From assembly GCF_030068615.1 (NCBI RefSeq), contig NZ_JASJOC010000012.1:1-64000 (forward strand): DNA of 64,000 nt, given 5' to 3'. Of this stretch, positions 1 through 64,000 are shown piece after piece. The DNA comes from Halostagnicola sp. A-GB9-2. GTDB lineage: Archaea; Halobacteriota; Halobacteria; Halobacteriales; Natrialbaceae. The position numbers and the translations under genes were made by a program. Under the pieces are notes generated by a model, which was not told the DNA's origin, searched no databases, and saw only the letters and a list, made by a program, of their open reading frames with translations. Position 1 is the first letter of the stretch; the number at the start of each line of letters is the position of its first letter.

Positions 1-693
1 CGTGTAGTGTACAGTAGATTCACGTGAATAGGTCTCTAAAGAAGAGGATTTCAACAGAGCCGAGATACCCAACCGCAGCGTGTCCAAGTGGCCACATACT
101 GTCGGAGATGAGGTGTTACGGCTGGATAAGCTTCCTGATGTTGACCGCTGTGATTGCTGTTGGTTCAGACTTCGAGCAGATGGAATTTTCTCACTCTGAG
201 TTATTCTATAAGTTAAGTAGCGCGAGTACTCCCGACCCACCATAGTCGGGGGTGAAGCGCGTTCAGCCCCTTGCTTTTATTAAACCACATGGCTTATCAA
301 GAGATAACGACCAGAACACAACCCTCAAAGTATGGAATTGAAGACCACAATTCCTTCGCTGGTTGTTCGGTAAGTTTGGAAATGCGGCTCCTCTCAAAAC
401 CCGCCACGGCGGTGAGACGGGAGTTGTCGGGGGCTGGTGGAGGCCCCGGCCCTCACGGACCTCTTGTGGGTTCGGGTGTTAATTCCAGCCGATCCCTATA
501 CGGGGAAGGTCGAGGGGAATTAAAGTCCGTTGCGTTGGCAGTGCGGGACAAAACACGGACGCTCCGCGCCACCGTTCGCGGGGTACTTCACGGATCGTCA
601 TTAGGGTTGGTGGATGTTCCAACCAATACCTATTTGTATATCCTCTTAACAGTAGTTAATAACTGAAGTATGCCGTAGTTGGTGTATCCAATA
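1..693. other. Intergenic or decayed DNA, no supported gene
   Basis: No reading frame here has recognisable protein features. A small hairpin (arms CCCGAC and GTCGGG) lies near 230-248. A GC-rich stretch at about 370-600 is open in one frame but low in complexity. It could be the worn 3' end of an insertion sequence, but nothing in it is diagnostic. The last 60 bases or so before 694 presumably carry the promoter of the glycan operon; I cannot point to a clear TATA box. Confidence 0.5.
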
Positions 694-1287
694 ATGGGTA
701 ATTCGACACGGAAGACGAAATCTGCAACTGAGTGGAAGGGGGATGCGAGGACTACTGTCGGCTACGAGTACGACGGCGATTCGAGTCCACCAGTGATTGG
801 GGATGATGCAACAATCCGACCGGGGACGATTATCTATGATGATGTCGTAATCGGCGATGGATTCTCCACGGGCCATGATGCGCTGGTTCGTGAACTGACC
901 GAGATTGGTGATGACGTTTTAGTTGGGACAAAGACGGTAATCGATGGACGGTCGACGATCGGCTCACACGTTAGTCTCCAGACGGGCGTCTATATTCCAT
1001 CACATACCCAAATCGGCGACAGCGTATTCTGTGGGCCACATACGGTATTGACAAATGATCCCTACCCAGTTCGGCAAGATGTCGATTTGAAGGGCCCCAC
1101 ACTCGAGGATCACGTTTCCGTCGGTGCGAACGCGACTGTACTGCCTGATGTGACCATTGGTCGTGGATCGTTCATTGCAGCTGGTGCTGTCGTCACCGAA
1201 GACGTACCCGAAGAAACATTGGCCATCGGTGCACCCGCACAATGTAGTCAATTACCTGACCGACTTCAGGGAGAGAACGAGATTTAA
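694..1287 (+). CDS. Left-handed beta-helix N-acetyltransferase (WbpD/WlbB type)
   Basis: Predicted acetyl-CoA-dependent acetyltransferase of 197 residues. Hexapeptide repeats of the I-G-D-x-x and V-G-x-N pattern run from about residue 25 to 185 and end in a typical I-G-A-P-A motif. The N-D-P-Y-P segment near residue 125 matches enzymes that acetylate the 3-amino group of UDP-2-acetamido-3-amino-glucuronate. I chose the ATG at 694 over the upstream TTG at 679 because the fold begins soon after it. The stop overlaps the next start (TAATG), so translation is probably coupled. The family is clear. The exact substrate is inferred from the next three genes, which supply the other steps of the same pathway. 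Confidence 0.87.
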   Translation: MGNSTRKTKSATEWKGDARTTVGYEYDGDSSPPVIGDDATIRPGTIIYDDVVIGDGFSTGHDALVRELTEIGDDVLVGTKTVIDGRSTIGSHVSLQTGVYIPSHTQIGDSVFCGPHTVLTNDPYPVRQDVDLKGPTLEDHVSVGANATVLPDVTIGRGSFIAAGAVVTEDVPEETLAIGAPAQCSQLPDRLQGENEI

Positions 1288-2360
1288 TGGTATCAATTGC
1301 AGATCCAGCGCTTGGCAGTGAGGAAAAAGCCCGTGTCGAGAGCATCCTCGACAGTGGAATGCTTGCGGATGGTCCTGAAGTCCGTGAGTTCGAAGCCGAA
1401 TTTGCTGAGTATTGTGAGACAGCACATGGAGTTGCAACATCCAATGGAACGACGGCGTTGCATGCAACGTTAGAGGCACTCCGAATCGGTGCTGGAGATC
1501 GTGTCTTGACGACGCCGTTTTCGTTTATCGCGACGGCGAACGCGATTCGACTTGCCGGTGCGGAGCCAGTGTTTGCGGATATTGATCCTGTAACCTATAA
1601 CTTGGATCCGGATTCGGCTTGGGATGTTGCTCGGGAGATGGATATTGATGCGATCATTGTCGTTCACCTGTACGGATTGCCGGCCGAAATGGATGTCTTT
1701 CGTGACTTAGCAGACGATCTCGAGGTGCCACTGATCGAAGACGCTGCACAAGCACATGGTGCTTCGTACGATGGTGATCGTGTTGGCTCAATTGGTGACG
1801 TCGGGTGTTTCTCGTTTTATCCAACGAAGAACATGACCACTGGCGAAGGTGGAATGGTTACGACAGATGATGAGGACCTAGCTGAACAGGTTTCCCAGTT
1901 TATCAACCATGGTCGAACAGGTTCGTACGCGCATTCAGCCGTCGGTCACAACTTTCGAATGACCTCGATTGCGGGAGCAATTGGACGAGTACAACTCGAG
2001 CGTTTACCGTCGTTTATTGAACAACGGCGGGCGAACGCAGCGCGGTTGACTGAAGGGATTTCGAACGACGTGGTGACGTGTCCAGTCGAACCAGCAGAGA
2101 CGAACCACGTGTATCACCAGTACACGGTTCGGACTGACGATCGCAATGAACTCATTGCGTCTCTCGATGACCACGATATCGGTTCTGGAATCTACTACCC
2201 GACCTGTATCCATAATCAGCCAGCGTACTCGGGTGTGACGTGTTCGGCACCGAAGGCAGAGGCTGCTGCCGCCGAGGTGCTTTCGATTCCTGTGCATCCG
2301 AATGTATCCGCGGCCGATCTCGAACGGATCATCGAGGTGATCAACGACTATGAATCCTGA
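1287..2360 (+). CDS. DegT/DnrJ/EryC1 sugar aminotransferase (WbpE/WlbC type)
   Basis: PLP-dependent nucleotide-sugar aminotransferase of 357 residues, a normal length for the family. The cofactor aspartate lies in D-A-A-Q-A-H-G near residue 155, and the Schiff-base lysine in Y-P-T-K-N-M near residue 182, followed by T-G-E-G-G. It probably transfers an amino group from glutamate to C3 of a UDP-3-keto-GlcNAcA intermediate. That intermediate would come from the oxidoreductase encoded next, and the acetyltransferase just upstream would then acetylate the product. It overlaps both neighbours. The family call is firm and the substrate is inferred from context. Confidence 0.9.
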   Translation: MVSIADPALGSEEKARVESILDSGMLADGPEVREFEAEFAEYCETAHGVATSNGTTALHATLEALRIGAGDRVLTTPFSFIATANAIRLAGAEPVFADIDPVTYNLDPDSAWDVAREMDIDAIIVVHLYGLPAEMDVFRDLADDLEVPLIEDAAQAHGASYDGDRVGSIGDVGCFSFYPTKNMTTGEGGMVTTDDEDLAEQVSQFINHGRTGSYAHSAVGHNFRMTSIAGAIGRVQLERLPSFIEQRRANAARLTEGISNDVVTCPVEPAETNHVYHQYTVRTDDRNELIASLDDHDIGSGIYYPTCIHNQPAYSGVTCSAPKAEAAAAEVLSIPVHPNVSAADLERIIEVINDYES

Positions 2361-3336
2361 ACACCACCAGATCGACGTTGGCGTTCTTGGTGTTGGCTCA
2401 ATGGGTCAACATCACGCGCGTGTGTATAGTGAGCTTCCGCAGGCGAACCTCGTGGGAGTTACTGACGTCGACGACGAGCAAGCACGGACAGTTGCGAACA
2501 AACACGGTACTGCTGTACTGGATCGTGCGGAGTTACTGGACGCTGTCGATGCCGTCTCTGTCGTCGTTCCGACGGAGTACCATTTTGAGACGGTGACGAC
2601 TTGTCTCGACGCCAACGTTGGGACGTTCGTCGAGAAACCAGTCCTTGGTGGGCTCGAGCGAGCTTCGGAGTTACAGGAGCGTGTCGAACGTGCCGATGTT
2701 CCCGTTCAAGTCGGCCATATCGAGCGGTTCAATCCTGCTGTGAGTGCCCTCGAGGAGATTATCGCTGATCTGTCTGTTGTAAGTGTTCGAGCACAGCGAC
2801 TTGGGCCGCCGCCTGGGCGGGAAATCAAGGATAGTGCGGTTCTGGACCTAATGATTCACGATATCGATATCGTGTTATCGTTGCTTGAGGAGGATCTCGT
2901 CGCAGTCAATGGCGTCGGCGTCGACGAGAATAAACATGCGACTGCACTGCTCGAGTTCGACGGTGGGACGATGGCATCACTGACTGCCAGCCGGAAGACC
3001 CAGCGAAAAGTGAGGATGCTCGAGATTACGGCTGAAGAGTGTTTCATCGAGTTAGATTATCTCGATCAATCGATTGAGATTCACCGGAACTCAGTGCCAG
3101 AGTATATCGAGGAAAACGGCGATGTTCGCTTCAAACACGAGAGTATTGTCGAGCGCCCCCAGATTTCGAACGGGGAGCCATTGCAGAAGGAACTCGAGTC
3201 GTTCGTGACTACCGTCGATGAACATCGTGTGCCTGCGGTAACCGTTGCGGACGGACTTGATGCCCTTTCTGTTGCACTCGAGATTGAGGAGGCAGGACTA
3301 GCGGAAACGACACCAGAGGTGGTCGCCGATGACTGA
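2350..3336 (+). CDS. Gfo/Idh/MocA-family NAD-dependent oxidoreductase (WbpB/WlbA type)
   Basis: Nucleotide-sugar 3-dehydrogenase candidate of 328 residues. The N-terminal Rossmann motif G-V-G-S-M-G lies near residue 16, the family E-K-P signature near residue 95, and the C-terminal alpha/beta domain carries H-D-I-D near residue 172. In bacteria WbpB oxidises C3 of UDP-GlcNAcA and works together with the WbpE aminotransferase, and the two are adjacent here too. The start overlaps the preceding gene by 11 bases and the stop overlaps the next gene by 8, which fits one tightly packed operon. Confidence 0.88.
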   Translation: MNPEHHQIDVGVLGVGSMGQHHARVYSELPQANLVGVTDVDDEQARTVANKHGTAVLDRAELLDAVDAVSVVVPTEYHFETVTTCLDANVGTFVEKPVLGGLERASELQERVERADVPVQVGHIERFNPAVSALEEIIADLSVVSVRAQRLGPPPGREIKDSAVLDLMIHDIDIVLSLLEEDLVAVNGVGVDENKHATALLEFDGGTMASLTASRKTQRKVRMLEITAEECFIELDYLDQSIEIHRNSVPEYIEENGDVRFKHESIVERPQISNGEPLQKELESFVTTVDEHRVPAVTVADGLDALSVALEIEEAGLAETTPEVVADD

Positions 3337-4717
3337 ATCAATTGGCGAGACGGTTCCATCGCTGTATAACGTGTCGGCCGGAACGGTTGCGCAACGTGAT
3401 GCCTTCGTGAATGGTGATATTCCTGTTGCAGTGTACGGACTCGGAAAGATGGGGTTGCCGTTGGCGTCGGTGTTTGCTGATGTCGCTGGGAACGTTATTG
3501 GCGCGGATATTGATCCTGACGTGGTGGAAACAGTGAATGATGGTGGCTGTCACGTCAAGCGTGAACCTGGGCTCGAGGAGTTAGTTGCTGACGTGGTCGA
3601 CGATGGAGCGCTTGGGGCCACGACGGATCCACGTGAGGCGGCTTCGCAGGCGTCTGTGCATGTGGTGATTGTCCCGACACCGATCACTGATGCAAAAGAG
3701 CCCGATCTGGCGATTCTGGATGCTGTGGTCGAAGATGTTGGGCACGGGCTCGAGAAAGGTGATCTGGTGCTTATCGAGTGTACGGTCCCACCGCAGACGA
3801 CCGAACAGCGTGTGTTGCCGCGGTTAGAAGAAGTCTCTGGGCTGGAGATTGGTGAGTTTGGGGTGGCGTTTTGCCCCGAGCGGACATCAAGTGGGCGCGC
3901 CCTCGAGGATATCCGTGGAGCCTATCCGAAGGTCGTCGGTGGCGTGGATGAGGAAAGTACGCGGGCGGCAAAGCTCGTGTATGAAGAGATCAATTCAGAG
4001 GGCGTGTTGACGGTGTCGGATACAACGACGGCAGAGTCCGTGAAAGTGTTCGAGGGGCTGTATCGGGACGTGAATATCGCGTTGGCAAACGAGTTGGCGC
4101 GGTTTACCGACGAGTTAGGGATCGATGTAAACGAGGCGATCGATACGGCGAACACACAGCCGTTCTGTGATATTCATGATCCCGGACCGGGTGTTGGTGG
4201 TCACTGTATTCCGTACTATCCGTATTTCCTGATCGACCCCTTCGAGACGGAGTCGCCGTTGCTCGAGACAGCTCGGCGAGTGAACGATTCGATGCCGTAC
4301 TTTACCGTCGAGAAAGTTCGAGAAGGGTTGAAACGTGAAGGGAAGTCGATTGAGGGAGCGACGGTGGTTATTCTCGGATTGACCTACCGGCCGGGTGTCG
4401 AAGAGATTCGGGCGTCGCCATCGATCCGGATCGCTTCGGAACTGTCGGAGGCAGGGACAGACGTGTACGGTGTCGATCCCATGTTGGACTCGGTCGAGGA
4501 GTTTGACCTTCGGCAGATCGATCTCGAGGGCATCACGGAGGTCGGAGCCGATGCCGTCGTCCTTGTGACGCCACACGAGGAGTTCGATGGGTTCAATTGG
4601 GATGACATTCAGAGTTTGGATAACGACCTGTCTGTTGTGATCGATGGGCGAGGAACACTCGAGGATAGTGACCTCGAGTCAGTGCGGTACACGATTGGAA
4701 GTGGCTATGATAGGTGA
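3329..4717 (+). CDS. UDP-N-acetyl-hexosamine 6-dehydrogenase (WbpA/WecC type)
   Basis: UDP-glucose/GDP-mannose dehydrogenase family protein of 462 residues. A Rossmann motif G-L-G-K-M-G lies near residue 38. The central helical domain follows, with the catalytic cysteine in G-V-G-G-H-C-I-P near residue 290, and then the UDP-binding C-terminal domain. It should oxidise C6 of a UDP-HexNAc to the uronic acid, the first committed step of the diacetamido-uronate route encoded here. About 35 residues precede the Rossmann fold, more than usual. The start overlaps the upstream stop, so I kept it. Confidence 0.9.
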   Translation: MTESIGETVPSLYNVSAGTVAQRDAFVNGDIPVAVYGLGKMGLPLASVFADVAGNVIGADIDPDVVETVNDGGCHVKREPGLEELVADVVDDGALGATTDPREAASQASVHVVIVPTPITDAKEPDLAILDAVVEDVGHGLEKGDLVLIECTVPPQTTEQRVLPRLEEVSGLEIGEFGVAFCPERTSSGRALEDIRGAYPKVVGGVDEESTRAAKLVYEEINSEGVLTVSDTTTAESVKVFEGLYRDVNIALANELARFTDELGIDVNEAIDTANTQPFCDIHDPGPGVGGHCIPYYPYFLIDPFETESPLLETARRVNDSMPYFTVEKVREGLKREGKSIEGATVVILGLTYRPGVEEIRASPSIRIASELSEAGTDVYGVDPMLDSVEEFDLRQIDLEGITEVGADAVVLVTPHEEFDGFNWDDIQSLDNDLSVVIDGRGTLEDSDLESVRYTIGSGYDR

Positions 4718-4726
4718 GTTGGTCTG

Positions 4727-5779
4727 ATGTATCGAGAACATACGATCGGTGTCGTCGTGCCGGCGTACAATGAAGAAGGCTTCATTGGCGAGGTAATCGA
4801 TACAATGCCCGAGTACGTCGACCGCGTCTACGTCGTCGACGATTGTTCGATTGATGGAACGTGGGACGAGGTGCAACGGTACGCCGAGCGGGCTAACGAA
4901 GAGTCAACGACGGTCCACTATGACGAGGATCACGTGACGAGTGATCGAAAACAGCCGATTGCGACTGACGGTGGTGTCGCGTTTGATCGTCGTGTTGTTC
5001 CTATTCAACACGATGAGAACCGTGGTGTTGGTGGGGCGATTAAAACGGGATACAAGCGCTCCCTCGAGGACAAGATCGATATTACCGCTGTGATGGGTGG
5101 TGATGGCCAGATGGATCCAGACATTCTGTACAAGTTCCTGGATCCAATCGTCGAGGACAAGGCAGATTACACGAAGGGGAATCGGTTGTTGTACAAAGAG
5201 TACCGTACGGGGATGTCGAAGTGGCGCTTCTTCGGGAACTCGATTTTGACATTCTTGACGAAGATTTCCTCGGGCTACTGGAAGACGATGGATCCCCAGA
5301 ACGGCTATGCCGCGATCTCGTACTATGCGCTGGACAATGTCGGTATTGATAACATGTACGAGTACTACGGGTACTGTAACGATCTGCTGGTGAAGTTAAA
5401 CGCCAAGGGAATGCGCGTGGCTGATGTCGCAATGCCTGCTGTGTACGGTGACGAGGAGTCCTCGATCAAGTACTCGACGTACATTCGGAGGGTCTCGGGG
5501 ATGTTGTTGCGGAATTTCCTCTGGCGACTGAAGACGAAGTACCTCGTGTTGGACTTCCATCCGCTGGCGTTGTTTTACTATATCGGCGCAGTAACGGCGC
5601 TGTTTGGCGTGTTCGGTGGTATTTGGTCGCTGTACGCAAAGTTCGTACTCGGGGACGCATTGTTCGTGCGAGCCTCCTCGAGTATGATGTTGTTCACGAT
5701 GGGGAGTATGTTCCTCATGTTTGCAATGTTGTTCGACATGCAGGTCAACGAGAGCAAAGAGGTGCAGATTCGTGACTAG
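4727..5779 (+). CDS. Family 2 glycosyltransferase, dolichol-phosphate sugar synthase type
   Basis: Membrane-anchored GT2 enzyme of 350 residues. The nucleotide-sugar-binding segment V-V-D-D-C-S-I-D-G-T is near residue 37 and the acceptor/metal region G-G-D-G-Q-M-D near residue 122. Two hydrophobic segments (about 280-305 and 315-340) end in a charged tail. This layout matches archaeal dolichol-phosphate sugar synthases such as AglD and AglJ, which load a sugar onto dolichol phosphate at the cytoplasmic face. An unusually long insert of about 30 residues separates the two motifs. The sugar donor is unknown. It could be the diacetamido-uronate made by the upstream genes. Confidence 0.85.
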   Translation: MYREHTIGVVVPAYNEEGFIGEVIDTMPEYVDRVYVVDDCSIDGTWDEVQRYAERANEESTTVHYDEDHVTSDRKQPIATDGGVAFDRRVVPIQHDENRGVGGAIKTGYKRSLEDKIDITAVMGGDGQMDPDILYKFLDPIVEDKADYTKGNRLLYKEYRTGMSKWRFFGNSILTFLTKISSGYWKTMDPQNGYAAISYYALDNVGIDNMYEYYGYCNDLLVKLNAKGMRVADVAMPAVYGDEESSIKYSTYIRRVSGMLLRNFLWRLKTKYLVLDFHPLALFYYIGAVTALFGVFGGIWSLYAKFVLGDALFVRASSSMMLFTMGSMFLMFAMLFDMQVNESKEVQIRD

Positions 5780-6545
5780 AGACTTTACGTTCGAAATTTA
5801 CGAGGAGTTGTTACAGGCGGGACTGGATGCCGGATATGAGCATCTGACGGTTCGAGAGTATCTCTTGGCAAACGAGTTACCGGATCAGTTCATTATCCAC
5901 CGCCACGACGTGGATCGTAAGCCTGAGAACTCGTTGGCAATGGCACGACTCGAAGCCAAGTATGATGTTCCGAGCACGTACTACTTCCGGACGATAGATA
6001 AGACATTCAAACCTGAAATGATCCGAGAAATCGAGGAGTTGGGCCACGAGATCGGTTACCACTACGAAGACATGGACCGAGGCGACGGGAACGTGGCCAA
6101 GGCCCACGAGTCGTTCCGTGACCATCTGGAACAACTTCGCGAGCACGCGACGATTGACACCGTGTGCATGCACGGCAACCCGCTAACGCCCCACGACAAT
6201 CGCGACATGTGGGACGGAATTCGTGGCTTTGAGGAGTATGACCTGCTCGGCGAGGCGTACCTCTCAATGGACTTCGTCGACGTGACTTACTTCTCGGATA
6301 CTGGTCGGACGTGGGAAGACGGCGCGTTGAAAATCAAGGACCACACGGTTGGAGAAAGCGAGAAGAGATTCCATGCGGATACAACACGGGAACTGATTAA
6401 TCTTGTCGAGTCCAAGAGGTTTCAGCGTGGATGCCTTCTCAGTCACCCAAACCGCTGGGCAGACAATTTCCCAGAGTATCTCGCGGAGCGGTTCAAAGAT
6501 ATGTCGATCAACCTTGGAAAAAGCGGAATCAATCTGGTAAGTTAA
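5772..6545 (+). CDS. NodB-like polysaccharide deacetylase family protein
   Basis: Predicted carbohydrate deacetylase of 257 residues. The first metal-site motif appears as H-R-H-D-V-D near residue 39. A Y-Y-F-R-T strand follows, then a histidine-rich helix end (G-Y-H-Y-E-D near residue 94) and H-G-N-P-L-T-P near residue 134. I chose the GTG at 5772, which overlaps the previous stop, because an earlier start would only read through the end of the GT2 gene. The likely role is removal of acetyl groups from a glycan or its precursor. The substrate cannot be read from the sequence. Confidence 0.75.
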   Translation: MTRDFTFEIYEELLQAGLDAGYEHLTVREYLLANELPDQFIIHRHDVDRKPENSLAMARLEAKYDVPSTYYFRTIDKTFKPEMIREIEELGHEIGYHYEDMDRGDGNVAKAHESFRDHLEQLREHATIDTVCMHGNPLTPHDNRDMWDGIRGFEEYDLLGEAYLSMDFVDVTYFSDTGRTWEDGALKIKDHTVGESEKRFHADTTRELINLVESKRFQRGCLLSHPNRWADNFPEYLAERFKDMSINLGKSGINLVS

Positions 6546-6546
6546 C

Positions 6547-8112
6547 ATGACAACGATAGTAATCGGCCTTGATGGGGCTAACTGGACGTTGCTAGACGAG
6601 TGGATTGAGGACGGAGAGCTTCCGAACCTGGGGCAGTTAATCGAATCGGGCGTCGGCGGAAGGTCTCGGAGTTGTCTCCCGCCGCTGACCGTTCCCAACT
6701 GGAAATGTTACTCCACGGGAAAGAACCCAGGTAAGCTCGATGTCTTCCGGTTCGACAAGATCGACACCGAAGCACGTGAGCACGTCTTCCACGATGCGAC
6801 CGACTTCAAGAGTGCGGAGCTGTGGGACTACCTGAATCAGGAGGGATACACGGCCGGCGTCATCAACAAGCCGTCCACCTATCCACCGAAATCGATCGAC
6901 GGGTTCGTCGTCGCGGGCGGTCCGGACGCGTCGGAATCCGAATACCGATCGCTTGGATCGGGATTTGCGAGTCCTGACGACGCGGAGGACTATCTCAGAG
7001 AAGAGCTGGATTATCAGGTCCATCCCAAACCAATGATCTCTCCGAGCGAGAAGGGAGAGGAGGAGGTGGAAGCAGTCCTCGATCTGATCTCGCTCAGATT
7101 CGAGGCCGCAGACCGCTTGCTCGACCGGGAAGACCCGGACTTCCTCCACCTCACCGTCTTCTACAGCATGGCCCTCCAGCACTACTTTTGGAGGGACGAG
7201 CCAGTGTATCGTGCGTGGCAGCAAATCGACGAGGAAATCGGACGATTCCTCGACAAAGGTCACGACATCATAGTCATGTCGGACCACGGAACGTGTTACG
7301 TCGATGCGGTCTTCTACATCAATGTCTGGCTCGTCGAAAATGGCTACCTGAGCGTCGACCGCAGTATCGACGAGACACTCCGAACACTGGGATTCACTCG
7401 TGAACGAGCCCTCTCGGTCGCGAAGCGACTTGGGATCGTCGAACTGCTTAGTACTGTGGTTCCCGAGCGGGTCCAGAGGATCGTCCCGTGGGAAGAGGGT
7501 GTCAAGCGGGACCGGATCCTGTCGGTCATCGACTGGGAAGAGACGAAAGCCGTCGCGAGCAACCAGGGGCCGATTTATCTCTCTGCAGACGACAAAGAGG
7601 AATACGAACTACTCCGCGACGAATTGATCGAGGAACTCGAATCGGTAGCTCATCCGGAGACGAAGGATCCTCTGGTCCGAGGGGTCTACCGGGGGGAAGA
7701 GTACTACTCAGGGGAATACGCCGAGAACGCACCCGACCTTCTCCTGGATCAGGCCAACGGCGTTCACACTAGCGATGCCATCGGTCCAGAAAGCTGGTAC
7801 AGTTCGAGTGGTGTCTGGAAGGGAGGAAATATGCCCGAGGGTGTGTTCCTGATGAGCGGCCCTAGCTTCGAGGACCGCGGGCTGACCGAAGAAGCACGGA
7901 TCGTAGACCTCGCACCGACGATTTTGCATTCGATGGGAGTTTCGGTTCCTGGCGATATGGACGGGGAGGTCCTCGACGTTTTCGACGAAGGCTCTATCGG
8001 ATCGGAGCGTTCAGTTGAAACTCAGCCGCCACTCGGGGCGGATCGAACGGCTGAGGATCGGAGTACCGACGATGTCGAACAACGACTCGAAGATCTTGGT
8101 TATCTAGAGTAA
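6547..8112 (+). CDS. Alkaline phosphatase superfamily phosphodiesterase or transferase
   Basis: Enzyme of 521 residues with the two-metal alkaline phosphatase fold. The first metal aspartate is in G-L-D-G-A-N near residue 8. The nucleophile region P-L-T-V-P-N-W lies near residue 47, and a second metal site is at S-D-H-G-T near residue 238. There is no signal peptide or membrane segment, so it is probably cytoplasmic or peripheral. Such genes are common in haloarchaeal glycan clusters, where they may cleave or transfer phosphodiester-linked groups. It is a paralogue of the product of 16189-17763, and the two even share similar C-terminal tails (D-L-G-Y-L-E and G-L-G-Y-I-E). Confidence 0.83.
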   Translation: MTTIVIGLDGANWTLLDEWIEDGELPNLGQLIESGVGGRSRSCLPPLTVPNWKCYSTGKNPGKLDVFRFDKIDTEAREHVFHDATDFKSAELWDYLNQEGYTAGVINKPSTYPPKSIDGFVVAGGPDASESEYRSLGSGFASPDDAEDYLREELDYQVHPKPMISPSEKGEEEVEAVLDLISLRFEAADRLLDREDPDFLHLTVFYSMALQHYFWRDEPVYRAWQQIDEEIGRFLDKGHDIIVMSDHGTCYVDAVFYINVWLVENGYLSVDRSIDETLRTLGFTRERALSVAKRLGIVELLSTVVPERVQRIVPWEEGVKRDRILSVIDWEETKAVASNQGPIYLSADDKEEYELLRDELIEELESVAHPETKDPLVRGVYRGEEYYSGEYAENAPDLLLDQANGVHTSDAIGPESWYSSSGVWKGGNMPEGVFLMSGPSFEDRGLTEEARIVDLAPTILHSMGVSVPGDMDGEVLDVFDEGSIGSERSVETQPPLGADRTAEDRSTDDVEQRLEDLGYLE

Positions 8113-9149
8113 TGCGGGTACTATTCGACGTATCGCATCCAGCACACGTGCACCTGTTTAAACACACAATAGAACGGCTCCAATCAGAAGGCCACGCGGT
8201 CACTGTAACTTCCCGTAAAAAAGACCTGACTACCGACCTTCTTGATGCGTACGGAATTGATCATACACCGATCTCAGCGAAAGGTGAGAGCAAAGTCACA
8301 CTCGTAACGGAATGGGTCATTCGAGAAGCGAGGATGATGTCGGCCGTATTTTCGTTCGATCCCGACGTTATCGTTAGTCGGCTCAATCCACCGGCCGCTC
8401 ACGCGTCGGTGATCGCCCGGTGTCCGAGCATCGTCTTCGACGACAGCGAGATCGTCAGATTTGCAGGCAGGATCACCCATCCGTTCGCCGATGTCGTATG
8501 TACGCCTTCGAACTTCGACCATAATCTCGGAGACAAGCAAGAACGATACGATGGATTCCACGAACTCGCGTACCTTCATCCAAACCAATTCGAACCCGAT
8601 GCAAGTCTTCTCGAAGAGTATGGGATTGACGTCGACGAAACCTACTCCGTCCTCCGATTCGTCTCGTGGGATGCTCATCATGACGTCAATCAGAGAGGGT
8701 TCTCGAAAGTTGGAAAGGAAGAACTCGTGTCGAGGCTTTCCGAGCACGGGGAAGTGTACATTACGTCCGAATCAGAACTCCCGCCAGAATTCGAATCGTA
8801 CCGACTTCCGGTCCCACCAGAGGCGGTCCATCACCTGCTGTACTATGCGGACTTGTACGTGGGTGATTCACAGACAATGGCAACGGAAGCCGCCGTGCTT
8901 GGCACACCTGCCGTCCGATCGAACACGTTTGCAAAAGAAGGAGATATGAGTAATTTCGTCAATCTAGAGGAAGAGTATGGACTGCTGCGGTCGACCTCCG
9001 ACGAGAACGAGGCAATCGAGATTGCAACGGAGTGGATCGAGGAGCCAGCGCTTCAGGCGAAGTGGCAAAAGCGCCGGCAAAATCTCGTCAAGGATCGAAT
9101 CGACGTGACAGAGTATATAATGGATCGGATTCTGGAGGCGGTTCGATGA
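8112..9149 (+). CDS. DUF354 family GT-B-like protein
   Basis: Protein of 345 residues whose N-terminus (F-D-V-S-H-P-A-H-V-H-L-F) is the hallmark of DUF354, a family related in fold to UDP-GlcNAc 2-epimerases and GT-B glycosyltransferases. The C-terminal half has a nucleotide-sugar-site-like stretch (Y-V-G-D-S-Q-T-M-A-T-E-A-A near residue 250). It overlaps the phosphatase-like gene by one base and the 2-epimerase gene by four. The activity is unknown; a sugar transferase is the most likely reading. Confidence 0.82.
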   Translation: MRVLFDVSHPAHVHLFKHTIERLQSEGHAVTVTSRKKDLTTDLLDAYGIDHTPISAKGESKVTLVTEWVIREARMMSAVFSFDPDVIVSRLNPPAAHASVIARCPSIVFDDSEIVRFAGRITHPFADVVCTPSNFDHNLGDKQERYDGFHELAYLHPNQFEPDASLLEEYGIDVDETYSVLRFVSWDAHHDVNQRGFSKVGKEELVSRLSEHGEVYITSESELPPEFESYRLPVPPEAVHHLLYYADLYVGDSQTMATEAAVLGTPAVRSNTFAKEGDMSNFVNLEEEYGLLRSTSDENEAIEIATEWIEEPALQAKWQKRRQNLVKDRIDVTEYIMDRILEAVR

Positions 9150-10243
9150 AGGTCGTGTCAATCGTTGGGGCCCGTCCACAGTTTATCAAAGCCTTCGCAG
9201 TCTCCAAGGAACTCCGTCCCAATCATAACGAAATTCTCGTCCACACTGGACAGCACTACGACGAGGAGCTTTCTGATGTTTTCTTCGACGAGCTCGGGAT
9301 CCCCGAACCGGACTACAACCTAGGCGTAGGGTCTGACAGCCACGGCCGGCAGACAGCCGCGATGCTCGAGGGAATCGAAGAGATCATCGAAACTGAAGAA
9401 CCCGACGTCGTGTTACTCTATGGTGACACGAACTCGACGCTCGCCGGTGCAATTGCGGCGTCGAAGATCGATCCACTCGTCGCGCACATCGAAGCCGGAT
9501 TGCGGAGTTACAACGGGGAAATGCCCGAGGAGACTAACCGAGTGTTGACCGACCACGCGTCAGATTTGTTGTTTCCGCCCAGTGAGTCGGCCGCCGAGAC
9601 ACTCGTTGAGGAGGGGATCAACGATGGCGTTCACGTCGTCGGTGACGTGATGTACGATGCGATTCTTTGGGGTCGAGACGTTGCCGAAGACGAATCGGAT
9701 GTGCTCGAGCGCGTTGGCATCGGGGAGGGTGAGTTTATCCTTTCGACGGTCCACCGTGCCGGCAATACCAACGATCCTGATCGACTCGAATCCATCGTCG
9801 ACGCTCTGTCGAACGCACCGCTTCCCGTCGTCTTGCCAGTTCATCCACGCACCGAGAATCGGCTTCGAAAGTACGAGATGTGGGGGCGAGCAACGTCGGA
9901 ATTCGAGGCAATCGATCCAGTTGGCTATCTGGACTTCGTCCGACTAATCGATGCGTCAGAGCGGGTTGCAACTGATTCAGGAGGTGTCCAGAAGGAGGCG
10001 TTCTATCTCGACACTCCGTGTGTTACGATGCGCGATGAGACGGAATGGATCGAAACCGTCGAGAGCGGATGGAACGTGTTGGTTGGAGCGAATCAAGAAC
10101 AGATCGAGAAGGAACTTCGCGTGAATCGCTATCTCGAAGAGAAGCCCACTCCGTATGGTGATGGAACAGCTGCGGAAGCGATCGTATCGGTGCTTACGGA
10201 GTACATCGGCGAGAAACATATGGAGGCTGTCGAAGATGTTTGA
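9146..10243 (+). CDS. wecB: Non-hydrolysing UDP-N-acetylglucosamine 2-epimerase family (WecB/WbpI)
   Basis: UDP-sugar 2-epimerase of 365 residues. Family landmarks are G-A-R-P-Q-F near residue 8, T-G-Q-H-Y-D near residue 34, G-D-T-N-S-T near residue 93 and H-I-E-A-G-L-R-S near residue 114. The real start is the ATG at 9146, which overlaps the upstream stop; a longer frame from 9032 merely reads through DUF354. In bacteria this family either makes UDP-ManNAc or, as WbpI, epimerises UDP-2,3-diacetamido-glucuronate. Genes 694-4717 make the second role attractive, and the sequence alone does not separate the two. Confidence 0.9.
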   Translation: MKVVSIVGARPQFIKAFAVSKELRPNHNEILVHTGQHYDEELSDVFFDELGIPEPDYNLGVGSDSHGRQTAAMLEGIEEIIETEEPDVVLLYGDTNSTLAGAIAASKIDPLVAHIEAGLRSYNGEMPEETNRVLTDHASDLLFPPSESAAETLVEEGINDGVHVVGDVMYDAILWGRDVAEDESDVLERVGIGEGEFILSTVHRAGNTNDPDRLESIVDALSNAPLPVVLPVHPRTENRLRKYEMWGRATSEFEAIDPVGYLDFVRLIDASERVATDSGGVQKEAFYLDTPCVTMRDETEWIETVESGWNVLVGANQEQIEKELRVNRYLEEKPTPYGDGTAAEAIVSVLTEYIGEKHMEAVEDV

Positions 10244-11102
10244 GGATTATGAGTTTACACTCTGTCTTACACACGACGTCGATCGGCCTTATAAAACATT
10301 TCAAGCACCGTACTATGCTCTGAAAGAGCATGATCTGTCACATTTGAAGTCGCTCGTGAGTTCCGATCGTCCGTACTGGCAGTTTGAGGAAATCATGGAA
10401 CTCGAGGAGGAGCTAGGAGTACGGTCGTCGTTTTACTTCCTAAATGAGAAGAACCTGTTTCGAGACAAGGGCCCACGTGAGTGGATAAAACCGAATAATT
10501 GGAAGCTCTTTACTGGCCGGTACAACATTACTGACGACGAAATCGTCGACGTAATCCAGACGTTAGACCGAGGTGGTTGGGAAGTTGGTCTTCACGGCTC
10601 CTATGAGTCTTATAACAACCTCAAGCGGCTACGTTACGAAAAAGAGACACTCGAGGACATTCTCGGCCACGACGTAATCGGTGGGAGACAGCACTATCTG
10701 AACCTCAACCGCCCCAAGACGTGGGAGTATCACCAACAAATCGGATTAAAGTACGATGCGAGCCTCGGCTCGAGTAGTAAATACGGCTTCCAGAACGGAT
10801 ACAACACCATTCGACCGTTCGATGATGAGTTCACAGTGTTTCCACTGACGTTGATGGAAGTTGCACTCTTCGGTGGAGATCTGGATGTGGACTCGGTGAA
10901 ACACGAGATCGATCGGTTACTCCATCGTGCCTCGGAATGCGAAGCAATTGTGGCTGCACTGTGGCACCCACGTGTATTCAACGAACGAGACTTCCCCGGA
11001 TATAAGGAATTGTATAGGTATCTGATCACTAGTGCACTTGAGATGGGGGCGTGGGTTGGCCCAATTGCAGAAGCATACGACTGTACTCAGATAGAACGAT
11101 GA
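10236..11102 (+). CDS. Polysaccharide deacetylase family protein
   Basis: NodB-like protein of 288 residues. The T-H-D-V-D metal motif is near residue 11, a Y-F-L-N strand near residue 69, G-L-H-G-S near residue 116 and a late catalytic-type W-H-P-R near residue 247. The ATG at 10236 overlaps the epimerase gene by 8 bases, and earlier starts are read-through. It is only distantly similar to the product of 5772-6545. It probably deacetylates a sugar of the same glycan, and the substrate is unknown. Confidence 0.78.
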   Translation: MFEDYEFTLCLTHDVDRPYKTFQAPYYALKEHDLSHLKSLVSSDRPYWQFEEIMELEEELGVRSSFYFLNEKNLFRDKGPREWIKPNNWKLFTGRYNITDDEIVDVIQTLDRGGWEVGLHGSYESYNNLKRLRYEKETLEDILGHDVIGGRQHYLNLNRPKTWEYHQQIGLKYDASLGSSSKYGFQNGYNTIRPFDDEFTVFPLTLMEVALFGGDLDVDSVKHEIDRLLHRASECEAIVAALWHPRVFNERDFPGYKELYRYLITSALEMGAWVGPIAEAYDCTQIER

Positions 11103-11223
11103 TAATAAAATCACAAACATACGCGAATACGTCAGGATGTTTTGACCACGTACAGTATCCACAGCCAGGCCTGAAACTTCCTTTCGTCGGTTCGTACTCC
11201 GGCGTCTATAGATCGTCCGTACA

Positions 11224-12138
11224 ATGAAAAGCCTACAGGTAGTCACGACGCGACGGCCATTTTTCGAGGAGCAAGTACGAGCACTGGAACGTCACGGCGT
11301 CACGAACGAAATCGTCGCGTTACCTGGTAATCCCGGAGAACGGTCTCCCCTTGAATATCTGCAGGCCTATCCACGTGTCTTGAAGAGAGGGTTTGGGGAG
11401 TTTGACGTCGTTCACGCAAGCTATGGCGTCATCACACCCCTCGCTCTCCTCCAACCCAGTAGGCCTGTTGTATTGACTCTCTGGGGATCGGATCTGATGG
11501 GAAAGTATGGTGATATGTCACAACGCTTCGCTTGCTATTGTGACGAGGTCATTGTGATGAGCGAGGAGATGGAGCGCCTCCTCTCCTGTGATGCACATGT
11601 TGTCCCCCACGGCGTCGACTTGAAACGGTTCAGTCCAGCCTCGAAGACTGATGCGTGCCGCCAAATCGGCTGGAAAACTGATGAGAAACACATCCTGTTT
11701 CCCTATGATCCCGAGAGGCAAGTGAAAAACTTCCCGCTAGCAGAGAAGACCGTCGATCGCGTTCGTGATGTTATTGAGGAACCCGTGAATCTGCAGGTAC
11801 TGTACGGTATCGATCACGAAGAGGTGCCACTGTATATGAATGCTGCCGACGTGATGCTTCTCACGTCTAACCGCGAAGGGTCACCCAATACGGTTAAAGA
11901 GGCGATGGCTTGTAACCTTCCGGTAATTGCGACCGACGTAGGGGACATTTGGGATTTGCTCGAAAACGTCTCACCGTCGGCAGCCTGTGAGACGAACGAT
12001 GAACTCGCACAAAATCTCGTAGAAACTCTACGAGCAGAAGAACGGTCGGATGGAAGAAATACTATCCGTGAGATGGGGCTGACCCTCACACAGATGGGCA
12101 AGGAAATAAAACGCGTCTACGAATACGCGCTTGAATAG
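11224..12138 (+). CDS. GT4-family glycosyltransferase
   Basis: GT-B fold transferase of 304 residues. The N-terminal domain contains L-T-L-W-G-S-D near residue 83 and V-P-H-G-V-D near residue 126. The donor-binding domain has the E-x7-E signature around S-N-R-E-G-S-P-N-T-V-K-E-A near residue 215. It is shorter than the usual 350-400 residues because the N-terminal domain is compact. A decayed relative lies at 13686-14283, across the IS630 remnant. A gap of 121 bases separates it from the upstream deacetylase, so it may have its own promoter. Confidence 0.87.
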   Translation: MKSLQVVTTRRPFFEEQVRALERHGVTNEIVALPGNPGERSPLEYLQAYPRVLKRGFGEFDVVHASYGVITPLALLQPSRPVVLTLWGSDLMGKYGDMSQRFACYCDEVIVMSEEMERLLSCDAHVVPHGVDLKRFSPASKTDACRQIGWKTDEKHILFPYDPERQVKNFPLAEKTVDRVRDVIEEPVNLQVLYGIDHEEVPLYMNAADVMLLTSNREGSPNTVKEAMACNLPVIATDVGDIWDLLENVSPSAACETNDELAQNLVETLRAEERSDGRNTIREMGLTLTQMGKEIKRVYEYALE

Positions 12139-12190
12139 CTTGACTGGCGATTCGACTATTGTTACATTTTGTAACCCAAGTCTTTGAGGT

Positions 12191-13412
12191 GCTGCTCAGT
12201 GTAGCTTCAACAGTGAACGTCTAACCGATCTTCTCTGAGCGCGTCTCTTACCAAATGGGAGCGAAGAAGTACATTGTTGAGCTCAGCGACGAAGACCGTA
12301 AGACGCTCGAATGGTTCACCTCCACCGGTGAACGGAGGTCGCAAGCTAACACATGTGCACGTATCCTTCTGAAAGCCGACGACGGACTCACTGATGCAGC
12401 AATCAGTGAGCACGTCGGCTGTCATCCCCAAACCGTCCACAACACGCGCAAAGAATACACCGAACGAGGACTCACGGCGATTCATCGCCACCAGCCTGAC
12501 CGTGAGTACGAACGCAAGCCTGACGGCAACGCTGAAGCCACCTCATCAAACTCGCCTGTAGCGAACGGCCAGAGTGCCATTCACGCTAGACACTCCACCT
12601 CCTTGCTGACGAACTCGTTACCCTCGACGAGATCGACTCAAGTCGATCTCTCACGAGGCCGTCCGACAGCATCTAAAAAACGCCCTGAAACCGCATCTCT
12701 CCAGCTACTGGGAGATACCACCAGAACAGGTCGCTGACTTCGTCTACCACATGGAAGATGTTCTCAACCTCTACCACGAACCGTACGACGATAACCGCCC
12801 AGTCATCTGTTTTGACGAATCTAGCAAGGCTCTCCGAGGACACGAACGCGAGCCGCTCCCGGCCCGGCCGGGAGCGGTCGCTCGTTCCGATCACCGCTAC
12901 AAACGCAACGGGAAACAGCGAATACACCTCTCGACAGAACCGCTGACTGGCTGGGTGAACGTCGAAATTACCGAGAAAAGGCGGACAACAGAATGGATTG
13001 ACCGAATGGTCGAACTCGCAGATGTTCACAACCCGGATGCAGCCGCATCCGGGTTGTGATGGATCAACTCAATACCCACAAGCCTGCTGCCTTCTGCCGG
13101 TTCTTTCCACCAGATTATGCTCAAGCGTATCTTGATCGATTCTAGTTTCACTACACACCCAAGAGAGGAAGCTGGCTGAATATGGCCAAAATTGAGATCG
13201 GCGTCCTCAAACGACAGTGCCTTGATCGCCGGATCTATCACGCAGCGACCCTCCGAGCGGAGGTCGCTGCGTGGCAAAGGCGTCGAAACACGACCAATCG
13301 CCCAATCGACTGGCAGTTTACTACTGACGACGCCCGGATCAAGCAACGCCAACTCTACCCAATCGAGGTTGAAGAGGATATACAGATTCTGACTTGAAGC
13401 TACACTCAGCTG
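12191..13412 (+). mobile_element. IS630-family insertion sequence, inactive
   Basis: Terminal inverted repeats are visible: GTGTAGCTTCAA at the left end (about 12199-12210) is mirrored by TTGAAGCTACAC at the right (about 13393-13404), and similarity extends a few bases further out. Between them lies one transposase gene on the plus strand, broken by frameshifts, a stop and a lost segment. The interior is rich in perfect palindromes, which are reported separately. The element separates a complete GT4 gene from a degraded relative. Confidence 0.8.
12255..13397 (+). pseudogene. IS630-family transposase remnant
   Basis: The N-terminal helix-turn-helix part is intact (residues 1-90, H-P-Q-T-V-H-N near residue 55). 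The frame then shifts between about 12520 and 12730. It resumes with M-E-D-V-L-N-L-Y and the first catalytic aspartate in C-F-D-E-S-S-K near 12806. A stop and missing sequence follow at about 13027-13062. The rest runs as L-N-T-H-K-P-A-A-F, then a stop at 13143, and ends with the glutamate-bearing S-W-L-N-M-A-K-I-E-I. The element cannot encode an active enzyme. Confidence 0.85.
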
Positions 13413-13615
13413 TTTTGCTTAGCTCTTTGCTAGATTCCAAAGTCGGCTCGTACTCCCCGCTGTCGCTGGCTGTTGCTGTGACCAATGGCACGTGCTTGAG
13501 TTTTGGGTGTGAGACGCCGGCGAGATGCCAATAAACCCCCCATTCACCGAATACTTCTCCGTGGTCGGCACTAATCACGACCGTACCGGCATCAATATTG
13601 TCTAGTACCGTTCCA
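13413..13615 (-). pseudogene. Sulfatase fragment
   Basis: On the minus strand this short frame reads V-V-I-S-A-D-H-G-E followed by W-H-L-A-G-V-S-H-P and H-V-P-L-V. That is the metal-binding D-H-G-E and substrate histidine region of arylsulfatase-type enzymes. Only about 65 residues remain. It is cut on one side by the IS630 end and on the other by the GT4 remnant. It suggests that a sulfatase or phosphotransferase gene was lost from the cluster. Confidence 0.6.
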
Positions 13616-13685
13616 AGCGTCGACTGATGAGTGAAATCGGGAACACGCCCTCGATTTCACCCGTCAGTTCAGGCTTGGACCGCCA

Positions 13686-14283
13686 CTTAGCGACGAGGTT
13701 ATTGTGATGAGCGAGGAAATGCAGGCGGATCTTGGCACCGAGGCACATGTCATCCCACATGGTATCGATATGGAGAAATTCGAACCCATGGACTAGGAAA
13801 CGGCCCAAGCCGCCGTTGGATGGGGTTCGACGAAGAAGCATGTGCTGTTTCCCTTACGATCCGTCGCGGACCGTCAAAAACCATCCTCTCGCTGAGGAGG
13901 TCGTCGACCAGGTGAAAGAGGAGACGTCAAAATCGGCCGAACTGCAGGTCGTATACGGAGTCGATCACGAGGATGTCCCACTGTACATCAACGCCGCCGA
14001 CGCGTTGTTGCTTACCTCTCACCGAGAAGGCTTTCTCAACTCGGTCAAGGAAGCGATGGCCTGTAACCTTCCAGTAGTCTCAACAGCCCCGTTGGCGGAA
14101 TCCGCGATCGCCTCGAGGGGGTCAATAACAGCTTCGTATGCGATTCCGAAGACGAGCTCGTGAGACGCATTGGTGACGTGTTGGCCAGCGACCGTCGCTC
14201 AAGCGGTAGAGAGCACGCCACGGACCTTAGCCTCGACACTATGGGCGAAGAGCTTCTCGGCGTGTATCAGAGCGCACTTGGAT
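13686..14283 (+). pseudogene. Degenerate GT4 glycosyltransferase fragment
   Basis: The sequence starts mid-protein with S-D-E-V-I-V-M-S-E-E-M, continues to P-H-G-I-D-M-E-K-F, and meets a stop at about 13796. After a frame change it gives L-L-T-S-H-R-E-G-F and V-K-E-A-M-A-C-N-L-P-V. These match the product of 11224-12138 almost word for word, so it is a decayed paralogue missing the first third. A 9-bp inverted repeat (GTGAAATCG at 13631-13639, CGATTTCAC at 13652-13660) sits just upstream. Confidence 0.75.
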
Positions 14284-14361
14284 AATCGACAGCTGGGGCA
14301 CCAAGCTCAGAGCCGTTGAACAGGAACCATTATGTCTGCCCCGTAGATAACAGACAAGCAC

Positions 14362-16185
14362 GTGGTATCTCGGATTGCATTCGATCTGCGTCTGTGGCTG
14401 ATTCTGGGGTTTGGAGCACTCGGTTCCGGGACGATCGTCGCTTACTCCCAACCAGCGACGGGATACGAACTATCGATCTATTCTGGCACACCAACGGTTT
14501 TCTGGATTAGCTGTATCACCGCTTTCACTGTCTCTGTCGTAATCGCCTTCACGTCCAGAGCGGGAGTGGTCCGGAAACTCGGACTCCTACTCGGAGGGGT
14601 CTCAATGACGGCCGTGGTGGCACTCCCGCTCGTACGCAGCTACTACTATCTCGGCGAGGCGGACGCACTTTCTCACCTCGGCGCAACTCGGGACATCGTT
14701 TGGGGGAATATTTCGATGCTTGAGATCAGATATCCCGTCATACATACACTCAGTGCGATTAGTAGCGATATCACTGGAATGGGAGTAACTGAATCATTGC
14801 TCCTGTTCGTCGTCGTCTTCGTCGTCACGTTCTTCGTTTTCATTCCACTGACGCTCAAGGAACTGACGTCGAACGAACGAATCGTACTCGTGGGAGCGTT
14901 TTCGGGACTTCTACTTCTACAACTCAATTTTCTTGGTACTAATATGCAACCCCATCCGGCGAGCCAGGCGGTAATGTTCGCAGCCGCGATTGTCTATCTC
15001 TTCGTCGGGTATTACCGGCGGTCGGACAGGCGATTTGTTATCATGATCCTTCTCGCGGCGGCGATGTTCGTGTTACTCCACCCTCAGCAGGCTGCAAACT
15101 TCGTCATCTTCTTTGGCACGATAGCGACCATACAACTACTACACACAATCGGCTGGCGTTACGTCGGGCTTCAACTAGGACCATTCGTCCTCCCGGTGGC
15201 GGTCATCTTCGGCCTACTGTTCTGGTTGTGGGCTATTAGACTTCCTGCGTTCGAGTCTTCGCTCGGTGCATTCATCACTTCGTTACTGGTTGACACAGGA
15301 ACTGCGACCCAGGTCACCAGTCGGGGCGTTTCGCTGGGAGCGATCGGTGGAAGTCTGGAAGAGGTGTTTCTGAAGCTTTTCCTCGTTGCACTCCTCTATT
15401 GCATTCTCACTGGGGCGGTAGCGCTCGCCGTCACTGCCGATGTCGTCAGACTCCCGGGAACCGGTCGCTTTCGTGGAATTGTTACGTCAATTCCCCAGGA
15501 TAGTCGAACCCTGTTACTATACTTCATCCCAGGCTTCGTTGCGGTTACCGGTCTCTTCATCGGTTACATCGTTGGCGATCTCACGTCTCAGTACTTCAGA
15601 CACTTCGGGTTCATGATGGTGATCGTGACCATCATGGGTGCAACCGTCCTCGGGCGCGGGTCAATGATACTTGAACAACGATTCGGGCGAGCTCGAGGTC
15701 GGTCTTTCTCGGTCGTCGTCGTCCTCTCGTTGCTCTTGCTCTCTATGCTCGTCGTCTTCCCCTCACCGTACATCTACCAGACCACGGGCCACGTTCCAGA
15801 GTCACAGATGGATGGGTACGAACGCGCATTCGAATACGGGCACGCCGAAATCTCGTACGATCACGTCCGGTCATCTGCGAGCAGGTACGGAACCGCAATC
15901 AACGGGGGTGCCGAGCAGGACCGGCGTGACTATTACCGCGAGGGGGAGCGGCGAGGGGGCGTTCCAGACCACTTCAACGACCATCAATTACCCGAGTATT
16001 TCGACGAACCGGTCTATCTCGGAGTGACGGGTGCGGACCGGGAGCGCGATCCGGGTATCTACCGAGGACTGCGTTTCACTCACGATGACTTCGCGTACCT
16101 CGAAAACGAACCCCAGATCAACAAGGTACAGTCGAACGGTGGGTTCGACCTGTACCTGGTCCAGCCCGCTGACACGGCTGGATAA
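14362..16185 (+). CDS. Polytopic membrane protein of the glycan cluster
   Basis: Protein of 607 residues beginning at a GTG. It has about a dozen hydrophobic segments between residues 10 and 480, then a soluble, charged C-terminal region of about 125 residues (about 480-607). A conserved-looking charged stretch (G-E-A-D-A-L-S-H-L-G near residue 95) sits in an early extracytoplasmic loop, as in GT-C transferases and polysaccharide polymerases. I cannot assign a family. By position it could be the polymerase or a lipid-linked sugar transferase. The next gene converges on it with only three bases between stops. Confidence 0.72.
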   Translation: MVSRIAFDLRLWLILGFGALGSGTIVAYSQPATGYELSIYSGTPTVFWISCITAFTVSVVIAFTSRAGVVRKLGLLLGGVSMTAVVALPLVRSYYYLGEADALSHLGATRDIVWGNISMLEIRYPVIHTLSAISSDITGMGVTESLLLFVVVFVVTFFVFIPLTLKELTSNERIVLVGAFSGLLLLQLNFLGTNMQPHPASQAVMFAAAIVYLFVGYYRRSDRRFVIMILLAAAMFVLLHPQQAANFVIFFGTIATIQLLHTIGWRYVGLQLGPFVLPVAVIFGLLFWLWAIRLPAFESSLGAFITSLLVDTGTATQVTSRGVSLGAIGGSLEEVFLKLFLVALLYCILTGAVALAVTADVVRLPGTGRFRGIVTSIPQDSRTLLLYFIPGFVAVTGLFIGYIVGDLTSQYFRHFGFMMVIVTIMGATVLGRGSMILEQRFGRARGRSFSVVVVLSLLLLSMLVVFPSPYIYQTTGHVPESQMDGYERAFEYGHAEISYDHVRSSASRYGTAINGGAEQDRRDYYREGERRGGVPDHFNDHQLPEYFDEPVYLGVTGADRERDPGIYRGLRFTHDDFAYLENEPQINKVQSNGGFDLYLVQPADTAG

Positions 16186-16188
16186 GCA

Positions 16189-17763
16189 CTACTCGATGTA
16201 TCCGAGTCCCTTCAGACGGTCTTCGACATCGTCGAACTCCTCCGAATAACTCACCACTTCGTTATCGGGTCGGTAGCTCTCCTCCTCGGGATCTTCAGTT
16301 GCTGGTTGCGACGTCTGCTCGAAGATATCGAGTACTTCGCCGTCGCGTTCCGCCGGGAGCGGGTCGAGGCGGCTCTGGAGTAGCGTCGGGACGACGTCAA
16401 ACACGGTCGCGCCCTCGATGCGTTTCCCCCGTTCGACGTTTGGACCCGTGGCGAGGAAGACGCCTTCGCTGTGATGGCTCCCCGCCTTCTCACCCGAATC
16501 GGTGACGGGAGATTCCGAGAGACTCGTTTTCACCTCATATTCATCGTTGCCGACGACCACAAGGTCCGGCGCGTCGGGGTCAGTGGGATACACGTCCGCT
16601 CCGTCGTACACGGAAATGGGGGATGGTGAGCGGGAGTTAGCAAACTCGTTCAGCGAGACCTTCACCTCTTCCTTGACTGCGGTACGCTCGGACGAATCGA
16701 CGAAGCCATTCTCGAATCGTTCGGAGTCGTTGACGTACACGCCGCCGTAGCCGTACGAGAAGGCCTTCGTATCGGCGAAATCGACGTCGAACAGCTTGTG
16801 TTCACCGGGGATCCTACTGGCGACGTTGTTGACGATCGGATCAGGGAGTGCTGCCAGCAGGCTTTTTTCCAACCGGGCTTTCTGGAGCATTCCACGCACC
16901 CGATCTTTCCTCAGACCGACGCGTTCGAGTGCGCTTCTGGATCCACTTGAGTCTTTTCGCGACATCAAGCCTGCCTCCTCCAGGATCGTGTTCACGTAAA
17001 CGTACTTTGAAATCGGTCCGAAACCGTGGTCGGAAACGACGAACAGGTTCGCATGGTGCTCGTTCACGTACTCCAGAACCTCGCCGAGGATGGCGTCGAG
17101 TTCCCTGTAGTGGTTGAGGATGACTTCTTCGTCCCAGATGAGGTGTTGCAGGCGATCTGGTTCTGTGTACACGAAAAAGAACAGTTCCCACTCATCAGTT
17201 TCCATCAGGTGCCGCATCAACGACCGACGGGCGGCCAGGAGATCGGATAGATCCTCGAGGAACTCGTCCTCTCTGTCGTGGTAGTCCAGCCAGCTTAGAC
17301 CGATCTCGTAATCCGGAATATCTTCTTCGATCTCGCCCGCCAGTTCGGTGGGGTGAGTGAACCCTTCGTCCCTCCCTGGAGTCATCATCCCCGTCACCAT
17401 CTGTCCGTCGATTGATCGGGCTGGATACGTCATCGGAACGTTTGCGACGATGGAGGGTGAACAGAGATCCCATAGCGGCGGCTGCTCGACGTCGTTGCTC
17501 GTGTTGATCGTATTCTCGTGGTCTTTGGTTAGCTTTCGAAAGGAGTAAATTCCGTGTTTGTCGGGTCTGACTCCCGTAGCAATCGACGGCCACGCGAGCG
17601 CCGTCGTCGGCGGGACTGTACTCTCAAGCGGGCCAGCAGTTCCCGATTCGAAGAGGCGTTGAAAGTTCTCCAGCTCTCCGCTTTGAGCCCACCGAGAGAG
17701 TAAATCCCAGGGTACGCCATCGATGCCCAATACGAACGACCGATCTACTACCGAGTGCTCCAT
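16189..17763 (-). CDS. Alkaline phosphatase superfamily phosphodiesterase or transferase
   Basis: Paralogue, 524 residues, of the product of 6547-8112. The metal motif is L-G-I-D-G-V-P near residue 12. A nucleophile region P-P-T-T-A-L-A-W-P-S lies near residue 51, S-D-H-G-F-G near residue 246 and a late H-H-S-E-G-V-F metal-site motif near residue 428. There is no signal peptide. It is transcribed opposite to most of the cluster, convergent with the membrane protein. AT-rich sequence (ATAATAAATTT on the minus strand, about 17791-17801) upstream could be a TATA element. The substrate is unknown. Confidence 0.82.
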   Translation of the reverse strand: MEHSVVDRSFVLGIDGVPWDLLSRWAQSGELENFQRLFESGTAGPLESTVPPTTALAWPSIATGVRPDKHGIYSFRKLTKDHENTINTSNDVEQPPLWDLCSPSIVANVPMTYPARSIDGQMVTGMMTPGRDEGFTHPTELAGEIEEDIPDYEIGLSWLDYHDREDEFLEDLSDLLAARRSLMRHLMETDEWELFFFVYTEPDRLQHLIWDEEVILNHYRELDAILGEVLEYVNEHHANLFVVSDHGFGPISKYVYVNTILEEAGLMSRKDSSGSRSALERVGLRKDRVRGMLQKARLEKSLLAALPDPIVNNVASRIPGEHKLFDVDFADTKAFSYGYGGVYVNDSERFENGFVDSSERTAVKEEVKVSLNEFANSRSPSPISVYDGADVYPTDPDAPDLVVVGNDEYEVKTSLSESPVTDSGEKAGSHHSEGVFLATGPNVERGKRIEGATVFDVVPTLLQSRLDPLPAERDGEVLDIFEQTSQPATEDPEEESYRPDNEVVSYSEEFDDVEDRLKGLGYIE

Positions 17764-17840
17764 CAGGAGGTATACTCTATTCAGCGACCAAATTTATTAT
17801 GGAATCCGGTATAGGAATGCTAACCGGCCAACACTCACGA

Positions 17841-19064
17841 TTATTCCGGAAGAATGCGTTCGTAGAGTGTATTAAATTCATCTAATACGTTTTCCCGTTC
17901 GAAGTTGTTTAATTGTTCGTCGATGGTGGAGGCTCGTTCGTCGTAACTATTCACGAGGTCACGAATTGCGGTGGCGAGTGAGGATGGATTTCCAGCTTCG
18001 AAGGTAATCCCGGCATCACCGATGATGTAGTCGACGCTTCCGACGTCAGAACCGACGATGGGAGTTTTCGACGCCAATGCTTCTAGGAGGACTCGACCGA
18101 ACGGCTCGTCCCACAACCCTGGGTACACGAAGATGTCGGCATTTTCGTAAACTTCCGGCAAATTCGGGTGTTCAATGTGTCCTTCCCAAACGATGTGTTG
18201 GTCGACACCCAGTTCTCTTGCCCGATGCTGTACTGTATCCAGATACGGACCGTTTCCGACGACGCGCAAACGTATGTTGGGAATTGAATTCACGATCTGG
18301 GACATCGCCTCGACAAGAATCTGAACTCCTTTTTGCTTTTTCACAGATCCGACGTACAACAATTCTATGCCCTTCTCTAATTCATTATTATTGAGTGGTG
18401 TGGCGAATCTTTCGTCGTAAAAATGTGGGATAACAGTTATCTTCTCGCTGTCGACTCCATGTGTTGAGAAATCGGTCTTAATGTGAGGGGACAGTGCATG
18501 ATACTGATTGATTCGATCGAGGTTTCGTTTCATTCTCTTTACAACGTTGATTCTGTATATCCGTTTATAGGTGTCCTTGAGAAGTCGCATCGAGAATCCT
18601 CTCTCGGAAACCGTACTAGTCAAAGCACACTCCGTACACTTCACCGTAGAGGATCCAGCGCACTTCTTCTTCCCGTGCCACATAAGGTCGTTCTTTGGGC
18701 AAACGGGTCCGTATGCGTTGAGTGTCACTATCGAGGGGGTGGATAGTTCAGACAAACCTACTACTCCGTTCGTCCCGTATGAATGAACGAGATCGTGCTC
18801 TTCGAGATTAGGGATTTCAGATCGAATTGCTTGAATTACAGTTGACTTGGGTTCGGGATACTTCGGTATTCCGCACTCAATTTTGTAGTCCACTCTTTCC
18901 GTAGCTGGAAACTTCGAGTAGTCTACTTCGCTGGTCGAGAACACGTAAACGCTCAGATCGTGAAATTTTGACAGATGTTCGATCAGGAGTGAGGATGTCC
19001 GAACTGAGCCAGATCCTTCGTGACCAGGACGGTCAACTGGGATGAAGGCTACGTCAGCACACAT
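17841..19064 (-). CDS. GT4-family glycosyltransferase
   Basis: Glycosyltransferase of 407 residues with the usual two-domain GT-B layout. The N-terminal glycine-rich acceptor side includes G-H-E-G-S-G-S near residue 15. A cysteine-rich insert (C-P-K then K-C-A-G then K-C-T-E-C near residues 137-157) may bind zinc, and L-Y-V-G-S-V-K-K-Q-K-G begins the donor domain near residue 240. It is closed by P-F-G-R-V-L-L-E-A-L-A-S near residue 330. It lies just upstream of the phosphatase-like gene in the same direction, so the two may be co-transcribed. Confidence 0.88.
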   Translation of the reverse strand: MCADVAFIPVDRPGHEGSGSVRTSSLLIEHLSKFHDLSVYVFSTSEVDYSKFPATERVDYKIECGIPKYPEPKSTVIQAIRSEIPNLEEHDLVHSYGTNGVVGLSELSTPSIVTLNAYGPVCPKNDLMWHGKKKCAGSSTVKCTECALTSTVSERGFSMRLLKDTYKRIYRINVVKRMKRNLDRINQYHALSPHIKTDFSTHGVDSEKITVIPHFYDERFATPLNNNELEKGIELLYVGSVKKQKGVQILVEAMSQIVNSIPNIRLRVVGNGPYLDTVQHRARELGVDQHIVWEGHIEHPNLPEVYENADIFVYPGLWDEPFGRVLLEALASKTPIVGSDVGSVDYIIGDAGITFEAGNPSSLATAIRDLVNSYDERASTIDEQLNNFERENVLDEFNTLYERILPE

Positions 19065-19577
19065 TGATAGTCCGTTAGTCTAAATTGAAAAAAGGCTATC
19101 GGGTTCGAGTGTGTGCGGTTGATTACCCGAGAACCCATTGGAAGATCAAAGTGAGCCTCCTTGGCTTAACAGTCTAACAAGTGACCGCTTCAGTAACTGG
19201 CTGGCTATGTAGAATAGTGCTACGTCATCGGAGAAATCCAACCCTTCGATTGACTACCGCCTACGGTGGATATGAGCCATCAAAAACAAAAGATATCTAT
19301 CTTGTCAGTAGAAGGTGCTCTATTGAATATGGACGACATCGTCGGAGCCTAGGCTGTGCTTGGTACCGAGGTGACATCGAAAAGAGGGCGTTATGGCAAC
19401 CAATCTCCTTGACTTCGCTTGAAACTGTCGACGGCTGGCAAAACAAGCATTGGGATCGTTTACGGGGAACCCGTCTTGAGTGATTGGCGTAACCTTTGAA
19501 CGCCCCAAGTCTGCAAACTGCGTTTCCTCATCCCGTCGATCCCGGTCTCGACGACGATGTATTCAAACGTTGCGCTG
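19065..19577. other. Gene-free scar with an IS5 fragment
   Basis: No intact gene lies here. At 19393-19480 the plus strand reads L-L-D-F, a stop, then N-C-R-R-L-A-K-Q-A-L-G. This is the start of an IS5-type transposase closely like that of the intact element beginning at 19581, so it is the remains of an older copy. The rest shows no recognisable coding sequence. Confidence 0.55.
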
Positions 19578-19580
19578 ACT

Positions 19581-20510
19581 GCCGTGTTGAATTGGGGGAC
19601 GGCGACAGGATAGCTCGCAAGACTTGTTGAGTTGAAGCTGAGAAAAATCGATATGGTAGAGGTCGATTTTCTCGACTTCATGAAGAACTGTAAGCGGCTA
19701 GCTAAACAAGCGTTGGGGCAGGCCGCGGGCGAGTCCGCCGAAGGAGGACTCGCCCGCTGGAAACACGTCGTCATTCACTGTTATCGCCTCGTCGACGACC
19801 ACAGCTACCGGGAAACAGAGAATCGGTTGCGGTGTTTCGGCGACCTTCGTGAAATCCTCGAACTTCCGCTCAATGATGTTCCTGACTACAGCACCATCTA
19901 CAAGTCGTTCGATCGGCTCGATATGACTGTCTGGCGAGCGTTACTCCGCGTTTCCGCGGAGAAACACCCGCAATCCGGCCATGTTGCCCTCGATAGTACG
20001 TTCTTCGAACGCGGATACGCCTCAAAGAACTACCTCCAACGATCGGATCGGGACATACAGAAGCTGAAGGTAACGACACTTACCGATACGGAATCGCTTG
20101 CTGTCTTGGATGTTCAGTGTTCGATTCACTGGAAGCACGATGTGAAGGCTGGCCCGCAGGTCGTCCGCGTTCCGGCGGACGACCTGCTGTCGGTCGCCGC
20201 CGACAAAGCGTTCCACAGCTGGATCAACAGGCTCGAATTCTACACGCTTGATGTCGATCCGCTCGTTCTCAGCCAGGGATCGACGCCGGAGATAGTCGGT
20301 CACAACGCTCTGGTCCGGGACGCCGGGTACTCGCAGCGCTGGATGGCTGAGACATCGTACTCGTCAGTCAAGCGCTCGCTCGGCTCCGCCGTGCGAGCGC
20401 ACTTCTGGTATCGAGAGTTCCGCGAGATCGTTATAAAGTTCGCCGTCTCGAACATCGAACAACTCTGTGAACCACTCTGATCACCGCGCCCTATGGCAAT
20501 TCAACACAGC
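19581..20510 (+). mobile_element. IS5-family insertion sequence, apparently intact
   Basis: Element of 930 bp bounded by near-perfect terminal inverted repeats, GCCGTGTTGAATTG on the left (19581-19594) and its mirror with one mismatch on the right (20497-20510). Both ends are flanked by the trinucleotide ACT (19578-19580 and 20511-20513), which fits the short target duplication of IS5-group elements. A single transposase gene fills most of the interior. The element lies next to the truncated end of an IS66-like remnant. Confidence 0.82.
19632..20480 (+). CDS. IS5-family transposase
   Basis: Full-length DDE transposase of 282 residues. Catalytic aspartates are likely in A-L-D-S-T-F-F near residue 120 and in the V-A-A-D-K-A-F-H segment near residue 190. 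The C-terminal E lies in M-A-E-T-S-Y-S-S-V-K near residue 240. An internal ATG at 19653 is an alternative start, because the older fragment at 19393 begins at the equivalent place. The gene is uninterrupted although it contains several long perfect palindromes, so the element may still be mobile. Confidence 0.88.
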   Translation: MKLRKIDMVEVDFLDFMKNCKRLAKQALGQAAGESAEGGLARWKHVVIHCYRLVDDHSYRETENRLRCFGDLREILELPLNDVPDYSTIYKSFDRLDMTVWRALLRVSAEKHPQSGHVALDSTFFERGYASKNYLQRSDRDIQKLKVTTLTDTESLAVLDVQCSIHWKHDVKAGPQVVRVPADDLLSVAADKAFHSWINRLEFYTLDVDPLVLSQGSTPEIVGHNALVRDAGYSQRWMAETSYSSVKRSLGSAVRAHFWYREFREIVIKFAVSNIEQLCEPL

Positions 20511-20513
20511 ACT

Positions 20514-22176
20514 CTGAGGTACTATTGGGGCAGTCGGGTTGTGAAGCAACAGTCTCAGACTCACAAGAAGTACACTCGTAGCAGTGGCGGTTGTACTGGG
20601 TTGTCTCGGGGGGTTGTAGATCAGGGATCTCTTCGACGAGTCGTGGGCTGACGCCCACTGACTCGTCAAGATCCTCACCACACTGCGGACAGCAATCGCA
20701 GGTAACCTCAACTTCCTCGTCTGGATCAGGTGCAGAGCGCCATTCGGCGTCATGTCCGGGCTTTCGACCAGGTGTACCACCGTCAGTACGAGCGTTCTCG
20801 TCATCGTCCTCGTCGGAGTGATTAGCACAACGGATGAATACGTAGCTAGCGTATTCACCGTGATGGCGGGAGCACGTCGGTTTGAGGTCGTTGAGCATCT
20901 CTCGAACGCGGAATTGAACGAGGCAATCGAAGAGGCCCAGAAGGTGGGCGAGACCCGTCTCGTCCGGCGACTCTGTTTCGTCAAGGATCTCTACGACGGA
21001 AAGACGCAACAGCAAGCGGGTGAGGCTGTTGGCGTCTCTCAACCAACGAGTAGCCGCTGGGCGCGCGCATGGAATGATGGCGGCGTAGAGGGGCTTCTCC
21101 CACGCTTCGACGGCGGTCGGCCGCCGAAGCTTACCCCTTCCAGTGGGCTCATATCTGTACCACTCTCAAGGACGGCCAGCCGTGGACACCACGCGAAATT
21201 CACCCGCTCATCGAGGATCGCTACGACGTCACCTACCATCCGACGCATCTCGCTCGGAAGCTTCGCGAGTCTGGAATGCACTACGCGAAGCCACGACCGA
21301 TGGATCCTCGAAGTCCCACCGACGCTGAAGAGATTCTCGCCGAGCGCCTGATCGAGGCGCTCGGCAAGGAGAACCGAGACAGTTCGAAAGAGGGGGATGA
21401 TCCAATCGTCTTTGGGTTCTTTCGATGAGGCGTGGCCACAACCATTCGAGAACTCTCAACGGATGTGGTCGTACGACTGCACCGTTCAGATAGAGAAAAC
21501 GCTGGTGACAGTGCTGTGGCGGTCGATTGGCTTCTACGCGCTGACTGGGAACAGCGTGATCACGTACAAAGAGCGGCTGGTCAAGGAGACGATCGTCAAG
21601 GCACTCGAAGAGATCCGCGAGCAGAATCCGCGGGGCCGGATTCTTTTCGTAGCCGACAACTACGGCTCTCATCACGCCAAACTCACTCAACAACGGGCCG
21701 ACGAACTCGGTATCGAGTTCGTCTTCATTCCGCCGTACTCGCCAACGTTGAACGCGATCGAACCGCTGTGGAAAGATCTCAAACGCGAAATTTCACCGAC
21801 TATCTTCGAGGGCAAAGACCAGTTCCGTGAGTTCCTCACCGAGAGGTTTCTCCGGTTGAGTCAACGACTCAGCTTCGCTGTTGACTGGATTGAGACCTTC
21901 CTTCCCGATATTCAGGTGTTACAGTGATCACTCGCCCGAGGACGACGACTCATCAGTACTTGATTGTTCCTTGCTGGGGGGTGTGTGCGGTCCTTCGTGC
22001 CAGCGAAGCTTGGCCCTGAGCCGTTTGTTCTCCTTGCGTAGCTCCTGATTCTCCTGAGACAGCTCTTGCTGGTCTTCGCGTATTTCCAGTTTCTCTCGTT
22101 CGTGTTCTTCAACTCGATTCTCAAGTGCAGTAATACGTTCAAGCAACGTTTCTTCAGGCTTGTCAGAGGAAGTCAT
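20514..22176 (-). pseudogene. IS66-like transposase remnant, split by an IS630 element
   Basis: The N-terminal leucine-zipper-like piece lies at 21928-22176 (E-K-L-E-I-R-E-D-Q-Q-E, then R-W-H-E-G-P-H-T-P-P-S-K). The next piece lies at 20514-20862 (T-D-G-G-T-P-G-R-K-P-G-H-D and the zinc-finger region C-C-P-Q-C-G-E-D-L-D). These are consecutive parts of one IS66-type transposase, separated by the IS630 copy at about 20840-21930. The catalytic domain is gone: the gene stops where the IS5 element begins. Confidence 0.72.
20863..21927 (+). pseudogene. IS630-family transposase, frameshifted
   Basis: The N-terminal helix-turn-helix (A-V-G-V-S-Q-P-T-S-S-R-W near residue 60) is intact. The frame is lost at about 21140 inside a proline-rich linker. 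It continues in another frame with T-P-R-E-I-H-P-L-I-E-D-R-Y, then shifts again at about 21423. The remainder carries the catalytic D in V-A-D-N-Y-G-S-H-H and the glutamate in Y-S-P-T-L-N-A-I-E-P-L-W. Two single-base lesions therefore kill an otherwise complete gene. It differs from the IS630 copy at 12255-13397. Confidence 0.8.
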
Positions 22177-22377
22177 CGGACACGACCTCCGCCGAAATCA
22201 GACGACACGGGATGGTCTCCCAGGTGGATACCATCCTTCAGAGAGTCTCGTGTCGCCTGTTGCATTGATCTAGGAACCCAAACAGGTGCCGACTACGAGA
22301 GAATGTCGAAATCAGCTCGGGGTAAACACGTACTATGAATCAAAAGTATTAATTCGATTAGACTGCAGGTAGCAACC

Positions 22378-23553
22378 ATGCCGAAGATCGGGATTCTCAC
22401 TTATCACAATAATGAAAATAGAGGGGCTATTTTACAGGCGTATTGCCTGCAGCAAGCACTTTCTAGCGTCTATCCGGGGACAGTCGAAGTGATTGAGTAT
22501 CGGACAAAGTCGAAGGAAAGAGGGCGAAGAATTTCGATTGTCCTAAAAAATCAGCTATCGAAGGTTCACAAACAATTTAGAGATCGGCGGATCGTAGAGG
22601 AGTACATCGAATCAGAACTCTCCACGAGTGACAATTCGATCGTTACCGACGATCACAACGCCGCAGTCGAGTGGCTAGAAGCCCAAGACTACGACGCTCT
22701 AGTCACTGGAAGTGACGAGATCTGGAAAGTGATACCCGAAAAACGGGGTCGGATCCTGTCCAAATTCTCAGGAAAACGTCCCTTCCCGAACGCCTACTTC
22801 CTTGATCCGCGACTCTCAGGGGTGAAAGCAGCGTACGCCGCGTCGGCAAATCGAACCGACATTGATCAGCTCTCGCCGAACGAGCGAGAGCAAATGAGCG
22901 AACTACTATCGAATTACGACCTGATCAGCGTCCGGGATTCACACACTGAGCAGGTTTTAGCCGAACTCGGGATACACGACGTAGTGCGCGTTCCGGATCC
23001 CACGCTCCTGTGCGCGGTTCCATCAACTGACCCGAAGCCAATCCTCGAAGCGAACGGCATCGATACGGACTCCCCCATCCTGGGGATTCACAGTCCGAAC
23101 TACAAAGTCTTCGAGGACATCTGCGATCACTACCGTGATCGTGGCTTCCAGATTGTGACTCCCAAGACGTCACCGTTTGCCGACACGGAACTCAAGGGGG
23201 AGCTCCACCCATACGAGTACTATGCCCTGTACGACGAGTTCGACATGGTAGCCACGAATAGTCTCCACTCCACGATTTTCAGTATCAAGAGTGGGATACC
23301 CTTCACCACGATCGATGTCGGAACCCGTTACGTAAAGTTAGAGAGTAAGACATACTCCTTGCTCGAAGAGTTCGGTCTGCTAAATCGTCACATCGACGCG
23401 ACGGACGGGCAGACGATGATCAGCCGCGAACAACTTGAGGAGCTCGAACGAAAACCCGACGAGACACATATCCAAACACGTATAACGGAACTGCAAGAAC
23501 AAGGAATCGGATTCCTCGAACGGATCGGAGCTTCGCATGAAACGAATCACTGA
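22378..23553 (+). CDS. Polysaccharide pyruvyl transferase family protein
   Basis: Protein of 391 residues with the pyruvyl-transferase layout. The N-terminus has T-Y-H-N-N-E-N-R-G-A-I-L-Q-A, the middle has V-T-G-S-D-E-I-W-K near residue 117, and the C-terminal half has L-G-I-H-S-P-N-Y and N-S-L-H-S-T-I-F near residue 297. Members transfer pyruvate from phosphoenolpyruvate to a sugar as a ketal. The AT-rich segment GTATTAATTCG at 22347-22357 may be part of its promoter. The stop overlaps the start of the MurB-like gene, so the two probably act together. Confidence 0.85.
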   Translation: MPKIGILTYHNNENRGAILQAYCLQQALSSVYPGTVEVIEYRTKSKERGRRISIVLKNQLSKVHKQFRDRRIVEEYIESELSTSDNSIVTDDHNAAVEWLEAQDYDALVTGSDEIWKVIPEKRGRILSKFSGKRPFPNAYFLDPRLSGVKAAYAASANRTDIDQLSPNEREQMSELLSNYDLISVRDSHTEQVLAELGIHDVVRVPDPTLLCAVPSTDPKPILEANGIDTDSPILGIHSPNYKVFEDICDHYRDRGFQIVTPKTSPFADTELKGELHPYEYYALYDEFDMVATNSLHSTIFSIKSGIPFTTIDVGTRYVKLESKTYSLLEEFGLLNRHIDATDGQTMISREQLEELERKPDETHIQTRITELQEQGIGFLERIGASHETNH

Positions 23554-24406
23554 ATCGCTGGCCGACCACACCTGGCTCAAGATTGGCGGCAAAGCTGAGC
23601 TCGCGGTACCAGAGACGAAAGCGGAACTCGTCGACCTCCTCCAGGAGTGCCACGCGCACGATCGGCCGTATCGGATCCTCGGAAACGGATCGAATCTGCT
23701 CGTTTCCGACGAGGGTGTCGACCAGCTCGTTATCAAGACCACGGAGGCGTGTACAGACGTCGAGTTCGACGGGAACCGAGCTAATGTCGGTGCGTCGGTG
23801 ATGGCTCCGCAGTTCGTCAACGCGTGTATCGAACAGGATCTAGGCGGATACGAATATCTATACTCCGTGCCGGGAACGATCGGCGGCGCGATCTACATGA
23901 ACGCCGGCCGTGGGAAAAGCTACGGACTGACGATTGCTGACCACCTCGAGTCGGTCGAGATATTCGACGATGGGGAGGTCCGAGAACTTGACGTCGACGA
24001 GATCGAGTTCCGGCACAGGTACTCGAGTTTTCAGGACTACGACGACTGGGTCATATTGTCGGCAACGTTCGACCTCCCTTCCCAGCAAGCGGAAGAGGGC
24101 CGTGCAAAGGCACGAGAGCGGATGCAGAAAGTGAAAAGCCGAGAACGATCGAAACCCAACGCTGGGTCGGTGTTCAAATCCGGTGCGAAACTCCCGCTGC
24201 AGAAGGTGCCACCGGGTGGCCTGTCGGTTGGTGACGCACACTTCGTCTCGAAAAATCGGATCTGTCATACAGGGGGGGGAAACAAGCAAGGATATCGAAC
24301 AGCTGATCTCGCGGGCAAAGTGGCTCAATCGACTCTACCCACCGTTCGAAACACCCGAAGTCGAGTGGGATATCTGGAAGTGACTTCACTTCTCTATTAT
24401 GAATAG
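23537..24406 (+). pseudogene. MurB-family FAD-dependent reductase, frameshifted near the C-terminus
   Basis: The first 240 residues or so are a clear UDP-N-acetylenolpyruvoylglucosamine reductase. They show the FAD-loop motif G-N-G-S-N-L-L-V-S-D near residue 52, S-V-P-G-T-I-G-G-A-I-Y-M-N-A-G near residue 113, and the catalytic-serine region P-N-A-G-S-V-F-K near residue 209. At the G8 tract 24272-24279 the frame slips. Removing one G restores a normal end (D-I-E-Q-L-I-S-R-A-K to W-D-I-W-K, stop at 24383). As given, the protein has a foreign tail to 24406. Archaea of this class have no peptidoglycan, so a glycan-decorating role beside the pyruvyltransferase is more likely. It could be a sequencing error or a phase-variable gene. 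Confidence 0.82.
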
Positions 24407-25918
24407 ATGAGCAATCGTACGTTCTCGGGATTTCTCTCCGTGGTAACAGGGTCGTTTGGGGGGACACTACTAGGGCTGATAATTACCCCGCTTCTCGTGC
24501 GGATTCTTGGAAGCGGCAACTACGGTGATTACGCGTTTCTCCTCTCGATATTCGCTATTATCACGACCTTCGCTCACGCGGGAATCTCTGCCGGGATTCG
24601 AAAATACATCGCAGAAGACCGCGTAGAAACTAGTTGGAAGGACAATGTTTTCGGGTTTTATGCGCGTCTGGCTGTCGCATTAGCTCTGATTTTCGGTATT
24701 ATGCTCGTTCTCTTTGCCCAATTTGGACGGGTCGAAGAGTGGCTGGGAGAAAGTTTCGAACTATACTTAATTCTACTTGCCGTACTCCTATTAGCAAATC
24801 AACTATTCTACGTCTCTCGATATACGTTGATAGGGCTGCATCTCGAACGGTACTCGGAGCCGCTCGTCGTGCTGAAAAAGCTACTGTACGGAATCTTCGG
24901 TCTCAGCCTCGCGTACATCGGGTTTGACGTCGCCGGTGTCCTCGTCGGTCAGGCGATCGCCTTTCTCTTTTGTGCAGTTATAGCAACGTGGTACCTCGGA
25001 AACCATATTGACCTCAAAGCGGCGTTCAGGGCCGCTCCATCGGACTTCTCCCGGCGGAATCTAGTGAGTTTTAATGTTTTCAACACCATATTCATTTTTC
25101 TGACTATATCGCTCTACAACGTCGACATCCTGTTACTGCAGCCGATGGTCGGGAGTCACGAGACGGGGATATACAAAGCCGCGTTGGTCATCGCGGAGTT
25201 TATCTGGGTCGTCCCCCTCGCGATCCAGACCGTCTTCATTCACTCGTCCTCGGAGCTCTGGTCGAACCAGAAGCACGAAGCGATCACCAGAATGGCGAGC
25301 AAATCGACTCGATACACGCTCCTGTTTACGCTACTCTTGGTCATTGGTGTCGCAGCTCTCTCCTCGGATTTTGTCCCGCTGTATTTCGGGTCGGAATTCG
25401 ATGTCGCAGTGACACCACTTCTGTTACTGTTACCAGGCGTACTGGGCTTCGCTATTGCCAGGCCCATCTTCGCGATCGGACAGGGGAAAGGCGAACTCCG
25501 ATTGCTAATCGTGGCTACGGGATCTGCAGCAGTCCTCAATCTGCTCTTGAACTTGCTTCTAATACCTAGATATGGCATGGCAGGGGCGGCAGTCGCGACG
25601 AGTATCGGATACGGATCGATGGTGGTGTTTCACGGACTCACCGCCCGTCAAATCGGCTACTACCCGTTCGCTGACCTTCGTCTCGGCCGGATTGTCGTGA
25701 CGGCAGGGATCGCAGCACCAGTGATATTTAGTCTTTCATACTTCCTGACGAATTCGCTACTCTCGTTGTTGATCGTTCCTCCCGTCGGGTTCGCTGTCTA
25801 CTCCGTACTCGCGTTACGAACTCGAGCAGTGGACCAAGACGAGATCCTACCGCTGCTAGAATTCGTCCCTTCACCATTCGAGGAGTGGTCGGTCGAACTC
25901 CTCCACCGGATCGGGTGA
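24407..25918 (+). CDS. Wzx-type polysaccharide flippase (MATE/MOP superfamily)
   Basis: Integral membrane protein of 503 residues with 12 to 14 hydrophobic segments spread evenly along the chain. The family-typical start (G-F-L-S-V-V-T-G-S-F-G-G) is followed by R-I-L-G-S-G-N-Y-G-D-Y. It should move lipid-linked oligosaccharide across the membrane, the export step for the glycan assembled by the rest of the cluster. The start codon lies directly after the MurB-like frame, so translational coupling is likely. It is the last intact gene of the cluster. Confidence 0.88.
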   Translation: MSNRTFSGFLSVVTGSFGGTLLGLIITPLLVRILGSGNYGDYAFLLSIFAIITTFAHAGISAGIRKYIAEDRVETSWKDNVFGFYARLAVALALIFGIMLVLFAQFGRVEEWLGESFELYLILLAVLLLANQLFYVSRYTLIGLHLERYSEPLVVLKKLLYGIFGLSLAYIGFDVAGVLVGQAIAFLFCAVIATWYLGNHIDLKAAFRAAPSDFSRRNLVSFNVFNTIFIFLTISLYNVDILLLQPMVGSHETGIYKAALVIAEFIWVVPLAIQTVFIHSSSELWSNQKHEAITRMASKSTRYTLLFTLLLVIGVAALSSDFVPLYFGSEFDVAVTPLLLLLPGVLGFAIARPIFAIGQGKGELRLLIVATGSAAVLNLLLNLLLIPRYGMAGAAVATSIGYGSMVVFHGLTARQIGYYPFADLRLGRIVVTAGIAAPVIFSLSYFLTNSLLSLLIVPPVGFAVYSVLALRTRAVDQDEILPLLEFVPSPFEEWSVELLHRIG

Positions 25919-27099
25919 CGAAGTCGTCGGAACAATACCTACACTTTCGTTGTCGAAAACGTGTCACAAACAGGCCAGTCCAGTCAGTAAACGATAATCC
26001 GAATTTTACAGTTGGAGGCCGCTTCAGTCGATTCGGGGCCCTCGCCTGTCTGTAACCGCCGCTCCGCCTCAACCCGATCCTCGAGATATCCCACGTATAT
26101 CTGCCAGCTGTCCGTCGGTATCGTATCGGTCCTTGAGGTCAATCCAACCACCAACATCGGCGAACAGGTAAAACCCTCGAGGATCGCCGCTAACATCGCG
26201 CCGGTTTTCCTCGCAGTCGAACACGCCGAGGACACGGCTGAGTACGTCCTCACAATGTACCCGACGCCGAGGTCGCCAGGAGATCCGTCTCCTCGAAACG
26301 ATCGGACCCGACACGTCTGGAAGCGCGGACGCACACCTTAAGGTACAAGACGCAATCGTCCGCAACGCCTGGGATGCGACGTACATGTATGCGGTCTCGA
26401 TTGTCGCGATGCTCAGGTAATCATCGGGTGGTCTCTCCTTCACGTACTTGAGCGTACATCCTCATGACGGCGCTCTCATGGCACTACAAGTAGCCCTCTA
26501 CGTTACCGCCGCGATTGAGGTCATGGCTGACTTCAGCCGGTTTGGCTTCCTCGTCCCGACAGAAACCATCGAGCTACGTTCACTGTTGACTAAGGTGCGT
26601 TCCACATTCTCGGCGGGACGACCCTCGTGGTAGCGATCGGCGCGTTGCTCACCTGAGGTATCGACGAAAAGTCGCCGTGATGCTCTCGCGCTCGGAGCGC
26701 TCTCCACCACGCACTCGATCTCTTGTTGATCAACTCCTGGCTGCTCCTACAGCGTTTTCTGGCCGTTCACGCAATACCAGCCACCGAAACCGGACCTCTA
26801 TCGCAACAGCAATCGCTGGCCTGTGCTGGTCTCCGGTCTGGTCACCGCGATTGTATGGTCTGCTGACCTCGGGTATTCGAGGATCCCATGAAAGAGCGAT
26901 CACCAAGCCTTGAGCGACTCTCACCCCTCGATTGGCATCGCTACGACTGGGACACCGTGGCCGAACAGGCGGGGCAGGGTTGCTTCAGCTCTCGGAGAGC
27001 GTTGGTAAGAACGGTCTATATGAAACCTTGTAAGGTTGCGACAGAGGATGGCCTAGCGTCCCAGCGCAGGAGTCCCCTCTTGGCGCACGTAACTTGTTT
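25919..27099. other. Decayed DNA, no intact gene
   Basis: GC-rich sequence with short broken frames on both strands. One plus-strand stretch reads V-Q-D-A-I-V-R-N-A-W-D-A-T near 26344-26400, and another L-Q-V-A-L-Y-V-T-A-A-I near 26480-26515. They look like pieces of a former protein, perhaps a transposase, but I cannot name the family. I see no promoter or terminator I would defend. Confidence 0.45.
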
Positions 27100-28474
27100 G
27101 TAGTACTCTATATCAATCTTTATACGATCGCTCTGGTGGAAGGGAACAGGTCACCTCCTACAGAACCATACTCTGCTATATTTGATTTATTCGACCTACT
27201 GATTTAGCCCACTTATGCGTCGCACCTATAGGTTCTTAGATCTACCTGGCAACACAGTCACGCAGGGCAAATCCTATATTTGATTCTATTTGAGATTGAT
27301 GGCGACATAATCTCTTACACGTGTACTAACGTAAAGGAATCAAATGTGCTATTTGGGGGAGAGTACAGAGAGTGGTTGAATTTTGTACCGGATCGCACAA
27401 CTGATAGAACTTCGTTCTCTCAAATCCATCAGAATATGAACTATTCTATCTTTGGTGGAGGTGATGATTTTATGCTGACTAAATATCTGTCAAAATTCTC
27501 GGGAGGTAGAAATGAGTATAAATTACAATACTATGTTCCAAAGAGCTAATCCCCGGCTCAGAGTATTCGGATAGCGAGGTATTGATCTAGTACCATATTA
27601 CTGCCTCTATTAACCGATAAACGCTATTTCGAAGAGTTCGCCGATGGCTATAGATATCTAACTGACCTCTTTATTAGGAGTAAGCGGTCACTCGACCACG
27701 TGGACAGAACCGTATCAAAATATAGGTCTACATGCTCCAAATACGCGTTAATTACTTTATAGCTTGTGGGGTGGTAGCCCGATGAACGTCAAGAGAGTAT
27801 TGTATAGATTCGCCATTTTTATGACATATGATCATTAGGTAATTCGCCCAATAGACATTCTGACAAAAGTGTGTATTTTTCGAGTATTTGTCCAAACAAT
27901 CCAGAGCAGAAGATTGGTCACCAGACAGTAACTGAGTTTGTGACACCCCTTGCACCCGAGTGATTTTGTCGATATCACCCTAGCCACCGAATGAAAATTG
28001 GATCTCCAGTCCATACTATGGGAACTATCCATTGGAGATTTTAGTCACACTTGAGAACCCACACTCCTCGCAACGAGTGAAATTGGATCATGTCTATCCC
28101 TAAAATTCCCAGTAGATCATAGCTATCCTATCCTCACAACAAAGAGTGGTAGTTACTATCATCTCGGAAAATTCATTTACTGACATACAGTCATCTATAC
28201 GAGTAATATATACAACTGAAATCGCCATTAAACGTTCAAATACAGACGATCTGTCTACCATCTCGTCTTTTTATATGTAACGCTCTCCTGTAGGAAATTG
28301 TTGATACAGTTCTACACGGTAGCGTTAGAACAGAGACTATTGGTCTAACGACTAAGCGACCGGATTCTATTCCCGGTTAGTCTAGCATAGAATCGCCAGA
28401 TAGCTCCACATCAACAATGTGCTACGCAAGAGCACTGGCTCTTCTCTCCGGTGATTAAATATCGGAGCGACAAA
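27100..28474. other. AT-rich gene desert
   Basis: Base composition changes sharply to AT-rich here, unlike the GC-rich flanks. Only one modest frame stands out (27280-27549). The remainder has frequent stops on both strands. The composition suggests foreign DNA or a heavily eroded mobile element at the border between the glycan cluster and the accessory island. Confidence 0.5.
27280..27549 (+). CDS. Possible small gene or gene fragment, unknown
   Basis: Frame of 89 codons from a TTG inside the AT-rich desert. The peptide is mixed and globular-looking (F-E-I-D-G-D-I-I-S-Y at the start, glycine-rich F-G-G-G-D-D-F near residue 67). No family is recognised, the start codon is weak and there is no clear ribosome-binding site. 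It may be the C-terminal end of a lost gene. Confidence 0.22.
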   Translation: MILFEIDGDIISYTCTNVKESNVLFGGEYREWLNFVPDRTTDRTSFSQIHQNMNYSIFGGGDDFMLTKYLSKFSGGRNEYKLQYYVPKS

Positions 28475-28786
28475 TTATTTCTCCTTAGTCTCATCAAGGT
28501 CACTTGCATTAAGATCTTCATTCAGATATGCAAGTCCATTATTGGTGATTCTATAGTAACCACGTTTTTCATCGGTCTTTTTGAGGAGCCCAGCATCTGC
28601 GAGTATGTTCATTCGCCGAGAGATCGTATTTTGGCTCCGATCTAAGACACCAAGTTCTTCAACGAGATTGTACCAAACTGTTGTCGGCGGCAATGCGATT
28701 CGATGATCCCTTTCGGTAGTTAATTCTTGAAAATACTCTAATATTGCGTCATCAGCTTCGTTCATCCACGACACACGGGCGCGCAT
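28475..28786 (-). CDS. PhiH1-repressor-like winged-helix regulator
   Basis: DNA-binding protein of 103 residues. The N-terminus M-R-A-R-V-S-W-M-N-E-A-D-D and the Y-N-L-V-E-E-L-G-V and S-R-R-M-N-I-L-A-D-A-G-L segments are typical of the small winged-helix family related to the repressor of haloarchaeal phage phiH1. The wing is K-R-G-Y-Y-R-I-T near residue 80. It is divergent from the operon starting at 29012. An imperfect inverted repeat lies between them (28832-28857), so it may control that operon and itself. Confidence 0.82.
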   Translation of the reverse strand: MRARVSWMNEADDAILEYFQELTTERDHRIALPPTTVWYNLVEELGVLDRSQNTISRRMNILADAGLLKKTDEKRGYYRITNNGLAYLNEDLNASDLDETKEK

Positions 28787-28831
28787 ACCCTGTACGTTGG
28801 TCGTTTACTCATTAACTGCACCGAATTGGAT

Positions 28832-28857
28832 ACTGAATGGGTCATATGGTCCATTAG
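28832..28857. promoter_or_regulatory. Operator-like inverted repeat between divergent genes
   Basis: The arms ACTGAATGG and CCATTAGT flank a GTCATATGGT centre; one base is missing in the right arm. It lies 46 bp upstream of the phiH1-like regulator start. AT-rich sequence suited to a TATA element (ACATAAATACTT, 28868-28879) follows toward the plus-strand operon. Binding by the regulator is an inference. Confidence 0.4.
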
Positions 28858-29011
28858 TGGACTATACACATAAATACTTAAGTTGGTGGAGCATATACCT
28901 CATGGTACGGAAGCTACACGCGGATTTGCATCTTACAGGTTTCGAAAACAGCGGACCGGTGCTAGGATCACCGAGTCCGCGAGTAGCTACCGTAACTCGG
29001 CTACGGAAGCC

Positions 29012-29449
29012 ATGTACGAAAACAACACACGAGACCTTGAAGGTCTCGATCGATCAGACGCATCACTCGAGAACAAACCACAGTGGACAACCTGCTCCGC
29101 GTTCGAACGCGACCTCCTAATCGCGATCGCGGCCCTCGAGAACACCAACAACCCTCCAGCCACAGACGCCATCACCGACTTCCTCACGGACTGGTACACC
29201 ACCATCAACCACGCCGACCTCTACCAAGCCCTCGAGGAACTCAAAACCAAGTCCCTGCTCACCCAGAACGGCCGCCGCCCAGCAACATACAGGCTCACCA
29301 CCGATGGCCACCACCTGCTGGAAGCGTACATAGCCGACCTCACAACGATCTGTAACCCCAATCAGATCACCATCACCCTCGAGCGCCCAATCACCCCCGG
29401 CGACCTCGAACAGGCCTACTGCAAACTCCAACAGGAGGCCTACCGATGA
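29012..29449 (+). CDS. PadR-like winged-helix protein, first gene of nuclease operon
   Basis: Protein of 145 residues. The N-terminal 24 residues are acidic. A winged-helix unit follows: helix A-F-E-R-D-L-L-I-A-I near residue 27, recognition region A-D-L-Y-Q-A-L-E-E-L-K near residue 66, and wing R-R-P-A-T-Y-R-L-T-T. A short C-terminal helix ends the protein. I prefer the ATG at 29012 to the TTG at 28883 because the upstream part has no fold. It overlaps the next gene by four bases. A truncated relative lies at 51442-51951 ahead of a second nuclease gene. Confidence 0.65.
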   Translation: MYENNTRDLEGLDRSDASLENKPQWTTCSAFERDLLIAIAALENTNNPPATDAITDFLTDWYTTINHADLYQALEELKTKSLLTQNGRRPATYRLTTDGHHLLEAYIADLTTICNPNQITITLERPITPGDLEQAYCKLQQEAYR

Positions 29450-29904
29450 CCGACCCCATCACCCTCCAGTGGACACCAACCACAAACCTCCCACGAAAAG
29501 TCACCTTCGAACCGACCGACAACGGCTACCGCCGAACAGAACACGAGTGGAACGGCACTACCTGGCGCCATTGCGGAAACGAACACGTCACCACCTGCAC
29601 TCTCACTCCAACAGACCCGCCAACCCTCGAGGAACTCCTCTCCACCATCTACGACACCTGGACTGGGCCGGATCCCCAGGTCCTCGTCTTCGACTCGCCC
29701 CCATCCACCACCGACCATAACGTCATCGCGGCCGTCGACGGCGAGTTCCGCCATCGAAACACCACAACCGACGAGTACCACGCCGTCACGAGCGACGCAA
29801 TCACCCACCACGCGCAACACCACGGCCTTCCCACGGTCCGCCCACTCTCGACAACCCCCTACGACCGAACCCACTTCACCACGAGCTCACTGCTCGATTC
29901 CTAA
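29446..29904 (+). CDS. Hypothetical protein, homologous to C-terminal domain of 31211-31924
   Basis: Acidic protein of 152 residues with no family I recognise. It begins I-T-L-Q-W-T-P and contains a W-R-H-C-G-N-E-H-V strand and a P-Q-V-L-V-F-D-S-P strand. The same order of motifs (I-T-L-Q-W-T-P, G-W-R-P-R-T-R-E-D-V, P-Q-T-L-V-F-E-P) recurs in residues 72-225 of the protein at 31211-31924, which shows common descent. It probably forms a mixed alpha/beta domain. It starts inside the end of the PadR-like gene (ATGA overlap). Confidence 0.65.
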   Translation: MTDPITLQWTPTTNLPRKVTFEPTDNGYRRTEHEWNGTTWRHCGNEHVTTCTLTPTDPPTLEELLSTIYDTWTGPDPQVLVFDSPPSTTDHNVIAAVDGEFRHRNTTTDEYHAVTSDAITHHAQHHGLPTVRPLSTTPYDRTHFTTSSLLDS

Positions 29905-29907
29905 CCA

Positions 29908-30120
29908 ATGACCAACGACGAACCCGACTACGAGACCTACGAACGTACACTCGAGGGGATCGATACGCTCGCGTACAACCTCCTCGAGGAAGCCAAAACC
30001 GACGACAGCCTCGAACCCGCCCATCAACAGCGCATGATTCACCAGCTTCGACAAAGCCGCACAGCAATCGACCCACTCCTGCTCTGGGTAGACAGGATGA
30101 CCGAAGAGACCAATGAGTGA
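29908..30120 (+). CDS. Small helical protein, homologous to N-terminal domain of 31211-31924
   Basis: Acidic, helical protein of 70 residues with a heptad-like pattern (L-E-G-I-D-T-L-A-Y-N-L-L-E-E-A, then H-Q-L-R-Q-S-R-T-A-I-D-P-L-L). The same pattern forms the first 65 residues of the 31211-31924 protein, and a looser version ends the fragment at 51442-51951. It may be a dimerisation or partner-binding module. It overlaps the next gene by eight bases. Confidence 0.6.
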   Translation: MTNDEPDYETYERTLEGIDTLAYNLLEEAKTDDSLEPAHQQRMIHQLRQSRTAIDPLLLWVDRMTEETNE

Positions 30121-31165
30121 CTACCAAGCCCGCCAACTCGCCCTCAATCTCCAGACGATCCCACCGGAGGCCCGCCTCGAGATTACCTGGACCGACGACA
30201 ACACCGAGACAACCCAGACCGGCGTCGTCACCGATCACGATCCCGAAACCGCCTATCGGAAACTCGAGACCGACGACCGAACACTTGAGCTCGTCCCGGC
30301 AGGCGACCAAAGCCAAATCACCGTCACGGAACCAACCGCGACGACGACCCACACCCTCGGCGAACTCACAGCTGTCGATATCGAAGCGGTGCCTCTCTTT
30401 GAGGCCCCACTGACCGACGAAGGCTTCGAGGTCCCCGAGCCACTACTCGACCTCACCGGCTACGTCACGGTTGACCTCCCCACGCGGAACCACGTCATCA
30501 ACCTCGCAGATCACGGCCTCCAACAAACAGATTACCGCCTGATCGGCAACATCGGCACGGATCCCGATCCTGACCTACTTCCGGACGAACCAACAGCCAT
30601 CCGCCCGGACACCGGGCCCCACTACCATATCAAGGTTATCGACGAACGCACCAATCCGGGGAACCACGAGTACGAACCCAAGGCCGACGACCAGGAACTG
30701 TTGACCCTCCGCCGAACTGTCCGCTCGCTCAAACGGGCCACGCCTACCACCCTCCCAGATGCCATCGAAGGCAACGTCCACGCCCGGTTCGAACGGACCG
30801 CCCTTGGGCTGCGGGCGGCCCACCGGGCGCTTTGTACGACGGGAACGCCGCCGAGCCCAGATACTGACCCTGCCGAGGACCCCAACTACTCCAAGGCTGT
30901 CGTCGACCTCGAGACAGAACTCGAAGCCTGCATGCAAACCCTTCGAGCGACCCTCGACCCCGACGACTGGCAGCCAGTCGAAGACCCCCTCACCGAGGCC
31001 AGATTCGAACTCAGGAACCTCCAGCAGCTACTGGTCGATGTCGACACCGACGACAGGAACACAGCCACCACAACTACCAACAGCAATCTCCCCGACATGC
31101 CCCAGTGGATTATCGAGCCAAATGCACCCGCGCCCGTCCAGCGAGGTAACCACGATGAGGAGTGA
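30113..31165 (+). CDS. Hypothetical protein of nuclease operon
   Basis: Protein of 350 residues, unrecognised. The first 180 residues are rich in beta strands and threonine, and residues 190-320 are predicted helical (L-R-R-T-V-R-S-L-K-R-A near residue 195). The tail is low-complexity and proline-rich. There is no signal peptide or membrane segment. Codon use and strong acidity match its neighbours, so it is a native member of this operon. The shortened second copy of the operon near 51442 has no counterpart of it. Confidence 0.6.
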   Translation: MSDYQARQLALNLQTIPPEARLEITWTDDNTETTQTGVVTDHDPETAYRKLETDDRTLELVPAGDQSQITVTEPTATTTHTLGELTAVDIEAVPLFEAPLTDEGFEVPEPLLDLTGYVTVDLPTRNHVINLADHGLQQTDYRLIGNIGTDPDPDLLPDEPTAIRPDTGPHYHIKVIDERTNPGNHEYEPKADDQELLTLRRTVRSLKRATPTTLPDAIEGNVHARFERTALGLRAAHRALCTTGTPPSPDTDPAEDPNYSKAVVDLETELEACMQTLRATLDPDDWQPVEDPLTEARFELRNLQQLLVDVDTDDRNTATTTTNSNLPDMPQWIIEPNAPAPVQRGNHDEE

Positions 31166-31210
31166 CGCCTCCACAGTCGCCTCCACGCCCAGCCCCACGG
31201 AGGGACGCCG

Positions 31211-31924
31211 ATGAGCGACGACTTCCAGCACTACCTCACGGCCCTCGAGAAGATCGACACCAGGATCCACCACCTGCTCGAGGAACTTGCCGATGACGAC
31301 GACCTCGACACCACCCTTCAGGCGGACACGACCGAACACCTTCGACAGGCCCGATCACAAATCGATCCGGCCCTGCTTGCCTTCCGCCACCACGAAGACG
31401 CCACACCCTCCACTGACGCGATCACCCTCCAGTGGACCCCCTCCGGCAAGCCGCCACGACGACTCCGCCTCGAACCCAACCGTGACAACGAGGGCTACGA
31501 GCGTCGCCTCCTCGAGTGGGACGGCCTGGGCTGGCGGCCACGCACCCGCGAGGACGTCGACGATGTTGCACTCTGTGCCCCGGCCGAAACAGACCAGCCA
31601 ACCGACCCACCGCGACTCGAGACACTCCGCGACCACCTCCGAGAGACGTGGCACCAGCAGGACCCACAGACACTCGTCTTCGAACCCACGACCAGAACCG
31701 AACTGGGCGTCGTCGTCGATGTCGAGGACGACCTCCGATACAGCGAACGCGACGATGACCAGTGGTACCCGATCACTGACGAGGGTCTCAGGAACTACCT
31801 CGAGCAGCGAGGCCAGCCCACACTCACACCCCTCTCGGAGACCCCGCTCAGCCGAGCACATTTCACGGGGAACCCACCCCACGACTGCGGGCCACATTCA
31901 GACCCAGATGAAGAGTCACCATGA
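31211..31924 (+). CDS. Hypothetical two-domain protein, fusion of the 29908 and 29446 types
   Basis: Protein of 237 residues. Residues 1-65 are helical and match the small protein at 29908-30120. Residues 70-225 match the protein at 29446-29904. What is two separate genes upstream is one gene here, which suggests that the two products bind each other. The function is unknown. A gap of 45 bases separates it from the preceding gene. Confidence 0.65.
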   Translation: MSDDFQHYLTALEKIDTRIHHLLEELADDDDLDTTLQADTTEHLRQARSQIDPALLAFRHHEDATPSTDAITLQWTPSGKPPRRLRLEPNRDNEGYERRLLEWDGLGWRPRTREDVDDVALCAPAETDQPTDPPRLETLRDHLRETWHQQDPQTLVFEPTTRTELGVVVDVEDDLRYSERDDDQWYPITDEGLRNYLEQRGQPTLTPLSETPLSRAHFTGNPPHDCGPHSDPDEESP

Positions 31925-31990
31925 TCTCCACGTCATTCACGCTCGTACAGACCACCGACCACCGACCACCTATCCACCCACAACAAAACC

Positions 31991-33040
31991 ATGCCAACTG
32001 ACAACACCCCAATCCCGAACGAATACTACGAACAGCTGCTGCCACTCCTCGAAACAATCGACGCGGTACGTAGATCGATCACTGACGATCTCCCGGCCAA
32101 CACCGAAGCGAATGGGAAAGCCCGTCGCCTCTTGCATGAGAGTCACCAATCCCTTCGGGAAGCCAAACAGATCCTTCCGGAGCCGGATCCGGGAGCCGAA
32201 ATCGTCCACAATACTACACCCGACGAGTTCGATGACTACGAGGACGCCTTGACACAGATCGAACATCGCCTCGAGCGCCTCCTCCAGTACACACACCAAG
32301 AACACCCCGATGAGTACCGCTACAGCGAGTCGCCAAAACTCAAGTTCGATATCGCCCGCATGTGTCTCGCCGCATTGCGGGACCTGCTGCCAGCGGTCGG
32401 GGACGAAAGCAAACACCTCCCAGACAGGACCAACGCACGCACCACGACCGGCTACAACCACGTCGACGGGCGCAAACAGGGCGATGGCCGCTGGCTCGAA
32501 TATCAGCTGTCCCGGTCGCTCAAACGCTGGGGATATGATGTCGAGACCCGCCAGACGGTCTTCAGCCTCGAAGTCGACGTCGTCGCGAAACGCGAGGACA
32601 AACAACACGAGCCCGACGACTGGATCGTCGCCCAGTGTAAAGACTGGCAGAGCCGAACCATTACCCCTGGGACGATCTTCCGGCTTTGTCTCGTGGCCTT
32701 TGCCTGCCGGGCGATGCCAGTGCTGTGTCATACGACCGAACTCACGAGGCGGGCCGAAGAACTCGCTCGCCAGTTCGAGGTGCGAGTGATCGAACTCGAA
32801 GCCCTCGAACGAGCCGAGATGCCCGCACTGAAGGTGACGAAACCGACCGGCGACCTCCATGATTGGGACGTCGAGCACCGAGTGCGTGAGAACCGTGGCA
32901 GCCTACCGGACCACTTTGAGCATGAGCCAGGCAAACGCTTCAGCTACGTCCCCGGCTTCGAGCCCGTCGGAACCCAAAGCGAGTACGAACCAATCGACGA
33001 CTCGCTTCCAGACGATTCACATCCCGCCTTCGGACACTGA
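31991..33040 (+). CDS. Mrr-like PD-(D/E)XK nuclease with helical N-terminus
   Basis: Protein of 349 residues. Residues 1-150 are helical and acidic, and may be a sensor or partner domain. Residues 160-290 form a restriction-endonuclease-like domain in the Mrr style: glutamate in G-R-W-L-E-Y-Q-L near residue 165, aspartate in L-E-V-D-V-V-A near residue 195, and the Q-x-K site in A-Q-C-K-D-W near residue 215. Mrr proteins are type IV enzymes that cut modified DNA. The catalytic order is complete, so activity is plausible. A 201-residue homologue without the helical domain lies at 51944-52549. Both stand directly upstream of a coiled-coil gene. Confidence 0.78.
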   Translation: MPTDNTPIPNEYYEQLLPLLETIDAVRRSITDDLPANTEANGKARRLLHESHQSLREAKQILPEPDPGAEIVHNTTPDEFDDYEDALTQIEHRLERLLQYTHQEHPDEYRYSESPKLKFDIARMCLAALRDLLPAVGDESKHLPDRTNARTTTGYNHVDGRKQGDGRWLEYQLSRSLKRWGYDVETRQTVFSLEVDVVAKREDKQHEPDDWIVAQCKDWQSRTITPGTIFRLCLVAFACRAMPVLCHTTELTRRAEELARQFEVRVIELEALERAEMPALKVTKPTGDLHDWDVEHRVRENRGSLPDHFEHEPGKRFSYVPGFEPVGTQSEYEPIDDSLPDDSHPAFGH

Positions 33041-33160
33041 TCCCACGGCTTCCGGTAGCTTCTCGGGCCCACAGTAGCCGGTAGCCGTCTTCAGACGGCT
33101 CGTTTGTCCGTCTCAGCAGCGATTGCTCACCAACCACGATATCGCCGAGTACACTCCACG

Positions 33161-34039
33161 ATGTCTTCACCCAGAGAGCCGACGCCAACAGCCGAACAGC
33201 TCAAAGACCAGTTCAACGACCGCTTCGACGCCCTTGAAGCCCGGATCGACGACCTCGAGCGGACACTCGAGGCGAAAGACGACCGTATCGATGCCCTCGA
33301 GAGCCACCTCGAGCACAAGGGAGACCGTATCGACGACCTCGAGGGTCAACTCGAAGGGCAAGCCGAATGCCTCGAGGAAACCGAGCAAGCGTGTGATCGC
33401 CTCGAGAAGTTAGCCGACGCCGCGATGAACAAAGCCACCATGAACAAAGAGCGGGTGACCGAACTCCAGTCCCGCGAACTCGAGAAGGGTGCACACCTGC
33501 GTGAGGACGCCGTCGATAAGCATGCCGTCGACGTACCTGATGGCCGGCTCGAGCGTCTGACCAAGGACGACGGCCGGCAGTACTTCCGGCTGCCCGAGAG
33601 TTCGGATCCACTTGGTCGTAGCGAGGTCTCGCTTGCCTACGGTGACCTGCTTCCGATTCAGCAACTGGCCCGGATGGACGAGGAGATGCGTCGCTCGGCA
33701 ACGAGTGCATTGCCGACGCGGCTGGCAGCGAAGCTCTGGCAGGCCCGCAGCGACGACAGCGTCGGCGACAACCCCTGGGAGAACGGCTGTCGGGAGATCG
33801 ATGAGTACGTCAAGGCGAGCGATCTTAAACATTGGATCCGACGCCAAGAACAGGGTATCAGCGAGAGTTATGCAAAGAAATTGGTCTCGCGGGTGATCGA
33901 CGCGCTGTTGGATCTTGCGAAGAACCGGGTTGCAGTGAGGAAGCGCACAGAACGAAAGAACGGCCTCGAGTACACTGAACGGCGGTTAGTACTGCCTACT
34001 GACGCAGCAATTCCTGGTGAGACGGGAGGGGAAGCGTAA
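33161..34039 (+). CDS. Coiled-coil protein with conserved C-terminal domain, intact copy 1
   Basis: Protein of 292 residues. Residues 10-85 form a long coiled coil of repeated D-D-R-I-D-D-L-E type heptads. Residues 90-292 form a conserved domain (L-Q-S-R-E-L-E-K-G-A-H-L, Y-G-D-L-L-P-I-Q-Q-L-A-R-M, A-K-L-W-Q-A-R, A-S-D-L-K-H-W-I-R-R-Q-E). The basic end (R-V-A-V-R-K-R-T-E-R-K) suggests nucleic-acid binding, but I do not recognise the family. Five more copies, one intact, occur in the window. The start at 33161 puts the coiled coil at the N-terminus. A conserved tail follows the stop. Confidence 0.78.
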   Translation: MSSPREPTPTAEQLKDQFNDRFDALEARIDDLERTLEAKDDRIDALESHLEHKGDRIDDLEGQLEGQAECLEETEQACDRLEKLADAAMNKATMNKERVTELQSRELEKGAHLREDAVDKHAVDVPDGRLERLTKDDGRQYFRLPESSDPLGRSEVSLAYGDLLPIQQLARMDEEMRRSATSALPTRLAAKLWQARSDDSVGDNPWENGCREIDEYVKASDLKHWIRRQEQGISESYAKKLVSRVIDALLDLAKNRVAVRKRTERKNGLEYTERRLVLPTDAAIPGETGGEA

Positions 34040-34254
34040 CGGCCGGTGACAGCTGGTGTCCTCGGATGACCGGGGACAGTGGGTGAGAGAACGCCTCGAG
34101 AGGGGTTCAGTAATTCTCTAGGAAGCCTCACTCACGGGACGAATGCGGGTATACGAGGGTTGGGTACCGGTTGGTGTGTCCCTCGAGTGGTCGTCGGTGG
34201 TCATACTGACGGACAAGGATCGAAGGTGGTTCTGAAGACAACATCTGTCCCCGG
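34040..34254 (+). repeat. Conserved cassette tail, copy 1
   Basis: Non-coding repeat after the coiled-coil gene. A stem-loop opens it (TGTCCTCGG at 34057-34065 pairs with CCGGGGACA at 34070-34078, loop ATGA). Shared blocks then follow around GCCTCGAGAG, TACGAGGGTTG and GTGTCCCTCGAGTGGTCGTC. It ends at the motif CTGAAGACAACATCTGTC (34232-34249), after which the sequence is unique. The same layout is found at 53574, 58468 and, without its head, at 55760. Confidence 0.85.
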
Positions 34255-34337
34255 ATACTGTGCTTTGCAAGTAACGAAGACGAAGGCTGGACTGAGGCCC
34301 TCGATCCTAAAGACTAGAAGCTTCTCACCCCAACCTG

Positions 34338-34874
34338 CTAGATAATCGTGAAATCATTATCTTCAAAATCAATAATATCCCAGAGGCTAATAATAGAGAC
34401 CTGGTCGTCGTAGCCTAACGAGGACACAGCAATTTCGATTGACTTTTGGGCAATTCGATCAGCGGTGATAATTGTCACGTTGTCTGGTCTCTTCTTGTCA
34501 AGAAGATATTCGATAGCGAGTCCAGCAAATACTGGATCCGCCTTTTCGACATCGTGTTCATCCTTTTCAGCTGATTTGGAAGCAATTGCCCGCCGCATGA
34601 TGTCTTGCGCTGTTGTGGCTCTCCCCTGAGACACAATCGGAGCGTCGACGATTTTTGCCCATCCTTCTTCTCGAGCTTGGTTCAAGGCCGGTGTAACACC
34701 ACCTTGTTCAATTTCTTCTTCGACGCGAGCAGGAACCAGTAGTGTGACGCCAGCACGACGAACAACTCGGCGGAACCGACGATATTTGGGTTTTCCAGGA
34801 TTTCCAGTGCTAATGAAGACATTCGTATCGACTAGTGTAACGTGTTCAGGGGAGAGAGGAGATGATTCGTTCAT
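34338..34874 (-). CDS. PIN-domain putative ribonuclease toxin
   Basis: Protein of 178 residues with the PIN acid residues in order: aspartate in L-V-D-T-N-V-F-I near residue 17, glutamates in R-V-E-E-E-I-E near residue 56, aspartate in K-A-D-P-V-F-A-G near residue 113, and aspartate in T-A-D-R-I-A near residue 138. PIN proteins of the VapC type cut RNA and are held in check by a partner. Here the partner appears to be the winged-helix gene immediately upstream (34889-35515), not a classic VapB. The pair sits between two copies of the coiled-coil repeat. Confidence 0.8.
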   Translation of the reverse strand: MNESSPLSPEHVTLVDTNVFISTGNPGKPKYRRFRRVVRRAGVTLLVPARVEEEIEQGGVTPALNQAREEGWAKIVDAPIVSQGRATTAQDIMRRAIASKSAEKDEHDVEKADPVFAGLAIEYLLDKKRPDNVTIITADRIAQKSIEIAVSSLGYDDQVSIISLWDIIDFEDNDFTII

Positions 34875-34888
34875 TGAGATTGCCCAAT

Positions 34889-35515
34889 TTACGATTCAGA
34901 ATCGGGAAGCGGAGCAGTGACATCAATATCAGCATCAAACTCGATATCGCCAGCGATTTCAGGGAATATATCGCTGAAGTGTGGATCGTATTCCTGCCCG
35001 ACCGCTAACGCGGGTTTGAGTGCAAGTATGATACGGATTGCCTCGCCAGTTGGAATCTCAAGAGGATCAGCAGCCATCCGCTGCGTGATCTGGTCTGCAT
35101 AATGTAGCCCAGCCTGTCGGATTGCAGCGGCCAGTTTTCCAACTCCATGTCGCTCCACAAAGTACGAAATATCTTCGTCGACCTCTTGAAGCGCAATCGC
35201 ATGAAGGATCGTCGGCGTCACCATAATGCCGTCGGTGGTGATTCTCACTGGCTCTGCTGTGATTTCAACAGGCCGACCACTGCCGAGAGTAATGACTCCG
35301 TGCCTTTCAAGCGTCTCAACGTGGTCATAGACCGTGGTCTTCGGGATATTTAGTGCATTTTTGATCTGTGGTCGGGTGACCGGGCCATAATAGCAAACGT
35401 AGACGTAGACACGTGCAAGCTCTGGGTGATCCAGCAGACGACCGATAGTTGCGAGCTGGTTGATTCCAGTCTCAAAATCTTGCGGAGGGGTTTCCGCAGC
35501 AGGACGTGGGGTCAT
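34889..35515 (-). CDS. Winged-helix regulator, putative antitoxin of the PIN protein
   Basis: Protein of 208 residues. A winged-helix domain spans residues 10-90 (Y-Y-G-P-V-T-R-P-Q-I-K, then P-K-T-T-V-Y-D-H-V-E-T-L-E-R-H-G-V). A helical and acidic C-terminal half follows and could contact the PIN protein. I prefer the ATG at 35515: the in-frame ATG ten codons earlier (35545) lies within the inverted repeat 35525-35553, which is better read as an operator. The stop is 14 bases from the PIN start. Confidence 0.72.
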   Translation of the reverse strand: MTPRPAAETPPQDFETGINQLATIGRLLDHPELARVYVYVCYYGPVTRPQIKNALNIPKTTVYDHVETLERHGVITLGSGRPVEITAEPVRITTDGIMVTPTILHAIALQEVDEDISYFVERHGVGKLAAAIRQAGLHYADQITQRMAADPLEIPTGEAIRIILALKPALAVGQEYDPHFSDIFPEIAGDIEFDADIDVTAPLPDSES

Positions 35516-35524
35516 ATACGTCAC

Positions 35525-35553
35525 TACGAAATCCTTGAACTTCAAACTTCGTA
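35525..35553. promoter_or_regulatory. Inverted repeat upstream of HTH/PIN module
   Basis: TACGAA at 35525-35530 and TTCGTA at 35548-35553, separated by 17 bases, lie just ahead of the regulator start at 35515. The position fits an autoregulatory operator. The repeat ends where the truncated coiled-coil copy is about to begin, so each cargo module seems to carry its own control region. Confidence 0.45.
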
Positions 35554-35598
35554 TCGGAGTTTAAACAATAATTTTGATATATTGCTTGGGGATGTAAA

Positions 35599-36229
35599 AC
35601 AACTGGTTGCCAACCGGAAGAAAGCCACCGCCAACAAAGATCGCATCACCAAACTCCAGTCCCGCGAACTCGAAAAAGGCGCCCACCTCCGCAAAGAGGC
35701 TGTCGACGAACACGCCGTCGACGTCGCCGACGGCCGGCTCGAGCGAATCACGAAAGACGACGGCAAGCAGTACTTCCAACTGCCCGAGAGCGCGGATCCA
35801 CTCAATCGAGGTGAAACCTCCCTCGCCTACGGGGACTTGCTTCCGGTCCAGCAATTGGCCCGGATGGATGAGGAGATGCGTCGCTCGGCCGCCAATACAG
35901 TGCCGATGCGGCTGGCAGCGAAGCTGTGGCAAGCCCGTACAGACAATAGTGTCGGCGACAATCCCTGGGAAGCCGGCTGTCGGGAAATCGGTGAGTACGT
36001 CAAAGCCAGCGATCTCAAGCATTGGATTCGGCGCCAAGAAGCCGGTATCAGCGAGAGCTACGCGAAGAAACTCGTCTCGCGGGTGATCGATGCCATGCTG
36101 GATCTCTCGAAGAACCGTGTCGCAGTTCGGAAGCGAACAGAACGGAAGAACGGTCTCGAGTACACAGAACGCCAGCTCGTGCTTCCCGCTGACGGCAAGA
36201 TTCCGGGTGAAACGGGAGATGGTGAATAG
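35599..36229 (+). pseudogene. Coiled-coil gene copy 2, N-terminally truncated
   Basis: The C-terminal 209 codons of the gene at 33161-34039 are present without a frameshift, beginning at V-A-N-R-K-K-A-T-A-N-K-D-R-I. The coiled coil is missing, replaced by the control region of the winged-helix/PIN module. A weak GTG at 35426 extends the frame backwards through antisense of that regulator, so I do not believe it. The unbroken frame suggests recent origin or continued selection on the C-terminal domain. Confidence 0.75.
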
Positions 36230-36492
36230 CAACGGTGACAACTGGAGTCCTCGGGTAATAGGGGACACCGGGGAAGAACTGACTGTTCTCTCTGGCGCTG
36301 CCGCGTCGGCGGTAGACGGCCAGACGAATACTGGGTGACGGCATCGAGGGAAGCCGGTGATGGAGTGCGACGTTGGGGCGTCGCCGTCCTGGGCTGATTT
36401 GACCGAAACATTTGAACAGTTCTCCCTCGTATTTGTCTCGAAGTTCACAGCTACCGATATGCTTATCCGGACTTCCTCTCACTATCCAATGA
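36230..36492. repeat. Short, diverged cassette tail and island edge
   Basis: The first 60 bases resemble the cassette tail (GGTGACAACTGGAGTCCTCG) with a weaker stem (GTCC at 36247-36250, GGAC at 36263-36266). Similarity then ends and unique sequence leads to the chromosomal-type genes. This looks like the outer border of the first accessory island. I saw no gene in the remaining bases. Confidence 0.5.
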
Positions 36493-37152
36493 GTGATGTA
36501 CGAAGCCACATTTAAAATTAAGCATAGTAGTTTATACGCAACCATATCGAAGGAAAACAACTGCTATGTCGAAATGTGGTGTAACGAACACTGTGATCTT
36601 CTCCACATCAAAGAAATGGCCGACTCCGATGTCTCCCTCGTCGCACTCCGCGATTCGGCCGGAATCGACGACATCATCCGAACGGACAACGAGATGATCC
36701 TCATCACCGAGGAGTGTCTGTTAGGTCACGAAGAGAACCTTCTTGAGGGTTATCTGGAACGCCACAACTGTCTGTCGTTTCCGCCCCGGGAGTACCGGAA
36801 CGGGACGATCACGATACGAATCATCTCGCTGAACGAGGAGAACCTCACGACGTTCTTTCACGATATCAACGAGGATTACTCGGTAACCGTCGAATCGAAG
36901 CAGGAGATTGCGAACCTTCGATCGAACGATCCGCTATTGATGATCGACGCCGATGTCCCGAACCTCTCGGAGCGACAGCAGGAAGCGTTGCTGACGGCGT
37001 TCGATATGGGGTACTACGAGATCCCGAGACGACACACGACCGCGGATATCGCCGACGAGATGGGAATTCAGCGACGAACGTTCGAAGAACACCTGCGACG
37101 GAGCGAAGAGAAGTTGCTCAACAGTCTGGTCGATCACATTCGTCGCGCATGA
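36493..37152 (+). CDS. Bat-type HTH-10 transcriptional regulator
   Basis: Regulator of 219 residues. The N-terminal 150 residues form the haloarchaeal bacterioopsin-activator-like sensor region. The C-terminus is the HTH-10 domain (L-S-E-R-Q-Q-E-A-L-L near residue 157, H-T-T-A-D-I-A-D-E-M-G, then E-E-H-L-R-R-S-E-E-K). It lies 65 bases ahead of the ABC ATPase and near the hut genes, so it may control transport or histidine use. A similar HTH-10 end survives as a fragment at 47473-47650. Confidence 0.85.
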   Translation: MMYEATFKIKHSSLYATISKENNCYVEMWCNEHCDLLHIKEMADSDVSLVALRDSAGIDDIIRTDNEMILITEECLLGHEENLLEGYLERHNCLSFPPREYRNGTITIRIISLNEENLTTFFHDINEDYSVTVESKQEIANLRSNDPLLMIDADVPNLSERQQEALLTAFDMGYYEIPRRHTTADIADEMGIQRRTFEEHLRRSEEKLLNSLVDHIRRA

Positions 37153-37217
37153 TACCAAATAGGTCCTCCGTTTGGAGTGGAACTTTTAACGTGACTCACA
37201 GGACTCAACAAAGATAG

Positions 37218-38366
37218 ATGCCACAACAGCGCCCACACGAACAACCAACGGAACAGACAACGACCGACCGTACGCCCGTCGTCCACATCGATTCCGTTTC
37301 GAAATACTACGGCGACGACGTCGCAGCGGAGGATGTGTCGATTTCCGTTTCGAACGGCGAGTTTCTAACGATGCTCGGGCCAAGCGGGGCCGGAAAAACG
37401 ACGCTCTTGCATATGATCGCCGGCTTCGAGACGCCCACTGACGGCGAGATCTATACCAACGGTGAGCCGGTCTCACACAAGGCGCCGTACGAACGGAACA
37501 TCGGCCTCGTCTTTCAGGATCTCGCGCTCTTTCCGAACATGACCGTCGAGGAGAACATCGCGTACCCTCTGAAGATGCGACGACTCCCCGGGGACGAGAT
37601 CGACGAGAAGGTGAGCGACGTCCTCGAGCTCGTCCGCTTGCCCGCCGAGTACGCGCCGAAACCCGTCGACGAACTCTCGGGTGGACAGCAACAGCGGGTC
37701 GCGATCGCTCGGGCAATCGTCTTCGAACCGGCGCTGTTGCTCCTTGACGAACCGCTCTCGTCACTCGACAAGAAACTCCGCGAGGAGATGCGGGCCGAAC
37801 TCAGTCGCATTCACAACGAAACGGATCTGACGATAATTCACGTCACGCACAACCAGACGCAGGCACTGTCGATGGCCGATCGCATCGCGGTGCTCAACGG
37901 CGGCGAACTGGAACAGCTCGCACCGGCGAAGGAACTGTACTCCGATCCGGCCTCGACGTTCGTCGCCGATTTCATCGGCGATACGACGCTGTTTGAGGGC
38001 ACGGTCACTGAATTGAACGAAACCGGTACCGTCGTCGATCAGGGCGGGATCGAGGTCGCGTTCGATCCGCCGGACGGGATCGAACTCGGCTCCGAGGTCA
38101 CCGTCGGCGTACGCGCCGAACACGTCAGTATCGACGCTCAGGAGGGAGCGACGATCGACAACGGGTCACGGAACGTCTACAATGCAACGGTCGAATCCGT
38201 CTCGTTCGAGGGTGATCGAACGAAATACCAGGTTTCGCTGGACGGGTCCGAAATCACGATGCAGATCACCGCACCGAACAGTACCGAGACGGAGATCCAC
38301 GCGGTCGAATCAGACGTCAGTATCAGCTGGGTGGTAGCCGATATGCTGGTCTACCCAGAGTCGTGA
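37218..38366 (+). CDS. ABC transporter ATP-binding protein, polyamine/iron type (PotA-like)
   Basis: ATPase of 382 residues. Walker A is G-P-S-G-A-G-K-T-T near residue 55, the signature L-S-G-G-Q-Q-Q-R near residue 153, Walker B L-L-L-L-D-E-P near residue 173, and the H-loop histidine follows. A C-terminal TOBE-type regulatory domain spans residues 250-382. It should energise the permeases and binding protein encoded at 48153-51195, since no other ATPase is present there. They are 10 kb apart with the hut operon between them. Confidence 0.88.
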   Translation: MPQQRPHEQPTEQTTTDRTPVVHIDSVSKYYGDDVAAEDVSISVSNGEFLTMLGPSGAGKTTLLHMIAGFETPTDGEIYTNGEPVSHKAPYERNIGLVFQDLALFPNMTVEENIAYPLKMRRLPGDEIDEKVSDVLELVRLPAEYAPKPVDELSGGQQQRVAIARAIVFEPALLLLDEPLSSLDKKLREEMRAELSRIHNETDLTIIHVTHNQTQALSMADRIAVLNGGELEQLAPAKELYSDPASTFVADFIGDTTLFEGTVTELNETGTVVDQGGIEVAFDPPDGIELGSEVTVGVRAEHVSIDAQEGATIDNGSRNVYNATVESVSFEGDRTKYQVSLDGSEITMQITAPNSTETEIHAVESDVSISWVVADMLVYPES

Positions 38367-38463
38367 CCGGCTCGGAGTCGGCTCCTTCGACGCTTTTCTC
38401 GTCGATCCGGTGCCCATAATACTGCTGACGTCGCCCGCGAACCGGTCGTCTCGTCACTGTGCG

Positions 38464-39624
38464 CTATTTCCGTTCGAAGGCGGCCGAGATTCGATTGACT
38501 GCCGTTTCGATCGTTTCCGCATCCGTTGCGTACGAGAAGCGAACATACCCCTCGCCTCCGGGGCCGAAGACCGAGCCGGGGACTGCCGCCACGTGGGCAT
38601 CGGTCAATAGCTGTTCGACGATATCACGGCTCGTTCCCGAGCGCTCGCTGACATCGGCAAACACGTAAAACGCGCCGTCAGGTGCCGTCGCCGACACACC
38701 CGGAACGGCGTCGAGACGGGAGACCATTACCTCCCGTCGTTCGGCGAAGCGGTCATGAATCCGCTCGGCGGCGGCCGGCTGATCGAGGGCCGCTTCAGCG
38801 GCGGCCTGTGCGGGTTCGGCCGCACAGGAGACGATGTGCTCCTGGAGAACGCGCATCGCATCGATAATATCCGACGGGCCAGTCGCGTATCCGACTCGCC
38901 ATCCCGTCATCGCGTACGATTTTGAGAAGCTAAAGATCGAGACCGTTCTGTCGAACAGCGCTGGAGTGCTGGCCAGAGAGTGATGGGTTGCGCCGTCGTA
39001 GACGAGTTTCTCATAGGTCTCGTCCATGATGCAGAACAGATCGTTCTCGACAATGCGGTCCCCGAGCTTCGCCATTGTCTCCGAATCGATCACGCTCCCC
39101 GTCGGATTCGCTGGCGAATTCAACAGTACGACGGCGGTGTCCGACGAGATCGCCGCCTCGAGTTCCTTCGGTTGCGGGACGAAGTCGTTCTCGGCTGTCG
39201 TTTCGATCGGTTTCAGCGCCGCACCGGTGCTTCGGATCTGCCCCTCGTAATTCGGCCAGTACGGTGCTGGAACGAGGACCTCGTCGCCCGGATCACAGAT
39301 GACCGTCAGCGCAGTGAACAGGGCTTCCATCGCTCCGGCGGTAACGATAACTTCCTCAAGAGGATTGGCACGGATGCCGTTGTCCTCGGCGAGTTTGTCG
39401 GCGATGCGTTCCCGAAGGGATAGTCGGCCGAGCGTTTCAGTGTAGTGGGTCGCACCCTCGTCGAGTTCGTCGGTGACCGACTCGAGAATGGGTGTTGGCG
39501 TCGCGAAATCCGGTTCGCCGATACTGAGATCCCAGATCTGGTCCAGTTCCTGAGCCTGATCGAAGATTTCTCGGATTCCTGATTGCGGGATTCGATCGAT
39601 GCGGTCTGCTGTTCGGGTGTGCAT
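38464..39624 (-). CDS. Class I/II PLP-dependent aminotransferase
   Basis: Aminotransferase of 386 residues. The conserved N-S-P-A-N-P-T-G lies near residue 168, the Schiff-base lysine is in F-S-F-S-K-S-Y-A near residue 234 with M-T-G-W-R-V-G-Y after it, and the carboxylate-binding arginine is in V-R-F-S-Y near residue 363. It probably transaminates an aspartate-, aromatic- or branched-type amino acid. Together with the 2-hydroxyacid dehydrogenase upstream on the same strand, it could interconvert an amino acid, its keto acid and its hydroxy acid. Confidence 0.88.
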   Translation of the reverse strand: MHTRTADRIDRIPQSGIREIFDQAQELDQIWDLSIGEPDFATPTPILESVTDELDEGATHYTETLGRLSLRERIADKLAEDNGIRANPLEEVIVTAGAMEALFTALTVICDPGDEVLVPAPYWPNYEGQIRSTGAALKPIETTAENDFVPQPKELEAAISSDTAVVLLNSPANPTGSVIDSETMAKLGDRIVENDLFCIMDETYEKLVYDGATHHSLASTPALFDRTVSIFSFSKSYAMTGWRVGYATGPSDIIDAMRVLQEHIVSCAAEPAQAAAEAALDQPAAAERIHDRFAERREVMVSRLDAVPGVSATAPDGAFYVFADVSERSGTSRDIVEQLLTDAHVAAVPGSVFGPGGEGYVRFSYATDAETIETAVNRISAAFERK

Positions 39625-39758
39625 ACCGGGAGATGACGATAAACGAGCAAAGCGACTCCCGCACCGTTCGGAGGGGATTAATTACGGTCAGGACGATACT
39701 CGCTTCACGGTACCGGTTCCCGTCGTGGTGTCACCCGATGGAGGACCATGGGTCGCGG

Positions 39759-40760
39759 TCACTCGCTCCGCATCTGTTCAGCCGGGTCGAGCACCTCGTC
39801 GTTGACGATTCCTGAACACTCCTCGTGGTGGTACGCTTTTGCGGCGATTTCGCTGCCGCGTCGCCGCAGCGTTTCGGCTGATGTCTCCGAGTACCAGGCG
39901 GCGTGTGGTGTCACAAACACGTCGTCGCGGTGTAACAGCGGGTCGTCCTCAGCTGGCGGTTCGATCGCTAGCACGTCGAGGCCGGCTCCGAAGAGGTTGC
40001 CCGTTTCCAGCGCCTCGAGGAGCGCGCTCTCGTCGACCACTTTCCCTCGCGACGTATTGACGAGAATCGCATCGTCTTTCATCTGACCGAACGCGGCGGC
40101 GTCGAACAGGTTACGCGTCTCGTCGGTAAGCGGCGTGTTGATCGAGACGATATCCGCACTGTCCAACAGTCTATCGAACGATGTCGGGGTGGCACCATCC
40201 GCGACGATTTCTTCGTTCGACCGGTAGGGATCGTACGCACAGACATCGAAGCCGAGGTCGGTTGCCAACTGGGCGGCAGCCTGGGCCTTTCGTCCGTACG
40301 CGATGAAGCCGAACGTGAGGTCGCTGAACCGTCTGAGCGGCGTTGCGACCTGCCACTCCCACGCGCCACGTTCGGTCGAGGCAGTGTATTGGGGAAGTCC
40401 TCGGAGCACGGACAGCGCGAGGGTGATGATGTGTTCGCCGACTTCTTGGTCGCAGTAGGTGGGGACCCTCGTCACGCGGACACCGCGGTCGGATGCGGCC
40501 GCGACGTCGATCCCATCAATCCCGGTCGCGTACCGCGAGACGACAGCACAGCCGGTTTCGTCCATCGCTGTCGCCGGTACGTCGGTATAATGCGTGAGGA
40601 GTATATCCGCCTCCCCGACCGACTCGCCGATACCCTCGCTACAATCGATACCCTCGACTACGACGTTCTCGAACGATTGCTCGAACCGATCGCGTTCGAC
40701 AGCAACGTCACCGAACCAATCCGGGTCGAGCATCACGATTCGCACTTCGTTGGTCATCAA
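39759..40760 (-). CDS. D-isomer-specific 2-hydroxyacid dehydrogenase family protein
   Basis: NAD-dependent dehydrogenase of 333 residues. The catalytic arginine is in V-S-R-Y-A-T-G near residue 75 or in N-T-S-R-G-K near residue 234, and the catalytic histidine in T-P-H-A-A-W near residue 284. The Rossmann loop reads G-F-I-A-Y-G where most relatives have G-x-G-x-x-G, so its second glycine is alanine. The nucleotide site may still work but is unusual. It lies 134 bases upstream of the aminotransferase. The exact acid is unknown. Confidence 0.83.
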   Translation of the reverse strand: MMTNEVRIVMLDPDWFGDVAVERDRFEQSFENVVVEGIDCSEGIGESVGEADILLTHYTDVPATAMDETGCAVVSRYATGIDGIDVAAASDRGVRVTRVPTYCDQEVGEHIITLALSVLRGLPQYTASTERGAWEWQVATPLRRFSDLTFGFIAYGRKAQAAAQLATDLGFDVCAYDPYRSNEEIVADGATPTSFDRLLDSADIVSINTPLTDETRNLFDAAAFGQMKDDAILVNTSRGKVVDESALLEALETGNLFGAGLDVLAIEPPAEDDPLLHRDDVFVTPHAAWYSETSAETLRRRGSEIAAKAYHHEECSGIVNDEVLDPAEQMRSE

Positions 40761-41061
40761 TTCGTCGTCGCGCTAGCGCCCCGTTATCCTATTACCTCCA
40801 TTCGGTGGATCAATACAAGTCGTCGCGGCATCGACTCTCGACCCTCGTCCACGATTGTCGCCACCAACTGTCGTGGATCTCCGGTCGAACGGTGGCCGTG
40901 CCGGATGTCCACATGAACGAGACGGCGCTCGTAACTGGCTTCGTTGGTCGGTCACAAGCGAGTCTCGACGGGAACCCGATTCGCTGTCAGTACCTCGCTT
41001 AAACCCCCCACCATACGTCGTTACCTAAGCCATTAGCAGCGTTTCCATAGAATGGGTAGAC
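40761..41061. other. Intergenic region upstream of hutU
   Basis: About 300 bases between divergent genes. Short frames exist but are antisense shadows. It must hold promoters for the dehydrogenase gene (minus) and the hut operon (plus). The last 60 bases are less GC-rich, and I do not see an unambiguous TATA element. Confidence 0.5.
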
Positions 41062-42792
41062 ATGGCAAACCAATCCGAGGAGGCAGACGGTGTGGGGTCG
41101 CCAAGCGACCTGTGGCAGGAGTACCGCGGTGCCGCGACCGGGAGGGAGATCGAATGCGAGGGCTGGCGCCAGGAAGCCGCCCTACGCATGCTGAACAACA
41201 ATCTCGATCCCGAGGTTGCGGAGCGACCAGAGGATCTCGTCGTCTACGGCGGGACCGGACGTGCGGCGCGGTCGTGGGACGCCTACGATACGATCGTCGA
41301 CGAACTCCGGACGCTGGCCGACGACCAAACGCTGCTGGTACAGAGCGGGAAGCCGGTCGGCACCTTCACTACGCACGAACGCGCCCCGCGCGTCCTGATC
41401 GCCAACTCGAACCTCGTCGGTAACTGGGACGGCTGGGAGCACTTCCACGAACTCGAGGCCGAGGGCAAGATCATGTACGGACAGATGACAGCGGGCTCTT
41501 GGGCGTACATCGGAACCCAGGGGATCATCCAGGGAACCTACGAGACCCTCACAGAACTCGCTAGACAGCAGTACGATCGACCGTCGCTGCGCAGCAAGAT
41601 CGTCGTCACGGGCGGGCTAGGCGGCATGGGCGGCGCACAGCCGCTCGCCGTGACGATGAACGAGGGGATCTGTATCGCCGCGGAGGTTGACGAGGAGCGA
41701 ATCGACCGGCGCGTCGAGATCGGCTACTGCATGGAAAAGGTGTCGTCGCTCGAGACGGCCATCGAGAAGGCTGAGACCGCCGCCAGCAACGGCGAACGCT
41801 ACAGCGTCGGTGTCCACATGAACGCCGCCGATATGCTCGAGGAACTGCTCGAGCGCGACTTTGTTCCCGACATCGTGACGGATCAGACCAGCGCCCACGA
41901 CGAACGCGAGGGCTACTATCCCAGCGGCTACACGGTTGCCGAGGCCGACGAGCTCCGAACGCAGAATCCGAGCGAGTACGTCGAGGCCAGTCTCGAGACG
42001 ATGGAGCGTCATGTTGATGCCATACTCGAGTTACAGGAGCGCGGTGCGACCGCGTTCGAGTACGGTAACAACATCCGCGGACAGGTCGCAGACCACCGGG
42101 ACCACAAGACGGCGTTCGACTTCCCGGGATTCGTTCCGGCGTACATTCGTCCGCTGTTCTGCAGGGGGAAAGGACCTTTCCGATGGGTGGCCCTGTCGGG
42201 CAATACTGACGATATCCACCGGACTGACGAGGCGATCCGCGATCTCTTCCCGGAGAAAGATGCCCTGCTACGGTGGATCGATCTCGCGCAGGAACTGGTC
42301 CCATTCCAGGGACTGCCCGCCCGGGTCTGTTGGCTCGGGTACGAAACCGACGACGACGGGCTGACGGAACGCGCCACGTTCGCGCTCCGGATCAACGAAC
42401 TCGTTCGGGAGGGGGAGATTGAGGCCCCAATCGTGGTCACCCGCGACCACCTTGACGCTGGCAGCGTCGCGAGCCCGTACCGGGAGACCGAGGCGATGAA
42501 AGACGGGACCGACGCCGTCGCCGACTGGCCAATCCTGAACGCGCTGCTCAACTGCGCTGCGGGCGCGGATATCGTTTCCGTCCACGACGGCGGCGGCGTC
42601 GGAATCGGGAACTCGCTGCACGCGAACAACCACGTCGTCCTCGATGGCACCGATCTGGCCGCTGAGAAGGCCGAACGTGTGTTCACGACGGACCCCGGGA
42701 TGGGAGTGATCCGTCACGTTGACGCGACCTACGAGGACGCCGTCGACGAAGCCGACCGCTCGGACGTTCACGTGCCAATGCGGGACAGCTAA
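41062..42792 (+). CDS. hutU: Urocanate hydratase
   Basis: Enzyme of 576 residues, typical for the family, converting urocanate to imidazolonepropionate with NAD as an electrophile. Family landmarks are Y-G-G-T-G-R-A-A-R near residue 54, the NAD-binding G-G-L-G-G-M-G-G-A near residue 185, and the C-terminal [11 protein letters not shown] near residue 511. It is the first gene of a hutU-hutI-hutH operon for histidine breakdown; the next gene starts 37 bases after its stop. Confidence 0.95.
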
Positions 42793-42829
42793 TCGCCACC
42801 GTTTGGCACTATATCCCACTCACTCAGCT

Positions 42830-44038
42830 ATGAAACTCATTCATAACGCGGCGGAGGTCGTTACCGTCGCGACCCACGACCGAATTGAGACACACGAACA
42901 GGCAGCGGTACTCGTCGAGGACGGAACCGTCGAGGCGGTCGGCCCGTCGGACGAACTGACGCGGTCGTACCCGCCAGAAACCGTCGACGTCGCAATCGAT
43001 GCTGGCGGAAAAACCGTCGTTCCCGGCTTCGTCGACCCCCATACGCACGCCGTCTTCGCTGGCGACCGAAGCAACGAGTTCGAGGCCAAACTCGCCGGGA
43101 AGACGTATCAAGAGATTCGAGACGACGGTGGCGGGATTCTGCGGACAGTCCGCTCGACACGAGAGGCGTCCACCGACCAGTTAGTCGACCTTCTCCTCGA
43201 GCAACTCGACGTCATGCTGGCCCACGGGACTACGACGGCGGAGGTCAAATCGGGGTACGGGCTGGAGACGGAGACCGAACTCCGGATGCTGAAGGCGATC
43301 GAGATCGCCGACGACGAGCATCCGATCGATCTCGTCGCGACGTTTCTCGGCGCCCACGACGTGCCGCCGGAGTCGAATACCGAGTCCTACGTCGACGACG
43401 TCGTCGAGAGCCAGATTCCGGCGGTCGCCGACCAGGGGATCGCGGAGTTTTGCGATGTCTTCTGTGAGACCGGCGTCTTCGACATCGAGCAGAGCCGTCG
43501 CGTGCTCGAGGCGGGTCGTGATCACGGCCTCATGCCCAAGGTCCACGCGGACGAACTGAGTCATCTCGGCGGCACGCAGCTGGCCGCAGATGTCGGTGCC
43601 GCAAGCGCCGACCACCTCCTCTACAGCACCGAGGATGACGCCGAAGCGCTCTCTGAGGCCGATGTCTCGCCCGTTTTGCTTCCGGGAACAGCCTTCAGCC
43701 TCGGCGTGGAGTACGCCGACGCACAGCAGTTCCTTGACGCCGGAGCTCCTGTTGCCGTGGCGACGGATCTCAATCCGAACTGCTACTCACAGAGCATGGG
43801 CTTTGCCGTTTCACTGGCGTGTATCGGAATGGGAATGACGCCGGCTCGGGCGCTCGGGGCAGCGACGTCAAACGCAGCGAGAGCGATTGGCCGTGACGAC
43901 GGTCCTGGCGAGATCACGCCGGGATCGCCAGCCGATATCGCGATCCTCGACGCCCCGTCACACGCACACGTGCCATACAATTTCGGCGTCAACAACGTCG
44001 AGACCGTTCTCAAGGACGGCGTGATCGTCCATGACTGA
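42830..44038 (+). CDS. hutI: Imidazolonepropionase
   Basis: Amidohydrolase of 402 residues that opens the imidazolone ring to formimino-glutamate. The metal-binding D-P-H-T-H-A-V lies near residue 67, E-V-K-S-G-Y-G near residue 136, V-H-A-D-E near residue 242 and A-T-D-L-N-P near residue 312. I use the ATG at 42830, which gives the normal N-terminus; an upstream in-frame codon would overlap hutU. The stop overlaps the hutH start by eight bases. Confidence 0.94.
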   Translation: MKLIHNAAEVVTVATHDRIETHEQAAVLVEDGTVEAVGPSDELTRSYPPETVDVAIDAGGKTVVPGFVDPHTHAVFAGDRSNEFEAKLAGKTYQEIRDDGGGILRTVRSTREASTDQLVDLLLEQLDVMLAHGTTTAEVKSGYGLETETELRMLKAIEIADDEHPIDLVATFLGAHDVPPESNTESYVDDVVESQIPAVADQGIAEFCDVFCETGVFDIEQSRRVLEAGRDHGLMPKVHADELSHLGGTQLAADVGAASADHLLYSTEDDAEALSEADVSPVLLPGTAFSLGVEYADAQQFLDAGAPVAVATDLNPNCYSQSMGFAVSLACIGMGMTPARALGAATSNAARAIGRDDGPGEITPGSPADIAILDAPSHAHVPYNFGVNNVETVLKDGVIVHD

Positions 44039-45602
44039 GGTAACGGTCGACGGTGAGACGCTGACTCCAACGGATGTCGTCGCCGTCGCGCGTGACGACG
44101 CGACGGTCAGTATCGACCCGAACGGCCGGAAGGCCGTCCGCGTCAGCCGCGATCGCGTCGAATCGCTCATCGACAGCGGCCAGGCGGTGTACGGCTTCAA
44201 CACCGGGTTCGGCGAACTGGTCGACACGCGCATCGACGACGCGGACCTCGAGCAGTTACAGTCGAACCTCATTCGGAGTCACGCCTCGGGCGCGGGCCGG
44301 GAACTTGAGCGCGAGGAGGTTCGAGCGCTGCTGGTGACCCGGCTCAACGCGCTCGTGAAGGGATATTCGGGCGTCCGAGAGGTGGTTGTCGATCACTTGC
44401 AGACGATGCTCAACGAGGGGATACATCCCGCGGTCAGGTCGCGAGGGAGTCTCGGGGCCTCGGGAGATCTCGCCCCGCTCGCCCATCTAAGCCTGGTTCT
44501 CATCGGCGAAGGGGAAGCCGATGTCGACGGCGAACCCGAACGGCTGTCGGGGACCGCTGCACTGGAGACGGCCGGTCTCGAGCCGCTGACCCTCGCCGCG
44601 AAGGAGGGTCTCGCCCTGATCAACGGAACGCAGCTGTCGGCCGGGCTTGCCGCAATCCGCCTCGTCGACGCGCGCCGGGTTCTCGAGGCCGCCAACGCCG
44701 CGGGTGCGCTGACGACGGAGGTGACGATGGGGACGACCGCAAACTGCGAACCGGAGATCAACGCGGTCCGACCCCACCGGGGACAGCGAACGGTCGCGTC
44801 CCGGATCCGACGGCTCACCGAGGAATCTGAGATCATCGCCTCTCACGCCAACTGTGACCGCGTGCAGGACGCCTACTCGATCCGGTGTCTGCCGCAGGTA
44901 CACGGCGCCGTCAGCGACGCGCTGGACCACCTCGAGGAGGCGGTCGAGATTGAACTCAACAGCGCGACCGACAACCCACTGGTATTCGCGGCGGACGCGG
45001 TCGATCCCCGGGCGACCGGCACGAGCGACGCGGCGGCCATCTCCGGTGGTAACTTCCACGGTGAACCGCTCGCCCTCCGCCTCGATTACGTCACGAGCGC
45101 GCTCGTCGAACTCGCCGCGATCAGCGAGCGCCGGGTCGATCGGATCGTTAATCCGAACATCCAGGAGGAGCATCTACCGCCGTTCCTCACGACGAACAGT
45201 GGCCTTCGGTCCGGGTTCATGATTCCGCAGTACACCGCGGCCGCGCTGCTGAACGAGTTGCGCTCGCTGGGTCGTCCGTCCACGGATTCGACGCCGGTGA
45301 GTGGCGGCCAGGAGGATCACGTCAGCATGAGCGCAACCAGTGCACACCAGTTCGCGAGGGCCGTCGAACTCGCTCGCACCGTCGTCGCCATCGAGCTTCT
45401 GACGGCCGCACAGGGTGCGGAGTTCGTCGACGCCTCCATCTCCCATGGGGCCGGCACGGATGCCGCCTACGGGCTCGTCAGGGACGTTTCGCCCGCCGTC
45501 GTCGAGGACCGTTCGCTCGCGCCGGATATCGACGCCGTCGACGAACTGATTCGGTCGGGCTGTCTCGAGCAGACGCTTCGGGACCACATCGACGCCGCGT
45601 AG
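44031..45602 (+). CDS. hutH: Histidine ammonia-lyase
   Basis: Enzyme of 523 residues that removes ammonia from histidine to give urocanate. The A-S-G triad that forms the MIO cofactor lies in G-S-L-G-A-S-G-D near residue 145. Other signatures are Y-G-F-N-T-G-F-G near residue 54 and a C-terminal G-G-Q-E-D-H-V-S-M near residue 424. It is the third hut gene. The operon ends here, and the neighbouring genes are convergent. Confidence 0.95.
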   Translation: MTEVTVDGETLTPTDVVAVARDDATVSIDPNGRKAVRVSRDRVESLIDSGQAVYGFNTGFGELVDTRIDDADLEQLQSNLIRSHASGAGRELEREEVRALLVTRLNALVKGYSGVREVVVDHLQTMLNEGIHPAVRSRGSLGASGDLAPLAHLSLVLIGEGEADVDGEPERLSGTAALETAGLEPLTLAAKEGLALINGTQLSAGLAAIRLVDARRVLEAANAAGALTTEVTMGTTANCEPEINAVRPHRGQRTVASRIRRLTEESEIIASHANCDRVQDAYSIRCLPQVHGAVSDALDHLEEAVEIELNSATDNPLVFAADAVDPRATGTSDAAAISGGNFHGEPLALRLDYVTSALVELAAISERRVDRIVNPNIQEEHLPPFLTTNSGLRSGFMIPQYTAAALLNELRSLGRPSTDSTPVSGGQEDHVSMSATSAHQFARAVELARTVVAIELLTAAQGAEFVDASISHGAGTDAAYGLVRDVSPAVVEDRSLAPDIDAVDELIRSGCLEQTLRDHIDAA

Positions 45603-45644
45603 ACTCCCCCGGGTCGAACGACCCGAAAAATTTGCGCTTCCGTC

Positions 45645-46088
45645 TTAGAGCTTTCGAACGACCGTGCCGTCCGGTTCGATGGCGTTGATCTCGGCATCCG
45701 TCAGCGGCACCTCGATTTCGATCTCGACCAAGTATCCCTCGTCTGCCAGCTGATCGGTGCCCAACACGGTATGACACGGGTAGGGCTCGTCGAAGGTCTC
45801 CCAGTAGACTTCCTTGTAGCCGTCGTAGTAGTGTTCCTGGGCGTCGACGATATGGGTCGTCACCTTCGCGATGTCGTCGAACGATTTGTCGATCGCCTCA
45901 AGCAGATAGCCGACGTTCTCGTAGGCTTTCTCGGCCTGCGTTCGGATATCGTCTCCGACGATCTCCGAATCGGCGTCCATCGCGACTTGGCCCGCCATAT
46001 AGAACGTTCCCCCGGCGATAATCCCGTGGTTGTAGCCGATCTGCCGTGCATCCTTCAGCTCCGGTGGGTTGATCGCGAGTCGAACCAT
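45645..46088 (-). CDS. RidA/YjgF family protein
   Basis: Protein of 147 residues with a RidA fold. The conserved region includes Y-M-A-G-Q-V-A-M near residue 30 and a C-terminal E-I-E-V-P-L strand near residue 130. Family members hydrolyse reactive enamine/imine intermediates made by PLP enzymes or ammonia-lyases. The ATG at 46088 gives the usual length; the longer frame upstream has no similarity. It faces hutH and sits beside the M20 amidohydrolase on the same strand, which fits a role in nitrogen catabolism. Confidence 0.83.
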   Translation of the reverse strand: MVRLAINPPELKDARQIGYNHGIIAGGTFYMAGQVAMDADSEIVGDDIRTQAEKAYENVGYLLEAIDKSFDDIAKVTTHIVDAQEHYYDGYKEVYWETFDEPYPCHTVLGTDQLADEGYLVEIEIEVPLTDAEINAIEPDGTVVRKL

Positions 46089-46165
46089 ACCGACTCCATC
46101 CGCGCTAGGGAGTAAAACGCACGCCCTCCAGATGGCGGTTCTCTCTTGGCGTAACCGCTCGTCGG

Positions 46166-47413
46166 TCACTCCGTCGCGAGCGCCGCCGCCGACTCCGCGA
46201 GGACCGTCACCGCCGCCGCACAGTCCTCCCACGATGTCCACTCCCGTGGGTTGTGGGAGATCCCGTCTTTCGACGGCGCGAACAGTAGGCCGGAATCAGT
46301 GACATCGGCGACGGTCGCCGTGTCGTGCATAGCTGCGGAGTGGAGCTCCAGGAACTGCGCTCCGGTCGTCGTCGCCGCCGTTCGAGACGCCGCGAGACAG
46401 CGCTGACTCAGGTGCGTCGGTTCGGTATCCCGATACCGCTCGAACGACGTTTCGACCGCTCGGTCCTGGGCCACGCGGAAGAGGCAGTCACGACACTGGG
46501 CCACGAGGTCGTCCATCCGATCGCAGTCGACGTCCCGAATATCGAGCTGCAGGGTGACCGCTCCGGGAACGATATTGCGCGCGTTCGGCTCGATCGATCC
46601 CTCGCCGACAGTAACGACGGCAGTGGAGTGCTCGGCGGCGACGGACCGACCGACAGCTTCGACCTCGAGGACGAACTCTGACGCTGCGGCGAGGGCGTCG
46701 GTTCGATCGGCCATCGCCGTCGTGCCCGCGTGATTGGCTTCGCCGGTGATCGTGACCTCACAGTTCGTCAGCCCCGTGACCGAATCGACGATGCCGACCG
46801 CTGCGCCGGCGTCCGTCAGCCTGGTTCCCTGTTCGATGTGGAGTTCGAGCCACGCAGACCACTCCGCAGCATCGATCTCATCCGTCCCGCTGAAGCCGAT
46901 GTTCGTCAATCGCTGTTCGAGGGTGACGCCGGCGTCGTCAGTCAGTGACAGCGCCTCGACTGCCGATCGTTTGCCGGCAGCGACCGACGAACCGAGCGTT
47001 CCAACGCCGAAGCGGGCGCCCTCCTCCTCGGTAAAACAGCCGACGCCGAGTGGGCGCGTCGGCTCGTACTCCGAGGACTGAATCGCACGGATGGCCTCGA
47101 ACGCGCCGTAAACGCCGAGCGGCCCGTCAAAAATCCCACCGCGGGGGACGGAGTCGAGGTGGCTCCCCAGGACGACCGGTGCGGTATCTTCGTCGGCGCT
47201 GTCCGGAACCCAGTAGCCGGCAATGTTCCCAACCCGATCGATACGCACTGTGAGCCCGGCGTCGGTCAGTCGGTCAACGAGACGCTCTCGAGCGAGCCGG
47301 TCGGCTTCGCTGCCGGTCAGTACGGTTCGCCCGCGCCCACACTCGACGTCGAGTGCGCCGAACGTCGCGTTTCGTTCGATATCCGCTCGAAGTCGCTCCG
47401 CATCCACGTTCAT
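46166..47413 (-). CDS. M20-family amidohydrolase (N-carbamoyl-L-amino acid hydrolase/allantoate type)
   Basis: Enzyme of 415 residues. Metal-site motifs are G-S-H-L-D-S-V near residue 85, the E-E-E-G-A-R-F catalytic glutamate near residue 130, H-I-E-Q-G near residue 195 and H-S-A-A-M-H-D near residue 355. The family hydrolyses N-carbamoyl, ureido and related C-N bonds. No HutG-type arginase-fold enzyme is visible in the operon, so this protein may act on formimino-glutamate, or on an unrelated ureido compound. The ATG at 47413 gives the usual N-terminus. Confidence 0.83.
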   Translation of the reverse strand: MNVDAERLRADIERNATFGALDVECGRGRTVLTGSEADRLARERLVDRLTDAGLTVRIDRVGNIAGYWVPDSADEDTAPVVLGSHLDSVPRGGIFDGPLGVYGAFEAIRAIQSSEYEPTRPLGVGCFTEEEGARFGVGTLGSSVAAGKRSAVEALSLTDDAGVTLEQRLTNIGFSGTDEIDAAEWSAWLELHIEQGTRLTDAGAAVGIVDSVTGLTNCEVTITGEANHAGTTAMADRTDALAAASEFVLEVEAVGRSVAAEHSTAVVTVGEGSIEPNARNIVPGAVTLQLDIRDVDCDRMDDLVAQCRDCLFRVAQDRAVETSFERYRDTEPTHLSQRCLAASRTAATTTGAQFLELHSAAMHDTATVADVTDSGLLFAPSKDGISHNPREWTSWEDCAAAVTVLAESAAALATE

Positions 47414-47472
47414 ACTTCCGTATCGTCGATCCGACGGATAAGCGTCCACGCGCCATATGGGGGCGCACCTGT

Positions 47473-47650
47473 CTAGCAGTGATCGACCATCGCGTCGATG
47501 AATTTCTTCTCGACCCGGAGAAGATGATGTTGCACAATTCAACGTTCGATACCGGTTACGACCGCTGAGGAATCACACAGGATGTTGTAGTACCCGTAGG
47601 TGTGAACGGTCCGAATCACCTCATGCTGCCGCTCGGAGAGAGACGGTATC
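47473..47650 (-). pseudogene. HTH-10 regulator C-terminal fragment
   Basis: The minus strand reads L-S-E-R-Q-H-E-V-I-R-T-V followed by G-Y-Y-N, then a frame break and stop. It ends with V-Q-H-H-L-L-R-V-E-K-K-F-I-D-A. That is the helix-turn-helix end of a Bat-type regulator like the one at 36493-37152. The sensor region and an intact frame are missing. It lies upstream of the M20 gene, so it may once have regulated it. Confidence 0.65.
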
Positions 47651-47729
47651 ACCGACTCACCAAACTAAGCGCACCCGACGGAACGGTCCGACTCGACCGA
47701 GTTGAAACTGCGAGCGACTCGAGATCACC

Positions 47730-48071
47730 ATGGCGACCGGTTCGATCTCGTCGGACGCTGTCGCACTCGAGGCGCTCGCCCGGCAGCGCACCGAGGAACT
47801 GGCCGCTCTTTCGGACGCCTCGTTTCCCCGCGACCGTCCTCGAGAGGGCGAGCTGACCGACGGGACCGACAGCACGCACCTAACGACCATACCCAACGAG
47901 TTCGGGTTCGTCTCCGTCCACGAACGGTGCGGCACTGCCGGTACGACCATCGATGTCGTGGCGGAGAAACAACACGATTTGGTTCGGTTCGGGCCAGCAA
48001 CACTCGCGGCTATCGCGGAACACGACCACGAGCTATTCACGGAGTGGATCGCCGCGAGACTGGAGGAGTAG
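47730..48071 (+). CDS. Small hypothetical protein
   Basis: Acidic protein of 113 residues, no family recognised. A helical first third (A-L-E-A-L-A-R-Q-R-T-E-E-L-A) is followed by a beta-rich middle (E-F-G-F-V-S-V-H-E-R-C-G-T-A-G). The end is a helical H-D-H-E-L-F-T-E-W-I. Composition is haloarchaeal and codon use matches the neighbours, so it is probably a real gene. It is convergent with the permease gene. Confidence 0.5.
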   Translation: MATGSISSDAVALEALARQRTEELAALSDASFPRDRPREGELTDGTDSTHLTTIPNEFGFVSVHERCGTAGTTIDVVAEKQHDLVRFGPATLAAIAEHDHELFTEWIAARLEE

Positions 48072-48152
48072 CGTCGAATCGACCGCACCGCGGTGACTGC
48101 GTCTTCGGCCCGCCGGGACCGCTCGTCCGGCGAACCATTCCCGCCTCGAGGC

Positions 48153-48998
48153 CTACGAACTCAGCAGTTCCTCGAGTCCGACGAGTCGGTCCGAGACGAG
48201 GACGGCGATAAAGGCGACGAGGACGTAGATACTCGCGACCGCCGCGATGAGCGGGCTGATGTTCGACCGGATCGCCGTGTAGATCACGACGGGGAGCGTC
48301 ACGTTGTTCGTCGTCGTGATAATGAGGCTCACGAGGAACTCGTTCAGCCCGAGGACGAACATGATTAGGGAGCCGGTCACGACGCCCGGCATGATCGCTG
48401 GCAGCGTCACATTGACGAACGTCTGCAACTCGTCGGAGCCGAGGTTTTTCGCCGCGTTCTCGAGGTTCGGATCCAACGCGTTCACGCGGGACGTGACGCT
48501 CCAGATCATGAACGGAATGTTGATGATCGTCAGAGCGAGGCCGACCGTCCAGAGCTGGCCGATGTAGCCGAGTTCACCGAAGATGATCATCAAAATCACG
48601 CCCGAGACGACGAGCGGGACGGTAAACGGGAGCAGGAAGTAGATCTGGAAGAGGTTTGAGAACCGCAGGTCGTAGCGCATCAACCCGATCGCCGTCAGTA
48701 TCCCGATCGGAATCGAGAATAGCGTACAGAACAACGCGGCGACAACGCTGCGGTAGAGTGCCGAAATATACTGGTCCTGTTCCGGAATTTCGGCGTACCA
48801 GCTCAGTGAGAAGCCGTCCGGCGGGAACCTGACGATGTCGCCGGGCTGGAACGAGACGATGAAGACGATGATCGTCGGGAGCATGAGAAAGACGATCTGG
48901 AGGAGGATGACGCCCGAAATGATCGGTCGGTTCCCCGGCAGTTTTCGGCTGAGACGCGACAGCGAGTGGCTCAGTCCGGTACCAGGCTCTCTACTCAT
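48153..48998 (-). CDS. ABC transporter permease, PotC/PotI type
   Basis: Integral membrane protein of 281 residues with six hydrophobic segments. The EAA-type loop for ATPase docking appears as A-A-K-N-L-G-S-D-E-L near residue 180. The ATG at 48998 overlaps the end of the partner permease; the earlier in-frame ATG is too far inside that gene. It forms the channel with the next gene for uptake of a small cationic or amino-acid-like substrate. Confidence 0.87.
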   Translation of the reverse strand: MSREPGTGLSHSLSRLSRKLPGNRPIISGVILLQIVFLMLPTIIVFIVSFQPGDIVRFPPDGFSLSWYAEIPEQDQYISALYRSVVAALFCTLFSIPIGILTAIGLMRYDLRFSNLFQIYFLLPFTVPLVVSGVILMIIFGELGYIGQLWTVGLALTIINIPFMIWSVTSRVNALDPNLENAAKNLGSDELQTFVNVTLPAIMPGVVTGSLIMFVLGLNEFLVSLIITTTNNVTLPVVIYTAIRSNISPLIAAVASIYVLVAFIAVLVSDRLVGLEELLSS

Positions 48999-49953
48999 GG
49001 GTACCACCTTCGGTGACGCCAAGCGTTCCCGTTCCGATTGACCTGAAGATGCCGAGAACGATGATTGACGATACGACCACCAGCGAGATACTGAACGTCG
49101 CTGCGAGCGGATAGTTCGCCATGTTGAACAGCGCTCGATAGATCACGTTCGAGATGAAATCGACCCGTCCACCGCCGACGAGGGCCGGGATTGCGTACGT
49201 CGCAGACGTCAGCGTGAAGACGACGATAGTCGCGCCCGCGATTCCCGGCGCAGCGAGTGGCAAGACGACGTACCAGAACGTCTCAAGTCTGTTGGAGCCA
49301 AGGCTACTTGCCGCCAGCTCCAGCGATCGATCGATGTTCTGAATCGCCGGTGCGATCATAATGATTGCAAACGGTATCATGATCTGTAAGAGTCCAATGA
49401 TGACACCGTGTTCTGTCCCAATGAGTCGTATCGGTCCAATACCGAATACTCCTAGCCCGGTGTTGACGAGGCCGTTCTGGCCGAGAATGATCATCCAGCC
49501 GTACGCGCGAACGATCACGCCCGTGAAGAACGGAACGAAGAGGCAAACGAGCAGTAGCTTCCGCAGCACCGCGTTTTCCGTCCGAACCGTCAGATACGCG
49601 TAGGGGAGCGCCATCGCGACTGCTAGCACGGTAATCAGTGTTGCCATGCCGACCGTCCGGGCGAATATCCTGTAATACGCCTCTGTCGTGAGGAAGTTAC
49701 GCCAGTTCTCGAGCGTGAACTCGTAGACGATGAATTCGATCGGATCGAACGTGAGGACGCTGTAGCCAGCCAACAACAGCAGGCCGACGAAGAGAAAGCT
49801 CACGAGCAGTACTCCGGGAACGATCAGGACGTATCCCAACCAGTTCGGCTGTGACTGATACCACTCTCTGGGCAGCGTTTCTTTGGCTGCGATCAGCCGG
49901 TCCATCACGCGCCATTTGAGGTTCTGTAAACGTTGGTTATTGTCAATAGACAT
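48991..49953 (-). CDS. ABC transporter permease, PotB/PotH type
   Basis: Permease of 320 residues with an N-terminal cytoplasmic stretch and six hydrophobic segments. The ATPase-docking loop is A-A-S-S-L-G-S-N-R-L near residue 220. It overlaps the downstream permease gene by eight bases and follows the substrate-binding protein gene, so all three are probably one operon. The matching ATPase is presumably the one at 37218-38366. Confidence 0.87.
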   Translation of the reverse strand: MSIDNNQRLQNLKWRVMDRLIAAKETLPREWYQSQPNWLGYVLIVPGVLLVSFLFVGLLLLAGYSVLTFDPIEFIVYEFTLENWRNFLTTEAYYRIFARTVGMATLITVLAVAMALPYAYLTVRTENAVLRKLLLVCLFVPFFTGVIVRAYGWMIILGQNGLVNTGLGVFGIGPIRLIGTEHGVIIGLLQIMIPFAIIMIAPAIQNIDRSLELAASSLGSNRLETFWYVVLPLAAPGIAGATIVVFTLTSATYAIPALVGGGRVDFISNVIYRALFNMANYPLAATFSISLVVVSSIIVLGIFRSIGTGTLGVTEGGTHE

Positions 49954-50013
49954 TATGTCCTCGGATGGAATTCTGTGTGAATGAAGCGTTCTCAGTTACG
50001 GAGACTTACGTAC

Positions 50014-51195
50014 TTATGAACCAACGGTATTGTTGAACGTCTCGAACCACTCGGAGCTGTTCTCCGCGTAGACATCCAGATCGACGGTGAGAAGCCCGTC
50101 GTAATCCTCCTCGCTCGTCGGGTACGCCGGGTCCTCCTCCATGTAGTCGAGCGGGTCCGTGTTACTGTTCGTCATCGGTAGTCCGAGCAGCTCCGTCCAC
50201 TCCGTCTGGACGTCTGCGTCGGCCGCGTAGTTGATGAACTCCTGTGACCAGTAGAGTTCGGATTCCGACTGATTGCGGGGCGTGTACATACTGTCGCTTC
50301 GAACTGTCGCGCCCTCCTCCGGAATCGTCCATCCGATCGGTTCGCCCTCCTCGTACGCTTCGTACACGTTGTTCATCAGCATGGCGGCGACCGAAACCTC
50401 TCCGGTTCTGATTCCTTCTGTAAGCGTCGGGTCGTCACCCAGAAGCCCGATACTGGGCTCGAACGCTTCGAGCTCGTCCCAGATCGGATCGAGATCGTCG
50501 CTGTCGAGTGGCGTGTCCGCAAATTCCGATAGGACCGGGAAGAATCCGTTCCCGTTGGCGTCGATAGCGAACTCGTTTTCCCACTGGTCGTCTTTTAACG
50601 CGGCCCAGCTGTCCATCGGTTCCTCGCTTCCGTGTACCTCTTCCAGCGACTCTTCGTTGTAACAGAGCGCGTACGTGTACGAGTATAGGGAGATGTATGG
50701 GAGGGAGTCGTCGACGTTCGGGATCGCGGAGTCGAACAACTCCTCGTGGTTCGTAACGATATCTGGCTCGAGTGGATACCCCAGATCCATCCGGTACTCC
50801 TCGTGGGCAGCGGGTTCGACCGTCCACATGACGTTTACGGCCGGTTCGCGATCCTGTTCGATCGCCGTTCGAATGTCTCCTTGCATGACCGTCCGCTCTG
50901 TGTTGTCGAATTCGACGTCGATACCCGTATCTTCGGTGAACGGTTCCGCGATGGCTTCTTCGACGGAGTCCTGCCAGACACCACCCCAGGCACGAACGGT
51001 GATGGAGTCAGGTTCTTCGGGTGGATTGTCCGGATCGAGCGTTACGTCCCCATCGCCCGAGGATCCGATACATCCGGCGAGAGCGCTGAGAACGATAGCC
51101 GAGTTCGCACCAATGAACCCTCGTCGAGAGAAGTCGGTCGTTCGATTCTGTCTGCGGCTTTCTGCCACCGCCTCACGCGTCGGTTCTTCGCTCAT
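50014..51195 (-). CDS. Substrate-binding lipoprotein of ABC importer (PotD-like)
   Basis: Lipoprotein of 393 residues. A Tat signal (F-S-R-R-G-F-I-G near residue 22) is followed by a hydrophobic stretch and a lipobox ending L-A-G-C near residue 42, so it should be exported folded and lipid-anchored. The mature part is a two-lobe binding protein of the spermidine/putrescine group (R-A-W-G-G-V-W-Q near residue 68). The ligand is unknown. Histidine or a polyamine are reasonable guesses because the hut operon lies between this gene and the ATPase. Confidence 0.9.
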   Translation of the reverse strand: MSEEPTREAVAESRRQNRTTDFSRRGFIGANSAIVLSALAGCIGSSGDGDVTLDPDNPPEEPDSITVRAWGGVWQDSVEEAIAEPFTEDTGIDVEFDNTERTVMQGDIRTAIEQDREPAVNVMWTVEPAAHEEYRMDLGYPLEPDIVTNHEELFDSAIPNVDDSLPYISLYSYTYALCYNEESLEEVHGSEEPMDSWAALKDDQWENEFAIDANGNGFFPVLSEFADTPLDSDDLDPIWDELEAFEPSIGLLGDDPTLTEGIRTGEVSVAAMLMNNVYEAYEEGEPIGWTIPEEGATVRSDSMYTPRNQSESELYWSQEFINYAADADVQTEWTELLGLPMTNSNTDPLDYMEEDPAYPTSEEDYDGLLTVDLDVYAENSSEWFETFNNTVGS

Positions 51196-51441
51196 TGTCT
51201 GGGTATATAGAGTTACTATGATACAGTTATTGCTTCCACTCCATACGGAGCCCTGTTAAGCCCTGTAAATTGCTATCACGGACCGTCCGATGAAAGCAAC
51301 CACCGAACTGGTCAGTTGTCTACGACTGGCATTGAGAAATACAGTTCGGAGCGTATACTCAAGGATATGTGTCCAAATAGGCAGATATGTGATGAATTAG
51401 TTTACAGTGGGTTTCGGCGGCAGAACTATAGTGACCGTTAG
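51196..51441. other. Intergenic, second island border
   Basis: No gene. It contains the promoter region of the binding-protein gene (minus strand) and the point where the accessory island begins. The PadR-like fragment starts abruptly after it, so a recombination junction probably lies near 51440. Confidence 0.45.
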
Positions 51442-51951
51442 AACTTTTCACTCGAGATCTGGTACACTGACATTGCCCATAGTGTCCTCTACAGCGCCCT
51501 CGAGACCCTCACAACCGAACGTCTCCTCGAGGAAATCACACCGAACCACCAGAGTGAATACCTCCTCACCGCCGACGACATCGATCTCTTCAACACCTAC
51601 ACGAATGACGTTCAGACAGCGTTGTACCGGGTCCGACGGGCGATCCTCGAGACACCACCGCCAGCGCACGACCATTGGGCGTATGACTCCGGACTGACCA
51701 CTGATTGGACTCACTATGATGAGCCAGTATCGAAGCTACAACTCCGATGTAGTGGGATCGCTCGCGCGGTGAATGTCGACGATGACCTCTCAGACATCCA
51801 GGCCAGACGTGCTCGGTCCCATCTCGGTGACGCTAGCCACCAACTCGAGACCCTTCGGTTGGGGCTTCGAACCATCCTCGAAATCGATTCTAAAACCACG
51901 GCCACCCAGAACGAGCCAAGTACACGAACCGCCGGTGAGACAGATGAGTAA
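51442..51951 (+). pseudogene. Truncated PadR-like gene fused to helical domain
   Basis: The frame is open from 51442 without a good start codon. The first 50 codons match the second half of the PadR-like protein at 29012-29449 (H-S-V-L-Y-S-A-L-E-T-L, then E-Y-L-L-T-A-D-D). Residues from about 95 on resemble the helical module of 29908-30120 (A-R-R-A-R-S-H-L-G-D-A-S-H-Q-L). It is thus a shortened, N-terminally truncated version of the operon at 29012. Its stop overlaps the nuclease start. Confidence 0.6.
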
Positions 51952-52549
51952 TCGCGATCCACCTTCTCGAGAGGCCATGGACGGTCGTGGCCAAGGAAGA
52001 GGACAATGGCTTGAGTACCAACTCGAGCGGGCACTCCGCCGGTGGGGGTATAGAGTAGACCGGAACGTCCACGTCTTCAGTCAGGAAGTCGACGTCGTCG
52101 CCGTCCGACACGAAAAGGAAGGCACCCCCACCGACTGGATCCTCGCCCAGTGCAAAGACTGGGAATCGACCCGGATTACCACTGAGACGATCTATCGGCT
52201 CTGTCTGATGGCATTTACCTCCCGAGCAATGCCTGTACTGTGTCACACGACAGCACTCACAGAGGACGCCCGCCGCATTGCACGCCATTGGGAGGTCCGT
52301 GTCCTGACCCTCGAGGACCTTCATCGCGGATCGTTGCCAGCACCGAACGTCGCCGAACCGACGGCCGAGTATGGGACCTACGAGACTCAGTATACAGCTC
52401 GCGAAGAGCGTGGATCGCTACCAGTGTTGTTCATGGGCGAACCGCGAAAGCAGTTTAGCTACGTCCCGGGGTTCACGCCAGTTGGACGATCTCACGAGTA
52501 CCGACCACTCAACGATACCGAGCACTCGGACGGTTCGGGGGGTGGCTAG
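51944..52549 (+). CDS. Mrr-like nuclease, short form
   Basis: Protein of 201 residues that consists almost only of the restriction-endonuclease-like domain. It has glutamate in Q-W-L-E-Y-Q-L near residue 23, aspartate in Q-E-V-D-V-V-A near residue 51 and Q-x-K in A-Q-C-K-D-W near residue 72. It aligns along its length with residues 158-340 of the protein at 31991-33040, but lacks that protein's 150-residue helical N-terminus. The ATG at 51944 overlaps the preceding stop. A coiled-coil gene follows 208 bases later, as in the first island. Confidence 0.78.
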   Translation: MSNRDPPSREAMDGRGQGRGQWLEYQLERALRRWGYRVDRNVHVFSQEVDVVAVRHEKEGTPTDWILAQCKDWESTRITTETIYRLCLMAFTSRAMPVLCHTTALTEDARRIARHWEVRVLTLEDLHRGSLPAPNVAEPTAEYGTYETQYTAREERGSLPVLFMGEPRKQFSYVPGFTPVGRSHEYRPLNDTEHSDGSGGG

Positions 52550-52757
52550 CGCCGAGAGGTCGTTCTAATACGAACAGGAGCGAGTGCTGGCTCACTAAGG
52601 GAGTCGTGGGTGCGTTCGAAGTCCTCTCTGTACACGCTTGTCCGAGACACAGCGCCCGTCCAGCCACGCCGCTGTGCTCTCGGTAGCCAGCTGTCTCCTG
52701 TTCTGTTTGCGTCGCTGTAGCGCTTGCTGACTGCCCGCCCGAACCTACCAACAATCC

Positions 52758-53573
52758 ATGACGAAGACAGACACGACGATAGCACAGTTTACGGAAACAC
52801 TCGAGCGCTTCTCTAATCGTATTGATGAACTCGAGGCCGAACTTGAACAGAAAGACGACCGCATCGACCAACTCGAACAGGACCGAGATCGACTCGAAGA
52901 GCGAGTCGGTAATGTCGAAGCAGAGTCCATTCGCCGCGAAAAGGTAGCTGAGGCCGCGATGAACAAAGCCACCATGAACAAAGACCGCGTCACCGAACTG
53001 CAGTCCCGCGAACTCGAGAAAGGTGCACACCTGCGCGAGGACGCCGTCGACGAACACGCAGTCGACGTTCCTAATGGCCGGATCGAGCGTCTGACCAAGG
53101 ACGATGGGGAAACCTACTACCGACTCCCCGAGAGCGCAGACCCGCTTGACCGTGGTGAAGTCTCGCTCGCCTACGGGGACTTGCTGCCAGTCCAGCAGTT
53201 AGCACGGATGGACGACGAGATGCGTCGCTCGGCAACGAGTGCATTGCCGACACGGCTGGCGGCGAAACTCTGGCAGGCCCGCAGCGACGACAGTGTCGGC
53301 GACAACCCCTGGGAAGCTGGCTGTAAGGATATCGCGGAGTACGTCAAAGCCAGCGATCTCAAACACTGGATTCGGCGGCAGGAAGCCGGCATCAGCGAGA
53401 GCTACGCGAAGAAGCTGGTTTCGCGGGTGATCGACGCGCTGTTGGATCTTGCGAAGAACCGGGTTGCCGTTCGGAAGCGCCAAGAAAGGAAGAACGGCCT
53501 CGAGTACACTGAACGGCGGTTAGTACTGCCTACTGACGCAGCAATTCCTGGTGAGACGGGAGGGGAAGCGTAA
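52758..53573 (+). CDS. Coiled-coil protein with conserved C-terminal domain, intact copy 3
   Basis: Protein of 271 residues. The N-terminal coiled coil (residues 10-60, D-D-R-I-D-Q-L-E-Q-D-R-D-R-L-E) differs in sequence from that of copy 1. From residue 70 on (A-A-M-N-K-A-T-M-N-K-D-R-V) the two are nearly identical, and the last 55 bases of the genes are the same. A shared C-terminal domain with a variable coiled coil suggests that the N-terminus is exchanged or evolves fast. The conserved tail follows. Confidence 0.78.
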   Translation: MTKTDTTIAQFTETLERFSNRIDELEAELEQKDDRIDQLEQDRDRLEERVGNVEAESIRREKVAEAAMNKATMNKDRVTELQSRELEKGAHLREDAVDEHAVDVPNGRIERLTKDDGETYYRLPESADPLDRGEVSLAYGDLLPVQQLARMDDEMRRSATSALPTRLAAKLWQARSDDSVGDNPWEAGCKDIAEYVKASDLKHWIRRQEAGISESYAKKLVSRVIDALLDLAKNRVAVRKRQERKNGLEYTERRLVLPTDAAIPGETGGEA

Positions 53574-53788
53574 CGGCCGGTGACAGCTGGTGTCCTCGGA
53601 TGACCGGGGACAGTGGGTGAGAGAACGCCTCGAGAGAGGCCTAGTGACTCTCTGGGACGCCAATCTCACAACAGGACATCGGGTGTACGAGGGTTAGTTA
53701 GCATTGGGTGTATCGCTCGAGTGGTCGTCGGTGGTCACAACGAAGGACGGGGGTTGGAGGATATCCTGAAGACAACAGCTGTCACTGG
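53574..53788 (+). repeat. Conserved cassette tail, copy 3
   Basis: The stem-loop at 53591-53612 is identical to that of copy 1. GCCTCGAGAGAGGCC and the CTCGAGTGGTCGTCGGTGGT block follow. The tail ends with CTGAAGACAACAGCTGTCAC at 53766-53785. The sequence after it is specific to this cargo module. Confidence 0.85.
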
Positions 53789-53984
53789 TGTCTCAAATTC
53801 ATCGGCCGCCGCTCCCAAACACAATCAAGGCACTCGAGTCGGCTTCAAACCCACAAGGGTTCGGCTGAATCCACCTCATGTGAGGTATTTCTCGAGATGC
53901 CAGTGCTCTCTTCAAACTCACAAGGGTTCGTCTGAATCGCGACCATTCCTCATACTTTTCATTCAGGACAATTTATAGTAAACC

Positions 53985-54401
53985 ATGAAACGGCGTGCGT
54001 TCATCGGGACGGCGGCTGTGGTGGCAGTGGCGGGATGTATCAGTAGTGCAGACAGCGGTGACGAAGATGATGATAGTGGTAGTGAAGAAGAATTGGAGAA
54101 TGCCATTACAGATGCAGAATACGACGGGACACATGACGATCACGACGGCACCGAGTTCGAACTCCTCGACTACGGGCAAGGACAGACGTGTCAAAAATTG
54201 ATGCACATCTCCGTAGAAGATGATGTCAATCTTGACGACAAATACCTGGAGCTATTCTTCCATGCTAACGATGAGCAAGTGGGCTCTAAACGTGCATTTT
54301 TCACCAGCAATGAAGATGACGATTTCGAACGTGTTAGCTTTAGTTACTGCGAAGTAAGTGAATACAATCGGTTTGAGATTGCGGTCCTCGACAGTAGTTG
54401 A
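53985..54401 (+). CDS. Small Tat-type lipoprotein, cassette cargo
   Basis: Protein of 138 residues. It starts M-K-R-R-A-F-I-G with a hydrophobic run and a lipobox V-A-G-C near residue 18, then a very acidic linker (residues 22-40). A compact domain of about 95 residues follows, with two cysteines (Q-T-C-Q-K near residue 73 and S-Y-C-E-V near residue 125). Export by Tat and lipid anchoring are predicted, as in many haloarchaeal surface proteins. Its function is unknown. It is the only secreted cargo seen in the array. Confidence 0.6.
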   Translation: MKRRAFIGTAAVVAVAGCISSADSGDEDDDSGSEEELENAITDAEYDGTHDDHDGTEFELLDYGQGQTCQKLMHISVEDDVNLDDKYLELFFHANDEQVGSKRAFFTSNEDDDFERVSFSYCEVSEYNRFEIAVLDSS

Positions 54402-54594
54402 TTGGGCTCTGGTGAATCACCATATTGCGTCGGGTTGTAGCGTCTCACTGCCTTCCTGAGCCCAGCCAACTGGTCCGACACCGCCAGATTCCTTGAGATT
54501 ACAGTCACGATTGTCCCAGCATGACGCCTCGAGCGACATGATCTCCTACGGCAAGTCGCCGCAGTCTAGTGATTCACCAAAGCCAATGAATGTG

Positions 54595-55086
54595 TTAATC
54601 CCCTAACTCCCGAAGTTTCTGTTGTACTTGTGAGTACACTTTCGGATGAAGATTCATCCCTGAATCCACGAGGTCATACAAAACCCCGTTCGCTTCTGTG
54701 GAAGTCAATACCTCTTCTTTCGTACACTTAAGCAACAACGTTGTCACCCACCAACACTCAACACCATGACTCCGGGCAACCTCTATGAGACCTTTGTCGT
54801 TAGCGAGAAGAACTTTCTCTCCATCATCCGCCAGCAAAATCACTGACGCATCGGCTACCGCTACCCCCTCCAACGATGCTACTTCCTCAGCTTCGGGGGG
54901 TGTCTCACAAATCGGAACGTCATCAAGAAATGCCTTAAGCGTTGCAGTTCCTCGCTTCCCCTCGGTGAGAACTTCGTCTCTCACTCTCTCAGTGGTCCGT
55001 ATCTCATCACAGATGGCCGAAATGAGGTCAAGACGGCCAACCCATGAAAGTGGGATTAACGCAGACGAATCAACAACAACCATCAA
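54595..55086 (-). CDS. VapC-like PIN-domain toxin (DUF3368-like)
   Basis: PIN protein of 163 residues. Aspartate in V-V-V-D-S-S-A-L near residue 6, glutamate in R-V-R-D-E-V-L near residue 38, aspartate in V-A-D-A-S-V-I near residue 79 and aspartate in L-A-N-D-K-G-L near residue 95 form the usual acidic site. Such proteins cut RNA. The start overlaps the stop of the antitoxin gene upstream (ATGA), the classic toxin-antitoxin arrangement. Confidence 0.83.
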   Translation of the reverse strand: MMVVVDSSALIPLSWVGRLDLISAICDEIRTTERVRDEVLTEGKRGTATLKAFLDDVPICETPPEAEEVASLEGVAVADASVILLADDGEKVLLANDKGLIEVARSHGVECWWVTTLLLKCTKEEVLTSTEANGVLYDLVDSGMNLHPKVYSQVQQKLRELGD

Positions 55087-55376
55087 ATTCGCCCGAGGTC
55101 ACGTTCGAGTTCGTCAGTTGTGTATCCAGTGTCGATGCCTTCCTCGGCGGCGAGTGAAAGCATCTCAACATACGTTACATCGGCAATTTCAGCCGCACGA
55201 CGGAGCGTGATTTTGTGTTCTCGGAGTTGGTCGAGCGCCTTCTCCTTCCGCCAGTCTGTGAGTCCTTTCCGAATGAGGCGGCGAAGAACCTCTGACCTGT
55301 CTGCGGTCATCTCTTGTTCAAGCTCGGACAACGACTCTTCGTCGTCTTCGGGTATTCGGGTTGTGACGGTTTTCAT
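55083..55376 (-). CDS. UPF0175-like antitoxin with ribbon-helix-helix start
   Basis: Protein of 97 residues. The N-terminal strand T-V-T-T-R-I-P-E and helix R-S-E-V-L-R-R-L-I-R-K-G are typical of ribbon-helix-helix binding. The C-terminal K-I-T-L-R-R-A-A-E-I-A-D-V-T is the UPF0175 helix-turn-helix. It pairs with the PIN toxin downstream. The start codon directly abuts a CGTTAC-rich operator-like region (55377-55417). Confidence 0.83.
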   Translation of the reverse strand: MKTVTTRIPEDDEESLSELEQEMTADRSEVLRRLIRKGLTDWRKEKALDQLREHKITLRRAAEIADVTYVEMLSLAAEEGIDTGYTTDELERDLGRI

Positions 55377-55417
55377 CGTTACGATAGGCTACGTTACGTT
55401 ACGCAATAGATGTAACG
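55377..55417. promoter_or_regulatory. Repeated CGTTAC motif upstream of VapB-like gene
   Basis: CGTTAC occurs at 55377-55382, 55392-55397 and 55397-55402, and its mirror GTAACG at 55412-55417. The first copy touches the start codon, so the transcript is probably leaderless or nearly so. The same motif pair stands in the same place before the regulator at 59091-59471. Confidence 0.5.
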
Positions 55418-55440
55418 GAATACTTCCCGTGAAAAACTGA

Positions 55441-55765
55441 TTGACATCCACCTCCGCGTTCACGCGGAGGAATCCCACGGTACCACACCGCTGGATTGGG
55501 ATATTAGGGTTTGCAGTCTACCACTTGTTCCCTCGGTGAGAATCCGTGGGGCAAGTCATGAAGGTAGACTCCGGGCTGTGCCAACAGCCGGTACTCCTAT
55601 CTCCACCCAAATCGGGTGTAGACTCAGAGTTACTTTCGTTGATGTCAAGACGGATGTTCTCCGCCCCATTCACATCTGCGTTGAATGCGGCGTCACACTC
55701 CTCGCACACGTACAGACCGCGTTTAACACGTTGATTGTCGTCTGTCCTACCGCAGACGAGAACTG
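55441..55765 (-). pseudogene. IS605/IS1341-type tnpB 3' remnant with right-end hairpin
   Basis: The minus strand encodes the last part of TnpB: V-C-G-R-T-D-D-N-Q, then C-E-E-C-D-A-A-F-N-A-D-V-N-G-A-E-N-I-R, the zinc ribbon and final catalytic aspartate. Stop is at 55518. Beyond it, at 55452-55471, CCTCCGCG and CGCGGAGG form a stem with loop TTCA next to the TTGACATCC-like right end. This is the region that in live elements gives the guide RNA scaffold. Everything upstream of the zinc ribbon was replaced by the cassette tail. Confidence 0.75.
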
Positions 55766-55927
55766 ACCTCGAGAGAGGTCTAACAACTCTTTCAGAAAAC
55801 TAATTCACAACAGGACAGCGGGTGTACGAGAGTTCGTTATCGGTTGGTGTGTCCCTCGAGTGGTCGTCGATGGTCACAAAGATGGACAGGAGGTGAAGGA
55901 TACCCTGAAAACAACAGCTGTCACTGG
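55760..55927 (+). repeat. Cassette tail without preceding gene, copy 4
   Basis: The tail starts in the CTCGAGAGAGGTC block, so the stem-loop and coiled-coil gene are missing. It continues through TACGAGAG and GTGTCCCTCGAGTGGTCGTC and ends with CTGAAAACAACAGCTGTCAC at 55905-55924. A tail alone here shows that it can be joined to other DNA (a tnpB remnant) independently of the gene. Confidence 0.8.
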
Positions 55928-55944
55928 AGTCTCCAACTCATCGT

Positions 55945-56823
55945 TCACTCCGCTAGATGCAAACTCCCCTCACAGCTTTGGAGAACGTCTTTCTCTACCA
56001 ATCGTTCGATCGCGTCCGTCACTCGCTCTGATTCGTCCTCGTCGAGTATGGCAACACTCGAGGTCACACCCTCTCTGATCGTCTTGGGTTCCGTGGTGGC
56101 ATCGTCGATCGTCTGAAGAACAGTCCGCTCAACCTGTGCATCCGTCCCAAGCTGGGTTACCTTCTTGGTGAAGTTGTCGGGAAGCCCGTTAAGATGACTT
56201 ACCGAAATATCGATTGCGAGTAACGGATGAGATCCATCGCGTAGAAGCCTCGCTTCGTGACGACCCGTATTGAACGGCCGCTGTTGTACGATTTCCTCAA
56301 TCAAGACATTCCAGTCAATGCCAGCCTGAGCAGTCCTCAGTAGGTCGTCGATATCAGTTCGCCGGCCAACCCCAAGGTCACCACCTGAAACTGCCTTGAG
56401 CAGGAAAATATCCGCCTCACTCAGCAGATGTGCCTCAATCCGCTCTCCCGTCCAGAACGCATCTGCCCGTTCTCGCATACGGTCCGTGATCCACACCTTC
56501 CCCACGACCTGTCGTTCGAAGATATCCACCTCAACGCCCGCATCGTCGTTGTACATCTTGACAGTCCGTCCAACTCCCTTAATCGACTCAGTCGGTTCTT
56601 CTGTAATCACAAAGCCATTGTCCAAAAAGCAATTGAGGACGTGTTGGAAGTGCTCTTCCGTGCTGAATCCAAAGTCAATATCGTCTGTTCGAGGCTTGAT
56701 CTGACGGGCAGTCATCGCTGCCCCACCCATCAAGTAGAGCGATACGTCCTCGGACAACCAGCCATCGACCGTTGAGAGAAACGATTTGATTTGGTCTGAA
56801 TTTCTGAATTCGTCCATAATCAC
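55945..56823 (-). CDS. AbiEii-like nucleotidyltransferase, putative toxin
   Basis: Nucleotidyltransferase-fold protein of 292 residues. The active-site pattern is L-M-G-G-A-A-M near residue 35 and T-D-D-I-D-F near residue 50, followed by a third acidic strand (V-E-V-D-I-F near residue 98). Residues 200-292 look helical. It is preceded and overlapped by a regulator, as in AbiE type IV toxin-antitoxin systems, where the nucleotidyltransferase is toxic and protects against phage. The start overlaps the regulator's stop. Confidence 0.75.
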   Translation of the reverse strand: MIMDEFRNSDQIKSFLSTVDGWLSEDVSLYLMGGAAMTARQIKPRTDDIDFGFSTEEHFQHVLNCFLDNGFVITEEPTESIKGVGRTVKMYNDDAGVEVDIFERQVVGKVWITDRMRERADAFWTGERIEAHLLSEADIFLLKAVSGGDLGVGRRTDIDDLLRTAQAGIDWNVLIEEIVQQRPFNTGRHEARLLRDGSHPLLAIDISVSHLNGLPDNFTKKVTQLGTDAQVERTVLQTIDDATTEPKTIREGVTSSVAILDEDESERVTDAIERLVEKDVLQSCEGSLHLAE

Positions 56824-57761
56824 ACTCCGTACTGGGCCTTCAACTGGTCGAACTCACGACGACTGGGTAGTCTTCGAGATTCCCCCCATTCACCACTCTC
56901 CTCAAGGGCCATGCTAATATCTCTGATAACGTCTTTAACCCCATACCATTTTGCCAACTCAGTGATAACAGTCAGATCGAGTTCGAGGTCGACAATTAAG
57001 AGCATCGCGTAACTAACGCGCCGAGGCTCTAGATCGCTCTGAATCACGTGACAGACAATCTGTTCGGGTGAGAGCTCATCTTCCGGCCCATGCCAGAAGA
57101 GGGGCTCACTGGGCAGGTGGAACCTATGACCGTATTCCTCGAGCGCCATTACGCCGGTCTTTTGCCAGCCATTTGCACTCTCGAATCTTGCTGTCTCTTC
57201 TGGGGTATGAGATCGAACCAGAACTCGCAACGGTTCGTACCATTCGATAATCCCTCTACTGTCAATGTCGCGAAGTCGCCATCGATGAGACTGATAAGCG
57301 AACGCATCTGCAAATCCTTGGAGCTGAGAAACATTCTCCGCGAGCGCGTATTTCGGACCAGACGGAGAGAGCATGGCTCGATCTGTTATTGGTTGAAGTG
57401 CCGAGTAGACCGCTCTCTCCGTCTTCCCCAAACGACCCGCAATCGTGGCTATCTTTTGGGGTTCATCTAGATACCAACAGACCCGAAGAAGAGACGGTTT
57501 CAAAATATCCCTCCAGTCGACGTGGCCTGCACTCAACGAGAGTCGCTGGAACGCTGTCATCATATTCCCGGTGCCAGGATGGAAAATTCTCCGCTGCTTA
57601 GATCCTCGTCGTTCTGAAATTTCATCAAGCTCAACCAATATATCAACTGCACGGTAAACCTGTTTCCTAGAATAGCCCGTCTCAGATACTAACGTTTCAA
57701 CTGTCACTTCCTGGTGCTTGTCTATAACGTCCAGGATGGCCAAAGCAGCCTTTGGAATCAT
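56820..57761 (-). CDS. Winged-helix regulator, putative AbiEi-like antitoxin
   Basis: Protein of 313 residues. An N-terminal winged helix (V-E-T-L-V-S-E-T-G-Y-S-R-K-Q-V-Y-R near residue 22) and a second DNA-binding-like unit (K-I-A-T-I-A-G-R-L-G-K-T near residue 105) are followed by an unassigned C-terminal half. The ATG at 57761 is chosen because the frame above it is only antisense of the neighbouring repeat. A 9-bp inverted repeat (57771-57804) lies immediately upstream, matching how AbiEi proteins repress their own operon. Pairing with the nucleotidyltransferase is supported by the 4-base overlap. Confidence 0.72.
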   Translation of the reverse strand: MIPKAALAILDVIDKHQEVTVETLVSETGYSRKQVYRAVDILVELDEISERRGSKQRRIFHPGTGNMMTAFQRLSLSAGHVDWRDILKPSLLRVCWYLDEPQKIATIAGRLGKTERAVYSALQPITDRAMLSPSGPKYALAENVSQLQGFADAFAYQSHRWRLRDIDSRGIIEWYEPLRVLVRSHTPEETARFESANGWQKTGVMALEEYGHRFHLPSEPLFWHGPEDELSPEQIVCHVIQSDLEPRRVSYAMLLIVDLELDLTVITELAKWYGVKDVIRDISMALEESGEWGESRRLPSRREFDQLKAQYGV

Positions 57762-57770
57762 ATTGAAACC

Positions 57771-57804
57771 TAATGTCCACCAATATATGTATGTTTGGAC
57801 ATTA
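57771..57804. promoter_or_regulatory. Inverted repeat operator upstream of AbiE-like operon
   Basis: TAATGTCCA at 57771-57779 and TGGACATTA at 57796-57804 are exact complements separated by 16 AT-rich bases that could hold the TATA element. The repeat ends within the first codons of the truncated coiled-coil copy, so it marks the edge of this cargo module. Confidence 0.6.
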
Positions 57805-58467
57805 TATTTCAACACCAGCAGTGATCGCCTCGAGAAAGCAACCGAAGCAGCGCTGAACAAGGCAAGCGCGAACAAAGAGCGGGTGACCGAACTCCAGTCC
57901 CGCGAACTCGAGAAAGGCGCACACCTACGTGAAGCAACCGCCGACGAACACGTCGTCGAGGTCTCCAACGGGGGCCTCGAGCGAGTTACCAAGGACGACG
58001 GCGAGATCTACTTTCGGGTCCCTGAGAGCGCGGATCAGATCGATCGAGGGGGAAGCTTCCCTCGCGTATGGAGACCTGCTTCCAGTCCAGCAACTGGCCC
58101 GAATGGATGAGGAGATGCGTCGATCAGCCACCATAAAGTGCCCACACGGTTAGTGGCCAAGCTCTGGCAGGCCCGCAGCGACGACAGCGCCGGTGACAAT
58201 CCCTGGGAGAACGGCTGTCGGGAGATCGATGAGTATGTGAAAGCAAGTGATCTCAAACATTGGATTCGGCGGCAGGAAGCCGGTATCAGCGAAAGTTACG
58301 CGAAGAAGTTGGTCTCGCGGTTGATCGACGCGCTGTTAGACCTCTCAAAGCATCGCGTCGCAGTTCGGAAACGGACAGAGCGAAAGAACGGCCTCGAGTA
58401 CACCGAGCGGCGGTTAGTGCTTCCCGCTGACGCCGAGATCCCTGGCGAGGCGGGGGGTGAAACGTAA
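57797..58467 (+). pseudogene. Coiled-coil gene copy 4, truncated and frameshifted
   Basis: It begins near D-R-L-E-K-A-T-E-A-A-L-N-K-A-S, equivalent to about residue 80 of copy 1, so the coiled coil is lost. Frame changes at about 58045 (inside a G-rich run) and at about 58135 break the domain into three pieces, each of which still matches the other copies well. It is followed by a complete tail. Confidence 0.8.
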
Positions 58468-58683
58468 CAGCCGGTGACAGCTGGTGTCCTCGGACGGCCG
58501 GGGGCAGTGGGTGAGAGAACGCCTCGAGAGAGGTTGAAAGACTCTTCAGGACGCCTATCCCACAGGATGAACCGAGAGTGTACGAGGGCTGGTTAGTGGT
58601 TGGTGTGTCCCTCGAGTGGTCGTCGGTGGTCACAACGAAGGACAGGGGGTGAAGGATAGCCTGAAGACAACAGCTGTCACTGG
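58468..58683 (+). repeat. Conserved cassette tail, copy 5
   Basis: The stem-loop at 58485-58506 has changed bases (loop ACGG, right arm CCGGGGGCA), but every pair is still possible, including G-T wobbles. GCCTCGAGAGAGG and the CTCGAGTGGTCGTCGGTGGT block follow, with CTGAAGACAACAGCTGTCAC at the end (58661-58680). Confidence 0.85.
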
Positions 58684-58710
58684 ATACGGTCATTAAACTG
58701 GCAGACGAAT

Positions 58711-59094
58711 TCATTCGTTCTGTAGCGATAGTCCAATGTATTGTGGGATCTCTGCAACAGCTGTATCCACGATCTCTTCTTCGACCATTCCCTGATATCC
58801 ATCAAGATCAGAGTTCTTCAGCGTGACAACAGTCCACGGATTAACATAGGAACGATTGGACAGCCCACCGTATCTCCAGTGGGAGTCGGTGAGTGAGACA
58901 GCTAATTCTCGATCTGTACTCGTGATCAGCAATGCCAAATATTCGGTTCCTTGGAATGGATGTGCATCAGTACTGATGATGAGATATGGATGGTCACTGC
59001 CTTCATTCCCCTCAGTTTCGTCAAAGTCGAACGGGTCTGCAACCCAAACAACATCCCCGCGGTTAATTACCTTCGGCAGTTGCCCGGAAGTCAT
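58711..59094 (-). CDS. MazF/PemK-like toxin
   Basis: Protein of 127 residues with the PemK-like beta-barrel pattern. It starts R-G-D-V-V-W-V-A-D-P-F near residue 12, then P-Y-L-I-I-S-T-D near residue 36, Y-V-N-P-W-T-V-V-T-L near residue 84 and a short C-terminal helix. MazF-type proteins cleave mRNA. It overlaps the winged-helix gene upstream by four bases. It is related in layout to the product of 62695-63048. Confidence 0.75.
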   Translation of the reverse strand: MTSGQLPKVINRGDVVWVADPFDFDETEGNEGSDHPYLIISTDAHPFQGTEYLALLITSTDRELAVSLTDSHWRYGGLSNRSYVNPWTVVTLKNSDLDGYQGMVEEEIVDTAVAEIPQYIGLSLQNE

Positions 59095-59471
59095 TCATCA
59101 CGAACCTGCCGATCTGGCGGAAGTTCGCTATACTCGGTTTCTTCGTCTCGATCGTACCCCTCATATCGGTCTGGATCAATAGACCGTTGGCTAAGTAGAG
59201 CTGCTCGCTCAGTACCGAGTGCATATTCATCAATTGACCAGTATTCCTTCGTGTGTTCGACAAGTCCTTTCGACTCTAATCGCGTCAATGTGACTCGAAC
59301 GCTTGCTGGCGGAATATCAGTTTTTTCGGCTATCTTTTTCGGTTTAAATGCTTTATCTTGGTTGATTGCGAGAAATTCTAATACCGTATATGGGTTTGTC
59401 CCCTTCTCATAAACAGATATATTATCGTCAATCTCCTGTAACTTTCTAAACTCCTCTTTTGTGATACTCAT
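59091..59471 (-). CDS. Winged-helix protein, putative antitoxin of MazF-like toxin
   Basis: Protein of 126 residues with a MarR-like winged helix: F-K-P-K-K-I-A-E-K-T-D-I-P-P-A-S-V near residue 42, then T-L-T-R-L-E-S-K-G-L-V near residue 62 and the wing E-Y-W-S-I. The acidic C-terminal 45 residues could neutralise the toxin. I use the ATG at 59471, next to an operator-like repeat; the longer frame upstream is antisense of the coiled-coil copy. The same gene pairing recurs at 63049-63438. Confidence 0.75.
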   Translation of the reverse strand: MSITKEEFRKLQEIDDNISVYEKGTNPYTVLEFLAINQDKAFKPKKIAEKTDIPPASVRVTLTRLESKGLVEHTKEYWSIDEYALGTERAALLSQRSIDPDRYEGYDRDEETEYSELPPDRQVRDE

Positions 59472-59488
59472 CGTTACTCTGTGTAACG
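59472..59488. promoter_or_regulatory. CGTTAC/GTAACG operator-like repeat
   Basis: CGTTAC (59472-59477) and GTAACG (59483-59488) form a perfect inverted repeat with five bases between. It touches the start codon of the regulator, just as in the VapBC-like cargo at 55377. Short leader and autoregulation are inferred. Confidence 0.5.
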
Positions 59489-59510
59489 CTATGTATCGCA
59501 ATGACTTGGT

Positions 59511-60074
59511 TCTTTTGAAGATAAAGGAACACATCTCCGCGAAGAAACCGTCAACGAACACGTCGTCGACATCGCTGATGGTCGCCTCGAGCGGATCACA
59601 AAAGACGACGGCCAGCAGTACTACCGGCTGCCCGAGAGCGCGGATCCACTCGACGGCGGCGACGTCTCGCTCGCCTACGGGGACTTGCTGCCAGTCCAGC
59701 AGTTGGCTCGAATGGACGGGGAGATGCGTCGCTCGGCGGCGAATGCGTTACCGACGCGGCTAGCCGCGAAATTGTGGCAGGCACGGACTGACGACAGCGT
59801 CGGCGACAATCCATGGGAAGCTGGCTGTAAGGATATCGCAGAGTACCTCAAAGCCAGCGATCTCAAACACTGGATTCGCCGCCAAGAGGCCGGCATCAGC
59901 GAGAGTTACACGAAGAAATTGGTCTCGAAGGTGATTGACGCGCTGTTGGATCTTGCGAAGAACCGGGTTGCAGTGAGGAAGCGCACAAAACGCAAGAACG
60001 GTCTCGAGTACACAGAGCGGCGGCTTGTGCTTCCTACTGACGTCGAGATTCCTGGAGAGGCTGGAGGTGAATAA
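59511..60074 (+). pseudogene. Coiled-coil gene copy 5, N-terminally truncated
   Basis: It begins S-F-E-D-K-G-T-H-L-R-E-E-T, equivalent to S-R-E-L-E-K-G-A-H-L in copy 1 (about residue 108), and runs without a frameshift to the stop. No start codon is found in frame near the beginning; a TTG at 59685 could start a 129-residue product. The coiled coil and part of the linker are absent. Confidence 0.78.
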
Positions 60075-60140
60075 GCACCGGTGACAGCTGGTGTCCTCGG
60101 ATGAGCGGGGACAGTGGGTTCCAGGACGCCTCGAGAGAGG
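60075..60140 (+). repeat. Partial cassette tail, copy 6
   Basis: The stem-loop (60092-60113) and the GCCTCGAGAGAGGCC block are present. After about 60140 the sequence departs from the other tails and the terminal CTGAAGAC motif is missing. The unique sequence to 60374 shows no gene, although short frames are open. Confidence 0.7.
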
Positions 60141-60374
60141 CCCGATACGCTCTCGACGACCACCGCTCACCTCGAGTGCGTCCGTCCGCCCAGGGTCGAG
60201 GAGCCGTTGGTCTCCCTCCTCGAGCAGCCTCGACAGCAACCAAGAACGACGCCTGCGAGTCGCTCACCGGAGACGACTATTGTCCACGGATGGAACTGAA
60301 CAGCGGCTACAATAACAGTGAAGAGACCCAATCCGTCCCAGTGTTTATTTATGATTCAGCCGTACGACTACCTA

Positions 60375-60671
60375 ATGTCTCACTTTTCGGATGACGTTGA
60401 GACGATTGCGGCAGTCGGTGGCTACGACGACACCGACGACGTTCTCGAGGATGCGGTTCGAGAGCTGCTGCGACGGCGGCCAGAACTCCGAACGTCGCTT
60501 GCGATCGAAAAGTACCGGGCGGGAGATGTGAGTCTCAATCGAGCGGCCGAGTTGGCGGATATGTCGACTGAACGCCTTAAAGATGAACTCACCGACCGCG
60601 GTATCGATCGGTCAGCCGGGTTTTTGGACCCTGCCGATCGCGAACGCGAACTCGACGAGTTCAGTGGGTAA
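60375..60671 (+). CDS. UPF0175-family antitoxin
   Basis: Protein of 98 residues. The middle L-E-D-A-V-R-E-L-L-R-R-R helix is followed by the UPF0175 helix-turn-helix (S-L-N-R-A-A-E-L-A-D-M-S near residue 57). I use the ATG at 60375; longer versions run through unrelated upstream sequence. AT-rich sequence about 25-35 bases upstream (TTATTTATGA) may be the promoter. The PIN toxin gene follows 11 to 17 bases later. Confidence 0.82.
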   Translation: MSHFSDDVETIAAVGGYDDTDDVLEDAVRELLRRRPELRTSLAIEKYRAGDVSLNRAAELADMSTERLKDELTDRGIDRSAGFLDPADRERELDEFSG

Positions 60672-60688
60672 CGGAGGATGGTGTGTCG

Positions 60689-61201
60689 ATGACGATCATC
60701 GATAACAACGTATTGAGTGCGCTAGCGAAGATTGAGCGCTGCTCTCTGTTAGCAGAGGTCTTCGAGACGGTTGGCACACCGACGGGGGTTATCGTTGAGC
60801 TTGACCGAACTGAGGCTTCGGGATACGAATCCGTCTCTCGTATTGAGTCGATAAAGTCGTACAACGATGGCTGGTTGGAGGTCCTCTCGCCGACACAAAC
60901 AGAACTTCAGGTTGCGGACGATATCCGAGATCACGCCCTGTCGACGACTGATGCGCAGTGTCTCGCGATCGCATCCGAACGAAATCGTCGTCTCGTTACT
61001 GACGACGCTCACGTCGGAACGATTGGCCAGCAACGAGACGTGACGGTCTGGGACCTCACGCTGTTTCTCAAAGCTGCAATTCAAGTTGACGTGGTCGAAA
61101 CCGTCGACGAACTCACGGCGATACGTGACGACCTCCAGCGTGCCGATGGCTATCGATTCGCCGCTGCCGACGAGGAATCACTGTTTGACGAACTATCGTA
61201 G
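60689..61201 (+). CDS. VapC-like PIN-domain toxin (DUF3368-like)
   Basis: PIN protein of 170 residues. Acid residues are in I-I-D-N-N-V-L near residue 4, V-I-V-E-L-D near residue 37, T-T-D-A-Q-C-L near residue 91 and L-V-T-D-D-A-H near residue 108. A GGAGG at 60673-60677 precedes both the GTG at 60683 and the ATG at 60689; I prefer the ATG. With the upstream UPF0175 gene it forms a second VapBC-like pair, on the opposite strand to the first. Confidence 0.82.
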   Translation: MTIIDNNVLSALAKIERCSLLAEVFETVGTPTGVIVELDRTEASGYESVSRIESIKSYNDGWLEVLSPTQTELQVADDIRDHALSTTDAQCLAIASERNRRLVTDDAHVGTIGQQRDVTVWDLTLFLKAAIQVDVVETVDELTAIRDDLQRADGYRFAAADEESLFDELS

Positions 61202-61203
61202 TA

Positions 61204-61590
61204 TCAGTCTGCACTGGCAGCAGCGTCGGCGTCAGCATCATCGTCGACGAGCGGGTAGTCGATATGCACCTCGATCCGTTCGTACGGGACGATGGGGACC
61301 TTCGCACCACCGCGTCCTCCCTCCTCAAACGCAACGATGTCGAGCATTTCCAGTCGCTGTAGATCTGCATGGACATCAGAGACATCGCGATTGACGGCGC
61401 GAGCTGCATCCCGGATGCTCGTAGGCTCGCTCTCGACGATTGCCTGGATGAGCACAGGCGCAGCGGAGAAAGGTGTTCGTAGAAATCGTCGTAGCTCCCA
61501 AACTGAAGCACGGACCGGCCCGTGAGATGGTCCGGTACCAAATCTTCGATCAACGTAAGTTCACCATTGGTCGAAGAGTCGTACGTCATC
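61204..61590 (-). pseudogene. HVO_A0114-like DNA-binding protein, frameshifted
   Basis: The C-terminal 83 residues form a winged helix (P-T-S-I-R-D-A-A-R-A-V-N-R-D-V-S, then L-Q-R-L-E-M-L-D-I-V) of the small HVO_A0114-like group. The N-terminal part (E-L-T-L-I-E-D-L-V, then G-S-Y-D-D-F-Y-E) is in a different frame, with the break at about 61475. One base change would join the two. Members usually sit beside a toxin gene. No obvious toxin partner is seen on the same strand. Confidence 0.6.
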
Positions 61591-61935
61591 CCGCAGTTCG
61601 GAGAGTGGCCGTTCGGATTCACACGAATCGACGCCGTGTACGTCTGGACCCAGGGTGGCTACCAAGTCGGTCGTGACCCCGATGACTACCCGCTGTTCCT
61701 TGCTGTCCGCGAACAGGACGTCAGCGACTGGGAGGCGTTCTTCGAGTCGTTCGGCCTCCCTACCGCATTCGAGCGGCAATCTCAAGACGATCTGGACGGA
61801 CCGTTGCAGATCGTCCTTGAGCCACGTCCATCCCTTGAAATCGATCACGTCGAAGGCTACCCGGTGATCCCACGAGTAGAAGCGATCGAATATATGCGCG
61901 AGCGCTCATCCCGTTACATTCTGAATCAGAGATAG
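61522..61935 (+). CDS. Hypothetical protein, start uncertain
   Basis: Up to 137 residues, with a well-formed globular body from residue 20 (Y-V-I-P-Q-F-G-E-W-P-F-G-F, D-D-Y-P-L-F-L-A-V-R-E-Q-D-V). No family is recognised. The first 20 codons overlap the opposite-strand regulator, so the true start may be later or the gene may be N-terminally truncated. It could be a cargo protein linked to that regulator. Confidence 0.45.
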   Translation: MRWSGTKSSINVSSPLVEESYVIPQFGEWPFGFTRIDAVYVWTQGGYQVGRDPDDYPLFLAVREQDVSDWEAFFESFGLPTAFERQSQDDLDGPLQIVLEPRPSLEIDHVEGYPVIPRVEAIEYMRERSSRYILNQR

Positions 61936-62092
61936 GGTTTCACCCTAGTGTCAGAGGCACGCCAATTGGTGTATTCCCTAGTCCCTGTCGCCCTGTTTTG
62001 CAGTTCGAAGACGGTGTGATAGATGGCTTTTCATGGATTTGATATCGACCGATCTCGAGAGCATAGCACGGACAGTACAGGTGAAGAAGTTC

Positions 62093-62563
62093 CTAGTTGA
62101 GGAACGCGCCGAGGGGGGACCTATCGAAACGACTGCGAACTACGTATTCAACCGCGCCGAGAAGGAGAACTATTGCGAGCGGAACGAACCAAAACATACC
62201 AAACAGTGAATCGGTGGATAGACTAATCGGCGTAGCACCGGTAGCTCGTGCCTCCTCAAAGTGATGGTAACTGTTGAAAAACGCCCACGAAAAGAGGAAA
62301 ACGAGACTGACTGTCGGAGCCACGAGCTTATTTCGATAAAACAGAACAAGCGGAATACTGCCGAGCAGAACAAGACCAAGAACGGTAATTGAGATGAGTG
62401 CTACTCCCGACAGTGTTTCCGGGAAATACATCTCTTGAACAGATCTTCCACGAACGAACACACTTAGCCAGAGAGCAAGAGTTGCATGGATGATCCCGAC
62501 AGCGAGACATATCGCAATCGCCCTTCGAGAAAGCCCTCGGCATATCATAAATCTATGATTCAT
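62093..62563 (-). CDS. Small membrane protein, unknown
   Basis: Protein of 156 residues with four hydrophobic segments (about 15-35, 50-75, 80-100 and 122-145) and little else. No family is recognised. The ATG at 62563 gives a normal start for a membrane protein; an upstream start would add a charged leader. A toxin-linked or immunity role is conceivable in this setting but not shown. Confidence 0.5.
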   Translation of the reverse strand: MNHRFMICRGLSRRAIAICLAVGIIHATLALWLSVFVRGRSVQEMYFPETLSGVALISITVLGLVLLGSIPLVLFYRNKLVAPTVSLVFLFSWAFFNSYHHFEEARATGATPISLSTDSLFGMFWFVPLAIVLLLGAVEYVVRSRFDRSPLGAFLN

Positions 62564-62694
62564 ACCTATAAATAAATATTTTGTTGTGATATGTGTGATT
62601 GTTCTATCCGATAGCGGTTGTTCAGTTCGCACGTGTACTTACCTATCTCTCTTAAAATTTGTTAGCCGGTAATGATTTCACAGATCCAAGAAGG

Positions 62695-63048
62695 TTAGTT
62701 TTCGTCTGCAGTTGATGTGCCAAGGTACGAGAGAAGAGCGCTAGTGACGCGCTCCGCAAAGTCGTCTGTGATCACGCCCTGTACGCCAGCGATGTGGATG
62801 TCGTCCTTCAATGTCGCCACCGACCACGGGAGGACATGGCTCTGTGCCCCAGGCTCGCCTCGTATCCACGCCTCGCTCGGTACCGCAAAACTGCCGGGGT
62901 GGTGCGACTGGGTAGTGAACGCGACGACGATCGATTCCTCATCGGGGTAGGGTAGGCGGTCAGCTGATACGACAAACCACGGCCTTGGGTTCCCGCCGGC
63001 CGATTTGAACGGGTCGGGCGCCCATACGACCTCCCCTCGTGACGCCAT
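62695..63048 (-). CDS. MazF/PemK-like toxin
   Basis: Protein of 117 residues. Pattern: R-G-E-V-V-W-A-P-D-P-F near residue 4, W-F-V-V-S-A-D near residue 24, H-V-L-P-W-S-V-A-T-L near residue 71 and a C-terminal helix. It matches the product of 58711-59094 in order of motifs, so both are PemK-like. The winged-helix gene lies directly upstream with no gap between stop and start. Confidence 0.76.
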   Translation of the reverse strand: MASRGEVVWAPDPFKSAGGNPRPWFVVSADRLPYPDEESIVVAFTTQSHHPGSFAVPSEAWIRGEPGAQSHVLPWSVATLKDDIHIAGVQGVITDDFAERVTSALLSYLGTSTADEN

Positions 63049-63438
63049 CTATGCGTCCCCACTGTCGTCGCGCTCGGTGATGGGATCAACGGCGGTTTCC
63101 ATCCACATCTCGACTTCCTTGTCGGAGAACCCACCGTCTCTCGCGTCGACCGCGGCGGCGCTGAGGTGGGCAGCCGAGGCCACTGCATGTTCGGTATCGG
63201 CGATTTTCCAGTACTGACCACGGTGGTCGACCAGCCCGTGTTGTTCGAGGCGGTTGAGCGTCGGCCCGACGCTCCCCTGTGGCACGTCGACGACATCGAC
63301 AATCTCCCGCTGCCGGAACGCCTTGTCGGCGTTCTGGAGCAGGAGTTGGTAGACCTTCCCTTGTGTCGTGTCGGGGGCGAGATCCAACGTTGGCCCGTCC
63401 TCATCAATTGTCTGGAATTTGTCTTTGGAGATCGGCAT
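63049..63438 (-). CDS. Winged-helix protein, putative antitoxin of MazF-like toxin
   Basis: Protein of 129 residues with a MarR-like winged helix (F-R-Q-R-E-I-V-D-V-V-D-V-P-Q-G-S-V near residue 42, then T-L-N-R-L-E-Q-H-G-L-V near residue 60) and an acidic C-terminal tail. It corresponds to the regulator at 59091-59471. The upstream sequence (about 63440-63475) is AT-rich and should hold the promoter, but the CGTTAC motif is not there. Confidence 0.76.
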   Translation of the reverse strand: MPISKDKFQTIDEDGPTLDLAPDTTQGKVYQLLLQNADKAFRQREIVDVVDVPQGSVGPTLNRLEQHGLVDHRGQYWKIADTEHAVASAAHLSAAAVDARDGGFSDKEVEMWMETAVDPITERDDSGDA

Positions 63439-63640
63439 TGTATGTATCTATTTGTATTCGTTCCTATTAGGTCTTATCTGTGACGAAGCGACGAGAATGA
63501 GAAAACTATAGCGGTAGATGCTTCTGAGGTGGTGCACCAGGCGTATACGGAGCTGTTCGGCATCGAACCCGATCGCATTCCATTCACCGCTGAGGCGCTG
63601 CCCGGTGCTCGGGTCGCCGTCCGGTCAACTAAGATCTCCC
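63439..63640. other. Junction sequence before copy 6
   Basis: The segment 63508-63630 reads V-D-A-S-E-V-V-H-Q-A-Y on the plus strand, possibly a gene fragment of unknown origin, then passes directly into the truncated coiled-coil copy. No start codon or complete gene is seen. Confidence 0.4.
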
Positions 63641-64000
63641 CATCTTTGCGAGGAGACGGTCGACGAACACCTCGTCGAGGTCCCCAATGGGCGTCTCGAG
63701 CGGGTCACAAAGACGACGGTGAGACCTACTTCCGGCTGCCCGAGAGTTCGGATCCACTTGGTCGTAGCGAGGTCTCGCTTGCCTACGGGGACTTGCTTCC
63801 GATTCAGCAACTGGCCCGGATGGACGAGGAGATGCGTCGCTCGGCAACGAGTGCATTGCCGACACGGCTGGCGGCGAAACTGTGGCAGGCCCGCAGCGAC
63901 GACAGTGTCGGCGACAATCCCTGGGAAGCAGGTTGTAAGGATATCGCAGAGTACGTCAAAGCCAGCGATCTCAAACATTGGATTCGCCGCCAGGAAGCCG
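63641..64000 (+). pseudogene. Coiled-coil gene copy 6, truncated and frameshifted, cut by window end
   Basis: It begins H-L-C-E-E-T-V-D-E-H (about residue 113 of copy 1). A one-base deletion near 63709 shifts the frame. After it the sequence matches copy 1 and copy 3 closely up to the window end (W-I-R-R-Q-E-A). The coiled coil is missing. The continuation beyond 64000, including any tail and further cargo, is not visible. Confidence 0.75.

Follow-up and report, generated by a model that had tools for sequence, protein, structure and literature searches.

A Putative Multi-Subunit Nuclease Operon Next to a Coiled-Coil Gene of Haloarchaeal Mobile Elements

Introduction

What is the function of a compact operon that encodes a nuclease and its partner proteins immediately upstream of a gene that recurs on haloarchaeal plasmids and proviruses? 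The question is raised by a 64-kb stretch of DNA (the window), which spans the initial 64 kb of contig C4 (93 kb) from a genome of 4.68 Mb in the family to which Natrialba and Halobiforma belong. A modular nuclease operon of this kind is found on the well-studied plasmid pNRC100 and in several haloarchaeal families, where it is annotated only as "hypothetical" or "restriction endonuclease". No paper on this operon was found in the open-access literature, a result that constitutes weak evidence. The analysis presented here indicates that a salt-loving archaeon encodes an undescribed, probably multi-subunit nuclease directly ahead of a DNA-binding gene typical of plasmids, proviruses, and gene arrays, and that this nuclease may be a weapon of one mobile element against competing DNA. 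The named parts, and a link to the downstream gene that is persistent yet dispensable, offer a candidate example of archaeal restriction encoded by a mobile element that is amenable to testing. The analysis also exposes a widespread element, composed of the downstream coiled-coil gene (CC) and an adjacent site, with candidate roles in replication, mobility, and gene capture.

Results and Discussion

Organization of the Operon

Six forward open reading frames that abut or overlap one another encode a PadR-like protein, p152, p70, p350, p237, and a 349-residue nuclease, and are followed by CC (Table 1). The reading frames are open and tightly packed, and their status as genes is backed by homologous operons elsewhere. 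A strong strand asymmetry appears over the operon between positions 28000 and 34000, with a GC skew of -0.25 and an AT skew of up to +0.33, C and A being enriched on the coding strand.

Both nucleases of the window had been reported to lie directly upstream of an intact CC gene, and this arrangement is observed at 33161 and at 52758. A PadR-like helix had also been reported at both places. The gene is intact at 29012, and its relatives hold the same position in three other loci (L014, L039, and L042); its PadR match falls below the Pfam cut-off. The second locus retains a remnant only (frame 51442-51948, in frame with the next reading frame of 109 residues), with no gene of its own. The two nuclease-CC-array units are separated by a transport and metabolic block at 37000-51200 that contains ABC transporter parts, an aminotransferase, and an M20-type amidase.

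Table 1. Coordinates of the features identified in the window
Feature	Position	Strand	Basis
wHTH2, PhiH1-type winged-helix repressor gene, divergent	28475..28786	-	best Pfam lines are winged helices, below cut-off
PadR-like winged-helix gene, operon gene 1	29012..29449	+	PadR E = 2.7e-4; phrog_4278 E = 2e-12
p152, putative adaptor module	29446..29904	+	profile match to p237 and relatives (corresponds to p237 C-terminal part)
p70, small helical module	29908..30120	+	profile match (corresponds to p237 N-terminal part)
p350, N-terminal domain and helical domain	30113..31165	+	helical part homologous to nuclease N-terminus
p237, p70-like module and p152-like module	31211..31924	+	profile matches
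349-residue nuclease, helical N-terminal domain and Mrr_cat-like PD-(D/E)XK domain	31991..33040	+	alignments, model, structural neighbours
CC (coiled coil and winged helix) gene, intact, leader of first array	33161..34039	+	reading frame, model
~214-bp cis site after first CC gene	34040..34256	+	46-locus alignment, 59-locus motif scan
PadR-like helix remnant in frame with small reading frame (51622-51951), before second nuclease	51442..51951	+	E = 1.9e-9
Short nuclease, nuclease domain only, exact start uncertain	~51953..52549	+	55% identity to first nuclease C-terminal domain
Second intact CC gene, leader of second array	52758..53573	+	reading frame
cis site after second CC gene	53574..53790	+	motif scan
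Sites after other CC copies	58468-58685, 60075-60291
Site without CC	55767-55943

Nuclease Domain

The first-pass annotation assigned the same active-site residues to both nucleases, and E170, D196, and Q215-x-K217 are indeed kept in the 349-residue protein and in the short copy. E170, D196, and K217 are invariant in an alignment with 19 relatives, and position 215 is occupied by either Q or E. The structural model of the longer protein has a low mean pLDDT of 61, with values of 70-80 in the core, where the order of strands and helices is that of PD-(D/E)XK enzymes. The closest structures are those of AF1548 (Z of 12.7 over 106 residues at 2.9 Å), EndoMS, Can2-type nucleases, and AspBHI. The alignment and the model together give the alpha-beta-beta-beta-alpha-beta core and the E, D, and (D/E/Q)-x-K residues of the superfamily, and the longer nuclease models as a PD-(D/E)XK (Mrr_cat-like) enzyme. 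No solved structure is convincingly related to it by sequence; the search returned helical chance matches only. Values of dN/dS between 0.05 and 0.24 were obtained for pairs of relatives (NG86), which indicates purifying selection on the nuclease.

Mrr_cat is matched in 4 of the 19 relatives, with a best E-value of 3e-6 and one protein (L027) above the curated cut-off; Pfam gives no direct match for the 349-residue nuclease itself. In haloarchaea, Mrr is a sporadically distributed type IV enzyme that has been reported to be absent from Natrialbaceae (PMC6471742). The nuclease resembles Mrr-type enzymes (Mrr_cat PF04471; Haloferax volcanii Mrr) in its PD-(D/E)XK domain with D...(Q/E)-x-K, and differs from them in its helical domain, which is common to p350, and in its location within a multi-gene operon. 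The Mrr_N winged helix gave no Pfam match in the nuclease. The N-terminal 140 residues are modelled instead as a helical bundle, whose structural matches are generic four-helix proteins that are uninformative on function. Two Mrr_cat matches occur elsewhere in the genome, from which the nuclease is seen to be a separate branch; its family diverges from haloarchaeal Mrr and has different partner proteins. The predicted core is also similar to that of the modification-dependent PD-(D/E)XK enzymes AspBHI and MspJI in the structural comparison. The SRA-like reading domain of those enzymes is not recognised in the window system, where adaptor proteins would take its place, if anything does.

No defence model of the PADLOC catalogue is matched by the proteins from p152 through the nuclease, and the short nuclease matches PDC-S02 only at an E-value of 0.004. 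The nuclease was not found in viral and phage collections (IMG/VR and phage records).

Partner Proteins

The partner proteins had been described as unknown, and this description stands: library searches with p152, p70, p350, and p237 gave nothing above chance-level lines. Profile searches reveal that the operon is built of shuffled modules. Protein p237 consists of a p70-like module followed by a p152-like module, and residues 183-314 of p350 are matched by the profile of the nuclease N-terminus with an E-value of 4e-33. A single protein combines p350 with the nuclease domain in three loci (L027, L107, and L111), a fusion that occurs in Halorubrum. A complex of p350 and the nuclease is likely because of this fusion and the common helical domain. 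The gene for p237 immediately precedes that of the 349-residue nuclease in every full-length three-gene locus.

Distribution of the Nuclease and Its Linkage to CC

Relatives of the nuclease were identified by profile search in 37 of 392 genomes of the order, a patchy distribution like that of accessory defence genes. CC lies directly downstream of the nuclease in 10 of the 12 assessable loci of Natrialbaceae, the exceptions being L019 and L043. Outside this family, 24 loci from Halobacterium, Halorubrum, and other genera pair p237 with the nuclease and lack CC; a DUF7344 winged helix precedes the pair in nearly all of them. The replicons of these CC-free three-gene loci are plasmids such as pNRC100, and others; the stand-alone nuclease module is mostly plasmid-borne and patchy. 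The statement that the operon is always upstream of CC is therefore correct for the two window loci and for most Natrialbaceae loci, but it applies to none of the 24 three-gene loci of other families and to no fused or distant relative.

A tree of 40 nuclease domains was rooted at its midpoint, so that the direction of change is uncertain. At least four changes are needed to account for the CC label on this tree, and the CC-free three-gene form makes up one clade. CC linkage is thus seen in several nuclease lineages. Adjacency of the nuclease and CC by chance is extremely improbable, since 10 of 12 nucleases share the strand of CC and precede it by no more than a few hundred bases, despite the presence of only a handful of CC genes per genome of about 4 Mb. 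A MarR-like winged-helix gene stands after many CC-free nuclease operons (L020, L022, L041, and L096-L105) and may be part of the system in that form.

CC Gene

CC was detected in 42 of 100 genomes at E < 1e-10, compared with 7 for the nuclease. The count rises to 52 of 100 at the default limit, and the excess over 42 is probably coiled-coil noise. The CC model contains a coiled coil of about 100 residues and a winged helix (pLDDT of 81) with no recognisable catalytic domain. Pfam lines for CC proteins are restricted to coiled coils. Beyond the winged helix, the search for a known fold in CC gave only weak structural matches (Z of 6.1 or less).

The CC survey covered 73 copies, among which are a few duplicates. 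A divergent PhiH1-type repressor, related to wHTH2 by profile, is found within 4.5 kb upstream of 55 of these copies. Many of the 73 are accompanied by small genes with p70, p152, or PadR-like fragments, and CC-only leaders and the nuclease operon thus have modules in common. CC occurs on 46 plasmid records and also on chromosomes, in several copies. It was not found in phage records by tblastn. The 49-kb circular plasmid CP031301, which contains tail, portal, and terminase genes, carries a CC homologue and a similar site (L172/L176). The order of CC homologue and then similar site, in the early region and behind a PadR-like gene, is seen in CP031301 and also in a 45.6-kb viral contig (L174).

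One genome of a distant family (G069) contains six dispersed copies of CC plus site (L053-L058). These copies are about 1.35 kb long and about 90% identical, and lie in both orientations between unrelated housekeeping genes. Their sequence and placement suggest IS-like behaviour. Short stretches on either side of them have matches dispersed over other haloarchaeal genomes and, on visual inspection, are reminiscent of IS200/IS605-type ends.

Downstream Site and Toxin-Antitoxin Arrays

A site of about 214 bp, defined by alignment of 46 loci and recognised in 59 loci by motif scan, is located directly 3' of CC. It begins with an inverted motif, and the motif appears again in hairpin-capable form at a sharp right end. 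A structured RNA at this position was not supported, with 7 pairs showing almost no covariation and no Rfam match. CC remnants end precisely on the right and variably on the left; site-specific left ends were ruled out by the variation of the breakpoints.

Sites in the window form same-strand arrays with a spacing of 1-3 kb and toxin-antitoxin-type genes between them, which gives an integron-like look. The two nuclease-CC pairs head two such arrays, and nuclease-CC pairs also head site arrays in one further genome (G046). The proposal that the toxin-antitoxin array is cargo of the nuclease system did not hold, because arrays follow CC and its site both with and without the nuclease. Ownership of the arrays by the nuclease is ruled out by the arrays at nuclease-less CC loci. 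Integrons, including those of archaea (PMC9668308), are similar to the CC arrays in that repeated sites line up behind a leader gene and that toxin-antitoxin genes abound in the cargo. They differ in that the CC leader is not a tyrosine integrase (coiled-coil Pfam lines only and a winged-helix model) and in that the sites, at about 214 bp, travel mostly with CC remnants.

Proposed Function and Alternative Explanations

The reading preferred here, held tentatively with a probability of about 0.45, is that the operon encodes a multi-subunit nuclease carried by a mobile element, and that this nuclease most likely serves to restrict or exclude competing DNA. The operon would be located in the leader of a plasmid- or provirus-derived mobile element whose hallmark is CC and the ~214-bp site, and small winged-helix proteins would regulate it. 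The adaptors p152/p237, p70, and p350 would assemble with the nuclease via shared helical modules and would probably read the target DNA, which the Mrr_cat-like domain would cut. The nuclease most likely acts for the element because it lies in line with CC behind the divergent PhiH1-type repressor, and it would restrict or exclude competing plasmids and viruses. The same p237-nuclease pair forms a stand-alone operon in other haloarchaea. Complex formation, DNA cleavage, co-transcription or shared regulation of the nuclease and CC, the exclusion role, and recognition of the site by the CC protein are what we infer. A defence role of the nuclease is plausible. The preferred reading is backed by the invariant catalytic residues, the PD-(D/E)XK core and its structural neighbours, the Mrr_cat matches of relatives, the p350 fusion and common helical domain, purifying selection, the linkage to CC in Natrialbaceae, the presence of CC on plasmids and a provirus, the patchy and mostly plasmid-borne stand-alone module, and some defence-type neighbours; it is weakened by the lack of nuclease hits in viral and phage collections, the missing direct Pfam match of the window protein, and the low mean confidence of the model.

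The nuclease could instead be an independent type IV-like restriction module of plasmids, whose position before CC in Natrialbaceae reflects descent from one capture with no functional coupling. This explanation is somewhat doubtful: the 24 CC-free loci in other families and the predominance of CC genes without a nuclease are in its favor, but a single chance capture poorly explains CC linkage at four places of the nuclease tree or the frequent partner-module fragments in CC-only leaders. In an unlikely assignment, the nuclease would serve the mobility of the CC element: CC would bind the ~214-bp sites, and breaks made by the nuclease would allow spreading or stacking of the element or its cassettes. 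The common divergent repressor, the lack of a recognisable catalytic domain in the CC model, the nuclease-CC pairs at the heads of arrays, and the precise right and variable left ends of the remnants are all consistent with this role; arrays and dispersed CC copies at nuclease-free loci argue against it, as do nuclease operons without CC or site. An arrangement in which the nuclease, adaptors, CC, and site constitute one gene-capture machine is improbable. Such a machine would be an integrase-less, integron-like system, with CC marking sites and the PD-(D/E)XK nuclease making the cuts by which toxin-antitoxin arrays are built.

A tie to a process such as plasmid replication had been named as a result that would count against a single defence or mobility system. 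CC is linked to plasmids, to a plasmid-provirus, and to a downstream site whose layout is like that of an archaeal rep-ori pair, and part of the nuclease-CC unit may concern replication or mobility. In the Rep-Arvir/RepSNJ2 replicons (PMC13107129), as with CC, a winged-helix gene with a plasmid and virus distribution is followed by about 210 bp with a start motif and a far-end hairpin; the likeness of the ~214-bp region at the 59 CC loci is one of size and layout. CC differs by its coiled coil and by the absence of DUF7845. This catalytic domain (PF25227) is absent among the best 25 matches, up to E = 1, of the window CC, and it is not one of the families found most often in 20 CC proteins. 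It is rather unlikely that CC and its site are the replication initiator and origin of plasmids and proviruses, with the nuclease operon as a replication accessory. The 46 plasmid records, the circular tailed provirus, the RepSNJ2-like site, and a weak structural likeness of CC to iteron Reps support such a role. Weighing against it, neither DUF7845 nor Rep_trans is among the Pfam lines listed for CC, several CC copies are chromosomal, Orc1/Cdc6-type genes are present on two CC-bearing records, the GC skew, uninformative as an origin test, does not turn at CC in CP031301 or CP095399, and most CC loci lack the nuclease. CC as the sole initiator of the CP031301 provirus was not supported, as one CP031301 protein matches Cdc6_lid.

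The proposal that the nuclease, its partners, and CC form one system is retained in part. They are same-strand neighbours with a common evolutionary history in Natrialbaceae, partner-module fragments are kept at many CC-only loci, and CC linkage is found in several nuclease lineages. Against a single obligate system, most CC loci have no nuclease, and the nuclease module exists without CC in other families.

Defence-Type Genes in the Neighbourhood

Raw matches to defence-type models (HerA/NurA, type IIG, and MADS) are seen for some of 50 neighbour proteins. At one CC locus (L178, NZ_CP095399, positions 16194-33079) the neighbours of the leader include methylase and helicase genes, which resemble a restriction or defence cluster.
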